From Botryococcus braunii (taxonomy: Eukaryota; Chlorophyta; Trebouxiophyceae), in assembly GCA_002005505.1 (NCBI GenBank), contig KV908575.1:62001-126000 (forward strand): a stretch of 64,000 bases of DNA, given 5' to 3'. The notes beneath the pieces were generated by a model. The model did no database searches, was not told the origin of the DNA, and saw only the letters and a list, made by a program, of their open reading frames with translations. The translations under genes were made by a program, and so were the position numbers. Positions 1 through 64,000 of this stretch are shown here, piece by piece (the first letter of the stretch is position 1; each line of letters starts with the position of its first letter).

Positions 1-375
1 CCTCCAGCCAGCCCACCTCCACCTCCAGCCAGCCCACCTCCACCACCGACCCCAATACCCAGCCCGCCTCCACCTAACAGCCCGCCGCCACCGCCAACCC
101 CAATCCCCAGCCCGCCTCCACCGAACAGCCCTCCTCCGCCTCCGGCGCCGACCACAATTCCCAGCCCGCCTCCACCTAGCAGCCCGCCCCCCCACCTAGC
201 GGCCCGCCCCCACCGCCAACCACAACTCCCAGCCCGCCCCCACCTCCACCGCCGCCTAAAAGCCCACCTCCACCGATTGTGTTCTCTCCTCCACCGCCGC
301 CGCCTCCGCCCGTGCCCGTCCCTCCTCCCCCGCCGCCACCCCCCGGCCAAGTTTGCGCTGGCATCCTTGGGGTAT
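1..375 (+). pseudogene. Hydroxyproline-rich (PPPPSP) protein coding fragment
   Basis: Frame 1 reads as repeated blocks of Pro with Ser, Asn, Thr and Ala (PPPPNSPPPPP, TPIPSPPPP) up to about base 186. A run of seven C at 187-193 then shifts the frame. The Pro-rich reading resumes in another frame and runs to a short non-repetitive tail, GQVCAGILGVC, at about 345-375. Such blocks are typical of cell-wall hydroxyproline-rich glycoproteins and of the spacer of pherophorin-like proteins in green algae. The two cysteines after the spacer could start a globular domain, but too little is visible to name one. The frame break lies in a homopolymer, so it may be a sequencing or assembly error rather than a mutation. 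The 5' end is outside the window. The fragment could also be an exon followed by an intron. Confidence 0.45.
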
Positions 376-560
376 GCCCCCCCCCCCCCCCGCCTCCCAG
401 GTGGGGGCATGGAGCAGTTGAGTAGATGGGGATGGAAGGAGTGAAGGACCTGTGCATCAACTGGAGTCACTGCTTCTCCCCCCCCCCCGCCCCCCCCACA
501 CACACACACACACACCCAAGCGCGCACACACGCACGCATGCCCACACACACGCGCGCGCA
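373..560. repeat. Poly-C tract with inverted repeat, then CA/CG microsatellite
   Basis: A C-run at about 376-390 is flanked by ATGCCCC on one side and GGGGGCAT on the other, so the segment can fold as a hairpin. A second C-rich run (477-497) is followed by alternating CA and CG dinucleotides to about 560. No gene is visible from here to about 1123 apart from low-complexity frames. Confidence 0.8.
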
Positions 561-928
561 GGGCGCGCTCGTTTTTTTCATTGCCTTGTGTGAGGAATAT
601 GCCGTTCTCACATGATTGACAAATTATGGACCCTTGGAGGAGTCATGGATGCCTGAGCAGGAGCGGAAGCTGACCTCGTAGGTAGGTGGAACTAAGCTGT
701 TGCCTCAGATGACTTGTCAGCATTCCAGACAGGCTGCAAGTTTTGCCTGTTCTGGTACATTAACACGTGAAGCTAGTTGGTGCAGTGTTGATGCTTGTGT
801 GCTGTGAGAATGGGAATTCTCTGAGGATTCAACCGTAAAAGGTTAGTGTGGATTGGCCAATAATAGTGAGATGTCATGGAAGGACATGTTGTAAAGCACG
901 GGCTCCCTTCATATATCTTTACCGCCCC

Positions 929-939
929 ACCCCCCCCCC

Positions 940-1011
<72 letters not shown>

Positions 1012-1067
1012 GAGAGAGAGAGAGAGGGGGGGGGTGGGGGGTAGGTAGGGACGGGGGAGGGGGGGAA
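929..1067. repeat. Compound microsatellite (C)n-(CA)n-(GA)n-(G)n
   Basis: A C-run passes into about 33 CA units, then GA units, then a G-rich stretch. Open frames across it on both strands only reflect the dinucleotide repeat and should not be annotated. Confidence 0.95.
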
Positions 1068-1123
1068 GGAGAAGGTTGTTTGTGGGACAGGGCTGACGAG
1101 GGTTGGACGGGGGCTTGGCACAG

Positions 1124-1243
1124 TGCGTCGTATATGGAATCTACCAAGTGCTTACCTTCCCTCTGCGAGTCTTCCAGAACATCATCGACTGGAAGATCAG
1201 CTTCTGGAACTCTGTCTTCAACTTCTTCAATGGGTTCGGATAA
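1124..1243 (+). CDS. Possible 3'-terminal exon of an unrecognised gene
   Basis: One frame from 1124 to a TAA at 1241-1243 encodes about 39 residues rich in aromatic and hydrophobic residues (FPLRVFQNIIDWKISFWNSV), unlike the surrounding low-complexity DNA. It is preceded by TTGGCACAG, a plausible 3' splice acceptor, which would make this the last coding exon of a plus-strand gene whose upstream exons lie beyond the microsatellite or outside the window. A second hydrophobic stretch (VYTFYLPFLVIPPS) follows in another frame at about 1275-1319. It could be an alternative exon or chance. No family is recognised, and without an upstream exon or a homologue this is a weak call. Confidence 0.25.
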   Translation, partial: CVVYGIYQVLTFPLRVFQNIIDWKISFWNSVFNFFNGFG

Positions 1244-1444
1244 GGAGCAGGCAGATGGACGCAGCCAGCTCTGGGTATATACCTTCTACCTGCCCTTCCT
1301 GGTCATCCCGCCTTCCTAATTAAGGCTTGAGTGCCCATGATGCTCACAATTGTTGAAGTTCCCATGAAGCTCATTGTAGAAACTCGACTTGAGGCTCGAG
1401 AGAGTGTTCTGTATCCCTCCAGTTCCCACAAACCCCCTCCCCCT

Positions 1445-1447
1445 GTG

Positions 1448-1493
<46 letters not shown>

Positions 1494-1505
1494 CACGCAC
1501 ACACA

Positions 1506-1586
<81 letters not shown>

Positions 1587-1657
1587 CCTCCCTCCCCCCC
1601 CTTCCCTCCCTCCCTCCCTCCCTCCCCTTCCCTCCCCCTGCTTCTCCCCCCTCCTCC

Positions 1658-1726
<69 letters not shown>

Positions 1727-1772
1727 GGGGGACACACACACATACACGTACGCTCGCCCATACACCCGCCCC

Positions 1773-1847
<75 letters not shown>

Positions 1848-1850
1848 ACA
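1445..1850. repeat. Long compound microsatellite: (CA)n-(CT)n-(CCCT)n-(CT)n-(CA)n
   Basis: About 400 bases of almost pure simple repeat: CA units (1453-1507), CT (1508-1581), CCCT/CCCTT and C-runs (1582-1668), CT (1669-1726) and CA again (1776-1841). The roughly mirror-symmetric order is unusual. Purine/pyrimidine strand asymmetry and alternating CA make non-B DNA likely. Frames crossing it are not genes. Confidence 0.95.
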
Positions 1851-2199
1851 GCATGCGCATGCGAGGTGCAATTCACCATCTAGCCTAGGAGGTTTTGTAC
1901 GACCAAAGAATATTGCCATGCTTTTGTGCCAAAGGGTTATTTTCTTGCAATGTGCATTTTCATATCTGAGGTCATCATGCGGGTTCATCTGTGGGCTTGC
2001 ATCCAAAACTCCCTTGAGCACGGCTGGCTGTGCATGCTGTACAGCTCCCTCAGTCCTTGTGTGGGCTCATCCCTATGCAGCCGCTCTGCAACAGGATCAG
2101 GCTGTGTGCTTCTGTATTGCTGTTTGAGATGAAAGAGGTCCGAGACGAGAGAGTGGACGGGATAACAAAGGGGGGAGGCTCATGCTTCTCACCAGATCA

Positions 2200-3040
2200 C
2201 GAAGATCTCATTTGTCAATCGTGTCAAAAGGGATGAGCGAGATTGAGAGAGTGAAAGAGCTACACAAGAAAGACTTTACCATCCACGATCTGGGGCAAGT
2301 GAAGGATTTTCTTGGGTGCCAAGTGAGGAGAGATAGGAAAAAAGGTTTCATCTCGCTGAGTTGTATCCCCAAGATTGATGCACTTGTGGAGAAATTCAGC
2401 TTGGATCTGGAGTCAAAAGGAGTTGATACCTGGATGACAAAGGATTTTGTCAAAAGTCAGAGGCCTGCCCAGAGAGATGGGAGTGAAAGTATTCGGTGCT
2501 GGAAGTCCACTACTTCCTGGGCATCGTTGCTGTGAGCTGGTAGGTACTTTGCTGTATATAGCCAACACCACTCGTCCTGATATTGCATAGGCAGTGGGGA
2601 TTCCTTCAGGGTGTCGTATGTCTCCAGCAGCACATTGGAATGACCCATCCGTGTGCTGAAGTATCTAAAGGGGACGAGACATCTGGTACTGGTCCTAGGT
2701 GGAAAAGGACCAGAACTGGAGGAATTTTTAGATGCTGACTACGATGGAGATCAGGACCACCCTTTCTCAACCACAGGCTTCATGTGTTTGGAGGAGCTGT
2801 GGTGTGGGGAAGCAGAAGCCAGTCAGGTATGGCAACAATGCGGTTGAAGCTGAATTTATGGGTGCAAGTGTGGCTATACAGGAAGCCAACTGGCTGAGAG
2901 GCATTCTGGAGGAAATTGGTGTGTGGCATGCATTGTGAAAATCCATGGCTGCATTGCCAACTTCAGATATCCGTTGTATTCTTAGTACACCAAACACATT
3001 GTGAGCTTTCGCTTTGCACGTGAAGCAAAGGGGCTCAGCT
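2200..3040 (+). pseudogene. Decayed copia reverse transcriptase/RNase H fragment
   Basis: The fragment matches the C-terminal third of the copia C polyprotein in this window: KKDFTIHDLG and DFLGCQV (RT connection), PKIDALVEKF, then LLYIANTTRPDIA, LKYLKGTRH, GKGPELEEFLDADYDGD (RNase H), AEFMGASVAIQEANWLRG and FRFAREAKGL. It is broken by several frameshifts, by an in-frame TAG after PDIA (C has CAG there) and by a small deletion in the AVVWGSKKQSS region. No LTR is recognised on either side, so it is an old orphan fragment rather than a dateable insertion. Confidence 0.85.
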
Positions 3041-4082
3041 CCTACACACAGCGTGAGTGCGACCACCGTCTAAGCCCCATCCATGCTGCACCCTGCAAGA
3101 ATACGCCAGCCCGTAATCGTATACTACCCCTTGATCAATCCCCTTCCTCGCCTTCACCAATTCTTGTGTTCTTGGCAGGGTAACAGGGATCTTCGAGGAG
3201 TTAAGAGTACCAGGGCCGTGCTCATGAGGACGGACATGTTGGCGCACCGCGGAGAGTATGCTCCATCTCCACCCATCCGTCAAGGAAGTCATCCCAAGCG
3301 CCCAACGAGCTGTCACGGCCTTGCGGAATGGGTTACCAGGCCGCAGGCTGTGGTGGCGCCAAGTGTGTGAATGTGCCAAGCTGAGGCGCGACGCTGGGGC
3401 TGCAAGGCAGGGGCCCATCCCGCTCCCGAAAGTCCTTCATACCCAGGTATCTTCAGCGCAGCCCTATCTTGTGGGGTATGGCCTGCGCCATGCAACGTAG
3501 GGGGGGGACCCCTGTGGCCAATGGCTGTCATTTTGCCACGCTGGCTGGATAGTGGGACCAATGGTGCTTGTCTCCTTTCACGCAGCCTCCCTTCCACAGG
3601 AAAGGGGAAAATCCGGCCCTCCTGTGCATCGGGGCAATTGGCCCTTGCAGTCGGGGCAAGCCCATCGACACCGTCAGATTAATGCCCTGCAGGCGGTAAC
3701 GTCACGTCGTAGACAGTGAGCTGCCTAGGACTACGGCGCAAGGCAAGGACATTACATTGGGCGGAGTTTGAAGCTTGGACATAGAATTAACGGAGACTTG
3801 GAAGTCCTATTTGGTATTTGGGGGAGGATAGCATACCTCCCGGCTGGGTTGGCAAGTTGTTTGTTGACCCACGCTTCCGCACTGGGAGATTTAGTTAAAG
3901 AGTGAAGCCTATCCTTACCGCATACCATAAACCCGGCATGCGGGTACACGGAATGGAGGGGCCAGAGACAAAAGGTGATAGTGAAAACCTTTTTTAGCAC
4001 ATGGCAGAGAAAGGCACGGTGCAAGCGGCAGGAAAAGGAAGGGAAAGAAGGGGGACAAAAGGGCGGGTGGGGGGGAAGGGGG
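3041..4082. other. No recognisable gene; two short overlapping open frames
   Basis: Plus-strand frames at 3083-3370 and 3258-3500 are open for 80-95 codons (for example VKEVIPSAQRAVTALRNGLP), but no family, splice signals or strand-consistent codon use is apparent. The second frame extends back in frame to about 3183 except for one stop. It may be remnant coding sequence of an old element. Confidence 0.5.
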
Positions 4083-4345
4083 GTGGGTTTGAAAAAGAAG
4101 GGGGGGAGAGAGAGAGAGAGGGAGAGGGGGGGGGGAGAGAGAGGGGGGGGAGAGGGGGAGAGAGGGAAAGAGAGGGAGAGGGGGAGAGAGAGACAATAGG
4201 GAGGGGTGAGGAGTAGGAAAAGGGGAGATGGGAGGGATGATGAGAGAGCGAAAGGGAGGGGGGAGGGGGAGGGGCGAGGGGGAGAGGGAGGGAGGGAGGG
4301 GGAGAGGGAGGGAGGGAGGGAGTGGAACAGGGAGGGAGGGGGATA
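4083..4345. repeat. Polypurine (GGGA/GA)n tract
   Basis: About 260 bases almost free of pyrimidines on the plus strand: runs of G, GA and GGGA. The opposite-strand frames (Ser/Pro/Leu repeats) are translation of the tract. Such asymmetry favours triplex and G-quadruplex structures. Confidence 0.9.
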
Positions 4346-5643
4346 GAATTTTAGGGAAGAACGCATAATTTCTGCCCACACTGTGCGTGGCGGGTCACGC
4401 ACACTAAACACACTGAGAGTCAACCCTGCAGATGTCCTGGGCGAGGGCCCAGTACCTAGAGGGGCATGCTTACACGTACGGGTACTCCGTAAAGGCTGTA
4501 TGGCAAGGTGACACGATAGCATTGTTTATGACATTGTGGGTCCAACGTTGTCAATGGAGTCGTTGCCATAAATAGTTTTCCGACCAGGGCTTCTGCAGAC
4601 CAGCATGTATGGCAAACGGGTTAAGGTTGAAGTTACGACGCACGGGTAATCCGTCGTTTAAACCTAACCTTAAATATGCGCCAAAAGGGTACATGGCAGC
4701 GAATAACAACTGGGGACACTGGGGACAAGGGCACGTGACCCAGACAACCACCTCAGTACCATCCCGCTACATGTGTGGGGTAACCCAATCCACACTTCGT
4801 TTATGCCATACATGGCCATCTACATCGGGTACGGCATCTGTTAGCTACTCGTACGCTTCTTGTAATTCAGTGAATAACCAGTTCTGTTCCTACTCACAAG
4901 CTTGTTTAAACCCTGGGACCCACTTCGTTATAGATGCACTCGGCCTCGACTTGTGCGGCCGGGACGCAGCCCTGTACACCCTTGGGGGTTACTTCGCTCA
5001 ATCAGCCAATCTGTAGTGACATCTACCACTTCGTTAAGCCCCTACAAAGCTTGCTTTCGTAAACTTTAGCCAAATAAGACGTCAGGGGAGGAACGACTCC
5101 CTTACAAGCACGTGTCATTAAACCAACAGATGAAATCCAAGACGCAACAGCAGTGTTGAGCAATGGCGCTTCACACACAAAAGATTTACTGTAACTGATG
5201 AATCAGGCATCGCCTTGCGTTGATTCGAAAAGGCAAGTGACGCCTAAAACCTCGAAAAGCTTCAAGATATCGTGATAAGACTACTTAAAACCATTGCGCA
5301 ATGATAGCTCTGACAGGTATAATGCGTCCAGAGACCTTTACCAGCTTAGTGTCTGAACTTCTAGTGTGTGTCTGACCTAGTCTGTACCAGGATCTGCAAT
5401 CGGCAGGAAATGATGCGTAAAGTCAAGGAGATGATTGCAGACCAAGGTGTGTTACATTGGCATCTCAATCACGTTAATAATGTAAGGCATTATGATGGTT
5501 TTCAGCATTCCTACCCGCTTTTGAACCTCCCGGCTAGGGACCCCCAGTACGTGCGAGATCACCAAGGACGTCTCCAGGAACCTATTCCTTCGCAGGGTAG
5601 CCTGCCGAGCAAACCTAGCCAGACTTTGCCTAAGTGTGGGTTC
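4346..5643. other. Unannotated flanking DNA
   Basis: There is one open frame, 4609-5016 (135 codons, five Cys in its second half, including CNSVNNQFC), and one at 5368-5718. Neither has a recognised domain or a convincing start context. Base composition is near even. No repeat family or RNA gene was recognised. Confidence 0.4.
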
Positions 5644-5825
5644 TGCAACCCAAAGCCGATGTTCTTGCAATTCACAGATGATGGATGTCGTTCGACATAC
5701 ACACGATCACCGGTTTAAATGGCATGCGGAACGCTGTTAACGCAGTTAAGCAAGCATGCCGAACAAGAGTATGTGCAGGTGAGACATAGCAAGCTTGCTT
5801 GGAGATAATACTCCATTGAATGTCT
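5644..5825. repeat. Rearranged segmental duplication, copy 1 (contiguous)
   Basis: Block a (5644-5711, starting TGCAACCCAAAGCCGATG) is directly joined to block b (about 5710-5825, starting CCGGTTTAAATGGCATGC). Both blocks recur downstream, separated by unrelated sequence. Confidence 0.85.
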
Positions 5826-5893
5826 TTTACAAGTAAATGCATCTAAGCATTCACATCTAAGAACTAAATGTACGATAACCGACTACTCTTACC

Positions 5894-6179
5894 TGCAACC
5901 CAAAGCCGATGTTCTTACTATTCACAGATGATGGATGTCGTTCGACATACACACGATCACCTGTCCCAGCACTACTTGTCAATGCTTTGGGTGCTAACAA
6001 ATGATTAATGACGAAGTGATACACGCTTCTCATTAGTCGGGGCTTACCGGTTTAAATGGCATGCGGAACGCAGTTAACGCAGTTAAGGAAGCATGCCGAA
6101 CAAGAGTATGTGCAGGTGAGACATAGCAAGCTTGCTTTATTAGCAAGCTTGCTTGGAGATAATACTCCATTGAATGTCT
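5894..6179. repeat. Rearranged segmental duplication, copy 2 (split)
   Basis: Block a recurs at 5894-5961 and block b at about 6046-6179, separated by about 85 bases absent from copy 1. Block b here also has a 17-base tandem duplication around AGCAAGCTTGCTT. Either copy 2 gained an insertion or copy 1 lost the spacer. No coding capacity was seen. Confidence 0.85.
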
Positions 6180-6796
6180 GACCCGCTGCCCCGACCACGA
6201 AGCCTTAAACCAGACTTGGCTGACCAATCTAATATACGCGTAAAAAGTCCAATTTGGATTAACGTTCAATTCTAGACCAATCATCCTACTCAATTGATTG
6301 AGCTCAGTCTACAGCCAAGGAAACCTAGTTTCCCTTAACAACAGTGATGTGATCAAGAAAGATTAATTGCCACAGACAGGGACCACTTCTTATCAAGAGA
6401 TTGCTTGATAAGATTTCTTAAGTACTAAATCAAAACACATGAAGGCAATCTCCATTCTACTAGCCGCAGGTATTTATGAGCCACAAACAGGTACTAGCCA
6501 CTGCGAACTTATGACAACATGATGTACAGGTACAAAATCTGTTCCCCATGAACATGTACGAGTAAGATGTACCATGTGATCTGTAGTTTGACTAGAGTCA
6601 TAGGAATAAGCAGCTTGCAACTTGCCAACTGGTCCCCTAGGATCTAATATTATCGTGATGTCTAGGAAATATGGTCAGTTTCAAATGTGTTGTGAAATGG
6701 GCCCTCTTGGGGCTCAGTGGAGAATTTCTAAGTTGGAAAATTCCCACTGTGATTGTGTGTATTTGTGAAGTGACGTGACTGGTGCAAACATAATGG
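6180..6796. other. Unannotated sequence left of element A, ending in its TSD
   Basis: No gene was seen. Bases 6792-6796 (AATGG) are the left target-site duplication of copia A; the partner is at 41826-41830. The sequence before 6792 was therefore originally contiguous with the sequence after 41830. Confidence 0.6.
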
Positions 6797-6856
6797 TTTT
6801 CGTGTAATGGCATCATCAAAATAAACTTTGCAGAATTTGAAGCTAAATGTTATTCC

Positions 6857-7118
6857 CTGTGAATCACACTCTTTAGAGTTGGTGAACTGTGCTCAAACAA
6901 AAGCTTGCAGAAGTGGACGAAACACGACCAAGCAAACGGCACAGGAGCCTGATAAGGGAACTCAGAACTATTACAATAACGACTAACAAAGGATGTTGCA
7001 ATCACCTGTGAATCACACTCTTTAGAGTTGGTGAACTGTGCTCAAACAAAAGCTTGCAGAAGTGGACGAAACACGACCAAGCAAACGGCACAGGAGTCTG
7101 ATAAGGGAACTCAGAACT
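6857..7118 (-). repeat. R1/R2 duplication in the A 3' LTR
   Basis: In element direction R1 is 7118-7006 and R2 is 6969-6857, each 113 bp and nearly identical. R1 ends CACAG followed by GTGATTG; R2 ends CACAG followed by GGAATAA. A GT-AG intron would span 7005 down to 6857 (149 bp). The other A LTR has the same arrangement: R1 at 41242-41130, R2 at 41093-40981. Confidence 0.85.
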
Positions 7119-7443
7119 GACTGGCCTCTAAGAGCACTCCTTATTTATACTAAGGAGACTACATATTTATTAGCCTCCTGACAGTTTTGCAACTCCAGAT
7201 CTTAAAAGCGTACGGGCACGATCAAGTTTGCATACCATCAGTACTATACACTGGAATTCCAATGTACCTTACGATTCGACATGGTCGTCGATGAACAGTA
7301 CGAATCTCGGTCGAAGATAATCTCGAATCTAAGTGACTCGGAAGTTTAACTCACAACCGATACAAGTCTCGGATCGAACACCAAGGACCGCAGGACTTAA
7401 AGTCTCACGATCGATGAGATCCGGAATGAGTATACCTTACTAG

Positions 7444-8203
7444 CACCCCCCCAAATAAGGTATTCCCACCCTGACCGTCAATTGGCGTAATTCGTGTGGC
7501 ATTTCGCAAGGAAATTAATATCGGCTCTGAAACTCCAGCACGTGATAGTACATCAGTACACGTGACTGCCATGCCAGCATAAACTCTTCCCGGTCCGCCC
7601 TTAAAGACGGTGCCACGTCGCCTTAGAGTACAAACCTCGCGGAAGCAAGCAGGGCCTTCGAAACAAGACGCCGCAGCGTCTTGAGCATGAAAGCTTCTTA
7701 CGATTAAACTTGAGGGTAAGTATTGTTACTATTAAAGATTGTTGTCACGAAGTTTGGCGTTATTCGGTGCTGTGGGGGCTCCGTTGTAGCGGACATGACG
7801 AGATCGAGGTTAAGGAGCCATGCGCTCGGCAGTTTTTGAGAACAAAAGGGCTTTGTTCCTTCTCTCTAGGGCCCAGCTGGCCAAAAGAGGAGAGTTTTGG
7901 GTGGACTCGTGGGGGACTTGAGGTCTGCATGGGGCCCCAATCGGAAGCCGGCATTCGGTGTTGCCTAGGAAAAAAGAGGCAAGAGATGGGATGGGTCCCG
8001 CCGTTAAGGCCGGATTTTCTGGTTTTTGTCAAAAATGATATTTCGATGCTACTACTGCTATAGGAATGAACCAAACTCTGCTTTTACGGACATAAGTTGC
8101 AAGCCCGAAAGGGACCATTTAATGCCTTCAGTGGCAGGAAAAGGCGAATCCCTGACAAGCAGTGCCCAAATTACGGGTGGGAATAACTTATTTGGGGGGG
8201 GTG
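7444..8203. mobile_element. Non-autonomous TIR DNA transposon, 760 bp
   Basis: The ends form an inverted repeat of about 28 bp: left CACCCCCCCAAATAAGG then TATTCCCACCC; right end the complement with one extra C and one substitution. It sits inside the A 3' LTR. The matching A LTR (about 41570-41580) has an empty site, TTACTA then AGAAACTCG, so the insertion is real. It is flanked by TAG on both sides, so the TSD is TA or TAG. Those lengths fit Tc1/mariner (TA) or PIF/Harbinger-like (3 bp) families, but no transposase motif is visible. Internal frames at 7710-8063 and on the opposite strand look like chance. It entered after A had inserted or duplicated its LTRs. Confidence 0.85.
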
Positions 8204-8459
8204 TAGGAAACTGGCAGAAAACAGGCCGAAATTGTACCATGGCCCCTATGAATCACTATGAGTGCCATTTGCCCTTAAAGTACCTTACAGTACAAACACA
8301 CCCAAGTGAAATATGACTGTACCCTATTGTTTATGAGTATTGTAAGTCTTATAAAGCCTTGCAATGAATTGATGTGGCTCACAAACATGCTAATATGAAA
8401 TGACCCAACATGTTGCTCAAATACCTAAGGTATACATGTTAGTGTCCATTTTTCTAACA

Positions 8460-8472
8460 CCTCCCCTCATGT
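8460..8472 (-). promoter_or_regulatory. Polypurine tract of copia A
   Basis: The minus strand reads CATGAGGGGAGG immediately before the LTR start TGTTAG. This is the expected site for plus-strand priming. Confidence 0.85.
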
Positions 8473-8522
8473 GTAGGGAGAAACATCTCTCAGAAACACT
8501 TGTTTGAAAGTGAGTCACAACT

Positions 8523-11298
8523 TTATTTGATACATGCCATTGCTCTAAGCTTGGCAAAAGTGACCTTAGTAAGTACCTTGGTGAAGGGATCAGCAATATT
8601 CTCACTGGTAGCCACATATCTTGGCTCAATTGCTCCATTCTCCACCTCATCTCTGACCCTGTGGTACCTTACAGCAATGTGTTTAGTCCTGGATGATATG
8701 GGAATCCCCTTCACATTTGCAAGGGCCCCTGTATTGTCAGTATAAACTACAATACTTCCAGGATTTTCACCAAAGTCAGTAATTAACTTGGCAAACCACA
8801 ATGCTTCCTCCATGGAGCTCCGGTACACATGGAGATAAATTCAGCTTCAACAGTAGACAAAGCAACAATTGGTTGTAGCTTGCTACCCCATGAAACTGCT
8901 GCTGACCCAGACATGAAAACAAATCCAGAGGTGGACTTTCTGCCATCCAAATCCCCTGCATAATCTGAGTCAACAAGGCTACAAAGCCTTTATCACCTTT
9001 CTCCCACAAAAGCCCCGAATTCTTAGTACCAGCAAGATATTTCAGAATATGCATGCCAGCACTAAGATGTGTATTTGTAGGAGCATTTGCAAAACGTGCG
9101 AGAAGACCAGTAGCATATGATAGGTCAGGCCTGATTGTGTTAGCCAAATAAAGAATGCCACCCACAAGTTCCCTGTACCTGTTGTCTTTAGGCAAGGGTT
9201 CCCCTGAATTCTTCTGCAATTTGAAGGAATTATCCAGAGGTGTAGACTTGGGGTTGCAGCCTGCCATACCAAAGCTCTCCAAAATATCAGTGATTAATTT
9301 CTCATTTGACAATTTCACTGCAAACTTGCTAGCAAGGAGAGACTTCACTTCATCAATGCATTTGAGATCCTGAGAGGTAATGAGAATGTCATCTACATAT
9401 AAAAGTAAATAAACTGTTTCAGAATTCTCTCTCTGCAGTATAAACAAAGATGGATCTGCATCTGCAATGACAAAACCAGCAGATTTAAGGAAGCTGCTGA
9501 TTGTAACGTACCAGGCCCTAGGGGCCTGCTTAAGCCCATACAAGGCTTTGTGCAACCTGCAGACAGTGTTAGGCCCACCAATATGGAACCCTGCTGGCTG
9601 CTGAATGAAGACCTTTTCTTCAAGATCCCCATGTAAAAATGCAGTACTCACATCCATCTGATGGACCTGCATGTTTCTCTCAACTGCTTTAGAAAGCACA
9701 TATCTCAAGGTTGAATGCTTGGAGACAGGTGCATAAACCTCAGTAAAATCAACACCATAAATTAGTTTAAAACCTTTGGCAACCATCCTCGCCTTAAACC
9801 TCTCAATTTCACCAATTTCAGAAAGCTTGACTTTGTAAACCCATTTCACTGGCAGAGCCTTTTTCTTTGTCTTGTCATCAACCACCACATATGACCAGGT
9901 GCCTAATGCCTTGAGTGAGTTCATTTCATCTTGCATTGCACTAACCCACTTATCACTCTCAGGTGAATTAATGGCATCAATATATGTTGCAGGCTCTACA
10001 ATCAAAGTGTCTTTCTGAAGCTTGAACATAACCACAGAATATTTCAGCATGATTTGTCTCATTTTGCAGCACAGTATTCCTAACTGTATCAGGATATCTG
10101 CCCCCAAAGAGACCTGGAGGTGTGTGTGAGATGCCTGCACCTTGAAAATCAAACTCAACAGGCTCAAGTTGGGATTCAGGAGCCTCATTAACTATACCTT
10201 TCTGGATGACCACTTATGGAACGTCCTGAACGGGACACGGGTCTAAGCCATGAGGATCTGCAGTGCCCTGATTTTCCCCAAGGTTAGTATTATCTTGACC
10301 AATAAATTTAGCCCTCTCAAGGTTTAATTCATCAAACCTTATGACACTTGGATCAGTGCCCAAAGGGGCCAAAGAGACAAGAGACAAGTCTTCAGAAATT
10401 CCATGCACATCTTCTCCATTGAGTGTAGTTTCAGAATCTTCAGGAGAATCCTCTTCATTATTCACTACATCAAGGAGATCAGGCATTTCATCATCATCAG
10501 ACAAAGTCTCCTCAAACTTGACAAATTGTCTTGCACACACTGTGACTTTGGAATCCATGAGGACACTGTGACTTTGGAATCCATGAGGACAATGTGCCCA
10601 TCATAGCCCAAGAAAATGCCCTCTATACTGACAGGACCAATTTTACCATCCCTTTTTGACTTTTCTATCATGACATGACACTTGCTCCCAAAAACACGTA
10701 AGTGACTGACATCAGGAACAGTGCCAAACCACATCTCAAAAGGGTTTTTGTCATGGTTTGCAACTGCAGACAAGTTCCTAACATAATTTGCAGTTAGGAG
10801 AGAGTCACCCCAGTATTCTGGAGGTAGGCTCGAAGCAGTCAGCATGGCTCTTGCTTTCTCCTGCAGAGTCCTGTTCAGCCTCTCAATTTTCCCATTTTGT
10901 TGATGGGCATATGGTGCAGTCTTTTGATGGACTGCACCATTCTTTCTGCAGAATTTTTCTAACCCAGAAAACTCAGTACCATTGTCAATCCTGATAAACT
11001 TCACCTTGCACTCGTGCTGTGTCTGCCACGCAGTCAATAAATTTACTGCCTCTCTTGATGCATCTGCCTTTGACTTGAGTAGAATAGTTGCTGACATAGC
11101 AGAAGATTCATCAAAGACATATTTTTCATCATCATACGTTTCTTGTGAAATTGGACCCATAAGATCCATATGCACAACTTCAAATTTTCTGGTGCAGACA
11201 GTGCCTGTAGGTTTGAAAGGTTGCACAGTTTGCTTCCCATGCAGACAAGCACTGCAGACACCTTTGTTTCCTATTGAAGTTGAGAAATCAGAAGAGGG
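8523..11298 (-). pseudogene. Copia A pol: integrase, RT, RNase H (broken)
   Basis: Minus strand, 5' to 3'. The integrase zinc region tail (GVCSACLHGKQT) at about 11240 is followed by the DDE core HMDLMGPI (about 11170), IRIDNGTEF (about 10985) and NGKIERLNRTL (about 10880). RT includes VKWVYKVK, QMDVSTAFLHGDLEEKV, KALYGLKQAPRAWY and the catalytic LLYVDDILIT near 9400. The last part of RNase H (DNTGALANVKG, SENIADPFTK) ends at a stop at 8523-8525. Breaks: a tandem duplication of about 23 bp at 10544-10590 that shifts the frame after integrase, a stop near 10212, and frameshifts in RNase H at about 8825-9000. It continues upstream at 38052 across element B. Confidence 0.92.
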
Positions 11299-11303
11299 GA
11301 GTT

Positions 11304-11792
11304 TGAAACAAAGGGAGACGTGTATGCAAGTCTAATAATAAGAGATACTAGGGTTTAAGGAAGGGGTGACACCGCGAGACAGTAAACGTGACGCCGACTC
11401 CTCTTACAATACGCAGCTCCTCCTCACGCAGGCGATTCCGAGTCTCCAATAAACAATATGGCCAACGCCAATACAATATAATATGCAACAGATATATCCA
11501 GGCCCCAAAGATAAGTGTGTCTCTCGAAGTGTGAGTCCAACTTGTGGTGAACCCGGCTACATCGCCCTTCTATGTGATGCTCTCGCGAGCACCACGAGAA
11601 GGATGACGAGAGGGCATCCTTTTGGACATTTCATGAACATCCTATATTGTGAAGCTTCTCGTAGTACGACGTGCGTGAAGACACATGCGCACACATGCAG
11701 GCGTGCACGTAATTCGAAAGACCTGCACATAATTCGAAAGGCGAGCCGCATGAGGTACGCAGACGCGGCATCGCACGCGTCACCTCACTACA
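11304..11792 (-). repeat. Element B 3' LTR
   Basis: 489 bp, nearly identical to 37558-38046 and to the solo LTR at 34119-34607. The internal side (plus TACTCCCCTCCC at 11793) is the complement of the polypurine tract GGGAGGGGAGTA. No R1/R2 duplication is present. Confidence 0.94.
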
Positions 11793-12316
11793 TACTCCCC
11801 TCCCTATTCCTGTGCGTCCCCGCGCAGAAGGCAGAGCGCAACAAAACAACAAAAGACCTTCCAACATGCGGAGACTCAGAACACTACCTACGGGCAACCC
11901 GCCTCCCGTGTTGCCAGACCCCAGCCGATCGCTGCGTATCGGGGTCCCCACCATATAGAAATAAGAATAAGTATCATTCATGACAAACATGACAGAAGAC
12001 GAAACGGAGGAAACAGCTAAGTCCACGTAGAGCCAAAAGTCCAGAAGTTCATAAGTCGAGAAGTCCACAAGTCCATAAGGCAAAGTTCAAGTGAGGTTCA
12101 AACCAAGTTCGAGTCCAAAGTTCCAGAGTCCAAAGGTCCGTGTCCAGTGGCAATGAAGTGAAGCGGCCATGTCGAGCCTAATGTGCACAATGATCTATCC
12201 AGGTAAGGGACCCATGGTCCACCCTACCGGGTAAGGCAGCCTTACCCTAGCCTATACACAGTCCATATGGCCATACAGAGAGACCCCTCCAAGGAGGGCC
12301 AACCGGTCGACGGGGC
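11793..12316 (-). other. Element B 3' untranslated region and PPT
   Basis: About 520 bases between the pol stop and the 3' LTR, with no coding sequence. It matches the corresponding region of element E (about 36034-36588). Confidence 0.7.
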
Positions 12317-15300
12317 CTAAGGGCGAATCCGAGGGATTGTGCCCCTGGGAGGCAATGGAGGCAACCCGTGACTCCCTCTGTACTGCTCCACTTGCTGGCG
12401 GCAGCGCGTAAAATTCGTGAGTGGTCCCCACGTATCGTCGTCGGGCGTGTAACCTTTCCATCGCACAAGGTATTGCATATGCGGGGTTCCATCCGGGTCG
12501 TAGAGAGTGCGGCCGCGGTCGTCCATGAGTGGCTTGTGGTCCACAATGCCACCAATCTCGTATTCGATATGGTCGTTGACGAGATGCGGGGGCGGCGGCG
12601 GCGGACGCACACGTGCGACATCAGCGGTACGGTAGGGGGTGAGGAAGTTGACATTCACGGTCGGATGATACCAGGCGGGGGCGGCAGTTGAAAGGGCAGG
12701 CCGACATCCCGTAAGTTCATGTAACGCCTTCATAAACTTACTCACAAAGCGGGGGTCCCGATCAGACACAATTTCCTCCGGATATCCATGATACATCCAT
12801 ACCCGTGTCCTTAGCAATTGTGCCACCGTATAAGCATCCGCATTCATGGTTGTAGCTGCAAAATGAGCACACTTGCTAAGCCTATCCACGACAACCCAAA
12901 TAGCATCATTTCCATTGGGAGTCTTTGGCAAATTAGTAATGAAATCCATGGACAAACTTTGCCACTTCCTGACTGGTATTTGTAAAGGGTGAAGAAGACC
13001 AGCAGGCAAAGTATTCCGAGCCTTGACCCGCTGGCAAGAGTCACAATGAGCAACATAGGCTTTGACATCCTCATACATTCCAGGCCAATACCATTCCCTT
13101 GTGAGAAGCTCATACATGCGAGTTACTCCAGGGTGGCCAACATGAGGCGGGTCATGCAATGCTTCCAAAATTCCACGTCGCAGATTCTCAACAACAAGTT
13201 CCCCATTCTTCCTTTCCTCAAACAATGCAGGAACATACTTCCGTCCATTCCTTTCCCAAAAGCCTCCCTTAAGACTAACCTTCCGACGATTCGCGCGCAC
13301 TGCCAACCAAGGATCATCTGTGTAAGCCTTCCCAAGTTTTCCAAGTAAGGTTTCGTACCCATCGGTATCGGGGGTGAGCTCACTTGGGCTGGCCAACCCA
13401 ATTTGCTCCATCGTGCCGAGGGGTTCTTGGACCTCCTGAGCGGGCTCCGTGACTTTTCGAACCTTGCGGGACCGAGCTGCATCCAATCTGGAGGGGGTGA
13501 GGCAGTCCGGAGAGGGGCGCGTACGCTTGCGCCGGAGGGCAACCCCGGCCACTACTCCATTGTCCCTCCCCCCAGATCCAGGGTGACCATGTTGAGTGAA
13601 ACACCTGGAGAGCGGGTCCGCAATGTTGGTCTTTCCCGGTTCCCATACCCATTCAATCTCAAACTCCTGCAGGCGCTCGGCCCACCGAGCCCTCCGAGGA
13701 CTAAGCCCAACCTGTTGACCCAAGAAGGTATTACACTTGTGATCCGTTACCACTGTCACTGGCTTCCCCAAAAGATAACATCTCCATTCCGTGAGAGCAT
13801 ACACCACAGCCAATAATTCCCGTTCCGTGGCACTGTAGTTCCTCTCGCTTGCTCCCAACTTCTTGCTAAAATAAGCACAAACCTTCCCATCTTGAAACAA
13901 CACAGCTCCCACGCCGTAATAGCATGCGTCGCACACCACCTTGAATGGCCGACGTACATCCGGGCGTGTCAGGATAGGGGCTCTTACCAATGCTTCCTTG
14001 ATTTTGGTGAATGCTTCCTGTTGCTCCTGTCCCCACTTCCAAGGTGCCTTTGCTCCAGAGAGAGCGGTCAATGGGGTTGCTAGGATACTATAGTTTTGGA
14101 TGAATTTGCGAAAATAGTTAGACAACCCCAAAAACCTTCTAACTTCCGTTACGTTTGTGGGTGAAGGCCACTCTTGCACCACCTTGACCTTATCCATATC
14201 CACTTCCAATCCATTTGCACCAATAATGTGTCCCAAGTACTTCAATTGGTTCTCAAAGAAAGAACTTTTAACAAGTTTTGCCAAGAGTTGATGTTCACGC
14301 AGACGGGTGAAAACTCTCTCCAACTGCCCCAAGTGTTCATCTTCCGTTTTGCTGTAAATGAGCACATCATCTAGATACACCACCACAAATCCTTCCCTTA
14401 TAAAGTCATGAAAGACTTCATTCATCAACCTCTGAAATGTGGCAGGGGCATTTGTCAGACCAAAGGGGAGAACAAGAAATTCGTACAAACCAAAAGGGGT
14501 CCGAAAGGCAGTCTTTGGCACATCCTCCTTCCGAAGCCTGACCTGATGGTATCCAGACAGTAAGTCCAAGCTTGAAAACACTTTTGCTCCCTTAAGTTTA
14601 TCTAACAGGTCATCAATTCTGGGTAGAGGGTATCTATCAGAGATAGTGATTTTGTTGAGGGGACGGTAATCTATAACCATCCGTAAACTTCCATCCTTCT
14701 TCCTAACAAACAAAACAGGTGAAGCAAAAGGGGAGCAACTTGGCCTGATCAATCCCAATTTCAACATCTCATTCACTGTTTTCTCGCACTCCGCAAGCTC
14801 ACTTGGAGCTAGCCGGTACGCGTGCCTATTGGGAGGCCGATGTCCTTCCTCCAAATTTATTGTGTGAAATACTTCCCTTTCCGGAGGTAGCCCCGGGAGT
14901 TGCTTGGCAAACAAATCCTCATTAGCACGTAACAACTCCTTCAATGCCTGCGGTTTTCCTTCCAGCATATCATTTATTTGTTGAGTGAAAGTCATACCGG
15001 TACCACTGGTGGGTTTTGTGACGACGGGCGTGTCGTCCACAGATTGGTCGGTATCCGCCAGGTCGACCCCACTTGAGGCGTCCTCCCCGGTGATGTCCAC
15101 CAACTCAGCCTGGTCATTCACAAGCACAGTATACAAGCAAACTTTCCATACATCTTGCCCCTTCCATCCCCTTCCATTCCTGTCCTTCCTTCCCTCCTTC
15201 CTTTCTTTTGCTTGAAGACCCCAAACAAGTTTTGGCCCAACCGGCAAGGGTGAATCTGCTCGTGTTAAGGTAACCCACTTCCCATGATGTCTAAAGTGAG

Positions 15301-15922
15301 CAGCTTTCACACGAAAATCAATGGAGGCTCCCCTTGCTTCCATCCAATCCTGCCCCAAAGTCATGTCTACCCCATCAATCATGGCAGGGCTTACAATGAA
15401 GTTATGACGAGAGCTTACACCGGGCTTAAGCGGAAATGACACATCGACCGTTCCTTTCGTATCAGACACACTTCCATCCGCAAGAGTCACTGAGATACTC
15501 GAGGGTTTATAGCGCACCCCAAGTCCTTGCAAAGTATCACTTTTAATAAAGGAATGAGACGCCCCACTGTCAAACAACACTGAAAGGATTTTCCCCTTAA
15601 CATTCGCAGGAAAGGTCATAGCGAGCGGAGAGTCAGTAGTAACACTTCCCATGGTGAGTGTGGGTCTTGGGGGAACCACACAACATATAAAAGAGAATGG
15701 GTATACACTAGTTTGACCATTCATGTCTACCGCCTGTCCCTTCCTTCCTGAACACACTTCCACAATCCTTCCTTGCATACGGTGAGCATAGAGACTCTTA
15801 CTTTTCCAAGCTTTCCTTCCCACAATGAAACAACAAGTGAGGGACGGGTTGCACCTTTGTTCCCCTAAAAACTTGGAAATCTCAGATTCAGCCTTCCTAA
15901 CATTTGGCACCACAAGGTTCAC
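12317..15922 (-). pseudogene. Element B pol: protease, RT, RNase H, integrase, chromodomain
   Basis: One open frame of 1200 codons downstream of the C insertion. In order: aspartic protease LFDSGASHSF (about residue 113), RT with VIDYRPLNK, LPFGLTNAPATFQ and catalytic VVYLDDVLIYSK (about 514), RNase H VCDACYYGVGAVLF, integrase zinc motif HVGHPGVTRMYELL with CDSCQRVK, core D in LSMDFITNLP and D in IVSDRDPRF. The frame then jumps from LTGCRPALSTA directly to WYHPTVNVNFLTPY and a chromodomain-like segment (YLVRWKGYTPDDDTWGP), so the YHPQTDGQTER region with the third catalytic Glu is deleted. The frame begins at the C insertion, not at a true start; its 5' end is at 22940-23002. Pol order and chromodomain place it among chromoviruses. 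Confidence 0.92.
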
Positions 15923-16616
15923 TGTTGAGTTCTGAACATTATTATTGAATGCCTTGTGCTTTAAGTGATCTTCATGTGTGCACTATTAGGATATGGGTCC
16001 ATTGAGAACATAAGGTACCTTGAGACACGGCAGATTCTGGACGTTTTCGAACATAAGGTACAATCCTATCTAGATCACACGTTTGTCGGATGAACTCTTA
16101 AGGCTGCCCCACCGGAGTGAATACCAACTGGTTGTGAAAGATGCTGGGCATCACCAGATGCTAGTCTTGTCCGACAGTTGTGTGTGGCACTCAGCAGACA
16201 GTCGTACGGACTGTAGCTGGAGTAACTTCGTCTATTGACGACCTGTCTGCTTTGTACAGGTACGGTGCGGCAGTGTGTGTTGTATCATTGTTGCTATTGT
16301 GAGAGTGAACAAGCTTAGTGTACCCTGTAGTCACTCAAACAGATAAGGGACAGTGACTTCAGGGAGTATAGGCATGTACTTGAACGTAGCCGTCTAGAGC
16401 CTTATCTAGTGATTGCTTGATCGGTGCTTGTGTACAAGATAATGATGTAACGGAACTGGTTGTGAAAGATGCTGGGCATCACCAGATGCTAGTCTTGTCC
16501 GACAGTTGTGTGTGGCACTCAGCAGACAGTCGTACGGACTGTAGCTGGAGTAACTTCGTCTATTGACGACCTGTCTGCTTTGTACAGGGAAAGCCGATTG
16601 CCCATAACCTTTCACA
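15923..16616 (+). repeat. Copia C 5' LTR
   Basis: Starts TGTTGAGTTCTGAAC and ends CCCATAACCTTTCACA. It contains the R1/R2 duplication and two copies of GAACATAAGGTAC (about 16003 and 16048). Its 3' end GCCCATAACCT is the inverse of AGGTTATGGGC just inside the element, giving an 11-bp perfect stem across the LTR/primer-site junction. Confidence 0.95.
16126..16588 (+). repeat. R1/R2 duplication with intron-like spacing in the C LTR
   Basis: R1 16126-16260 and R2 16454-16588 are identical over 135 bp. R1 ends TTTGTACAG followed by GTACGG (donor); R2 ends TTTGTACAG followed by GGAAAG (acceptor with a good pyrimidine stretch). The implied intron is 16260-16587, 328 bp. Its removal leaves a single copy of the segment. 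The same layout is in the 3' LTR (22444-22578, 22772-22906). Confidence 0.88.
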
Positions 16617-16648
16617 GGTTATGGGCCCACGCCCTTCCAGCTGAGCCA
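16617..16648 (+). promoter_or_regulatory. Primer binding site for a half initiator tRNA-Met
   Basis: GGTTATGGGCCCACGCCC and following bases are complementary to the D-arm to anticodon-loop half of eukaryotic initiator tRNA-Met (anticodon loop GGGCCCATAACC), not to a tRNA 3' CCA end. Drosophila copia and yeast Ty5 are known to prime with such a cleaved tRNA-iMet half. The match to this organism's own tRNA could not be checked. Confidence 0.8.
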
Positions 16649-16715
16649 AGTAAAAGCAGGAGTGAAGGTCGTCTACGGATGGGTCAGACGTAAGCGTCAA
16701 CAAAGGAGCTCGAGC

Positions 16716-16799
16716 ATGGCGCAGCGGCGCAAGGGAACTCGAGTGTACCAGGACCATTATCTTACTCACAGTTTACCTTTCTGGGAAATTCATAATTGA
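16716..16799 (+). CDS. Short basic leader ORF in copia C
   Basis: ATG at 16716 opens 27 codons (MAQRRKGTRVYQ...) and stops at 16797-16799, about 200 bp before the polyprotein. It is unchanged in C2 (54090-54173). Its position and basic start resemble the extra upstream ORF of F1 and F2, so it may be a shortened relic or a regulatory upstream ORF. Function is unknown. Confidence 0.3.
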   Translation: MAQRRKGTRVYQDHYLTHSLPFWEIHN

Positions 16800-17006
16800 A
16801 GTTTTAGCTGTGCTTTATCATTCATAGACGTTGTCTAGAAGCACTGAGTGAGTCGGGCCGGACTCCGGCGCAAACTTCTGAGGGGAACATATCTGCTACT
16901 ACTGTGCAAGACTGGCTGGTAAATTTCCATGACATGGAGGGAATTGTAGGGTATTGCTGCATTCCAGAAGTTTATGAGTAAGTTTGGCTGGTGAAGTGAC
17001 AATAGT

Positions 17007-20000
17007 ATGACAAAAAGGGGCAAAGAAAAGGAAAGTAGCAGTGAAACAGCAATGTCTCAACCTGGAGAAGTCAGTGGGGCCACTCCAGGGCAGTCTATGA
17101 CCGGGACACAATCAGCCACTGCAGAACCAAAGGTGGAGATTGACAAGGCAGCCTACATCCCCAATACCTCTAATCCAAAGATGACTGTCATGCTTGATGA
17201 TGGAGGGCGCAATTTTGAATTTTGGTATGAAAATTTGGAGGCGTGCGCAAACACCAAGGGGGTCAGAGCGGCTTTGGAGAGGCCAATGCCAGGGTCGGTG
17301 GAGAACTCAGCCATCAAGCAGTGGCTGATCCAGTCAGTTCCAGTCATCTGGCATTCTCAGATCTCATGCCACAAAGCAGCGTTCGACTTCATCGCGTGGG
17401 TGAAGAACAGTCACACTGGAGGGAGCAACCAAGACATCAACCTTGAGTGGTACAAGGAAATGGAGCAGGGCATCAAGACAGGGGAGACACTCAAGGTCTA
17501 CCTCTACAGAATGATGGATCTGGCTACAAGTCTCAGAAACAACGCGTTCATCCTCTTGGACCACAATGTTGGGGAGCTGATGGTGAAGGGCCTCCCTCCT
17601 GTGCTGAGGCTCGAGTCCCTGGAGGTTATGGCAACCGACAAGCCGCCATTGGAGCTGATTCAAAGAATCCTGCGCGCCGCAGCCAGCCGTGGGTACAAGG
17701 ACCCACCTGCAGAGGGAACACCTCAGGCCATGGCAGCTGCAGCAGTGGCTGGTCCCTCTGGGGGGGTAGCTGGAGCGTCATCAAGCGCTGGAGCTGCACC
17801 AGGAGTGGGAGCAGTACCGGGAGTTGGAGCAGCACTACCAGCAAACGAACAGCCTCCCGCTGGCCCCTCTGCAACTACTTTTGGTGGCAGGGGGCGTGGA
17901 CCTGGCAGGGCAAGAAGGCCCAGAGAGGAGCTTACATGCCACTTCTGCAAGGCAAAGGGCCACTTCATGACTGACTGCGGACCGCTCAGGCAGCTGCAGG
18001 CTCTGCATCAAAACATGCAAGCGGCAAGCGTTGGGCCTGCAGCTTACTGGGGCCAGGGAGGCCCACAGTCGTCTCCTCAAGCCTGGTGGGACCATGGATC
18101 TGGCCGGGGTGGCCCGCCTTCATCCGCTTCCAGCCCTGGACCTCCTTCAGCATATAACTATCCAACAAGTCAACACACGTTTCCGGGGTGGCATTTACCA
18201 CCTCCACCCCCTCCTTCTGGTGAGGCGATGTTTATCTCTCTCAATGTGCTTGCCCCAACTTCGCATGGAGCTAGCAGCACATCTTGGTTAATAGATAGTG
18301 GTGCCTCTGTGCATATAGTCAATGATCTCTCATTGCTCCATAATCCAGTTATGCATAGACAGCCTCTTCCTCTGCACTTGGCAACCTCAGACGCCAAGGG
18401 AGGAATCATTGCATCTGGGTCTGTATGCCTTGTGAATGCAAGGCACGAAGTATTCTGGCTGCACAATGTGCAGTGTGTTCCTTCTGCGCATACCAACCTC
18501 ATTTCAGTCACTGGTGCAATTCAGGATGGAGCATCTTTCCTGACTGACACTGCAGGTGGTTACACAGCCATGAAGGGACCTGAAGGGTGGTGTGGAGATA
18601 TCACCCGCGCACGAGGTCTGTTTTTTTTGGAGTTTGTTAGTCCTGTCAGAGGGCAGCAAGTTGGCTGCAGACATATTGATCACATGGCTGAGGCGTCTCA
18701 TCTTAGGAAAGGACACGTGTGTAGCGAGAGATCTCTGTGGCATGCTAGGTTAGGTCATCCTGGTGCCAGCAGCATGCAGAGGTTCTCCAAGGAAGATCTG
18801 GTTACAGGAATCAATATCTCCCTTGCTCCCTGCTCTGAGTGCCCCAAGCACTGTGAATCGTGTATACAAGGGAAACACTCCAGACCTCCTTTCCCTGTAT
18901 CTTCCAGGCCTGCACATCACCCACTCGATAGAGTCCATGTGGATACTGTGGGTCCCATATCACCTCCTGCCATCACAGGTGAACGATATTGGGTCACTGT
19001 AGTGGATGAAAGTTCACACCAAGTTGCCTCCCTGCCTGTGAAGTCAAAGGATGGCATCCCAAAGGCTGTGATAGACCTGCTCCGTTTTTGGCAGACCCAA
19101 CGAGGCACGGTTGTGAAGTGTGTGAGGACTGACAGGGGTTCAGAGTTCCTGAACCAGCAATTCAAAGAGTTTTGTGCTCAGCAGGGCACTAAGATGGAGT
19201 CCTCAGCGCCCTACACGCCTCAGCAGAATGGGGTGGCGGAGAGGATGAATAGGACCCTGAAGGAGCGAACAAGGACTCTGTTGGTCCATGCTGCAGCAGA
19301 CCCCTCCCTTTGGAAGGAGGCGCTTGAGACAGCTACCCTCCTCTACAATGTGGGTCCTACTTCAGGCAGGTCCCTGACCCCCATGGAATTATTCTTTGGT
19401 GTCAAACCTGATGTGTCTGTGCTGCGCACGTTTGGCTGTGTAGCCCATGTGCACATTCCCAGTGGCCAAAGGTCTGTTTTTGGGCCCAAGACCATCCCTG
19501 GGATGTTTACTGGTTATTGTCCCCAGTCTAAAGCGTATCGTGTGTACGTGGGGAATGGAGTGTGGAAGGAGAGTAGGGACGTCAGCTTTATCGAGCACTT
19601 GAGGGGGGCTGAGAGAGTGGGTCTATCAAAGGTCCAGCCTGGGTCTGTCTATGATTCTAGGATATCACCCCCCCTTGGCAGTGAGAATCTGGCAACGCCT
19701 CAAGCAATTCCCTCTGCTGCTCCACCCACGTTCTGGGATGAGGAGGATGACCATGGAGTGGAGACGCTTTCCACTGGGGCTCCTGGGACCTCTGGACTTT
19801 GTGCTGGGGATCAGTCTGGAGACGGGACCACAGCAGCACATGACCAAGGAAACCCCACCAGCCTGGATTCTACTGTTGGGACCCCAGAACCATCTCAGCA
19901 CTCGTGGTCGGTGCTTGAGCATATGCAGAATCTGGCCAGGGGGGGTGTAGAAACTCAATCCCAGGTAGAAAAAATGCAGAAGGTACAAGAGGGGTTGCGA

Positions 20001-22220
20001 ATGCAGGGGAAGTCACAAATTCCCCTTCCTCCAGGGACCACCCTTACAAGGGAGCAGCGTTATGTACAGCGCGTGGCTAGGAGAGAGCATTCTGACATCC
20101 CATTGCATGCCCCTGACCCAGGTCAGGCAATTGTGAGTGAGCCAAACATGGTTGGTCTCCCTGATATGCAGGGGCAGGTTGAGACAGTCGAGGCTATGTT
20201 CGGTGCAGATGTAAGAGATGAGAGCAGTGGGTTAGACATGCCAGCAGTAGGGGAAGCTGGTGCCCAATCCCAGTCACTGGCTAGTCATGCTTATGGTGTG
20301 CAGGCTGACATTGTAGGCGCAGCTCAGGCAAGTCTGGGTAGTGTGCCCAAGTGTGAGTCCAGGAGAGAGAGAGAGCTGCTGCTCCCCTCTGCATTGCGGA
20401 AGGTGCGAGAATGTAAGGGTGCTGCACATGAGTCCAGTAGTCAAGGAGAGAGAGAGAGACTTGAGAAGGAATCAGATAATCCCGGCAGTACTGCCCAGTC
20501 CCAGCATAAGGTACATAATGTACCTTATTCTGGCAACCAGGGAGAGAGAGAGAGAGAAGGGAACAGCATCAGTAAGGCTGACAGCCCTGCTGCACCACAG
20601 CATAAGGTACAGAGTGTACCTTCTGTCACGTTGGGAAAAGTTCACGTGCCCTCAAACTTGAGGGAAGCCCAGCGCTCACCTCAGTGGGAGTTTTGGCAGC
20701 AGGCAATGCAAGAGGAGATGGAGTCTTTAGACACCCATGAGGTTATGCAGTATGTGGAAAGACCCCATGGGCAGAAAGTTATCCCTGTTCATTGGATTTT
20801 TTCTACAAAAAACGATGCACATGGGAATGTCACTCGGTTTAAAGCAAGATTGGTTGCCCAGGGTTGCAGACAGATTCCTGGTATAGATGTTGGTGAGGTT
20901 TTTGCACCTACCAGCAGCTATGGTGCTAGGAGAGCTGTGCTGGCAGTGGCTGCCACACAAAATCTTGAGATCCACCAAGTGGATATCAAGACAGCTTTTC
21001 TCAATGGGGAGTTGGAGGAAGAGGTCTATGTAACCCAACCACCAGGATTTGAGAATGGCAACACGAGAGTTGTGTGCAAACTCAGGAAGGCACTCTACGG
21101 TCTTAAGCAAGCCCCACGGGCTTGGCACAAGACCTTGAGCGACAAGTTGAGCGTGATGGGGTATAGTGTGTGCAAGAGCGACGCTGGGGTATACATCAGG
21201 AGGGCCCCTGATGGTAATCTGTCGTTTATTCTTGTTTATGTCGATGATCTTCTCATAGTTGCCAGAGTGGTTGCAGAGATTGAGTGGGGGAAAGAGTTAT
21301 TGAAGAAGGACTTCACCATCCATGATTTGGGAGAGGTGAATGATTTCCTGGGGTGTCAGGTCCTACGCAATAGAGTTCAGGGCACTATTTCCATGAGTTG
21401 CACTCCCAAGATTGATGCTCTTGTGGAGAAGTTTGGCGTTGCTGATGATGGACGTGGGGTTGATACCCCCATGTCCAAGGACTTCGTGGCTAGCAGCAGA
21501 CCCGAGTCCTCAGATGGTATGTCACATGGGGCTGGTACCCCTCTGCCACCTGGTCATCGATACTGCGAGTTAATTGGATCGTTACTGTACATAGCCAATA
21601 CGACCCGGCCTGACATTTCTCAGGCTGTTGGAGTGTTGTCAAGGTATAGAATGACACCCACTACCTCACACTGGAATGAGGCCATTCGAGTGCTGAAGTA
21701 CTTGAGAGATACCAGAGAGTTAGCTCTTACTCTGGGTGGAAAGGGCCCTGAGCTAGAAGGCTATGTTGATGCCGACTATGCTGGGGACCTGGACCACAGG
21801 TATTCCACCACTGGCTATGTTCTATCAGTCTATGGTAGTGCCGTGGTTTGGGGAAGCAAGAAGCAGAGCTCAGTTGCTACCTCAACTGTGCAAGCTGAGT
21901 TTATGGCAGCTGGCCATATTGTGAAGGAAGCCAACTGGCTAAGGGGCTTCTTGGAAGAGATAGGGGCTGCACCTTGGAGGGTCAAAATTTTCTGTGACAA
22001 CCAAGGATGCATTTCTAATTTACGGAACCCCCTGTATTCCAAATTCACAAAGCACGTTGCAGTAAGCTTCCACTACGCTAGGGAAGCTATGGCACTTGGG
22101 CAGGTAGATATCCTCTATGTGGAATCTGCACGCAATGTGGCTGACATTATGACCAAGCCACTTGCCAAGCCCGTGTTTGTTGGTCATCGTGATTCACTAG
22201 GTTTGAGAAGATACACTTAA
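17007..22220 (+). CDS. Copia C gag-pol polyprotein, 1737 aa, intact
   Basis: Single uninterrupted frame from ATG 17007. Approximate residues: gag 1-330 with an Ala/Pro/Gly-rich region and CCHC zinc knuckle CHFCKAKGHFMTDC (310-324); aspartic protease SWLIDSGASVHIV (about 427); GAG-pre-integrase SLWHARLGHPG (about 575); integrase core D in VHVDTVGPISP (about 642), D in VRTDRGSEF (about 706), E in NGVAERMNRTL (about 745); a 400-residue variable linker rich in Gln/Ser with RERERE runs; RT from PVHWIFSTK (about 1262) with VDIKTAFLNGELEEEV and catalytic LVYVDDLLIV (about 1410); RNase H with YVDADYAGDLD (about 1586), FCDNQGCISN (about 1660) and a NVADIMTKPL tail. It is near the usual upper length for copia polyproteins because of the linker. 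Gag and pol are fused without a frameshift, so the gag:pol ratio must be set by other means. All catalytic residues looked for are present. Confidence 0.96.
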   Translation: MTKRGKEKESSSETAMSQPGEVSGATPGQSMTGTQSATAEPKVEIDKAAYIPNTSNPKMTVMLDDGGRNFEFWYENLEACANTKGVRAALERPMPGSVENSAIKQWLIQSVPVIWHSQISCHKAAFDFIAWVKNSHTGGSNQDINLEWYKEMEQGIKTGETLKVYLYRMMDLATSLRNNAFILLDHNVGELMVKGLPPVLRLESLEVMATDKPPLELIQRILRAAASRGYKDPPAEGTPQAMAAAAVAGPSGGVAGASSSAGAAPGVGAVPGVGAALPANEQPPAGPSATTFGGRGRGPGRARRPREELTCHFCKAKGHFMTDCGPLRQLQALHQNMQAASVGPAAYWGQGGPQSSPQAWWDHGSGRGGPPSSASSPGPPSAYNYPTSQHTFPGWHLPPPPPPSGEAMFISLNVLAPTSHGASSTSWLIDSGASVHIVNDLSLLHNPVMHRQPLPLHLATSDAKGGIIASGSVCLVNARHEVFWLHNVQCVPSAHTNLISVTGAIQDGASFLTDTAGGYTAMKGPEGWCGDITRARGLFFLEFVSPVRGQQVGCRHIDHMAEASHLRKGHVCSERSLWHARLGHPGASSMQRFSKEDLVTGINISLAPCSECPKHCESCIQGKHSRPPFPVSSRPAHHPLDRVHVDTVGPISPPAITGERYWVTVVDESSHQVASLPVKSKDGIPKAVIDLLRFWQTQRGTVVKCVRTDRGSEFLNQQFKEFCAQQGTKMESSAPYTPQQNGVAERMNRTLKERTRTLLVHAAADPSLWKEALETATLLYNVGPTSGRSLTPMELFFGVKPDVSVLRTFGCVAHVHIPSGQRSVFGPKTIPGMFTGYCPQSKAYRVYVGNGVWKESRDVSFIEHLRGAERVGLSKVQPGSVYDSRISPPLGSENLATPQAIPSAAPPTFWDEEDDHGVETLSTGAPGTSGLCAGDQSGDGTTAAHDQGNPTSLDSTVGTPEPSQHSWSVLEHMQNLARGGVETQSQVEKMQKVQEGLRMQGKSQIPLPPGTTLTREQRYVQRVARREHSDIPLHAPDPGQAIVSEPNMVGLPDMQGQVETVEAMFGADVRDESSGLDMPAVGEAGAQSQSLASHAYGVQADIVGAAQASLGSVPKCESRRERELLLPSALRKVRECKGAAHESSSQGERERLEKESDNPGSTAQSQHKVHNVPYSGNQGEREREGNSISKADSPAAPQHKVQSVPSVTLGKVHVPSNLREAQRSPQWEFWQQAMQEEMESLDTHEVMQYVERPHGQKVIPVHWIFSTKNDAHGNVTRFKARLVAQGCRQIPGIDVGEVFAPTSSYGARRAVLAVAATQNLEIHQVDIKTAFLNGELEEEVYVTQPPGFENGNTRVVCKLRKALYGLKQAPRAWHKTLSDKLSVMGYSVCKSDAGVYIRRAPDGNLSFILVYVDDLLIVARVVAEIEWGKELLKKDFTIHDLGEVNDFLGCQVLRNRVQGTISMSCTPKIDALVEKFGVADDGRGVDTPMSKDFVASSRPESSDGMSHGAGTPLPPGHRYCELIGSLLYIANTTRPDISQAVGVLSRYRMTPTTSHWNEAIRVLKYLRDTRELALTLGGKGPELEGYVDADYAGDLDHRYSTTGYVLSVYGSAVVWGSKKQSSVATSTVQAEFMAAGHIVKEANWLRGFLEEIGAAPWRVKIFCDNQGCISNLRNPLYSKFTKHVAVSFHYAREAMALGQVDILYVESARNVADIMTKPLAKPVFVGHRDSLGLRRYT

Positions 22221-22229
22221 AGCATGCAG

Positions 22230-22240
22230 GCAAGGGGAAG
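22230..22240 (+). promoter_or_regulatory. Polypurine tract of copia C
   Basis: GCAAGGGGAAG lies directly before the 3' LTR start TGTTGAG. Confidence 0.88.
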
Positions 22241-22934
22241 TGTTGAGTTCTGAACATTATTATTGAATGCCTTGTGCTTTAAGTGATCTTCATGTGTGCA
22301 CTATTAGGATATGGGTCCATTGAGAACATAAGGTACCTTGAGACACGGCAGATTCTGGACGTTTTCGAACATAAGGTACAATCCTATCTAGATCACACGT
22401 TTGTCGGATGAACTCTTAAGGCTGCCCCACCGGAGTGAATACCAACTGGTTGTGAAAGATGCTGGGCATCACCAGATGCTAGTCTTGTCCGACAGTTGTG
22501 TGTGGCACTCAGCAGACAGTCGTACGGACTGTAGCTGGAGTAACTTCGTCTATTGACGACCTGTCTGCTTTGTACAGGTACGGTGCGGCAGTGTGTGTTG
22601 TATCATTGTTGCTATTGTGAGAGTGAACAAGCTTAGTGTACCCTGTAGTCACTCAAACAGATAAGGGACAGTGACTTCAGGGAGTATAGGCATGTACTTG
22701 AACGTAGCCGTCTAGAGCCTTATCTAGTGATTGCTTGATCGGTGCTTGTGTACAAGATAATGATGTAACGGAACTGGTTGTGAAAGATGCTGGGCATCAC
22801 CAGATGCTAGTCTTGTCCGACAGTTGTGTGTGGCACTCAGCAGACAGTCGTACGGACTGTAGCTGGAGTAACTTCGTCTATTGACGACCTGTCTGCTTTG
22901 TACAGGGAAAGCCGATTGCCCATAACCTTTCACA
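22241..22934 (+). repeat. Copia C 3' LTR
   Basis: 694 bp, apparently identical to the 5' LTR, including both R copies. Followed by TSD TTCAC. Confidence 0.95.
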
Positions 22935-22939
22935 TTCAC

Positions 22940-23002
22940 CCCTTCCTTTCCCAATTTGGAGGCCACAAGAGAGTGCAATTCATGCAAGCAAGTGGCATCC
23001 AT
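22940..23002 (-). pseudogene. 5' end of element B pol, cut off by copia C
   Basis: The minus strand starts ATGGATGCCACTTGC at 23002, 11 bases after the gag stop and in another frame, and runs into the C insertion. The equivalent start is at 32140 in element E. It joins the pol frame at 15922. Confidence 0.8.
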
Positions 23003-23013
23003 GGCTTCAGAAT

Positions 23014-23584
23014 TTACTTTTGAGGATTATGCCCCGGCCCTTTTCCCTTCCAATGTCCTCCCCGGCCACCACGGCCCTTCCACTGCCCACCTCGAGCTTG
23101 ATTAGAGGGAAAAGGAGGAGGTGGGGGCAATTGGCTGTCGCGCCTGCTCTTCCTTTGCAAGTAGTCCCGCTTGGCCTGACATTGCCATTGCTCGTGACCA
23201 AAGTTTTTGCAGAAGTAACACTGGCGCTCGGAGGGGACGCTAGTCCGAGAATCTAACTTCCCACCAACGCTGTGGCCGACGGCTCCAAGCACAGGCCCCT
23301 GGGTGAATCCCGGAAAGTGTGCCGGCGTGCTTATGGGAGTCCTCTTCACAGCGTTGAGAACCTTCCTTCCTTCCTGTCCCCTCAGCATCCCCCCTGACTT
23401 TAAGTTACTTTCATATTGCACCACATAAGTGCACAATACGTCGAGGTCTGAGAATCTAACACCAGTTTGTGGGTTTATCGTGCAAGCAACTCTAATATGA
23501 GCATTCAAGCCTTTGAGAAACATGTATATTTTATCATTTTCGCATATCTCATACTCAGTTTCAACGTCACTCAAGAGCGTTACA
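23014..23584 (-). pseudogene. Element B gag, C-terminal part with zinc knuckle
   Basis: Encodes LLSDVETEYEICENDKIYMF (gag core), a CCHC knuckle CYFCKNFGHEQWQC and a Gly/Arg-rich tail ending GPGHNPQK at TAA 23014-23016. It matches element E gag residue by residue. The upstream end is cut by chromovirus D. Gag binds and packages element RNA into particles; pol lies in a separate downstream frame. Confidence 0.9.
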
Positions 23585-23845
23585 TGTAGCATTTCCTAGG
23601 GTATAATGCTCTAGTATGGTCCTTGGCATTGCTCATTGACTTGCCATGTGATCTGGGTTCGCAGTACAACCTCGCTCAGGTAGTTCGCTCGGTTGCCCGA
23701 CTACGCGTCTGAGGCAGTACAGTATAATTCAACCCACCCTGGGTTTAAGAGTGGGCTTGCGAATCAATCATGTAACACTCTTTCGTTGCACACCACGAAC
23801 GTCTCACTGTCTCATAAAAACCTCTTCCGCTTAGTTAACGCTACA
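23585..23845 (+). repeat. Chromovirus D 5' LTR
   Basis: Starts TGTAGCATTTCC and ends TTAACGCTACA. It matches 29658-29918 and the solo LTR at 30787-31044. At 261 bp it is the shortest LTR family here. Confidence 0.94.
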
Positions 23846-23846
23846 G

Positions 23847-23861
23847 TGGTATCGGCGACAA
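23847..23861 (+). promoter_or_regulatory. Primer binding site of D (initiator tRNA-Met 3' end)
   Basis: TGGTATCGGCGAC begins one base after the LTR. The complement ends ...GATACCA, implying a tRNA with A1-U72, the hallmark of eukaryotic initiator tRNA-Met. Elements A, B and E use the same TGGTATCGGCGA site. Confidence 0.8.
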
Positions 23862-23916
23862 GGATTAGTTCCTTGTCGTTGTTCGTGGTGCGTTTCCTTT
23901 TCTCTCGCAGTTCATT

Positions 23917-24954
23917 ATGTCGCGGCATCCGCGTTCCGGTTCGAGAGCCCGTGCTCGTAGCCCTATTGAGCAAGATCCAGCTTTAGATCTTCAGGATGAT
24001 GAAGATGTAGACTTATCAGCTGTAGATCCTGCTGTTATGATAAGGCATTTACAAGACATCGGTGCTCTGCCGCAACTAGCCGTTGCTAGTGGATCTGGTG
24101 TTCCTTCGCTTGCCCCTACTCCGACGTCGACTCAAAACATCATAGATGGGTTAGAGAAAGTGATTCAGCTTGCGCTGGCTCAGCCTGCACCAGTGGTGGC
24201 GCCTCAGCCTGTGCCAACGTCCATGCCGGCACCGGCATCAGCGTCGTCCACCAGTTCAGGGAAGCCTTCTCTTAAATTCCCGGATCCGGCTGTGTTTGAG
24301 GGAGATCCAATGAAGTTGGATCCATGGCTCATGCAAACCGAGATGTATTTGCGTGCGTACGATGTAGATCTACAGACGAGGAGGTCTGTAGAGGTGGCAG
24401 CGATGTTTTTGCGAGGAAAAGCATTGGATTGGTGGACTGGGCAGTTTAAGTTAATTGCTTCAGGGAGTCTTGCTGCTTATGGGACGTGGGAATCGTTTGT
24501 GACTGCACTTACTGCTGCTTTTAGGCCTGTAGAGCTGCATAAGAGGCATTTAGAGCAGTTGCTGAGTCTCTCACAGGGAAAGACTGACATGCGAAGCTAT
24601 ATTGCATCATTTAATGCATTGAGGTCAAAGGTTCCAAAGGCATTTGCAGAAGAGACTTTGTGTCACTTATTTTTGGCTGGCTGCAGGGCTGATCTTCAGA
24701 AAAGCATCTCCCTACAGTATCCCCAGACCTTGGAAGACCACTTCAAGCATGCTGTGACAATATCAGACCTTCCAGGACCGTCTAAGCCTGTGAACCCTGC
24801 TCCAAAGTTCTCCCCTGACTCCAAGTCACCAGGCCCGACAAAAACTTTTGCGCAGCCCTGCGCACATTGTGGCAAGGCAGGACACGCAGCAGAGCGTTGC
24901 TGGAAATTGCATCCAGAGCTCAGACAACCCAAGCGAAAGTCAAGTACTACTTGA
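23917..24954 (+). CDS. Chromovirus D gag, 345 aa
   Basis: An intact frame from ATG 23917, 71 bases after the 5' LTR. The N-terminal third is Pro/Ala/Ser-rich. The retrotransposon gag core spans about residues 125-270 (WLMQTEMYLRAYD, ALDWWTGQFK, WESFVTALTAAFRP, LFLAGCRADLQ). A CCHC knuckle CAHCGKAGHAAERC lies near 310-325. It should form the virus-like particle and bind RNA. It ends 43 bases before the pol ATG in a different frame, so pol needs reinitiation, a spliced mRNA or another bypass. Confidence 0.92.
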   Translation: MSRHPRSGSRARARSPIEQDPALDLQDDEDVDLSAVDPAVMIRHLQDIGALPQLAVASGSGVPSLAPTPTSTQNIIDGLEKVIQLALAQPAPVVAPQPVPTSMPAPASASSTSSGKPSLKFPDPAVFEGDPMKLDPWLMQTEMYLRAYDVDLQTRRSVEVAAMFLRGKALDWWTGQFKLIASGSLAAYGTWESFVTALTAAFRPVELHKRHLEQLLSLSQGKTDMRSYIASFNALRSKVPKAFAEETLCHLFLAGCRADLQKSISLQYPQTLEDHFKHAVTISDLPGPSKPVNPAPKFSPDSKSPGPTKTFAQPCAHCGKAGHAAERCWKLHPELRQPKRKSSTT

Positions 24955-24997
24955 TTTGTGGGTCTTCCTTGGTAAAACAGCAGTGTGAGTCCTGTTT

Positions 24998-27900
24998 ATG
25001 ATGCCAGCCAACTGTTCAGAGCCCCAGTATGGTATTCCTGTTTTGTATGAGCTTGGTCATCTGCAGAATTATTTCCACAGTTGTTACCATACTTTCATGA
25101 CCCATATTGTAGGTGGGCATGGTTTGTGTAGAGAGTTTCAGACATCCCCCTCTGCCAGTGACCTAGCTAGTCCTGAGAGCATGTGTAAGAGAGATGCAGC
25201 TCCTCACCTTATTGATAGTGATGCTCATGTTGTTTTGTTTGTTGATAGTAGTGATAGAGAGGATTCTGTCAGCCAGCTTGTGTCACAGTTGTTACCAGGG
25301 ACCAGATTGACTGTGCTTTCTTGTTCAAGTCACTGTGGACAGGTGCTGGAAGGGACTACTTCACAGCAATCACATGAATTGCTACTTTCGGCTACTGTTT
25401 TGGCTGCATTGGGTTTATCTTCCACCACTATGTGCACACCCCATTGCAATTCCCATACAGGCTTGCCCTTGTTTAGTTGTTTGGTACAGTCTGGCTGTCT
25501 CGGTGTGAAGAAGAAGCCACTGCCTGCAACCTATTTTGACTCTTTTGTCCAGCTAGACAGTAGACACATTGTGGATGGTCCTGATCTTTCAGCTACTTGT
25601 ATTGAGTTTGAGGGAACTCTTGCTGGTAGGACTGTCAGGATTTTGTTAGACAGTGGAGCATCTGCAAATTTTATTGATGATAAACTTGTGCAGGAGCTTG
25701 CCCTTCCCACTGAATCTTTGAGTTCACATGTTACTGTAAGAGTGGCTGATGGGAGAACATCTATGGTAGGACATAGTGTGTCAACTGACCTGACTGTTGG
25801 GACATTGGGTTTTAGAGTCACCTGCCTCCCTACTGAGTTGATGTATTATGATCTTGTCTTGGGCAAACCTTGGCTCACTGCTTTTAACCCAGTTGTTAAT
25901 TGGAAATTGAATGCTGTGTCCTTGACTCATGACAACAAAACACATGTATTGTTGGGGTGTCAGAGGTCAGGCATGCCAGAATATGTGATCTCATCTATGG
26001 AAGTAGAAGAGATGGTGAAGTTGGGTGAATCAATCTATGTTGTTCAATTAAATGCAGTGACTGACAGTCCAGATACTGATGCACACAATGTGCCAGAGTT
26101 GGAGGAGCTTTTGCAGGAGTTTAAGGATGTACTGTCTGGACTTCCTGAAGGCCTCCCTCCTTCTCGTGCTGGAGACCACCATATCAGATTGGAGCCGGAC
26201 GCAACTCCTCCAGCCTCTCGTATATATCCACTGTCTGGAGCTCAGCTTGCTGAACTTCGTGCGCAGTTACAGGAGCTCCTGGAGCGAGGCTTCATCCGCC
26301 CATCAACCTCACCCTTTGGTGCACCCATTCTATTTGTTCCAAAAAAGGATGGTGGCTGGCGTTTGTGTATTGACTATAGAGCTTTGAATAGGATTACTGT
26401 TAGGAACCAGCATCCTTTGCCTAGAATTGATGAGATGTTTGAACAACTTCATGGTAGTTGTATCTTTTCTAAACTTGATCTGGCTTCTGGTTATCATCAG
26501 ATACGTATGCATGAAGACAGTATAGAAAAGACTGCATTTAAGACCCGTTATGGCCATTATGAATTTACTGTGATGCCTTTTGGATTGACTAATGCACCTG
26601 CCACCTTTCAGGCTGTAATGAACTCTGTCTTGGCTCCCTTTCTTGACAGATTTGTACTGGTATACCTAGATGATATCCTTATCTATTCTAAATCCGTTGC
26701 AGAACATATGGAGCATTTGAGAACTGTCTTGTCAGTGCTGAGGGAACATAAATTTTACTGTAAAAGGTCTAAGTGTGAATTTGCTGCCAAGCAGGTGGAA
26801 TACCTTGGGCACCTGTTGACACCGGATGGGATTAAGGTGGATCCTAGGAAGGTTGCTGCCATTCAGGATTGGCCCACTCCTTGTAATGTGTCACAGTTGA
26901 GAGGGTTCCTTGGGTTGACACAGTACTATGACACTTTTATTGACCATTTTGCAGATGTTGCTTATCCTATGACTGAGTTGCTTTAGAAGGATGTGCCTTG
27001 GACCTGGGAGGGACCCCAGAGGGAAGCCTTCATTGCATTGAAAGATCTTGTTTCTTCTCCTCCTTGTTTGTTGATGCCTGATTTAGACGAACCTTTTGTT
27101 GTACATGTAGATGCCTCAGGCTTTGCTGTGGGTGCTGTTTTGCAGCAGGATCAAGGCCAGGGACTGCAGCCCGTCGCCTTCGAGTCCAGGAAACTCCAGC
27201 CCCCTGAGAGGAAGTTGGCCCCGTATGACCGAGAATTATTGGCTCTTGTTCATGCTTTGCTTAAATGGAAACATTTATTGCTGGGTGCTAAGTTTACTGT
27301 ACACACTGATCAGCAGGCTTTAAAGTACTTACTGACTGCTCCTGTTAGGACTAGTAGGCAGGAACGTTGGCTCACTGAGATTATGAGGTTTATGCCTGAT
27401 ATAAAGTATGTTAAAGGCACTGATAATGTGGTTGCAGATGCCTTGTCTAGGCGTGTTGACCTTGCAGTGATGCATGTCTCCTCTGTTGCTGTCTCTTCTC
27501 TCTTACAAGAGATTGCCTTGCTTTGTGTTTCTGATCCCACAGTTGCTACACTTGTGGATGAAGGTGTTTTGGTATTGAGGGACTCTGTACCTTATTCTGT
27601 GCAATCAGGGAAGGTCTATGTACCTGATGCATTGAGAGAGAAGGTGCTGAGAGAGTGCCATACCACACCCTTTTCTGGCCATCTTGGTATTAACAAGATG
27701 TATGAGCTAGTGTGCAGGGAGTTTTGGTGGCCACGTCTCAGCTCATCAGTCAGGGACTTTTGCAGGTCTTGTGACACCTGCCAGCGCACTAAAGGAACTG
27801 GAGCCGTACCTTATGGTTTGCTTCAGCCACTGCCCATTCCAGATGGACCTTGGCAGAGCGTTTCCCTTGATTTAGTGACTGATTTACCTGTCTGTTGTGG

Positions 27901-28930
27901 GTTTGATTCTATTGTGGTATTTGTGGATAGGTTTTCTAAGTTGTGTGTCTTGGCTGCATGCACTAAAACCATCAATGCACCTCAACTTGCACAACTGTTT
28001 ATAGACAGGGTCTTTGTGAGATTTGGAATGCCTACCTCCATTGTGAGTGATAGAGATCCGAGGTTCACTAGCCATTTTTGGAAGGCCTTTGTTAAATTAT
28101 TGGGTACTGAGATTGCTATGTCTACTGCTTACCACCCTCAGACAGACGGGCAGACAGAGAGAATGAATCGGACCATGGAAGACATGTTAAGAGGGTTTGT
28201 GGGGCCGAGACAGGATGACTGGTGCAAGTATTTAAGCATGGTGGAGTTTGCTTACAATAACTCTCTCCAGGCTTCCACACTGCAGACACCCTTCTTCCTG
28301 AATCACGGGCGCCATCCCCTTACTCCCTTGTCTTCTGCTGTTCCTTCACGTTCTGCAAATCCTGCTGTGTCTGAGTGGGTTGAGGGGCTGCAGACTGCCT
28401 TGAAAAGTGCCAAGTCTAATCTTGCCTCTGCACAGCAACGGCAGAAGTCTTATGCAGATAGAAAGAGACGAGACCACCCTTTCAAGGTGGGGGACCAGGT
28501 GTTGCTGGCTGCAAGGAAGAACCAGCTTTCACCTGGGCTCTCGTCAAAACTATCAGCTAAGTATTTTGGGCCCTTTACTATTGCTGCAGCAGTTGGTACT
28601 CGTGCTTTTAGACTTATTTTGCCTGAGACTGTGAACATTCATCCTGTGTTTCATGTTTCCCAGCTGAAGCCTTATGTGTCTTCATCTGTACCAGTTACTG
28701 TTACTTCACCACCTCCTTTGTATGCAGACAAGCGTGGCGGCGTTTATGAAGTGGAGGCCATCATTGCTAAAAAGAGGGTTGGAAAGTCTTGGCGGTACTT
28801 GGTCAAATGGATGGGCTATGATGAGACTGAGAACACTTGGGAGCCCTTGCCCATGTTCGCCACTTGGCAGACGACGTGGCAGCTGCCCCAGTCCTTTCTT
28901 AAGTCCCACTTGCGGGCATCCCTTGATTAA
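24998..28930 (+). pseudogene. Chromovirus D pol with one in-frame TAG
   Basis: ATG 24998 opens a 1310-codon frame interrupted only by TAG at 26984-26986 (codon 663, between RT and RNase H, after PMTELL). The usual residue there is Gln, so CAG to TAG is the likely change. Domains: protease LLDSGASANFID (about 217); RT with CIDYRALNRIT, MPFGLTNAPATFQ, VYLDDILIYSK (about 555); RNase H VHVDASGFAVGAVL (about 700); integrase zinc HLGINKMYELVCREFWWPR and CDTCQRTKG (about 890-930); core D in SLDLVTDLP (957), D in VSDRDPRF (1016), E in DGQTERMNR (1052); a GPF/Y module KYFGPFTI with VFHVSQLKPY; chromodomain RYLVKWMGYDETENTWEP (1249-1298), which in chromoviruses steers integration to modified chromatin. 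Apart from the stop it looks complete. Confidence 0.93.
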
Positions 28931-29657
28931 GCCATTTGCGGCTGGAGACTTTTCCAGCCACTTGCGGCTGATGACCCTTGGAGCTTCAACACCAGCCAGC
29001 TTGGATCTGGGAGGGAGGGAGGGTGGAAGGGTCTGGGAGGGGGATTCGTGAATTGGGACTTGCATGCATGTCTCTTGGTTAATTGTTTTGCATGGGTTAT
29101 GTTTCCTTGACCCACGGCTCCATTTTGTGATGCACTTGCTGTGGCAGTGTAGCTGCAAATTGTAGTTCCGTGCATGAGTAACTTGCTTTGGTATCTTACC
29201 CATGAGATACACTATGTGGCAGTTAGTTGTGTATAGCTTGCTGCTCTAGACGATATGCCTTATGCCTTTAGTTGGAAAGCCACCTCAAGCGAAGGTTACA
29301 CTGCAGTGCAGGGTAACTGGACCTAAGGTTTGGACAAGTGCTAGTCTAATGACTCAACCTAATTGTTTCATCACTGGTGTGAGTGCTGTCTAGAGAGTTC
29401 GTCCCCTAAGTTAGAGGATCCGCCTTGCAGACGATAGTCCTTAGAATGTTAAGGTATTCGAGCGTTGAGCAGATGAGTCCCTCGTCTGTGTCGTGCTAAC
29501 TTGCTTTGTGGACTTCATCCTCTGACTTGCGTTGTTTCGTAACTATAGGAGGTGTGATTGTCTATAGTTACAGTAAGCAGGGTTCGTGATGCCCTGTCTT
29601 ACGTTTGTGGCCCATTGCCATAAACAACATCTCATAGCTTATGCCAAGGGGAGGGCA
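28931..29657 (+). other. Chromovirus D 3' untranslated region and PPT
   Basis: About 700 bases with no coding sequence. The last bases CCAAGGGGAGGGCA (29644-29657) are the polypurine tract adjoining the 3' LTR. Confidence 0.75.
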
Positions 29658-29918
29658 TGTAGCATTTCCTAGGGTATAATGCTCTAGTATGGTCCTTGGC
29701 ATTGCTCATTGACTTGCCATGTGATCTGGGTTCGCAGTACAACCTCGCTCAGGTAGTTCGCTCGGTTGCCCGACTACGCGTCTGAGGCAGTACAGTATAA
29801 TTCAACCCACCCTGGGTTTAAGAGTGGGCTTGCGAATCAATCATGTAACACTCTTTCGTTGCACACCACGAACGTCTCACTGTCTCATAAAAACCTCTTC
29901 CGCTTAGTTAACGCTACA
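29658..29918 (+). repeat. Chromovirus D 3' LTR
   Basis: 261 bp, essentially identical to the 5' LTR, followed by TTATGAACC of element B gag. Confidence 0.94.
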
Positions 29919-30111
29919 TTATGAACCTTTCGATATATTTTTCAACACTTTCATGGCCTTGATAGACATGATCAAGCTTTTGGCGTGCGGCATAACAAGG
30001 TCGGTTGAGTCATAGCGGTTCCCATAAAAGTCTTGAACTCCTCCCAAGTTGCTTCCATTTGATCCCCTTCCCGTTCCTTCCTTTTTAAGTGAGTTCCCCA
30101 CACCTTTGTAG
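29919..30111 (-). pseudogene. Element B gag, middle fragment between D and E
   Basis: The minus strand encodes the stretch equivalent to TKVWGTYLKRKERE ... FKNFMGNRYDSTDLVM ... ESVERYIERF of element E gag, with a small frameshift around the NRYDSTDL segment. It is bounded by E on its upstream side (TSD 30112-30116) and D on its downstream side. Confidence 0.82.
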
Positions 30112-30116
30112 GTCGC

Positions 30117-30574
30117 TGTAGTGAGGTGCCGCGTCAGCGCGACGCGTCTCACGTAGGATGTGCGCGTAGTTCATGTTTCTTCGTGCCCTTTGGGATACGA
30201 GTAGATCTCGTTGTCCTTGTGTGTAGGAAAATGACTGTAATATCCTAGTGGGTCTCCTCTCGTCATCCATATCGTTATGCTCGCGAGAGCATCTCGTAGA
30301 GGGACGACGTAGCCGGATCCGCGCATAGGTGGACTAGGAACTCGGGTGGTTATCATTGTCTTTGGGTTTGCTGCTACGAGTGAGACATATGTGCATATAG
30401 CATTCTCTATATTGTTCATTATATATTGTTCTTTGGAGACTCGGACGACCTGCGTGAGGAGGGCTGCGAACTTGTAACGGATTGGAACTTCAATTTCTAC
30501 CTTCGGTGTCACCCTTGCCTGAAACCCTTGCTTAGCTTGTTATAAATCTTAGTTACACGTCTCACTTCGTTAAA
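30117..30574 (+). repeat. Element E 5' LTR
   Basis: Starts TGTAGTGAGG, ends CTTCGTTAAA, and is followed by TTGGTATCGGCGAGGCGG (primer site at 30576). It differs from the 3' LTR by an 8-base indel near 30388 and a few substitutions. Confidence 0.92.
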
Positions 30575-30575
30575 T

Positions 30576-30593
30576 TGGTATCGGCGAGGCGGT
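30576..30593 (+). promoter_or_regulatory. Primer binding site of element E
   Basis: TGGTATCGGCGAGGCGG, the same initiator tRNA-Met 3'-end type as B and D. Confidence 0.8.
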
Positions 30594-30653
30594 TAGAGCC
30601 TCGAACTGAAGGGAGACGTAGGGAAGGTTGTAATTGCATTGTTCCATTGCAAC

Positions 30654-32128
30654 ATGATGGCGGTTAAACGGAAAGGAAGCAAGTACTCCGGTCTCCCTCT
30701 TAAAGAAAAAGAGATTTTGGAAGGTTTGTAAAAGGAAGGTATTGAAGTCGATGATCTTTTGGAAGACGAGTCCGAAACGGAATTGCTGTAGCATTTCCTA
30801 GGGTATAATGCACTAGTATGGTCCTTGGCATTGCTCATTGACTTGCCATGTGATCTGGGTTCGCAGTACAACCTCGCTCAGGTAGTTCGCTCGGTTGCCC
30901 GACTACGCGTCTGAGGCAGTACAGTATAATTCAACCCACCTGGTTTAAGAGTGGGCTTGCGAATCAATCATGTAACACTCTTGGTTGCACACCACGAACG
31001 TCTCACTGTCTCATAAAAACCTCTTCCGCTTAGTTAACGCTACAATTGCAATTGGCCCCATCGCCCAAACCGATCACACCCAAAACGAAACCCAAACCCA
31101 CTCCTTTGAAGACACCCTTGAAGAAAAATAAGACTAAATCCCTAATTCTACGGTTATTGAAGCGGATTGAGGCCTTGGAGGGAGAACGAGCATCCAAGCG
31201 GACGTCATCCACCACTAACGTCGTGCGTGTGCCTACACCAGCCATGTTTACAGGAAAAAGAGGAAGCTTCCAATTCTTTGCTAGTAAGGTGGAATCATAT
31301 GTGAACGTTTCAAATGTGTCAAGGGACAAGTGGGTGGCAGTCGCGCTGCAATGTATGGAGGAGCGACCTACAAAGGTTTGGGGGACATACCTCAAAAGGA
31401 AGGAAAGGGAAGGAGGTCAAACACAGCCAACATGGGAAGACTTTAAAAATTTTATGGGAAATCGATACGACTCTACAGATTTGGTTATGGCTGCCCGGCA
31501 AAAATTAGACCATGTTTATCAAGGGCAAGAAAGCGTTGAAAGATACATAGAAAGGTTTATTTCCTTGTTGAGTGATGTAGAAACCGAATATGACATCTGC
31601 GAAAATGATAAAATACATATGTTCCTCAAAGGCCTGAATGCTCCTATTAGAGTTGCTTGCACAGTTAACCCTCAACCTGGTGTCAGGTTCACAAGCCTCG
31701 ACTCATTGTGCACTTATGTGGTGCAATATGAAAGCAACTAAAAATCAGGGGGGATGCTGAGGGGACAGGAAGGAAGGAAGGTTCTCAACGTTGTGAAGAG
31801 GACTCCAACAAGCACGCCGGCATACTTTCCGGGATTCACCCAGGGGCCTGTGCTTGGAGCCGTCGGACACAACGTTGGTGGGAAGTTAGATTCTCGGACA
31901 AGCGTCCCCTCCGAGCGCCAGTGTTATTTCTGCAAAAACTTTGGTCACGAGCAATGGCAATGTCAGGCCAAGCGGGACTACTTGCAAAGGAAGAGCAGGC
32001 GCGACAGTCAATTGCCCCCACCTCCTCCTTTCCCCTCTAATCAAGCTCGAGGTGGGCAGTGGAAGGGCCGTGGTGGCCGGGGAGCACATTGGAAGGGAAA
32101 AGGGCCGGGGCATAATCCTCAAAAGTAA
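30654..32128 (+). pseudogene. Element E gag, interrupted by a solo LTR
   Basis: Starts at ATG 30654 or 30657 (AVKRKGSKYSG, matching B gag). A TAA near 30729 replaces a Glu codon. The solo D LTR (30787-31044) splits the frame after DESETEL. It resumes with a Lys/Pro-rich region, the core (MFTGKRGSFQFFASKVESY, WVAVALQCMEERP, FKNFMGNRYDSTDLVM), then a second stop at 31739-31741 where B has Leu. The zinc knuckle CYFCKNFGHEQWQC and Gly/Arg tail follow, ending TAA 32126-32128. Non-functional. Confidence 0.9.
30787..31044 (+). repeat. Solo D-type LTR in E gag
   Basis: 258 bp, matches the D LTR with a few small deletions, flanked by perfect TSD ATTGC (30782-30786, 31045-31049). A D-family element inserted here and then lost its interior by LTR-LTR recombination. 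Confidence 0.93.
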
Positions 32129-32139
32129 ATTCTGAAGCC

Positions 32140-34118
32140 ATGGATGCCACTTGCTTGCATGTTTTGCACTCTCTTGTGGCCTAACCTTGTGGTGTTAGGA
32201 AGGCTGAATCTGAGATTTCCAAGTTTTTATGGGAACAAAGGTGCAACCCGTCCCTCACTTGTTGTTTCATTGTGGGAAGGAAAACTTGGAAAAGTAAGAG
32301 TCTCTATGCTCACCGTATGCAAGGAAGGATTGTGGAAGTGTGTTCAGGAAGGAAGGGACAGGCGGTGGACATGAATGGTCAAACTATTGTATACCCATTC
32401 TCTTTTGTATGTTGTGTGGTTCCCCCAAGACCCACACTCACCATGGGAAGTGTTACTACTGACTCTCCGCTAGCTATGACCTTTCCGGCGAATGTTAAGG
32501 GGAAAATCCTTTCAGTGTTGTTTGATAGTGGGGCATCTCATTCGTTTATTAAAAGTGATACTTTGCAAGGGCTAGGGGTGCGATACAAACCCGCATGCAT
32601 ATCCGTGACTCTTGCTGATGGAAGTGTGTCCGATACGAAAGGAACGGTAGATGTGTCGTTTACACTCAAGCCTGGTATAACTTCCCGTCACAACTTCATT
32701 GTAAGCCCTGCCATGATTGATGGGGTAGACATGATTTTGGGGCAGGACTGGATGGAAGAAAGAGGAGTCTCAATTGATTTTTGTGTAAAGGCTGCTCAAT
32801 TTAGACATAATGGGAAGTGGGTCACCCTAAAACACGCAAATTCATCGTTGCCAGTGGGGCCAAAACTTGTTTGGGGTTTACAAGCACAAGAGAGGAAGGA
32901 AGGAAGGAAGGATAGGAATGGAAAAGGATGGAAGGGTCAAGATATTTGGAAGGTTTGTTTGTATACTGTGCTTGTGAATGAGCAGGCTGAACTGGTGGAC
33001 ATCACCGGGGAGGACGCCTCAAGTGAGGCCGACCTGGCGGACACCGACAAATCTATGGACGACACCCCCGTCGTCACAAAACCCCCCAGTAGTACCGGTA
33101 TGACTTTCACTCATCAAATAAATGACATGTTGGAAGGCAAGCCACAGGCCCTGAAAGACTTGTTACTTGCAAATGAGGACTTGTTTGCAAAACAACTCCC
33201 GGGGTTACCCCCGGAGCGGGAAGTGTTTCACACAATAAATTTGGAAGAAGGACATCGGCCCCCCAATAGGCCCGCGTACCGTCTTGCTCCAAGTGAGCTT
33301 GCGGAATGCGAAAAAACGGTTGATGAGTTGTTAAAATTGGGATTGATCAGGCCAAGTTGCTCACCATTTGCATCACCTGTTTTGTTTGTTAGAAAGAAGG
33401 ATGGAAGTTTGCGTATGGTAATAGACTACCGTCCCCTGAATAAAATTACCATCTCGGATAGGTACCCTCTCCCCAGAATTGACGATCTGTTGGATAGGCT
33501 TAAGGGAGCCAAGGTGTTTTCGAGCTTGGACTTGTTGTCTGGGTACCATCAAGTGCGACTTCGCAAGGAGGATGTGCCTAAAACTGCCTTCAGGACCCCT
33601 TTTGGCTTGTACGAATTTCTTGTACTTCCCTTTGGTTTGACCAACGCGCCCGCGACATTTCAACGGCTTATGAATGAGGTTTTTCACGACTTTATAAGGG
33701 AAGGCTTTGTGGTTGTATACTTGGATGATGTGCTCATTTATAGCAAAACGGAAGAGGAACACCTTCTGCAGTTGGACAGAGTTTTCACCCGTCTACGCGA
33801 ACATCAACTCCTGGCAAAACTTGTCAAATGCTCTTTCTTTGAGAAACAATTGAAATACTTGGGACACATCATTGGGGAAAATGGGTTGGAAGTGGATATG
33901 GATAAAGTCAAGGAGGTGCAGGAGTGGCCTACGCCCACAAACGTAACGGAAGTTAGGAGGTTTCTTGGGTTGTCTAATTACTTTCGAAAGTTTATTCAGA
34001 ACTACAGTATCCTGGCAACCCCATTGACAGCTCTCTCTGGGGCAAAAGCACCTTGGAAGTGGGGACAGGAACAACAGGAAGCATTTGACAACATAAAGGA
34101 AGCTTTGGTAAGTGCCCC
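32140..34118 (+). pseudogene. Element E pol, first part: protease and RT
   Basis: ATG 32140 (MDATCLH, as in B), then a deletion near 32175 that removes about 40 bases relative to B and shifts the frame. From 32272 the frame is open: protease LFDSGASHSFIKS (32521), RT VIDYRPLNKIT, LPFGLTNAPATFQ, VVYLDDVLIYSK (33718), WKWGQEQQEAF. It is cut after EALVSAP by a solo B-type LTR and resumes at 34613. Confidence 0.9.
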
Positions 34119-34607
34119 TGTAGTGAGGTGACGCGTGCGGTGCCGCGTCTGCGTACCTCATGCGGCTCGCCTTTCGAATTATGTGCAGGTCTTTCGAATT
34201 ACGTGCACGCCTGCATGTGTGCGCATGTGTCTTCACGCACGTCGTACTACGAGAAGCTTCACAATATAGGATGTTCATGAAATGTCCAAAAGGATGCCCT
34301 CTCGTCATCCTTCTCGTGGTGCTCGCGAGAGCATCACATAGAAGGGCGATGTAGCCGGGTTCACCACAAGTTGGACTCACACTTCGAGAGACACACTTAT
34401 CTTTGGGGCCTGGATATATCTGTTGCATATTATATTGTATTGGCGTTGGCCATATTGTTTATTGGAGACTCGGAATCGCCTGCGTGAGGAGGAGCTGCGT
34501 ATTGTAAGAGGAATCGGCGTCACGTTTACTGTCTCGCGGTGTCACCCCTTCCTTAAACCCTAGTATCTCTTATTATTAAACTTGCATACACGTCTCCCTT
34601 TGTTTCA
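34119..34607 (+). repeat. Solo B-type LTR in E pol, plus orientation
   Basis: 489 bp, matches the two B LTRs, flanked by TSD GCCCC (34114-34118, 34608-34612). Since E itself lies inside B, a B-family member was still moving after E had inserted. Confidence 0.94.
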
Positions 34608-34612
34608 GCCCC

Positions 34613-36033
34613 TATCTTAACACTCCCGGACTTACGTCGGCCATTTAAGGTAGTGTGCGATGCATGCGATTACGGCGTGGGAGCTGTGCTATTTCAAGAT
34701 GGGAAGGTTTGTGCGTATTTCAGTAAAAAGTTGGGAGCAAGCGAGAGGAACTACAGTGCCACGGAACGGGAGTTATTGGCTGTAGTGTATGCTCTCACGG
34801 AATGGAGATGTTATTTGTTAGGTAAGCCAGTAACGGTGGTGACGGATCACAAGTGCAACACCTTCTTGGGTCAACAGGTGGGGCTTAGTCCTCGGAGGGC
34901 TCGGTGGGCCGAGCGCCTGCAGGAGTTTGAGATTGAATGGGTATGGGAACCGGGCAAGACCAACATTGCGGATCCGCTCTCCAGGTGTCACTTCACTCAA
35001 CACCCTGGACCTGGGGGGAGGGACAATGGGGCTGCTGTGGCCGGGGCTGCCCTCCGGCGCAAGCGTCGGCGCACCAGTCCGGACTCCCTCACCCCCTCCA
35101 GCCGGGATGTCGAGGGTACCCTCACAGCTCGGGTCCGCAAGGTCCCCAAGGTCACGCTCCCGGGGCCCGCTCACGAGACCCCAAGCTCCCTCGGCACGAT
35201 GGAGCAAATCGGGTTGGCCAGCCCGAGTGAGCTTACCCGCGAGACCGATGGGTACGAATCCCTACTTGGCAAACTTGAGAAGGCTTACACATACGATCCG
35301 TGGTTGGCAGCGCGTGCGAATAGAAGGAAGGTTAGTCTAAAGGGAGGCTTTTGGGAGAGGAATGGACGGAAATATGTTCCTGCATTGTTTGAGGAAAGGA
35401 AAGATGGGGAACTTGTCGTGGAGAACCTACGACGTGGAATTTTGGAAGCTTTACATGATCCACCTCATGTTGGTCACCCTGGAGTAACTCGCATGTACGA
35501 GCTTGTCACAAGGGAATGGTATTGGCCGGGAATGTATGAGGATGTCAAAGCCTATGTTGCTCATTGTGACTCTTGTCAACGAGTCAAGGCTCGGAATACT
35601 TTGCCTGCTGGTCTTCTTCACCCCTTACAAATACCAGCAAGGAAGTGGCAAAGTGTGTCTATGGACTTTATTACTAACCTCCCAAAGACCCCAAGTGGAC
35701 ATGATGCGATTTGGGTTGTCGTGGATAGGCTTAGCAAGTGTGCCCATTTTGATGCTACAACAATGAATGCTGATGCTTATACTCTAGCACAATTGTTAAG
35801 GACATGGGTGTGGATGTATCGTGGATCCCGGGTGTGGTGGCATTGTGGATCACAAGCCACTCACTGGCGAACGCGGCCGCACTCTGGACGATCCGAACGA
35901 GCCAAATGAGGATAGCTGGAAATAACTTGCACAGGTCACGCGTTGTTGCCACAAGAAAGTGGAAGAATACAGAGAGAGTCACGGGCTCCCGCCATTGCCT
36001 CCCAAGGGCACGACTCCTAGGGTCCACCCTTAG
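34613..36033 (+). pseudogene. Element E pol, second part: RNase H, truncated integrase, chromodomain tail
   Basis: RNase H (CDACDYGVGAVLF, ATERELLAVVYAL, VVTDHKC), integrase zinc HVGHPGVTRMYELV and CDSCQRVKA, first core D in SMDFITNLP. After LLRTWVWMY (about 35815) the sequence jumps to the end of the chromodomain region (GGIVDHKPL in a shifted frame) and a tail ending at TAG 36031-36033. The second and third catalytic residues are therefore missing. The breakpoint differs from that in B, so the two deletions arose separately. Confidence 0.88.
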
Positions 36034-36588
36034 GGTCCCGTCGACCGGTTGGCCCTCCTTGGAGGGGTCTCTCTGTATGGCCATATGGACTTTGGATAGG
36101 CTAGTGTAAGGCTGCCTTACCCGGTAGGGTTGACCATGGGTCCCTTACCTGGATAGATTTTTGTGCACATTAGGTGTATGGCCTTTTCACTTCACTACCA
36201 CACCTGATCATTATGGTGCAATACTGGCGTAATAATGGACTATATGTGGAAATTGGACTCCCCTTGGACTCTGGACTTTTGGACATCTGGACTTTTAGCT
36301 CTGCCCTTGTGTCTCATTTTGGCTGTTCATCATGTGGACTTTCGTTTTTCTTTCAGTGTTTTGTCTTTTGTTCTGTTAGTCATGCCTGATCCTTGTTCTT
36401 ATTGCATTATGGTGGGGACCCCGATACGCAGCATTCGGCTGGGGTCTGGCAACACGGGAGGCGGGTTGCCCGTAGGTCAAAGTCTGAGTCTCCGCATGTT
36501 GGAAGGTCTTGTTCCTTTGTTTGTCTTGTCTGTTTGTTGTTGCGCTCTGCCTTCTGCGCGGGGACGCACAGGAATAAGGGGGGGAGTA
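36034..36588 (+). other. Element E 3' untranslated region and PPT
   Basis: Non-coding, homologous to the B 3' region. The polypurine tract AAGGGGGGGGAGTA is at about 36576-36588. Confidence 0.7.
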
Positions 36589-37038
36589 TGTAGTGAGGTG
36601 CCGCGTCAGCGCGACGCGTCTCACGTAGGATGTGCGCGTAGTTCATGTTTCTTCGTGCCCTTTGGGATACGAGTAGATCTCGTTGTCCTTGTGTGTAGGA
36701 AAATGACTGTAATATCCTAGTGGGTCTCCTCTCGTCATCCATATCGTTATGCTCGCGAGAGCATCTCGTAGAGGGACGACGTAGCCGGATCCGCGCATAG
36801 GTGGACTAGGAACTCGGGTGGTTATCATTGTCTTTGGGTTTGCTGCTACGAGTGAGACATCTAGCATTCTCTATATTGTTCATTATATATTGTTCTTTGG
36901 AGACTCGGACGACCTGCGTGAGGAGGGCTGCGAACTTGTAACGGATTGGAACTTCGATTTCTACCTTCGGTGTCACCCTTGCCTGAAACCCTTGCTTAGC
37001 TTGTTATAAATCGTAGTTACACGTCTCACTTCGTTAAA
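36589..37038 (+). repeat. Element E 3' LTR
   Basis: 450 bp, ends CTTCGTTAAA, followed by TSD GTCGC. Confidence 0.92.
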
Positions 37039-37043
37039 GTCGC

Positions 37044-37477
37044 TCCTCCATGCACTGGAGTGCGACTGCCACCCACTTGTCACGTGCCACATTCGAGATG
37101 TCAGCATAAGATTCTACTTTGCTAGCAAAGAACTGGAAACTCCCCCGTTTGCCCGTGAACATTGCGGGTGTAGGCACACGCACTACGTGATTTGAGGATG
37201 GCGTCCGCTTGGAAGCTCGTTGACCCTCCAAGGCCTCGATCCTTTTGAGTAGCTTAGCAATCAAAATTTGGGTTCTGTCTTTCTTCAAGGGTTTCTTCAT
37301 TGGTGCAAGCTTGGTTTTCCGTTTGGGTGTGGGTTTAGGCGGTGGAGCTGGTTCTGTTTCAAACTCCTCTTGCATGAGATCGTCCACTTCGACACCCTCC
37401 TTTTCAAGCCCTTCCAACAATTCCTTTTCCAACAAAGGGATACCAGCGTACTTGCTTCCTTTCCTGACGGACGCCAT
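37044..37477 (-). pseudogene. Element B gag, N-terminal part
   Basis: Minus-strand ATG at 37477 (MASVRKGSKYAG; the same start as E gag). A Lys/Pro-rich stretch with KKPLKKDRTQ is followed by LLKRIEALEG, which could coil, and the core start MFTGKRGSFQFFASKVESY, ending at ALQCMEER where E inserted. It continues at 30111. Confidence 0.88.
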
Positions 37478-37537
37478 ACTCGCAAGGGACAATCCGATGG
37501 CAACCTTCCTTACGTCTCCCTTCGAACCGAGGCTCTA

Positions 37538-37555
37538 ACCGCCTCGCCGATACCA
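37538..37555 (-). promoter_or_regulatory. Primer binding site of element B
   Basis: The minus strand reads TGGTATCGGCGAGGCGG two bases after the LTR end TTTCA. Confidence 0.82.
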
Positions 37556-37557
37556 AA

Positions 37558-38046
37558 TGAAACAAAGGGAGACGTGTATGCAAGTTTAATAATAAGAGAT
37601 ACTAGGGTTTAAGGAAGGGGTGACACCGCGAGACAGTAAACGTGACGCCGACTCCTCTTACAATACGCAGCTCCTCCTCACGCAGGCGATTCCGAGTCTC
37701 CAATAAACAATATGGCCAACGCCAATACAATATAATATGCAACAGATATATCCAGGCCCCAAAGATAAGTGTGTCTCTCGAAGTGTGAGTCCAACTTGTG
37801 GTGAACCCGGCTACATCGCCCTTCTATGTGATGCTCTCGCGAGCACCACGAGAAGGATGACGAGAGGGCATCCTTTTGGACATTTCATGAACATCCTATA
37901 TTGTGAAGCTTCTCGTAGTACGACGTGCGTGAAGACACATGCGCACACATGCAGGCGTGCACGTAATTCGAAAGACCTGCACATAATTCGAAAGGCGAGC
38001 CGCATGAGGTACGCAGACGCGGCACCGCACGCGTCACCTCACTACA
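37558..38046 (-). repeat. Element B 5' LTR
   Basis: 489 bp, paired with 11304-11792. TSD GAGTT follows at 38047-38051. Confidence 0.94.
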
Positions 38047-38051
38047 GAGTT

Positions 38052-40569
38052 TCATCCCTTTTACCATTTTTCCCTTCATCATTCTCACCATATAGGCTGG
38101 AGACAAGTGTCCCAGCCTCTGGTGCCACAGGTCTGCATCCCTGTGAATCACCTGAACGTTGCATGCCTCCACAAATTTAGTCTCAGGATGAAAAGAGACA
38201 TGTTTGTCTGGTAGAGCTAAGTCCACCAGCCACTGATAAGGGAAAGCATGCTCAGCATTGCCTAAGTGGTACCCATTGGAATCTGTGAGATATTAATCAA
38301 TACCAATGATGTTGACATTGATACCATCTAAATATGCCTTGCCCACAGATAGGAGGTATTTCTTGCTAGTGGGAACATGCTTGACATTTTGCAGGAACAA
38401 GGAACTGCCAAACTCGAGGAACACTTGCATGGTGCCTTCACCTATAATTTCCTCTGACTTGCCATTTGCCACAATTAACCGTTGTGGCACATCAAATTTG
38501 ACATAATCTGTCATGTTATCACTTGAAGGGGAAATGTGGTCAATTGAACCTGAATCTATAAGCCAACTTGGTCAGGAGGGTTGAGAGATTATTGTATCCC
38601 TCTGAACACAGTTGGTTTGTGCTCTCCTCTCCTGAGCTGCAAGCTTAGGGCACGTTGTCTTGGTGTGTCCTGGATTCCTGCAGTATTGACATATTAATAC
38701 AGGCCTACCCTGCTGTTGAAACGCAGGTTGTCCTGCCCCAGAAATTTCATGGTTAGTATTTTGAGGCACTTGTGCCTGGTGAGCACCTGAACCAGCCCCA
38801 CCTTAACCACCCTGCCTGCCTGCAGGCTGACCACCCCCCACCTTGGTTCCTATAAGGTTTGGGATTTGAGGTGTTTGGAGCATTATATGGCTTCTTAGCT
38901 TGAAGGTCCATATATGTTAAGTCTAACACATGCTGAAGCTGGTGTACATTTGGGAAGTTGTTGCACACAGACACTGTAAACGCCTATCTGCCTCATTCTC
39001 TTCACTCAGGCCTTCAATAATCATGGAGCACTGGCATACCTCAGAACACTGCTCTCCTAGTGATTTGAGGTTATTTGCGATTTAAATTGCTCTCAAAACA
39101 TAATCTGATGGTTTTTCACCTCGTTTCATTTGGAAATGCTTTTGCTCCCTGTGGAGGCTCATCAGCCTAGCTGCTGCTCTAGCGTTAAACACCTGCAGCA
39201 GCTTGTTCCACATTTGGTAAGAGCTTGTCAAGTCAGTAATCTGAACAGAGTATTGCTCAGTACATGCTTGAGTAATAATGATCTGAGCCTTGAAATCATC
39301 ATAGGCTCCTTGATAATCATCATGAACACAGTAGTTGACATTCATTTCCCACGGCATGGCATACACTTGCTTTGTCCATGTCAACCAATTGGTATCATTT
39401 AACTTGACTAACTCAATCTTCGGAGTTAACTTCTGATGAGAAGAGAAAGAAGGACCAGTAGTTGGATTTATGGTGGGCAGACCAGGAATACCAGCATTTG
39501 GAAATTGACCTTGCCCAGCACTTTGTGGTGGCCCCTAACTGAAAGGAGGACCACCCCAACCACCACCACCTGGTCCACCAGGACCGCCTGGACCACCAGG
39601 ACCGCCTGGTCCTCCAGGACCACCCCCACCAAAGCCACCAGGAACATTCCCACCAGAGCCAGGATAAACAGGATATTGTGGGTAGTTGCCTGTGTTTGGT
39701 GGAGGATGCCAAGTCGAGCTTGCTCCTCCAGGGGGACCCCCACTATATGGTGGCCCACCACCAGGAGGGCCACTATCTGCACTGTATGGGTGGCCACCAC
39801 CAGGAGGGCCTCCAGCTGGGATTGCAGAGGCTGACGTTGACACTCCATACGTGGATGGTACCTGCACACTAGCTGGCTGAACCAACGAGGGGTTAGAAAT
39901 GTGGCTCAGAGTTGAAGCAGGTAGTGTAATTGGGATCATGCCCTCAGTAGCTAGTGGAACGTACACAGTTGTTGTCTGTGAGCTAGCTACAGTTGCTGCT
40001 GAAGTGTTTATACCACTAGCTGTCACAGGGACAGTGGTTGGATGAATTGTCACAGCAGGATGTTGCGAAATAGGGACTTGCAAAGGACCACTAGATAGTG
40101 TCCTTGACCCTGAAACTGCAGACTGTGGAGGTCTGCGTACAACCCTTGGAGCACTTGAAACAGGTACAGGATTAATCCTGACAGCTCTCCTAGTGCTACT
40201 AGGATCTAAAGGCAAATTTGGGTGCGTACCACCAGGAGGAGGGATGCCTGAGCTGACAGCATGAGCAGGTAAAGCTAGAGGTTGGCCAGCAGGATTAGCA
40301 AGAAGAGAATCAGAGTGATCATAATCCCCGTACAGAAACTCGTCACTTACCTCTCCTGCATGGCGCCTCTCAGCCTCGCTGTCCTTTGTTTCGCTACTGG
40401 CACCTGCGCCTGCACTGGTACTGTAGCCCCTTGAGCCTCTCTGTGTTGAATAGGAATGTTCAAAACTCTCGTTGTTATAACTGGTTGAGGGATCATCCTC
40501 AATCTCAATAGGTACATTATATGAATCATCAACAGTAGCATAGGGTGGCACAGTATACGTGCCACTCAT
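38052..40569 (-). pseudogene. Copia A gag, protease and GAG-pre-integrase
   Basis: Minus-strand ATG 40569. The N-terminal 340 residues are Ser/Pro/Gly-rich and end in collagen-like GPGGPGG repeats. After an in-frame TAG (39535-39537) the copia gag core follows (VKLNDTNWLTWTKQV, YQMWNKLLQVF, MKRGEKPSDYV), with a second stop at 39082-39084 and frameshifts near 38975-38815. Then the zinc knuckle CQYCRNPGHTKTTC (about 38690), protease around IDSGSIDH (about 38560), and GAG-pre-integrase DADLWHQRLGHLSPAYM (about 38110). The reading is then cut by element B and continues at 11298. The long low-complexity N-terminal extension is unusual for a copia gag. Confidence 0.88.
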
Positions 40570-40899
40570 TGCATAAAGGTAATGTAGACAGCAACAGCTT
40601 TATCAAGTAGAACTCTTCCAGCGACCACCCCAGCCTTCCCAAGGGAAAGCTGCCACAACCAATAACCAACTTCTCTCCCACTGCCTTAGCCACAGGGGCT
40701 TAGACAATCGAGAAGTCCAACCAGAGTTACCCACCAGGAGGATACAAGAGTCCTTCTACCTAGCACAGTGGTCTGCGTAGACCCTGTGCAGGCTTAGGTG
40801 CTCTTGTATCTTCAAAAGAGTGTTATAAAGAAACGTAGATAGCCACGAGGCTTCTTCACGTGTACAGATCCCGAGCGTCGGGAGACGATAATACCATTA

Positions 40900-40920
40900 G
40901 CGACTGAATCGCCGATACCA
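40900..40920 (-). promoter_or_regulatory. Primer binding site of copia A
   Basis: The minus strand reads TGGTATCGGCGATTCAG directly after the LTR, so A uses the 3' end of initiator tRNA-Met, unlike copia C, F1 and F2. Confidence 0.8.
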
Positions 40921-41825
40921 TTTTCGTGTAATGGCATCATCAAAATAAACTTCGCAGAATTTGAAGTTAAATGTTATTCCCTGTGAATCACACTCTTTAG
41001 AGTTGGTGAACTGTGCTCAAACAAAAGCTTGCAGTAGTGGACGAAACACGACCAAGCAAACGGCACAGGAGTCTGATAAGGGAACTCAGAACTATGACAA
41101 TAACGACTAACTAAGGATGTTGCAATCACCTGTGAATCACACTCTTTAGAGTTGGTGAACTGTGCTCAAACAAAAGCTTGCAGAAGTGGACGAAACACGA
41201 CCAAGCAAACGGCACAGGAGTCTGATAAGGGAACTCAGAACTGACTGGCCTCTAAGAGCACTCCTTATTTATACTAACTAAGGAGACTACATGTTCATTA
41301 GCCTCCTGACAGGTTTGCAACTCCAGATCTTAAAAGCGTACGGGCACGATCAAGTTTGCATGCCATCAGTACTATGCACTGGAACTTCAATGTACCTTAT
41401 GATTCGACATGGTCGTTGATGAACAGTACGAATCTCGGTCGAAGATAGTCTCGAATCTAAGTGACTCGGAAGTTTAACTCACAACCGATACAAGTCTCGG
41501 ATCAAACACCAAGGACCGCAGGACTTAAAGTCTCACGATCGATGAGATCCGGAATGATAATACCTTTACTAAGAAACTCGCAGAAAACAGGCCGAAATTG
41601 TACCATGGCCCCTATGAATCACTATGAGTGCCATTTGCCCTTAAAGTACCTTACAGTACAAACACACCCAAGTGAAATATGACTGTACTCTATTGTTTAT
41701 GAGTATTGTAAGTCTTATAAAGCCTTGCAATGAATTGATGTGGCTCACAAACATGCTAACATGAAATGACCCAACATATTGCTCAAATACCTAAGGTATA
41801 CATGTTGGTGTCCATTTTTCTAACA
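40921..41825 (-). repeat. Copia A 5' LTR
   Basis: 905 bp, paired with 6797-8459. Contains R1 (41242-41130) and R2 (41093-40981). TSD AATGG follows at 41826. Confidence 0.93.
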
Positions 41826-41848
41826 AATGGTCACTAACCTGAGTCAGG

Positions 41849-42489
41849 TGTCACTCATGAGACATATATTGAGGTACGTGGTACCTGTAAACCCTATCTT
41901 AGTGTTTGTAGGGTTGTTTACGGACTGATTCGGATGATTCGGACACTGGTTAAGGTGCTAACGGGTAGATTCGGGCAAGTAAGTCCAAATGGTGTTGTAT
42001 CTGGACCATCTTAGGCACCTACTGCTACCTTAGTGTTCGTTCCAGACTCTGAGTAGTCCTACGGACGTCATTTGCATGGATCGAGTCGTTAAGGCCATTC
42101 GAGGGCTGGTCGGATGCGGTAATCCGTCTTAGCGATCAGTACTTTTGACGATGCTTGAATGGTACGACGGGATTCGCACGGATAGCGGGACATTCCGCAT
42201 GAGTTGCGTGCATAAAGTGCTTGTCGGTGACGGGTAAGGGAGGCAAGTTATGTAAGTCGTCCTGCGTCAGTATTTAAGGGATAGTATCACAGACTTTCTG
42301 GTAGATCTGTTGTTTCGCAGACTCCAGTACTTGAGCAGTCGTCCTTGTTTGGTACGACTGATCCATGTGTGGTACTGTTCCCTGCATAGACTGCTAAGAC
42401 TGCAGCTTATTGCAGGGATGAAGAAGCTGGGTTGAAATGAAGGCGGCAATGGACGAAGGGGTGAGACAACGGCAGCCGATTTTCTCACA
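41849..42489 (+). repeat. Probable LTR of another retroelement (J)
   Basis: It ends TTTTCTCACA directly before TGGTATCGGGGACAG (42490-42504), a primer site of the type used by A, B, D and E with one change. A TATTTAAGGG promoter-like box lies at about 42271. The left end is uncertain: TGTCACTC at 41849 is the best TG start, but copia A may have inserted into this LTR, in which case part lies left of 6797. No partner LTR was found. Confidence 0.4.
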
Positions 42490-42504
42490 TGGTATCGGGG
42501 ACAG
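42490..42504 (+). promoter_or_regulatory. Candidate primer binding site of element J
   Basis: TGGTATCGGGGACAG follows a CA-ending LTR-like sequence and differs from the other primer sites at one position (C to G). Confidence 0.45.
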
Positions 42505-45500
42505 CTTCGGCTGTCGTTGGTTCGTGTTCCTGGACCAGGAGGACCTCGTCGGTTGCTCGGCTGGTTTCAGAATTACACTTCGACGTCATTGCCAGGAAGA
42601 GTATGATCTGGACGTGGTGGAACTTGCCTCGCATGAAAACGATCGGCTGCTGATCGGCTGTGCCGCTGGCTTTGCTTGAATGTTCATATGTTGATCTACC
42701 CTTGAGTAGTATGATGAGCTTAAAGCACTTTGGCTTTGATGGATTTGTGGGCAAGAAATCAATACATTGAATGGCATGCTTTGACTGTGGCAGTATGCAA
42801 AAGGTCTTTGCGCAAAATGCTCTCTTTGATGTTTAGAGATGAAAGAAGCATATAGTGCTTTCTCTAGACCATTGGAAAGCTGCCATGTTAGTAGTGCTTG
42901 ACTACTTTAGGAAGAAGAGACATCCTTGGTGGGTGTACTTCTTTGCATGTGCAAGAATGCATTGATATGCTTTGCAGGCGATTGCTTGCGTACTGATTGC
43001 ACTTTATAAAGGTAATAGCAACATAAGTGTTGTTGCTGCTTGCTGTTTATGTAAGTATTCATAAGAACTGACATTTTGCAAATGGTTTGCAAAGCTGACA
43101 GGAAGAAGGCCATGAGGGCGTAAAGGTAATTCTTCAGTAAAGCGCGTATTAATTACCCTCTTTGAAGATGTATCTTCAAGGTTCAGCATTGTAGTAATTC
43201 CAGGGTGGGAAATACGTTGACCTTTGAGGCTGATGGGTGACATGAGTTTGTCACCCAGGGGTACTTATGATTGTGGTTGGAAGTCATTTGATGACTTACC
43301 TTTCTTGTTGTTAAGCGCTTTGGCTTTGTTCAGCGCTTTGGCTTTGACGCCTAACCAATGCATTAATAATATGCATTGCTTAATTGGGTCTAGTGTTGAC
43401 CCTTGGTATACTTGCCTTAATTTGGTAGTAGGCCAAAGGTTAGGCATGTGCTTATTTAAAGTGTGACCAAGTGAGTGGTCACTAGATATGAAATAAGCAT
43501 GTTATTTGACATTGATTTGGTTGAAAATGACAATTCACTTGTGATGCAAATGATTGCTCACTTGTGTGGCTGATTCCTTGTTGTGCATGCTTAAGCTTGA
43601 AGTATGGGTGGGCTTTATTCTATAGGTGCTACTTGGTAAGTCACCCATAATAAGAATTAAGCTTTCTATAACTTCATGACCTTGGTGGCATGTGCATCAA
43701 TGAGGGGATCGATTCATTTATGGGGAAGCTCTAGTGAAGCCTCCTCACGGGCTTAAGGTATTAAGCATGACTTCTCACAAACATGTCCTATTTACATAAA
43801 CTTCTTAAGTTTGTGTTTGAGTTTTCATCCTTGTTGAAGGGTGGTATATGTAGACCCCCTTTGGATGATGTTGCATGTGTTCATGTATGTTGGCCAATGT
43901 GGAGCCACTACCATGTGTGTATTTAAGTTGATCAATGTGGGACCAAATTACATTGGGTATATGTGTGTAGGCCCATCATGCTTGACTTGCTTGAAGGAGC
44001 TATTGTTGAGTTCCTTGTGAGATGATAGTATTACTCTGTGTGCCAATGTTGGGTGTCACTAAGTGTGCTTTCATGTTCAATTCTTTGCATCAAATTGGGG
44101 ATTTGGTCCAAGTAGAGACCATAGCTATTGTAGCCATATAGAATGTGTGTATTCATGTGGTGATCTTGCTTTGTTGGTTGACACATTTAGAATGTGGAGT
44201 AATGGGTAGAGACTTGTTGTAGCCTTTATTCCATGTGCTTGTTACATAAGATTGTTTGTCTCATGTTGAGGCATGTTCAATCCATAGAATGGGTATGCTT
44301 TCTACATTACTTGATGCTCTTATGCCTTGATAAGGCATGACTTGTTTAGAGGGGCTATGAATGAGTTCCTTGTGGTTGATAGCATTACTTGGGGAACCAA
44401 TGTTGGGTGTCACTAAGTGTGCTTTCAGCTTTGGTGGTTGAACATTTTAGATTTGTCTTATGGATAGAGACATGTAATAGTCTCTACTCCATTAGCATGT
44501 TAAGGGATGTAAATGCTTCATGATGAGAGGCATTGTACCAACATGAGGTTGGGTGGTTTAAATGATTTGGGCTTCTAATGTTTTGATATGGCATGATTAA
44601 GCTCAAGGGACTATGGTGCATGCTTGAGTTTGTAGCATTACATAATTATGTTTATAGGTGCAATATGGTAAGTCACCTAGGAAGAGACATAGCTTGCTTT
44701 TCTATAGCTTAATAAAAGATGCATGGTCCCTTGTCTTCATATGAAGATGTGCACTTGGCATGGGTATGTGCAACCTAGGTTAGGTTGTCCATGGAAGTGG
44801 AATAACAAACCTTGCTTTGGTTGTTAATTGTTGTTGTGAATGTACCATGTAGGCATCACCACTAGGGTGACTCTTGTGGGAGTCATGAAAGTTATGGTTG
44901 TGAGGTTGAGATCTAGATAGGAATGGACCCCAAGTGTGTTACTAACAATAGTGACTTGAGGAGTAGTTGTCCCCAATTGTGGTTGGATTTACTTGACATT
45001 GCAATTAGCTTAAGGTTCAGATCGCTCCAAGATAACTGTGGGGGAACCTCCAGAAGAGTTTGAGGGCTGGTAGACCGAAGGTGAAGGCAAGGTTGGCCCA
45101 AGATTCCTGAGGTGCCCAATAGAGCTGAGGAGAGTTTAGACCCCAAGATTGTGTGACGAGGATTGTGTACAACCTAGGTATACCTAAGGTGCATTAAAAA
45201 GAAATCCAGTGAACCATGTGAAAAGGGCCTACCTTGTAGACTATTGTTAGCTTATTGCTGAGGAGTCAGTGGCTGACCCAATATGCTGGTTTCAAGTTCT
45301 TGGGAGGTCCATATCCATGAAGACTCTCACATATCATGATGTGTGTAGTGGGTGTTTTGTCCATGGGTGTTTAGACTTGTTGATCCTGTGATTGGATGCT
45401 CAAGCTATGTACTTCCATTAGTGTAATGGTTGACACTTGAAATGCTGATGACATTTGCTCTTGGTAAGAGCTTAGTGTGGTGTTGTGAAGTTGGTTTTTA

Positions 45501-47260
45501 CATTTAACATTGTGCTGCATGGGGAGGGTCACTTCTAATGAGTGCCTGGTTAACCACATGCTAGCTAGAAGACATTCAAAATTATCTCTGATGTTCAGAG
45601 ATGGGCTTTAGGGGAGGGTCACTGATGTTTAGTGACTGAATACTCCCAAGTTTGCCGACAGACACTCTGTCTATGCTGATGCTCAGTTAAGAAGGTGTTA
45701 GTCAGTGCAACGAGCTGTAACTCTTCTTATGGGTGGTGAATAATATTATGAAAGCCTTGACCAAGTTTCTTCAGTTTTGGTTAAAACTGGAAGGAGCTGT
45801 TGATGGTCAGATGTTTTTCCGACATCCTTGCGCGCTTGCGCAGAAGGCAAGTTAGACACAGAAATCACTTGGGAAGTGATATTTGTGAGTAGCATTGTAT
45901 TAGATATATTTTTAGAATATGTCTAGAGCACTTTGTGTGACCTGTGTGGTCTTCCCTGGTTCTGGGAAGCTCAGGGAGGCCCAGCAGCTTCACTGCAGAG
46001 AAAAACGTGTTAGTTGTATCTCTCACACGTTAGTGAGAGTGACTGCGCGTCGATTTCTTGTCTACGCGTCGACACGAAGTGTTCGAGTTGTAGACACACG
46101 TTTTAAGATTGACACTCCGTTTCGACTTGCAAATTTGTCGATCGGGGTACTGTTCGATACTCCGGACGGTTCGTGCTTCGGATCTCCTGGTGGTTTAATT
46201 TTAAAGTTATGTTAGCCATGGTTGTTGGCTGAGACTTTGCTGAGGATCACTTGAGTATTGATCCTTGAACATCTTGGTCATTGTTTTTTTGTGCCGTGGT
46301 TCTCCCCAAGGTTTGAGGGGAGGCATTTGGATGCACTTAAAGAGTGTACGGACATCTTATTATCGGCGTTGAGCTCTCTACTTGTTGAATGAACTCAGGA
46401 CTTTAATATGCATTGCAGTTTGCTATATGATATGCATGGTGTTTGGAGGTACTGGAATTGTACCTGGACATTGACCTACGGATAGATATTAGAAGTGTTA
46501 GTTAGGGACTATTGCTTGAAGTTCATATAATGAACTTGTTGTCTTACACTTCTATTTATCTGGTTGTTGTGTGTTGAGGTGATATTGTTGTGCCTATGCT
46601 ATAGGCATGTCACTTCTTTCACGTGTCAGAAATTGAGAGTGCCCTATACCAATTATGGGTGAAGGCCCTCATTTCTGAACGAGACATTTATAGCGAAATT
46701 GATGTTTTTCACTGGTATGTTAAGGATCATGGCTGTCTGAAGTTCAGCAGTTGTGATTGCTTGGTTAAAATTCAACTTGAGAACTCGGGACGGGTTAGGT
46801 CTCGAATATTCTAGTAATAAAAGCATGATATTAGAAAACCACCTTTTGTCGGCATGATTTAAGGGATCATTTGAACGCATTGATCCTAGTTCTATGGACA
46901 TTGTTGAGGTGACGAGCTTCTTCCTAGAATGTAGGGGAGGCAAGTTGATGTCATAGATGAATAAATGGTGAGTAACTTGTCATTAGATTGGAGTTACATC
47001 TTAAGACATTGTAAGACCAAGTCTTTGGTTCTTGTAGACACCTCGCAGAAGTTCTGCTTGATTACATGACATCTGTGGCACTTGTGTTTGCCATAAGGTT
47101 ATCCTTTGCATTAGGATGCATAGAGATGGAAAGGAAGCGTTGGGATTTTTGAAGATTGGATCTCACTTCTGTTTCTATGGTTTGTATATGGTGAAGTGAT
47201 GGTGTAGTAGTTGTGGCTATGCCGTATCACTTCTCGCATGTGGCTAGGTTAGTCACTTAC
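42505..47260. other. 4.7 kb without recognisable genes, with diverged internal repeats
   Basis: No domain or long frame was seen. The 98-codon frame at 45919-46215 has no recognised family. Internal repetition: GTTGGGTGTCACTAAGTGTG at about 44047 and 44401, each after a related GAGTTCCTTGTG...GATAG segment, so about 355 bp of tandem duplication. A TGGTAAGTCACC motif recurs near 43634 and 44668. If J is a retroelement this could be a long non-coding interior (LARD-like), or it could be ordinary intergenic DNA. Confidence 0.4.
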
Positions 47261-47952
47261 TGTTGTAATAGATGAGTTATTTATGCCTTTCCCTCAGTGG
47301 AGTAATAGTGGCTTTTCCGTCAGTGACAATAATAAAGGACAAATATGGGCGAAACTGCAAAGACATCGTATTATGGTCAATTTGAATGTAGATAAAGATA
47401 ACGCAAGTTACAGACACGTTTAGTGCAGGAAGGTAGTGGTGCTAGCACGGAGAGGCAAGGCACTTGATTTGGACTACACAAGCACTCCGGGTGTTTCCTT
47501 AAAGTTGCCCAATGAGTCCTTGATTGTTCATGTCCTAGACTCTACTCTTCGTCACACAGTAGAGCGGACCGTGACTCACACCCTCCGTGCCGCCACTGCA
47601 CAGGTAACGTGATTGTGAATAGAATAGGAGATTTGAGGCTCTGTTAGCCTTTAGTATTTCATGTTATGTGTATGTGCTTGGCTATCTTATCATCGGACAA
47701 TGAGATTGATCCTTTCTGAGTATGTACCAGTCAGAGTAGTTTGAATTCCGTTGTTAAGAGAGAGCAAGTGAGCAATTGTAATAGACTTGATTGGGACTAC
47801 ACAAGCACTCCGGGTGTTTCCTTAAAGTTGCCCAATCAGTCCTTGATTGTTCATGTCCTAGACTCTACTTTTCGTCACACAGTAGAGCGGACCGTGACTC
47901 ACACCCTCCGTGCCGCCACTGCACAGGAATACGCCAAGCCCATAACCTAACA
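47261..47952 (+). repeat. Copia F1 5' LTR
   Basis: Starts TGTTGTAATAG and ends CCCATAACCTAACA; 692 bp. Its start resembles the F2 LTR (shared TGCCTTTCCCTCAG). It is followed by the half-tRNA primer site. The partner LTR and TSD lie beyond the window. Confidence 0.78.
47462..47926 (+). repeat. R1/R2 duplication in the F1 LTR
   Basis: R1 47462-47603 and R2 47785-47926, 142 bp each with only a few differences. R1 ends GCACAG followed by GTAACG; R2 ends GCACAG followed by GAATAC. The implied intron is 47604-47926 (323 bp). Confidence 0.87.
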
Positions 47953-47985
47953 GGTTATGGGCCCACCACTCTCCCGTTGAGTGTG
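47953..47985 (+). promoter_or_regulatory. F1 primer site for half initiator tRNA-Met
   Basis: GGTTATGGGCCCACCAC is complementary to GTGGTGGGCCCATAACC of the tRNA-iMet anticodon stem and loop. With the LTR end it forms the same 11-bp stem as in copia C (GCCCATAACCT / AGGTTATGGGC). Confidence 0.8.
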
Positions 47986-48018
47986 GGTGGCTCTGAGAAC
48001 GGAGGAAGACAGCCGTGA

Positions 48019-48515
48019 ATGGCTAAGAAACGCCGCACGAAGCAGACGGCAAGAAAAACTACTGTGTCAACGTTCCTGCTCACCTAAGGACCGGACCTCC
48101 TTCGTACAACGATCGAATCAAGGCTGGGGGACCTCGAGGAGATCGTACTCCAGACGAGCGAGCACTCATCGTCAAAGACTACGTCCTTCATCTGTACGCT
48201 GGACGCCCGCTTCCTCGACCATCGTGGTTTCAGGAAAGATTTCCTGTATATTCAGCTTACAAGTTCACCCCCTGAGAGGTCTCGTTTGTGAATCTTGAGC
48301 CGGGGTTTATTACGAAGGCTAAGTTCCTGAAGTATTGGCGTGCCACCGTTTGGCTGAACAGAGAGCAGGAAACCGCTGAAATTACAGCGTACAACGCAGT
48401 GGAGTTAGCATTGTCCACTATCCCTGTGGCTGCTTTCAAAGACACCATGTCTTTGAGTGTTCGATGTGAAGCTGACTGGGAGACGGAGTCAGACAGTGAC
48501 GAGTCCGTTGATTGA
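48019..48515 (+). pseudogene. F1 upstream ORF1, broken
   Basis: ATG 48019 opens MAKKRRTKQTARKTT, then a frameshift near 48085. In the other frame it reads GPPSYNDRIKAGGPRGDRTP, DERALIVKDYV, WFQERFPVYSAYKFTP, one TGA where Arg is expected, VSFVNLEPGFITKAKFLKYW, AYNAVELALS, and an acidic end DSDESVD at 48513-48515. It aligns along its length with F2 ORF1 (49534-50058), so the protein is shared by the family. No known domain was recognised. Confidence 0.75.
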
Positions 48516-48559
48516 GGCGATTGTCTAAGTTTCCCTGTTCATCGTAAATATTGCAGACA

Positions 48560-48736
48560 ATGACATCAAAAAAGAAGGGGCAGTCAACGAGTGGGGCTTC
48601 GACCTCAAACAGTGAGACCACCACCTCTACACCTGTTCGAGACCCCTGCACCCCAAGTACATCAAGGGGGGAAGGAGATGAGTTGCCTAAAGTCATCCCC
48701 ACTCAGGTTAAAGTACACATCAAACTGAGGGAAAAG
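48560..48736 (+). pseudogene. F1 gag-pol, first 59 codons, cut by F2
   Basis: ATG 48560 opens MTSKKKGQSTSGAST, then REPCTPST-like and VKVHIKLR motifs matching F2 gag, ending at the F2 LTR. The remainder should lie beyond the F2 right end, outside the window. Confidence 0.8.
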
Positions 48737-49467
48737 TGTTATAATAGTGATAGAATATTTTGGTGCCTTTCCCTCAGAAGAGTAATAGTGGCCAGATCAG
48801 TTCCAATTACCAGTGAGAGCATTTATTAGAATGAGTAATAGGTGGCAGAACCTAGGAGTTCTGCCAGAACCAATCTAGACCAATTATACGTTAATAAGGG
48901 AGGATGAGGTGATCGGACACGGTTTGCTCGAAAAGCTATATGCTCCTGGCTCGAAGGAATGAGGCACTTGATTGGGACATCAAAAGCACTTCGGGTGTTT
49001 GCTACTTCACTGTTGCCAGTCAAGTCACCTTATTCACAGTCGACACTGCTTGTTACTCGACACACAACAAGAGTGTCGCCAGGCTAAACACCCTCGTGCC
49101 GGGTCATACAGGTAAACTGTTGTCAGGACATGACGTGCACAAGAACAATGGATTAGGAAAGGGTCTAGATAATGTGTATTAGAAAGGTGCTAATGTTTTA
49201 GCTCATCGGACATCGGTAATGCAGACTATCAGTAATTTCGTAGATAGAGTAGTTTGAATTGCTGAGTGATGAGAGAAAGCAATAAGCATTGTAAGACTTG
49301 ATTGGGACATCAAAAGCACTTCGGGTGCTTATCTCTTGACTGTTGCCTATCAAGTCCTCATTCATATTCGGTCACTGCTTGTTCTCCTACACACAACAAG
49401 AGTGCCGACGAGCTAATCACCCTTCGTGCCCGGGTCATACAGGAAACGCCAAGCTCAGAAGTTTTCA
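48737..49467 (+). repeat. Copia F2 5' LTR
   Basis: Starts TGTTATAATAG, ends AGTTTTCA; 731 bp; inserted in F1 gag (flank AAAAG). It is followed by GGTTATGGGCCCACC (primer site, 49468 on). It lacks the CCCATAACC stem partner at its 3' end that C and F1 have. Confidence 0.83.
48966..49442 (+). repeat. R1/R2 duplication in the F2 LTR
   Basis: R1 48966-49111 and R2 49296-49442 start alike (ACTTGATTGGGACATC) and end CATACAG, but are visibly diverged in the middle. R1 is followed by GTAAACTG, R2 by GAAACG. The implied intron is 49112-49442 (331 bp), almost the same length as in C (328) and F1 (323). Confidence 0.85.
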
Positions 49468-49500
49468 GGTTATGGGCCCACCAACTCATACTCTGAGCAC
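49468..49500 (+). promoter_or_regulatory. F2 primer site for half initiator tRNA-Met
   Basis: GGTTATGGGCCCACCAACTC directly after the LTR shares the GGTTATGGGCCCAC core with C and F1. Confidence 0.78.
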
Positions 49501-49533
49501 TTGAGATGTGTGACCCGAAAGAAAGGATCTGCG

Positions 49534-50058
49534 ATGGGACGAACGAGACAGAGCGGGAGAATGGGCTCGGGCTCATCAAGACCTGTGAGACCTCCTCCAC
49601 CTCAACCACCGACGTATGACAGTTTGAGAAGAGCTGGTGGAGAGACTGGACCACGAACACCTGAGGAACGAGCGTTCATCGTCAAGGACTTCGTCAGCCG
49701 AGCCTACGGACAGGGCAGACTCGACCCTCCACAGTGGTTTAAACTGAGATTTCCAGTTTACCCTGCCTACAAAGTCACAGTCAGGGAGTGTTCTTTCATC
49801 AACGGCGACCCAGGATTTGTAACCCGAGCACTATTTGAACGACACCTGCGTCAGGTTGGAGGTCCGGACCAGGAAGAGTTCTGGGCAGAAAAGGCAGCGT
49901 ACACAGCTGTGGAGACTGCTCTCGCCTCGTTCGACGAGGACTTTCTTCTTTCTTTATTGGGGAGCGTAAAGGGATACAGTCCAGAGGAGTGGTGCACCGA
50001 AACAGACAGCCAGGACGAGGACGGAGACTCGAAATTTTCAGAACGCGACGAAGACTGA
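49534..50058 (+). CDS. F2 upstream ORF1, 174 aa, family-specific extra protein
   Basis: ATG 49534 to TGA 50056-50058, intact. A basic, Gly/Ser/Pro-rich N-terminus (MGRTRQSGRMG, RPVRPPPPQPP) precedes a core shared with F1 (RTPEERAFIVKDFV, WFKLRFPVYPAYKVT, SFINGDPGFVTRALFERHL, AAYTAVETALASF) and an acidic end (ETDSQDEDGDSKF). It stops 17 bases before the gag-pol ATG at 50076. No zinc finger, protease or RT motif was seen and no family is recognised. Position and charge pattern would suit a nucleic-acid or particle accessory protein, but that is a guess. Copy C has only a 27-codon frame in this place. Confidence 0.72.
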   Translation: MGRTRQSGRMGSGSSRPVRPPPPQPPTYDSLRRAGGETGPRTPEERAFIVKDFVSRAYGQGRLDPPQWFKLRFPVYPAYKVTVRECSFINGDPGFVTRALFERHLRQVGGPDQEEFWAEKAAYTAVETALASFDEDFLLSLLGSVKGYSPEEWCTETDSQDEDGDSKFSERDED

Positions 50059-50075
50059 GAAGATCCTTCAGCAAA

Positions 50076-53000
50076 ATGGCAAAGAAGGGTTCAAGCACCA
50101 GTGAAGCATCAAAGTCAGCGGACGAGGAATCAACATCAACCCCCACGCGAGAGCCATGCACACCCAGTACCTCCAAGGGTGAGGGAGATAGTCTTCCCAA
50201 GGTTATTGCCACGCAAGTAAAGGTCCATATCAAGCTATTGCGTCATGGTCAGAATTTTATAGTGTGGGACAATGCATTCACCGCTGCTAATAGTGCAAAA
50301 GGTTCCCTGCCTGCTATTCAAGAAGCCATGCCTGGTACTATTCACAATGCTGCTGCTATGCTACTGATGTATGAATCAGTACCAGAGGAATGGTTGGGGG
50401 AGCTGTCTAGCAAGCCCTCTGCTTATGATGCCTATGTATTTATCTGCAAGAAATTTGTTGGTGGATACAACACCCAAGCCAATGCAGACTGGCTGAAGGA
50501 GATGGCAAGGGGCATGAAGAGAGGAGAAACTATATCCCAGTATGTATCCAGGATGATCAATCTGAAGAGCTGCCTGAAACGTAACGGACATGATCTCCTG
50601 GATGGTCATGTGGCAACCCAGATAGTGCAGGGACTTCCAGCAGCAGCCAACCCACCAGGATTGCTACCCACTGCAGTTGCTCAGCCTTTGGATCAGCTGG
50701 CAGACCTGATCTCCACCACAGCAGAGGCCTCAGGGTATAATGATGATGGGGAGCAACAGGCAGTGGTCATGATGGCTCAGCCTACCCCACCTGCCCCTGT
50801 ACCTGCACCAACAGCATGTGCGCTGAACCAACCCAAGCAGCCAGCAGAGGGGGACGCAAAGGGAGAGGTAAAGGGGACCTGCAACTACTGTCACAGAAGG
50901 GGACACTTCTGGCGAGACTGCCGCAAGAGGCAGAGGGATGCAGACACCCAGAGGAACGTAGTTGCAGCTGTACAGCAGCTAGTTGGCATGTGGCCTCAAG
51001 GGCAATTTCCTGGAGCACCTCAGCCAACCCCAACTGTGCAGCATGCCTTCCCTGGAGCTGGAGCATTCCCACTGTTGCATCCACCGCATGGTCCTCCCTC
51101 TCCCCCTTCAGAAGGTATGCCATACGTAGTGTCATACAATGTGCTGGACTCTCACTGCAATAAACAGTCCAAACAGTCTTGGCTTGTGGATAGTGGAGCG
51201 TCAGTGCACCTTGTGAACAGCCTGGCCCTGCTGCATGCCCCCACTATACATACCAAGCCTATTCCCCTTCAACTTGCCACTTCAGACGCAACAGGAGGAA
51301 TCATTGCCACTGGCTCAGTTTGTCTATTGTCCCCACAGCACGTACCACTGTGGCTCCATCATGTGCAGTGTGTTCCTTCAGCTACAACCAATATCCTGTC
51401 AGTATCTACTGCCCTTCGTGATGGTGCCTGCCTTGCCACAGACGGTGTGGGAAGCTTTACAGCAGTGACAGGCCCAAATGGGTGGAGGATGCCAGTGAGT
51501 GCAGAGAATGGTCTGTACTATGTACACAACTGTTTACCTGTGATTGCAAGTAAAACCCCAGGCCCAGTGACAGCTGCCCTGAAGAGAAAATGTAAGAAAA
51601 GCCTGAAGCACGACTGCACTAGACGGTTCCTGTGGCACAGCAGATTGGGACACCCTGGAGAACCATGGATGCAGCGGTTGAGCAGCGAGCAATTAGTCAC
51701 TGGCCTAGACACACATCTTCCCCCTTGTGAAAAATGCCCCAAGTACTGTGAAGCCTGTATTGAGGGGAAGCATGCCCGCCCACCTTTTGGGGAAAGTTCC
51801 AGACCTGCAGTGAACCCTCTTGACAGAATTCACATTGATACTGTGGGTCCCATATCTCCAGCTGCAATCACTGGAGAACGGTTTTGGGTGACAGTTATTG
51901 ATGAAGCATCAGGATGGAAAGCAGCCTTGCCAGTTAAATCCAAGGATGTTATCAGAGCTGTTGTCAGGGATCTTGTCCTGTTTTGGCAGACAGAACGAAG
52001 AACCACTGTGAAATGCATTCGATGTGACAGGGGCACTGAATTTATTAATGCCAAATTCAAGGAGTTCTGTGCATCTCAGGGCACTAAGTTGGAGATGTCA
52101 GCGCCATATACCCCGCAACAGAATGGGATAGCAGAGCGAGCCAACAGGACCCTCAAGGAGCGAACCAGGACACTTCTCAACTTTGCAGCTGCCAGTCCTG
52201 TGATGTGGAAAGAGGCACTGGAGACAGCCTGCACCCTTCTGAACATGGGACCCAGCTCAGGCAGGCCTCTTACCCCCTGTGAAATGTTTATGGGATATAA
52301 ACCTGATGTCTCCCTTCTACGTACCTGGGGATGTCTGGCATTTGTGCATGTTCCAGACCAGCAGAGGGGTGTATTTGCACCCAAGGCAGTGCCCGGGATG
52401 TTCACTGGATATTCTCCAGTGTCCAAGGCATATCGAATCTATCTAGGAGGAGGGGTCTGGCGGGAGAGCAGAGATGTGGAATTTGTGGAGCACATTCGGG
52501 GGGCCTCCAGAGTGGGAATACACATTCTGCCTGGACAGCCACAGATGTTTTCATATCCTGAAGGTCTGCACCTCCAGCAGCGGGACAGTGAACTTCCTGC
52601 TGGTCACATCCGACCCCACACTCAAGATGGCACGATCAGCATACCCTGCTCCAGCAACAGACCTGACAGCACCCTCCCAGAAGCCCCTGACGAGGCTGCA
52701 ACCGAGCCTGGCTGTCAGGGGAAGTGCCTCCCGGAGGAAGGTGCCTCAGATCTTACCACTGGATCACCGGGAGGAATTCATCCGCTGGACCAGGACCAGT
52801 CCAGCATGTTGGAGACTCTTCATCGAATGGCAAGAGGGAATCCCGACAGTGGAGAACATCAACGGTGTTTGGGGCGAGCACAGCAGACACTCCGAGATCC
52901 GCGGCCTGACAACGAAGGTCAGCCGCCGGATGGATTGACAAGATCACAACGTTATGAGCATCGCACTGCTGCTCGCGAGCTCCTGCTCGCACAGGAGAAG

Positions 53001-53296
53001 GGAGAGAGCTGTGAGCGAGTGGGGTTGACTGAATGTGACACCGAGTCACAGGGACCAGAGGAAGTGCAGGAAAAAGGTCAGGATCCTGAGAGACCTGCAT
53101 CACATGTGAGCGATGAGAGGGGGACAGTCTCTGATCAGACTGAGGATGGTCCAAGTGAGCTGAGTTGCCTGGGTGGGACCTGTTCAGTACCTGAGGAAAT
53201 TGTTAGAGACGTGAGCTCTGTCTGTAATGCCCAAAGACAATGTGGTGCCAGCCACACAAGTGTGGGCCATGCTTGTGAGTGTGCTGCTGGGCCTGC
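50076..53296 (+). pseudogene. Copia F2 gag-pol, first part (gag, protease, integrase)
   Basis: The start was chosen at ATG 50076 (MAKKGSSTSEAS), which aligns with F1 gag; the frame is also open upstream over ORF1. Gag core (AAMLLMYESVPEEWLG, MKRGETISQYVSRM), zinc knuckle CNYCHRRGHFWRDC, protease SWLVDSGASVHLV, GAG-pre-integrase FLWHSRLGHPGEPWM, integrase D in IHIDTVGPISP, D in IRCDRGTEF, E in NGIAERANRTL. The frame is open until copia C2 inserts at 53297 in the variable linker and resumes at 60314. Confidence 0.92.
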
Positions 53297-53990
53297 TGTT
53301 GAGTTCTGAACATTATTATTGAATGCCTTGTGCTTTAAGTGATCTTCATGTGTGCACTATTAGGATATGGGTCCATTGAGAACATAAGGTACCTTGAGAC
53401 ACGGCAGATTCTGGACGTTTTCGAACATAAGGTACAATCCTATCTAGATCACACGTTTGTCGGATGAACTCTTAAGGCTGCCCCACCGGAGTGAATACCA
53501 ACTGGTTGTGAAAGATGCTGGGCATCACCAGATGCTAGTCTTGTCCGACAGTTGTGTGTGGCACTCAGCAGACAGTCGTACGGACTGTAGCTGGAGTAAC
53601 TTCGTCTATTGACGACCTGTCTGCTTTGTACAGGTACGGTGCGGCAGTGTGTGTTGTATCATTGTTGCTATTGTGAGAGTGAACAAGCTTAGTGTACCCT
53701 GTAGTCACTCAAACAGATAAGGGACAGTGACTTCAGGGAGTATAGGCATGTACTTGAACGTAGCCGTCTAGAGCCTTATCTAGTGATTGCTTGATCGGTG
53801 CTTGTGTACAAGATAATGATGTAACGGAACTGGTTGTGAAAGATGCTGGGCATCACCAGATGCTAGTCTTGTCCGACAGTTGTGTGTGGCACTCAGCAGA
53901 CAGTCGTACGGACTGTAGCTGGAGTAACTTCGTCTATTGACGACCTGTCTGCTTTGTACAGGGAAAGCCGATTGCCCATAACCTTTCAAA
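53297..53990 (+). repeat. C2 5' LTR
   Basis: 694 bp with R1 53500-53634 and R2 53828-53962. One change (C to A) in the terminal CA relative to the 3' LTR. Confidence 0.95.
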
Positions 53991-54022
53991 GGTTATGGGC
54001 CCACGCCCTTCCAGCTGAGCCA
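53991..54022 (+). promoter_or_regulatory. C2 half-tRNA primer site
   Basis: GGTTATGGGCCCACGCCC, identical to the site at 16617. Confidence 0.8.
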
Positions 54023-54089
54023 AGTAAAAGCAGGAGTGAAGGTCGTCTACGGATGGGTCAGACGTAAGCGTCAACAAAGGAGCTCGAGC

Positions 54090-54173
54090 ATGGCGCAGCG
54101 GCGCAAGGGAACTCGAGTGTACCAGGACCATTATCTTACTCACAGTTTACCTTTCTGGGAAATTCATAATTGA
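54090..54173 (+). CDS. C2 short basic leader ORF
   Basis: Same 27-codon frame as 16716-16799 in C, without change. Confidence 0.28.
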   Translation: MAQRRKGTRVYQDHYLTHSLPFWEIHN

Positions 54174-54380
54174 AGTTTTAGCTGTGCTTTATCATTCATA
54201 GACGTTGTCTAGAAGCACTGAGTGAGTCGGGCCGGACTCCGGCGCAAACTTCTGAGGGGAACATATCTGCTACTACTGTGCAAGACTGGCTGGTAAATTT
54301 CCATGACATGGAGGGAATTGTAGGGTATTGCTGCATTCCAGAAGTTTATGAGTAAGTTTGGCTGGTGAAGTGACAATAGT

Positions 54381-57300
54381 ATGACAAAAAGGGGCAAAGA
54401 AAAGGAAAGTAGCAGTGAAACAGCAATGTCTCAACCTGGAGAAGTCAGTGGGGCCACTCCAGGGCAGTCTATGACCGGGACACAATCAGCCACTGCAGAA
54501 CCAAAGGTGGAGATTGACAAGGCAGCCTACATCCCCAATACCTCTAATCCAAAGATGACTGTCATGCTTGATGATGGAGGGCGCAATTTTGAATTTTGGT
54601 ATGAAAATTTGGAGGCGTGCGCAAACACCAAGGGGGTCAGAGCGGCTTTGGAGAGGCCAATGCCAGGGTCGGTGGAGAACTCAGCCATCAAGCAGTGGCT
54701 GATCCAGTCAGTTCCAGTCATCTGGCATTCTCAGATCTCATGCCACAAAGCAGCGTTCGACTTCATCGCGTGGGTGAAGAACAGTCACACTGGAGGGAGC
54801 AACCAAGACATCAACCTTGAGTGGTACAAGGAAATGGAGCAGGGCATCAAGACAGGGGAGACACTCAAGGTCTACCTCTACAGAATGATGGATCTGGCTA
54901 CAAGTCTCAGAAACAACGCGTTCATCCTCTTGGACCACAATGTTGGGGAGCTGATGGTGAAGGGCCTCCCTCCTGTGCTGAGGCTCGAGTCCCTGGAGGT
55001 TATGGCAACCGACAAGCCGCCATTGGAGCTGATTCAAAGAATCCTGCGCGCCGCAGCCAGCCGTGGGTACAAGGACCCACCTGCAGAGGGAACACCTCAG
55101 GCCATGGCAGCTGCAGCAGTGGCTGGTCCCTCTGGGGGGGTAGCTGGAGCGTCATCAAGCGCTGGAGCTGCACCAGGAGTGGGAGCAGTACCGGGAGTTG
55201 GAGCAGCACTACCAGCAAACGAACAGCCTCCCGCTGGCCCCTCTGCAACGACTTTTGGTGGCAGGGGGCGTGGACCTGGCAGGGCAAGAAGGCCCAGAGA
55301 GGAGCTTACATGCCACTTCTGCAAGGCAAAGGGCCACTTCATGACTGACTGCGGACCGCTCAGGCAGCTGCAGGCTCTGCATCAAAACATGCAAGCGGCA
55401 AGCGTTGGGCCTGCAGCTTACTGGGGCCAGGGAGGCCCACAGTCGTCTCCTCAAGCCTGGTGGGACCATGGATCTGGCCGGGGTGGCCCGCCTTCATCCG
55501 CTTCCAGCCCTGGACCTCCTTCAGCATATAACTATCCAACAAGTCAACACACGTTTCCGGGGTGGCATTTACCACCTCCACCCCCTCCTTCTGGTGAGGC
55601 GATGTTTATCTCTCTCAATGTGCTTGCCCCAACTTCGCATGGAGCTAGCAGCACATCTTGGTTAATAGATAGTGGTGCCTCTGTGCATATAGTCAATGAT
55701 CTCTCATTGCTCCATAATCCAGTTATGCATAGACAGCCTCTTCCTCTGCACTTGGCAACCTCAGACGCCAAGGGAGGAATCATTGCATCTGGGTCTGTAT
55801 GCCTTGTGAATGCAAGGCACGAAGTATTCTGGCTACACAATGTGCAGTGTGTTCCTTCTGCGCATACCAACCTCATTTCAGTCACTGGTGCAATTCAGGA
55901 TGGAGCATCTTTCCTGACTGACACTGCAGGTGGTTACACAGCCATGAAGGGACCTGAAGGGTGGTGTGGAGATATCACCCGCGCACGAGGTCTGTTTTTT
56001 TTGGAGTTTGTTAGTCCTGTCAGAGGGCAGCAAGTTGGCTGCAGACATATTGATCACATGGCTGAGGCGTCTCATCTTAGGAAAGGACACGTGTGTAGCG
56101 AGAGATCTCTGTGGCATGCTAGGTTAGGTCATCCTGGTGCCAGCAGCATGCAGAGGTTCTCCAAGGAAGATCTGGTTACAGGAATCAATATCTCCCTTGC
56201 TCCCTGCTCTGAGTGCCCCAAGCACTGTGAATCGTGTATACAAGGGAAACACTCCAGACCTCCTTTCCCGGTATCTTCCAGGCCTGCACATCACCCACTC
56301 GATAGAGTCCATGTGGATACTGTGGGTCCCATATCACCTCCTGCCATCACAGGTGAACGATATTGGGTCACTGTAGTGGATGAAAGTTCACACCAAGTTG
56401 CCTCCCTGCCTGTGAAGTCAAAGGATTGCATCCCAAAGGCTGTGATAGACCTGCTCCGTTTTTGGCAGACCCAACGAGGCACGGTTGTGAAGTGTGTGAG
56501 GACTGACAGGGGTTCAGAGTTCCTGAACCAGCAATTCAAAGAGTTTTGTGCTCAGCAGGGCACTAAGATGGAGTCCTCAGCGCCCTACACGCCTCAGCAG
56601 AATGGGGTGGCGGAGAGGATGAATAGGACCCTGAAGGAGCGAACAAGGACTCTGTTGGTCCATGCTGCAGCAGACCCCTCCCTTTGGAAGGAGGCGCTTG
56701 AGACAGCTACCCTCCTCTACAATGTGGGTCCTACTTCAGGCAGGTCCCTGACCCCCATGGAATTATTCTTTGGTGTCAAACCTGATGTGTCTGTGCTGCG
56801 CACGTTTGGCTGTGTAGCCCATGTGCACATTCCCAGTGGCCAAAGGTCTGTTTTTGGGCCCAAGACCATCCCTGGGATGTTTACTGGTTATTGTCCCCAG
56901 TCTAAAGCGTATCGTGTGTACGTGGGGAATGGAGTGTGGAAGGAGAGTAGGGACGTCAGCTTTATCGAGCACTTGAGGGGGGCTGAGAGAGTGGGTCTAT
57001 CAAAGGTCCAGCCTGGGTCTGTCTATGATTCTAGGATATCACCCCCCCTTGGCAGTGAGAATCTGGCAACGCCTCAAGCAATTCCCTCTGCTGCTCCACC
57101 CACGTTCTGGGATGAGGAGGATGACCATGGAGTGGAGACGCTTTCCACTGGGGCTCCTGGGACCTCTGGACTTTGTGCTGGGGATCAGTCTGGAGACGGG
57201 ACCACAGCAGCACATGACCAAGGAAACCCCACCAGCCTGGATTCTACTGTTGGGACCCCAGAATCATCTCAGCACTCGTGGTCGGTGCTTGAGCATATGC

Positions 57301-59594
57301 AGAATCTGGCCAGGGGGGGTGTAGAAACTCAATCCCAGGTAGAAAAAATGCAGAAGGTACAAGAGGGGTTGCGAATGCAGGGGAAGTCACAAATTCCCCT
57401 TCCTCCAGGGACCACCCTTACAAGGGAGCAGCGTTATGTACAGCGCGTGGCTAGGAGAGAGCATTCTGACATCCCATTGCATGCCCCTGACCCAGGTCAG
57501 GCAATTGTGAGTGAGCCAAACATGGTTGGTCTCCCTGATATGCAGGGGCAGGTTGAGACAGTCGAGGCTATGTTCGGTGCAGATGTAAGAGATGAGAGCA
57601 GTGGGTTAGACATGCCAGCAGTAGGGGAAGCTGGTGCCCAATCCCAGTCACTGGCTAGTCATGCTTATGGTGTGCAGGCTGACATTGTAGGCGCAGCTCA
57701 GGCAAGTCTGGGTAGTGTGCCCAAGTGTGAGTCCAGGAGAGAGAGAGAGCTGCTGCTCCCCTCTGCATTGCGGAAGGTGCGAGAATGTAAGGGTGCTGCA
57801 CATGAGTCCAGTAGTCAAGGAGAGAGAGAGAGACTTGAGAAGGAATCAGATAATCCCGGCAGTACTGCCCAGTCCCAGCATAAGGTACATAATGTACCTT
57901 ATTCTGGCAACCAGGGAGAGAGAGAGAGAGAAGGGAACAGCATCAGTAAGGCTGACAGCCCTGCTGCACCACAGCATAAGGTACAGAGTGTACCTTCTGT
58001 CACGTTGGGAAAAGTTCACGTGCCCTCAAACTTGAGGGAAGCCCAGCGCTCACCTCAGTGGGAGTTTTGGCAGCAGGCAATGCAAGAGGAGATGGAGTCT
58101 TTAGACACCCATGAGGTTATGCAGTATGTGGAAAGACCCCATGGGCAGAAAGTTATCCCTGTTCATTGGATTTTTTCTACAAAAAACGATGCACATGGGA
58201 ATGTCACTCGGTTTAAAGCAAGATTGGTTGCCCAGGGTTGCAGACAGATTCCTGGTATAGATGTTGGTGAGGTTTTTGCACCTACCAGCAGCTATGGTGC
58301 TAGGAGAGCTGTGTTGGCAGTGGCTGCCACACAAAATCTTGAGATCCACCAAGTGGATATCAAGACAGCTTTTCTCAATGGGGAGTTGGAGGAAGAGGTC
58401 TATGTGACCCAACCACCAGGATTTGAGAATGGCAACACGAGAGTTGTGTGCAAGCTCAGGAAGGCACTCTACGGTCTTAAGCAAGCCCCACGGGCTTGGC
58501 ACAAGACCTTGAGCGACAAGTTGAGCGTGATGGGGTATAGTGTGTGCAAGAGCGACGCTGGGGTATACATCAGGAGGGCCCCTGATGGTAATCTGTCGTT
58601 TATTCTTGTTTATGTCGATGATCTTCTCATAGTTGCCAGAGTGGTTGCAGAGATTGAGTGGGGGAAAGAGTTATTGAAGAAGGACTTCACCATCCATGAT
58701 TTGGGAGAGGTGAATGATTTCCTGGGGTGTCAGGTCCTACGCAATAGAGTTCAGGGCACTATTTCCATGAGTTGCACTCCCAAGATTGATGCTCTTGTGG
58801 AGAAGTTTGGCGTTGCTGATGATGGACGTGGGGTTGATACCCCCATGTCCAAGGACTTCGTGGCTAGCAGCAGACCCGAGTCCTCAGATGGTATGTCACA
58901 TGGGGCTGGTACCCCTCTGCCACCTGGTCATCGATACTGCGAGTTAATTGGATCGTTACTGTACATAGCCAATACGACCCGGCCTGACATTTCTCAGGCT
59001 GTTGGAGTGTTGTCAAGGTATAGAATGACACCCACTACCTCACACTGGAATGAGGCCATTCGAGTGCTGAAGTACTTGAGAGATACCAGAGAGTTAGCTC
59101 TTACTCTGGGTGGAAAGGGCCCTGAGCTAGAAGGCTATGTTGATGCCGACTATGCTGGGGACCTGGACCACAGGTATTCCACCACTGGCTATGTTCTATC
59201 AGTCTATGGTAGTGCCGTGGTTTGGGGAAGCAAGAAGCAGAGCTCAGTTGCTACCTCAACTGTGCAAGCTGAGTTTATGGCAGCTGGCCATATTGTGAAG
59301 GAAGCCAACTGGCTAAGGGGCTTCTTGGAAGAGATAGGGGCTGCACCTTGGAGGGTCAAAATTTTCTGTGACAACCAAGGATGCATTTCTAATTTACGGA
59401 ACCCCCTGTATTCCAAATTCACAAAGCACGTTGCAGTAAGCTTCCACTACGCTAGGGAAGCTATGGCACTTGGGCAGGTAGATATCCTCTATGTGGAATC
59501 TGCACGCAATGTGGCTGACATTATGACCAAGCCACTTGCCAAGCCCGTGTTTGTTGGTCATCGTGATTCACTAGGTTTGAGAAGATACACTTAA
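54381..59594 (+). CDS. Copia C2 gag-pol polyprotein, 1737 aa, intact
   Basis: Same domain order and catalytic residues as the copy at 17007-22220. Substitutions seen include Gly to Cys in VKSKDGIPK (integrase) and Pro to Ser in GTPEPSQH (linker). None affects the protease, DDE, YVDD or RNase H motifs, although the new Cys lies inside the integrase core. Both copies could supply proteins in trans. Confidence 0.96.
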   Translation: MTKRGKEKESSSETAMSQPGEVSGATPGQSMTGTQSATAEPKVEIDKAAYIPNTSNPKMTVMLDDGGRNFEFWYENLEACANTKGVRAALERPMPGSVENSAIKQWLIQSVPVIWHSQISCHKAAFDFIAWVKNSHTGGSNQDINLEWYKEMEQGIKTGETLKVYLYRMMDLATSLRNNAFILLDHNVGELMVKGLPPVLRLESLEVMATDKPPLELIQRILRAAASRGYKDPPAEGTPQAMAAAAVAGPSGGVAGASSSAGAAPGVGAVPGVGAALPANEQPPAGPSATTFGGRGRGPGRARRPREELTCHFCKAKGHFMTDCGPLRQLQALHQNMQAASVGPAAYWGQGGPQSSPQAWWDHGSGRGGPPSSASSPGPPSAYNYPTSQHTFPGWHLPPPPPPSGEAMFISLNVLAPTSHGASSTSWLIDSGASVHIVNDLSLLHNPVMHRQPLPLHLATSDAKGGIIASGSVCLVNARHEVFWLHNVQCVPSAHTNLISVTGAIQDGASFLTDTAGGYTAMKGPEGWCGDITRARGLFFLEFVSPVRGQQVGCRHIDHMAEASHLRKGHVCSERSLWHARLGHPGASSMQRFSKEDLVTGINISLAPCSECPKHCESCIQGKHSRPPFPVSSRPAHHPLDRVHVDTVGPISPPAITGERYWVTVVDESSHQVASLPVKSKDCIPKAVIDLLRFWQTQRGTVVKCVRTDRGSEFLNQQFKEFCAQQGTKMESSAPYTPQQNGVAERMNRTLKERTRTLLVHAAADPSLWKEALETATLLYNVGPTSGRSLTPMELFFGVKPDVSVLRTFGCVAHVHIPSGQRSVFGPKTIPGMFTGYCPQSKAYRVYVGNGVWKESRDVSFIEHLRGAERVGLSKVQPGSVYDSRISPPLGSENLATPQAIPSAAPPTFWDEEDDHGVETLSTGAPGTSGLCAGDQSGDGTTAAHDQGNPTSLDSTVGTPESSQHSWSVLEHMQNLARGGVETQSQVEKMQKVQEGLRMQGKSQIPLPPGTTLTREQRYVQRVARREHSDIPLHAPDPGQAIVSEPNMVGLPDMQGQVETVEAMFGADVRDESSGLDMPAVGEAGAQSQSLASHAYGVQADIVGAAQASLGSVPKCESRRERELLLPSALRKVRECKGAAHESSSQGERERLEKESDNPGSTAQSQHKVHNVPYSGNQGEREREGNSISKADSPAAPQHKVQSVPSVTLGKVHVPSNLREAQRSPQWEFWQQAMQEEMESLDTHEVMQYVERPHGQKVIPVHWIFSTKNDAHGNVTRFKARLVAQGCRQIPGIDVGEVFAPTSSYGARRAVLAVAATQNLEIHQVDIKTAFLNGELEEEVYVTQPPGFENGNTRVVCKLRKALYGLKQAPRAWHKTLSDKLSVMGYSVCKSDAGVYIRRAPDGNLSFILVYVDDLLIVARVVAEIEWGKELLKKDFTIHDLGEVNDFLGCQVLRNRVQGTISMSCTPKIDALVEKFGVADDGRGVDTPMSKDFVASSRPESSDGMSHGAGTPLPPGHRYCELIGSLLYIANTTRPDISQAVGVLSRYRMTPTTSHWNEAIRVLKYLRDTRELALTLGGKGPELEGYVDADYAGDLDHRYSTTGYVLSVYGSAVVWGSKKQSSVATSTVQAEFMAAGHIVKEANWLRGFLEEIGAAPWRVKIFCDNQGCISNLRNPLYSKFTKHVAVSFHYAREAMALGQVDILYVESARNVADIMTKPLAKPVFVGHRDSLGLRRYT

Positions 59595-59603
59595 AGCATG
59601 CAG

Positions 59604-59614
59604 GCAAGGGGAAG
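59604..59614 (+). promoter_or_regulatory. C2 polypurine tract
   Basis: GCAAGGGGAAG before the 3' LTR. Confidence 0.87.
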
Positions 59615-60308
59615 TGTTGAGTTCTGAACATTATTATTGAATGCCTTGTGCTTTAAGTGATCTTCATGTGTGCACTATTAGGATATGGGTCCATTGAGAA
59701 CATAAGGTACCTTGAGACACGGCAGATTCTGGACGTTTTCGAACATAAGGTACAATCCTATCTAGATCACACGTTTGTCGGATGAACTCTTAAGGCTGCC
59801 CCACCGGAGTGAATACCAACTGGTTGTGAAAGATGCTGGGCATCACCAGATGCTAGTCTTGTCCGACAGTTGTGTGTGGCACTCAGCAGACAGTCGTACG
59901 GACTGTAGCTGGAGTAACTTCGTCTATTGACGACCTGTCTGCTTTGTACAGGTACGGTGCGGCAGTGTGTGTTGTATCATTGTTGCTATTGTGAGAGTGA
60001 ACAAGCTTAGTGTACCCTGTAGTCACTCAAACAGATAAGGGACAGTGACTTCAGGGAGTATAGGCATGTACTTGAACGTAGCCGTCTAGAGCCTTATCTA
60101 GTGATTGCTTGATCGGTGCTTGTGTACAAGATAATGATGTAACGGAACTGGTTGTGAAAGATGCTGGGCATCACCAGATGCTAGTCTTGTCCGACAGTTG
60201 TGTGTGGCACTCAGCAGACAGTCGTACGGACTGTAGCTGGAGTAACTTCGTCTATTGACGACCTGTCTGCTTTGTACAGGGAAAGCCGATTGCCCATAAC
60301 CTTTCACA
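59615..60308 (+). repeat. C2 3' LTR
   Basis: 694 bp with R1 59818-59952 and R2 60146-60280, ending TTTCACA. Confidence 0.95.
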
Positions 60309-60313
60309 CCTGC

Positions 60314-61355
60314 GCCCCAGCGCTCATGTTTGGCAGGGAGCAGACAGAGAGAGAGAGAGACATGGGCACATCACCAAGACAGACCAAGTGTCCAAGCTGT
60401 GCAGAGTGGTTCAATTGCCTGTGAGAGCTCTGACGAGGCTGAAGCACGTCAGTCATGTAAGAGTGTGGATGAGGAGGTGAATCGGAAGCTTGGACAGTGT
60501 GAGAATTTGCCCAATTACAAGAGCTTTCCGAGAGATACCTGTGTCTGGGAGGATGATGTGAGAGTGCGAAGCAGTAAGCTCGAAAGGGCAAACTGTGAGT
60601 CTAAGAGAGAGAGAGAGAGCAGCGAGGAAAGTCAGACTCCTCACAAACTGCACCCTGGTGCAGTGCAGCGTCAGTCAGCGAAAGAGTAGTGGGTGAAAGA
60701 GAGAGTGAGAGCAAGCCAGATCAGGGGAAGCACACAGGGGTACGGTTTGGGAAGATTAGTGTGCCTTCCAGCTTGAGGGAGGCACAGAAGTCCCCTCAGT
60801 GGGAATATTGGAAGGCTGCTATGCAAGAAGAGCAGCCCACGAGGTCATGGAGTATGTCCCGAGACCTCGTGGTCATAAAGTACTTCCAGTCCATTGGATC
60901 TTTTCAGTGAAAATGGATGCCCATGGCAATGTGCTGAGGTTCAAGGCTAGGCTGGTAGCTCAAGGATGCAGGCAAATTCCTGGAGTAGATGTCATGGAAG
61001 TCTTTGCACCAACTAGCAGTTATGGATCCAGGAGAGCCTTACTGTCAGTGGCTGCACAAGAGGGTCTTGAAATTCACCAGGTGGATGTCAAGACTGCTTT
61101 CCTGAATGGAGAATTAGAGGAGGAGGTGTATGTCACACAACCTCCTGGGTTTGAAAATGGGATGGGAACACAGTGTGTCGCTTGAAGAAGGCATTGTATG
61201 GCCTGAAGCAAGCTCCAAGGGCATGGCATAAGACCCTTAATGAGAAGCTGCATACCATGGGCTATGAAGTGTGCAAGAGTGATGCTGGGGTCTATGTGAA
61301 GTGCTCAGTCGATGGAGGAAAGTCATTTGTGTTGATTTATGTAGATGATCTACTG
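60314..61355 (+). pseudogene. Copia F2 gag-pol, second part (linker and RT), broken
   Basis: Continues the 53296 frame after C2: a linker with RQRERET and KRERESS runs to a TAG at 60687-60689. It then reads in another frame (FGKISVPSSLREAQKSPQWEYW), loses about a dozen bases near MQEE, reads the RT core in a further frame (PVHWIFSVKMDAHG, QVDVKTAFLNGELEEEV), and shifts again near 61170 before KKALYGLKQAPRAWH and FVLIYVDDLL. It ends exactly at the H LTR (61356), so RNase H is displaced beyond the window. Confidence 0.9.
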
Positions 61356-61361
61356 TGTGAT

Positions 61362-61598
61362 CTGCAAAGATCCAACGGTGTTATATTAATCATAAATGAT
61401 GACTATACTCACAAGTATATCATCCATGTACTTAATCAGTTTGACCAAGACATACATAGTCGACAGCGTCAAACTGATGAACAATTCACGTATAGCAATT
61501 GCTTCCACAGAAGTTTCTCACAACAAGTGAGAGAGAAAGAAAGCAATTCACATGAGTCCATTCAGGAGTCGGCTTAACAAGCCAAAGAGATCGAATGA
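61362..61598 (-). repeat. H LTR R2: spliced copy, 237 bp
   Basis: On the minus strand it runs from TCATTCGATC to GGATCTTTGCAG. It equals R1 with exactly the two GT-AG introns removed (414 minus 85 minus 92 = 237) and has the same outer boundaries. Confidence 0.92.
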
Positions 61599-61706
61599 CT
61601 TACAAACTACTGTCGAACGAACACACACACTAAATAGTCTTACCTGCAAAGATCCAAAGGTGTTATATTAATCATAAATGATGACTATACTCACAAGTAT
61701 ATCATC

Positions 61707-61791
61707 CTGTGAACACACTAACACCTTTAGTTCATTGCATATGATGAACCTTATCTATAAGCACCCCTCAGCCGTCACATAGCTGACTTAC
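61707..61791 (-). other. Intron 2 in H LTR R1, 85 bp
   Basis: GTAAGTCAGC donor, TTCACAG acceptor on the minus strand; precisely missing from R2 between CATG and GATGATAT. Confidence 0.88.
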
Positions 61792-61853
61792 CATGTACTT
61801 AATCAGTTTGACCAAGACATACATAGTCGACAGCGTCAAACTGATGAACAATT

Positions 61854-61945
61854 CTGCAACATTCACATACCCATATTAGTCTCTGATCATCAAAACGGCA
61901 CTTATGGCCGTGATCAAAAACATGACCGGCAGAGCCCCGACTTAC
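61854..61945 (-). other. Intron 1 in H LTR R1, 92 bp
   Basis: GTAAGTCGGG donor, GTTGCAG acceptor on the minus strand; precisely missing from R2 between ATACGTG and AATTGTTC. It is unrelated in sequence to intron 2 beyond the donor. Confidence 0.88.
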
Positions 61946-62396
61946 CACGTATAGCAATTGCTTCCACAGAAGTTTCTCACAACAAGTGAGAGAGAAAGAA
62001 AGCAATTCACATGAGTCCATTCAGGAGTGGGCTTAACAAGCCAAAGAGATCGAATGACTGCCTGGTGGTCCGGGTTCTCTGGCTATCTGTACTCAGATCA
62101 GCGCGTGGGAAACGCGCTGTCCAGCACTGCTACTGGCCTTTTTCACGAACATTAGGACATGCTCAGGGTTCCTATCCACAGAATTTGGACCCTTATCCTA
62201 CAGTAACACATTTATTAACTCTAGATGCATGTCTTCCAGCCACTAAAGGCTGGAAGGTATTTACAGCCATAGAAAAAATATCTCTCAATGCATTAATACT
62301 CATAGATTGATCGTTCATAGCCATTGTCAAGATGTCTTTACCTTGAGTTAACTGCTTGGTTAACTTACAGCTAATTATTACATGTGATTGTACCTT

Positions 62397-62440
62397 CACA
62401 CACGCACGCACGCACGCACGTGCACGCACGCACGCACGTT
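62397..62440. repeat. (CACG)n microsatellite within the H LTR
   Basis: Alternating CACG/CGCA units with a central CGTGCACG palindrome near the LTR start; such alternating purine-pyrimidine DNA can form Z-DNA. Confidence 0.85.
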
Positions 62441-62475
62441 AATTAACATGACATAATGAAGTACAAAACCCAACA

Positions 62476-62488
62476 ATCTTCCCCTTGC
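62476..62488 (-). promoter_or_regulatory. Polypurine tract of copia H
   Basis: The minus strand reads GCAAGGGGAAGAT directly before LTR start TGTTGGG; almost the same tract as in copia C. Confidence 0.85.
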
Positions 62489-62500
62489 TTCACATGTCAG

Positions 62501-64000
62501 TTAATTAAAAGCAGGTCCTGACACACTCAATTTAGCCCTATGCTTCTCAAATGCAGCAGATGCCAGTGGTTTGGTAAACATATCTGCTACATTTTCAGAT
62601 GTAGCAACATAGACAGGGTCAATCTGCCCCCAAGCCACTTTCTCACGTGCATAATGATAGCTGATGCTGATATGCTTAGTGAACTTTGACACTATGTGAT
62701 TTTTCAAGTGCTGTATAGCCCCTTGATTGTCACAGAATAGCTTGACAGTCTTCACTGTGACTCCAAGCTCTTCCAGCATACCACCCATCCACATTACCTC
62801 CTTTACTGCCGCAGCAGTCGCAACAAATTCAGCTTCCACAGTAGATGTAGACACTGAAGATTGCTTCTTGCTGCACCAAGACACTGCTGACCCGTTTAGA
62901 AGAAGAACAAACCCTGTGGTTGATTTTCTTCCATCCAAGTCACCAGCAAAATCTGCATCCACGTATCCCACCAACTCATTGTCACCAGAGTTAGTGTACA
63001 TTATGCCCATTTCCTTAGTGCAATTTAAGTACCTCAGTACTCTTATAGCACCATTCCAATGCGCTGTCGTAGGTTGCCCCCTGAACCGACTCAAAACCCC
63101 CACAGCCTGAGCTATGTCAGGCCTATTTGTGGTAGCTAGGTATTGTAGTGATCCCACGAGCTCCAGATACCTGTGACCCTCTGGCAATGGTGTGCCTGCT
63201 CCTACCTGCTCACCACCAGCCCCCAAGGGTGGCTCTGGATTTTGTGAAGTGACAAACCCATGCGCCATTGGAGTATCAACATCCCTGCCTTGTGCAGGAA
63301 GTCCATACTCCTCCACCAGCCTCTCAATTTTTAATACGTTAGTCATCTTGAGGCTCCCAGTGGTCTCATCTTTGGTGATTTCACATCCCAGAAATGATTT
63401 AATCTCACCAAGATCATGAATAGAGAAACTACAAGTGAGCTTAGATTTGACTTGCTCAATGGTTTCCCCTTCCTTGCATACAATCAACAAGTCATCAACA
63501 TAAGTCAGCAAGTAAACATGTGACTCATAGGATTCCTTGTTGACAAACAGTGATGAATCGCTTTTGCAGGCAGTAAAGCCAAACTTGCTAAGCTCTTCAA
63601 CAAGGCGCTTATGCCACGCGCGTGGGGCCTGCTTCAGGCCATACAATGATTTCAGAAGCTTACATACTCTACTCGAATCACCATTAGAGAAACAGGGGGT
63701 TTGAGTTACATAAACTTCCTCCTCTAAGGACCCATTAAGAAAGGCAGTTTTAATATCTACCTGATGTACCTTCCATCCCTTAGCGTTTGCCAGATTCAGA
63801 AGCACACGCCTGGACGAGTGTGTACTGACAGGAGCAAAAGTCTCAAAATAATCCACCCCTGGTCTTTGTTTGCATCCTTGTGCCACAAGCCTCGCCTTGA
63901 ACCTGATTACATCCCCAAAACCATCAGTTTTAATTGCATAAACCCACTTCAGTGGGATCACCTTGGCATGGGAAGGCTTGTGACAGTATTCAAATGTCTC
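62501..64000 (-). CDS. Copia H polyprotein, C-terminal RT and RNase H (runs off the edge)
   Basis: Open from the window edge to the stop at 62501-62503, with no break. RT: IPLKWVYAIKTDGFG, FKARLVAQGCKQRPGVDYFE, QVDIKTAFLNGSLEEEV, SLYGLKQAPRAWHK, catalytic LTYVDDLLIV (about 63495), FSIHDLGEIKSFLGC. RNase H: VGYVDADFAGDLDGRKSTTG, SKKQSSVSTSTVEAEFVA, FCDNQGAIQHLKN, SENVADMFTKPLAS. It is related to C but distinct. The true start, gag, integrase and 5' LTR lie beyond 64000. It may be functional. Confidence 0.93.
   Translation of the reverse strand, partial: ETFEYCHKPSHAKVIPLKWVYAIKTDGFGDVIRFKARLVAQGCKQRPGVDYFETFAPVSTHSSRRVLLNLANAKGWKVHQVDIKTAFLNGSLEEEVYVTQTPCFSNGDSSRVCKLLKSLYGLKQAPRAWHKRLVEELSKFGFTACKSDSSLFVNKESYESHVYLLTYVDDLLIVCKEGETIEQVKSKLTCSFSIHDLGEIKSFLGCEITKDETTGSLKMTNVLKIERLVEEYGLPAQGRDVDTPMAHGFVTSQNPEPPLGAGGEQVGAGTPLPEGHRYLELVGSLQYLATTNRPDIAQAVGVLSRFRGQPTTAHWNGAIRVLRYLNCTKEMGIMYTNSGDNELVGYVDADFAGDLDGRKSTTGFVLLLNGSAVSWCSKKQSSVSTSTVEAEFVATAAAVKEVMWMGGMLEELGVTVKTVKLFCDNQGAIQHLKNHIVSKFTKHISISYHYAREKVAWGQIDPVYVATSENVADMFTKPLASAAFEKHRAKLSVSGPAFN

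Follow-up and report, generated by a model that had tools for sequence, protein, structure and literature searches.

Introns beside their own spliced copy in the LTR of a Botryococcus braunii Copia element suggest a leader spliced before reverse transcription

Reverse transcription of RNA normally loses introns, and LTR elements must silence the poly(A) signal in their 5' LTR. A long terminal repeat found in a 64,000-nucleotide stretch of Botryococcus braunii DNA (hereafter the window), belonging to a Copia-type element designated H, raises the question of how an LTR can hold introns next to a copy of the same sequence that lacks them. A sequence-only reading of the window had claimed that one internal repeat of this LTR, R1, contains two introns and that the other, R2, equals R1 with the introns removed; the sizes, places and ends agree with this claim, but the two are not identical, since 2 of the 239 sites paired between the R1 exons and R2 of the window copy (LTR positions 447/906 and 818/1100) show different bases. 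R1 base 447 and R2 base 1100 are each private to the window copy among the first 30 LTRs. Both introns have GTAAGT...CAG ends. The edges of the LTR parts (Table 1) were defined from the R1/R2 repeat and the GT-AG rule; the sequence shared by R1 and R2 takes in the AG at the 5' edge, and the CAG before R1 thus lies partly inside the repeat. The spacer between the repeats ends with TGTAA, a poly(A)-type signal, the final A of which is the first base of R2, and in the 5' LTRs of H the primer-binding site (PBS) follows the tail. The H LTRs have TG...CA ends (TGTTGG...ATCACA), a CAGTA target-site repeat, read from the flanks of two H LTRs (L001 and L002), and the polypurine tract AAGGGGAAGAT. The insertion point of H (61340-61356) is the YVDDLL reverse transcriptase motif of a different Copia element, which is broken and spans about 60700-61355.

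Table 1. Positions of the LTR parts of element H and of the similarly organised LTRs of other Copia families (window coordinates unless a contig is given)
Feature	Position	Strand	Remarks
3' LTR of copia element H	61356..62475	-	1120 nt, TGTTGG...ATCACA
Partner (5') LTR of H	C264:129372-130491		about 6 kb off, beyond the window
H U3, putative promoter part, 5' of R1	62060..62475	-	LTR 1-416
H R1 exon 1	61946..62059	-	LTR 417-530; proposed transcription start at its first base
H R1 intron 1	61945-61854	-	LTR 531-622; 92 nt, missing in R2
H R1 exon 2	61792..61853	-	LTR 623-684
H R1 intron 2	61791-61707	-	LTR 685-769; 85 nt, missing in R2
H R1 exon 3	61644..61706	-	LTR 770-832; end CAG/GTAAGA (exon/donor)
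H spacer	61601..61643	-	LTR 833-875; donor GTAAGA to TGTAA
H R2, copy of R1 without introns	61362..61600	-	LTR 876-1114; end CAG is the proposed acceptor
H tail, from R2 to LTR end	61356..61361	-	LTR 1115-1120; ATCACA
H polypurine tract CAAGGGGAAGAT	62476..62487	-	adjoins the LTR
H reverse transcriptase and downstream pol end	62501..64000	-	runs past the window; RVT_2 6.1e-63
Family A, first element, 5' LTR	15923..16616	+	R1 16126-16259 then GTACGG; R2 16454-16587 then GGAAAG; PBS 16617-16629
Family A, first element, 3' LTR	22241..22934	+	R1 22444-22577, R2 22772-22905
Family A, second element, 5' LTR	53297..53990	+	R1 53500-53633, R2 53828-53961
Family A, second element, 3' LTR	59615..60308	+	R1 59818-59951, R2 60146-60279
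Family B	47462..47965	+	R1 47462-47603 (CAG, then GTAACG), spacer end TGTAATAG; R2 47785-47926 (CAG, then GAATAC); PBS 47953-47965
Family C	48966..49480	+	R1 48966-49111 (CAG, then GTAAAC), spacer end TGTAAG; R2 49296-49442 (CAG, then GAAACG); PBS 49468-49480

Profile searches point to the Ty1/copia group. The reverse transcriptase profile RVT_2 matched both H (6.1e-63) and family A (2.3e-62), a second Copia family of the window; apart from RVT_2, no Pfam family was reported in the H stretch (E 0.001), where no Penelope-type reverse transcriptase was found. The family A polyprotein places the integrase (rve, 641-742) before the reverse transcriptase (RVT_2, 1249-1494); the integrase of H is encoded beyond the window. 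H is assigned to Ty1/copia by its reverse transcriptase and the domain order is taken from family A; the likeness to Ty1/copia lies in RVT_2, the TG...CA LTR and the polypurine tract for H and in the integrase preceding the reverse transcriptase for family A. A homologue search with the H polymerase scored 8000 candidates and yielded 6514 proteins, 120 of them listed; viral contigs searched with one H polymerase protein gave no match, and no viral relative of the polymerase was confirmed among 55 stretches with an alignment. The PBS word GGTTATGGGCCCA, which looks like the complement of the anticodon region of initiator-Met tRNA, a region used by copia-type elements, occurs 1906 times in the genome versus once for its reversed control; elements primed via GGTTATGGGCCCA are therefore very numerous. 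Yeast Ty5 is reportedly primed by a tRNA fragment or anticodon region. Half-tRNA priming is described for Drosophila copia (PMC5371799).

The arrangement seen in the window is not peculiar to one H copy. The genome (176 Mb, 989 contigs) was searched for H copies by DNA similarity, which gave matches over the full query length in 40 of the 40 candidates scored, out of 282, and with a pattern for the R1/spacer junction (at most 3 mismatches), which did not require R2 and gave 113 matches versus 2 for its reversed control; 100 of the 113 were listed and all 100 were examined, and very diverged H copies, or copies devoid of the junction, would escape the search. The 108 loci, some of them representing the same LTR, correspond to 95 LTR entries from 73 elements, the expanded LTR of element C89 counting as two entries; five loci with less than 500 nt of aligned LTR were dropped, all of which reach into R2, to LTR position 1118-1120. 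The sequence-only reading had called for an alignment of R1 and R2 across the H copies, and the paired structure recurs throughout: all 95 entries, among the matches listed, continue from R1 into R2, which retains at least 200 of its 239 bases in 89 entries, is truncated within R2 in five and belongs to the expanded C89 LTR in one. In the 86 entries (67 elements) picked for complete R1 exons and R2, both R1 introns are preserved, with no fewer than 84 of 92 and 72 of 85 bases, and none of them has an intron inside R2; 86 is here a sample size and no test, because the entries were picked for aligned R1 exons and R2. The splice-site dinucleotides in the complete copies are largely intact, with GT in 84/86 and AG in 85/86 for intron 1, GT in 85/86 and AG in 77/86 for intron 2, GT after R1 in 86/86 and AG at the end of R2 in 84/86; the spacer ends with TGTAA in 84/86 and with TGTGA in 2/86. 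Insertions in R2 of two copies (L066 and L090) were considered as retained introns and rejected, being a 19-nt filler and a partial tandem duplication of exon 2.

The layout also extends beyond H to other Copia families, some of which lack introns inside R1. Besides H, six families or subfamilies, named A, A2, A3, B, C and D, possess it; A (two elements, four LTRs), B and C were found by self-comparison of the window, and D was first encountered in the flank of an H fragment (L104). Outside H, the DNA examined up to that point contained five exact PBS sites, each of which shows the layout, as do four of four further sites (two of A2, one each of A3 and D) drawn from the first 100 of the 1906 genomic occurrences, representing the first contigs only. 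R1 ends with CAG/GT (exon/donor) and R2 with CAG in all seven families and subfamilies, H included, and GGTTATGGGCCCA lies within about 40 bases after R2 in the non-H families. R1 equals R2 in 135/135 aligned columns in A, 137/137 in A2, 132/140 in A3, 140/143 in B, 132/157 in C and 143/143 in D (two loci), while the likeness of R1 between families is 57-86% for pairs above the 55% listing threshold and lower for the rest, H being outside this comparison. The difference between the R1 sequences of the two D loci recurs in their R2. The seven families and subfamilies are not fully independent: A, A2 and A3 stand close to one another, and there is also a relationship among B, C and D. Families A and D have an R1 without internal introns. 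The only other LTR type examined in the window, of 263 nt (23583-23845), gave no internal repeat in the self-comparison and has one TGTAA, and the paired CAG/GT and CAG edges are absent from the direct repeats of the window that were checked (5709/6046, 43980/44335 and 6856/7005). Two of these direct-repeat pairs, 5709-5800/6046-6137 and 43980-44073/44335-44427, have a spacing of 337 and 355 nt; a 114-nt tandem duplication occurs at 6856-7118 and again at 40980-41242, inside a longer repeat that is present in two dispersed copies.

A comparison of R1 and R2 within and between H copies clearly indicates their concerted evolution. In the first 30 LTRs, exon variants present in several copies sit in both repeats of those copies, and the remaining exon variants are singletons. 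The 95 entries contain 32 exon variants present in at least two elements; for the seven variants found in R1 of at least six elements (sites 441, 501, 524, 525, 527, 805 and 810), the matching R2 site is changed in nearly the same copies. For the 7 R1 sites with a minor allele in at least 5 of 67 elements, R2 of the same copy carries the equal allele in 62 to 67 elements. With one copy taken per element (n = 67), R1 and R2 differ at 174 sites in total versus 324 ± 11 for shuffled R2 partners, a value as low as the observed one being reached in 0 of 20,000 shuffles; inside one copy, R1 diverges from R2 by 1.1%, about half the between-copy value. This result supports the earlier proposal that R2 was copied from spliced RNA of the element. 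There is also evidence against recurrent rewriting of R2: 18 of the 32 exon variants, each present in at most five elements, are never common to R1 and R2 of one element (11 are found in R2 only, 5 in R1 only and 2 in R1 of some elements and R2 of others), and the R2 variants 1071C and 1093C occur in 5 elements each.

The timing of the R1-R2 match can be read from elements with both LTRs, of which 20 were used, the C89 element (three entries) being excluded. The 5' and 3' LTRs of these elements differ at 17/4773 sites in R1, 23/4485 in R2 and 56/11131 elsewhere (0.36-0.51%), and R1 differs from R2 at 19/4550 and 27/4708 sites (0.42% and 0.57%), whereas different H elements diverge by 1.9-2.2%. 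R1 and R2 of one LTR are thus of about the same age as the insertion. Since the divergence between R1 and R2 is about that between the 5' and 3' LTRs, R2 appears to be rewritten at about every transposition, in accordance with the earlier suggestion that R2 is renewed each cycle with the introns kept in R1. In the six elements with no base difference between the LTRs, R1 equals R2 exactly in five, in both LTRs, and the match therefore most likely predates insertion. The exception, C43, has LTRs without base differences, yet its R1 and R2 differ at two sites; this mismatch counts against the rewriting model, and it is as expected if the two LTRs of the parent had diverged beforehand.

These comparisons bear directly on the idea that a cDNA of the spliced leader was once inserted, or introduced by template switching, into an ancestral LTR and was passively inherited afterwards. 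R2 plainly derives from spliced RNA and a single event of origin is needed at some point, but passive copies would drift, whereas the R1-R2 divergence is about half that between copies and equals that of LTR pairs in two-LTR elements; R1 equals R2 inside families whose R1 sequences are only 57-86% alike or less, and the co-variation of R1 and R2 contradicts passive inheritance, which makes such an explanation extremely unlikely. Recurrent rewriting of R2 from spliced RNA, by comparison, appears well supported.

The predicted ends of the RNA are consistent with such rewriting. In all seven families and subfamilies TGTAA ends no more than 3 nt from where R2 begins, and in none of the seven is it found in the 30 nt upstream of R1; the chance of TGTAA in that place for a random window position is 0.005 for each of the seven, which are not fully independent. 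UGUAA is described as the chlorophyte poly(A) element, with a peak about 17 nt before the cleavage site (PMC1868727). The position of TGTAA together with this peak therefore suggests that the 3' end of the RNA is probably just inside R2, roughly ten bases from its start. Transcription probably begins at the start of R1, the simplest reading of the 5' edge common to R1 and R2. The promoter words for such a start are weak: by eye, TATA-like words are seen near -30 of R1 in A, A2, A3, C and D, and similar words precede R2 in H (TATTTAG, about 36 nt upstream) and B (TTAAG). The sequence-only reading had taken the edges of R1 for an acceptor and a donor; the donor is kept here, but the 5' edge is better taken as a transcription start, as other families lack CAG before R1. 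A splice acceptor or trans-splice site at the 5' edge of R1 was rejected, since the other families have GGC, AGC, GCC, AGG or ACC there. One may also suppose an ordinary LTR cycle, in which transcription starts at R2, the leader is not spliced and R1 is a dispensable upstream duplicate; TGTAA just before R2 combined with a start at R2 would make a normal LTR with a short R, and the TATTTAG of H would suit it. This scheme, however, predicts that R1 and R2 evolve separately, which their concerted evolution contradicts, and it leaves the splice-site edges in seven families and subfamilies unexplained; we give it almost no credence.

Taken together with the layout, which is directly observed in several families with its splice-site edges, these results make it very likely, in our opinion, that H carries a self-regenerating LTR intron and that a spliced leader rewrites R2 from R1 in each cycle. 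In the cycle that we infer, transcription would begin at the first base of R1, and both internal R1 introns would be spliced out of the 5' leader of H. A further leader intron would extend between the donor that follows R1 and the CAG ending R2, a pairing that is proposed here; removal of this intron would take away the spacer, the poly(A) signal and R2 and leave spliced R1-tail-PBS, identical to R2-tail-PBS. Splicing would in this way also free the 5' leader of its poly(A) signal. At the other end, the RNA would be cleaved some twelve bases beyond TGTAA and hence a few bases into R2. With the spliced leader as template, minus-strand strong-stop DNA would consist of the tail and spliced R1, and its 3' end, the copy of the first bases of the RNA, would pair with the few R2 bases at the RNA 3' end; extension would then copy the unspliced spacer, R1 and U3 from the 3' LTR, giving a new LTR composed of U3, R1 with introns, spacer, spliced R2 and tail. 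As the strong-stop DNA would supply R2 and the tail, and the 3' LTR would supply R1 and the spacer, R2 would be rewritten from R1 each cycle. The exon-end CAG may serve as the exon side of the donor in R1 and as the acceptor in R2, the donor being retained in R1. Such a transfer of strong-stop DNA made on the spliced leader would account for the lack of introns in R2 and for the splice-site edges, and it would also explain the concerted evolution and where TGTAA stands. The strand-transfer model put forward in the sequence-only reading is supported by the DNA record in this modified form, in which, because the RNA appears to end just inside R2, the annealing stretch would be short. The model gives no reason why splicing in the 3' LTR spares the R1 introns; an uncapped exon 1 there is only a suggestion. 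Considering the whole large group of Copia elements with GGTTATGGGCCCA, it seems likely that obligatory splicing of the 5' leader is used as a step of reverse transcription and that the intron regenerates itself from spliced RNA.

An unspliced leader would yield, according to the same model, an LTR of the structure U3-R1-spacer-R1-spacer-R2-tail. An expanded H LTR on C89 (L060, C89:211073-212653) has the organisation U3-R1-spacer-R1-spacer-R2, its partner LTR being normal, and the visible part of an A2 LTR (L111), spacer-R1-spacer-R2, contains an extra R1-spacer unit. Both could be products of an unspliced leader, and unequal exchange gives an equal product. These two LTRs indicate that exchange between R1 and R2, or a process with the same product, does occur, and they speak for the view that gene conversion or unequal exchange at the DNA level homogenises R1 and R2 after insertion, recurrent reverse transcription of spliced RNA playing no part. 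Gain of introns in R2 or their loss from R1 would then be expected, but neither is seen in the 95 entries save for the C89 unit, and the exact match in five of the six elements with difference-free LTRs most likely arose before insertion; we consider this explanation very improbable. Template switching is common in LTR elements and, if it took place between the two repeats during reverse transcription of unspliced RNA, might also homogenise them; here, too, intron loss or gain would be expected and is absent from the same entries apart from the extra unit in L060, and switching does not explain why all seven families and subfamilies have splice-site edges; its probability is very low. Rewriting from a spliced leader is the reading retained here, and it has to be confronted with damaged splice sites. 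The acceptor of intron 2 (LTR position 769) is changed from AG to AT in nine LTR entries of eight elements, including both LTRs of C520 and one LTR of C568; the dropped fragment L104 adds a tenth case. Seven of the nine entries show the R2 junction, which is normally spliced in every one of the seven. On the tree, the copies with the AT acceptor form one small group and scattered copies; siblings of a damaged parent together with repeated mutation could explain them, but the model does not predict them.

The copia cycles known so far use a single R region, which is copied from a leader that has not been spliced; in the present elements, in contrast, the leader is apparently spliced between the transcription start and the PBS, and R2 would be rewritten from the spliced leader. 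Penelope-like elements retain introns and resemble H as retroelements that bring introns through copying, but they have another class of reverse transcriptase and another copying mechanism, whereas H is a Copia element by its reverse transcriptase profile. In foamy (spuma) retroviruses, a splice donor in the LTR lies upstream of the poly(A) signal, and U1 snRNP suppresses 5' polyadenylation (PMC3694450). The likeness of H to them, by sequence only, is one of working and not of membership: the donor-like GT at 61643 lies 39 nt before TGTAA (61604-61600). The foamy virus abstract describes U1 binding, and the account mentions no duplicated leader exon, second R or leader splicing before the PBS. 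Cer1 is an LTR element with a subgenomic spliced RNA (PMC12786077) and shares with H the splicing of element RNA, but the spliced mRNA of Cer1 encodes a protein, whereas splicing in H would shape the 5' end of the reverse-transcribed RNA. The sequence-only reading had known of no described LTR element with this layout, and the open-licence literature, a scope that leaves most subscription journals outside, likewise gave none among the titles and abstract openings listed; the replication route would be a variant not found described. If the proposed cycle is true, the layout would solve both difficulties named at the outset, since splicing would strip the 5' signal and reverse transcription would restore the intron; an intron would be inherited via its own spliced RNA, and the LTR replication cycle would include an extra splicing step. 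The comparison of R1 with R2 would offer a natural record of the last cycle of an element, a second clock within one LTR, and the layout makes it directly testable which form of the RNA is reverse transcribed.

Two minor observations concern primer sites and recent activity. The H element of the window carries the PBS variant TGGTACTGGGC, as read from L002, and the 5' LTRs of H (e.g., L002 versus L007) have two versions of the primer site, TGGTACTGGGC and TGGTTATGGGC, the latter fitting the other families. The two family A elements of the window (15922-22934 and 53296-60308) are 99.87% identical over 7,013 bases, and the two LTRs of each match without a difference over 694 and 692 bases; this near-identity indicates very recent activity of the family.
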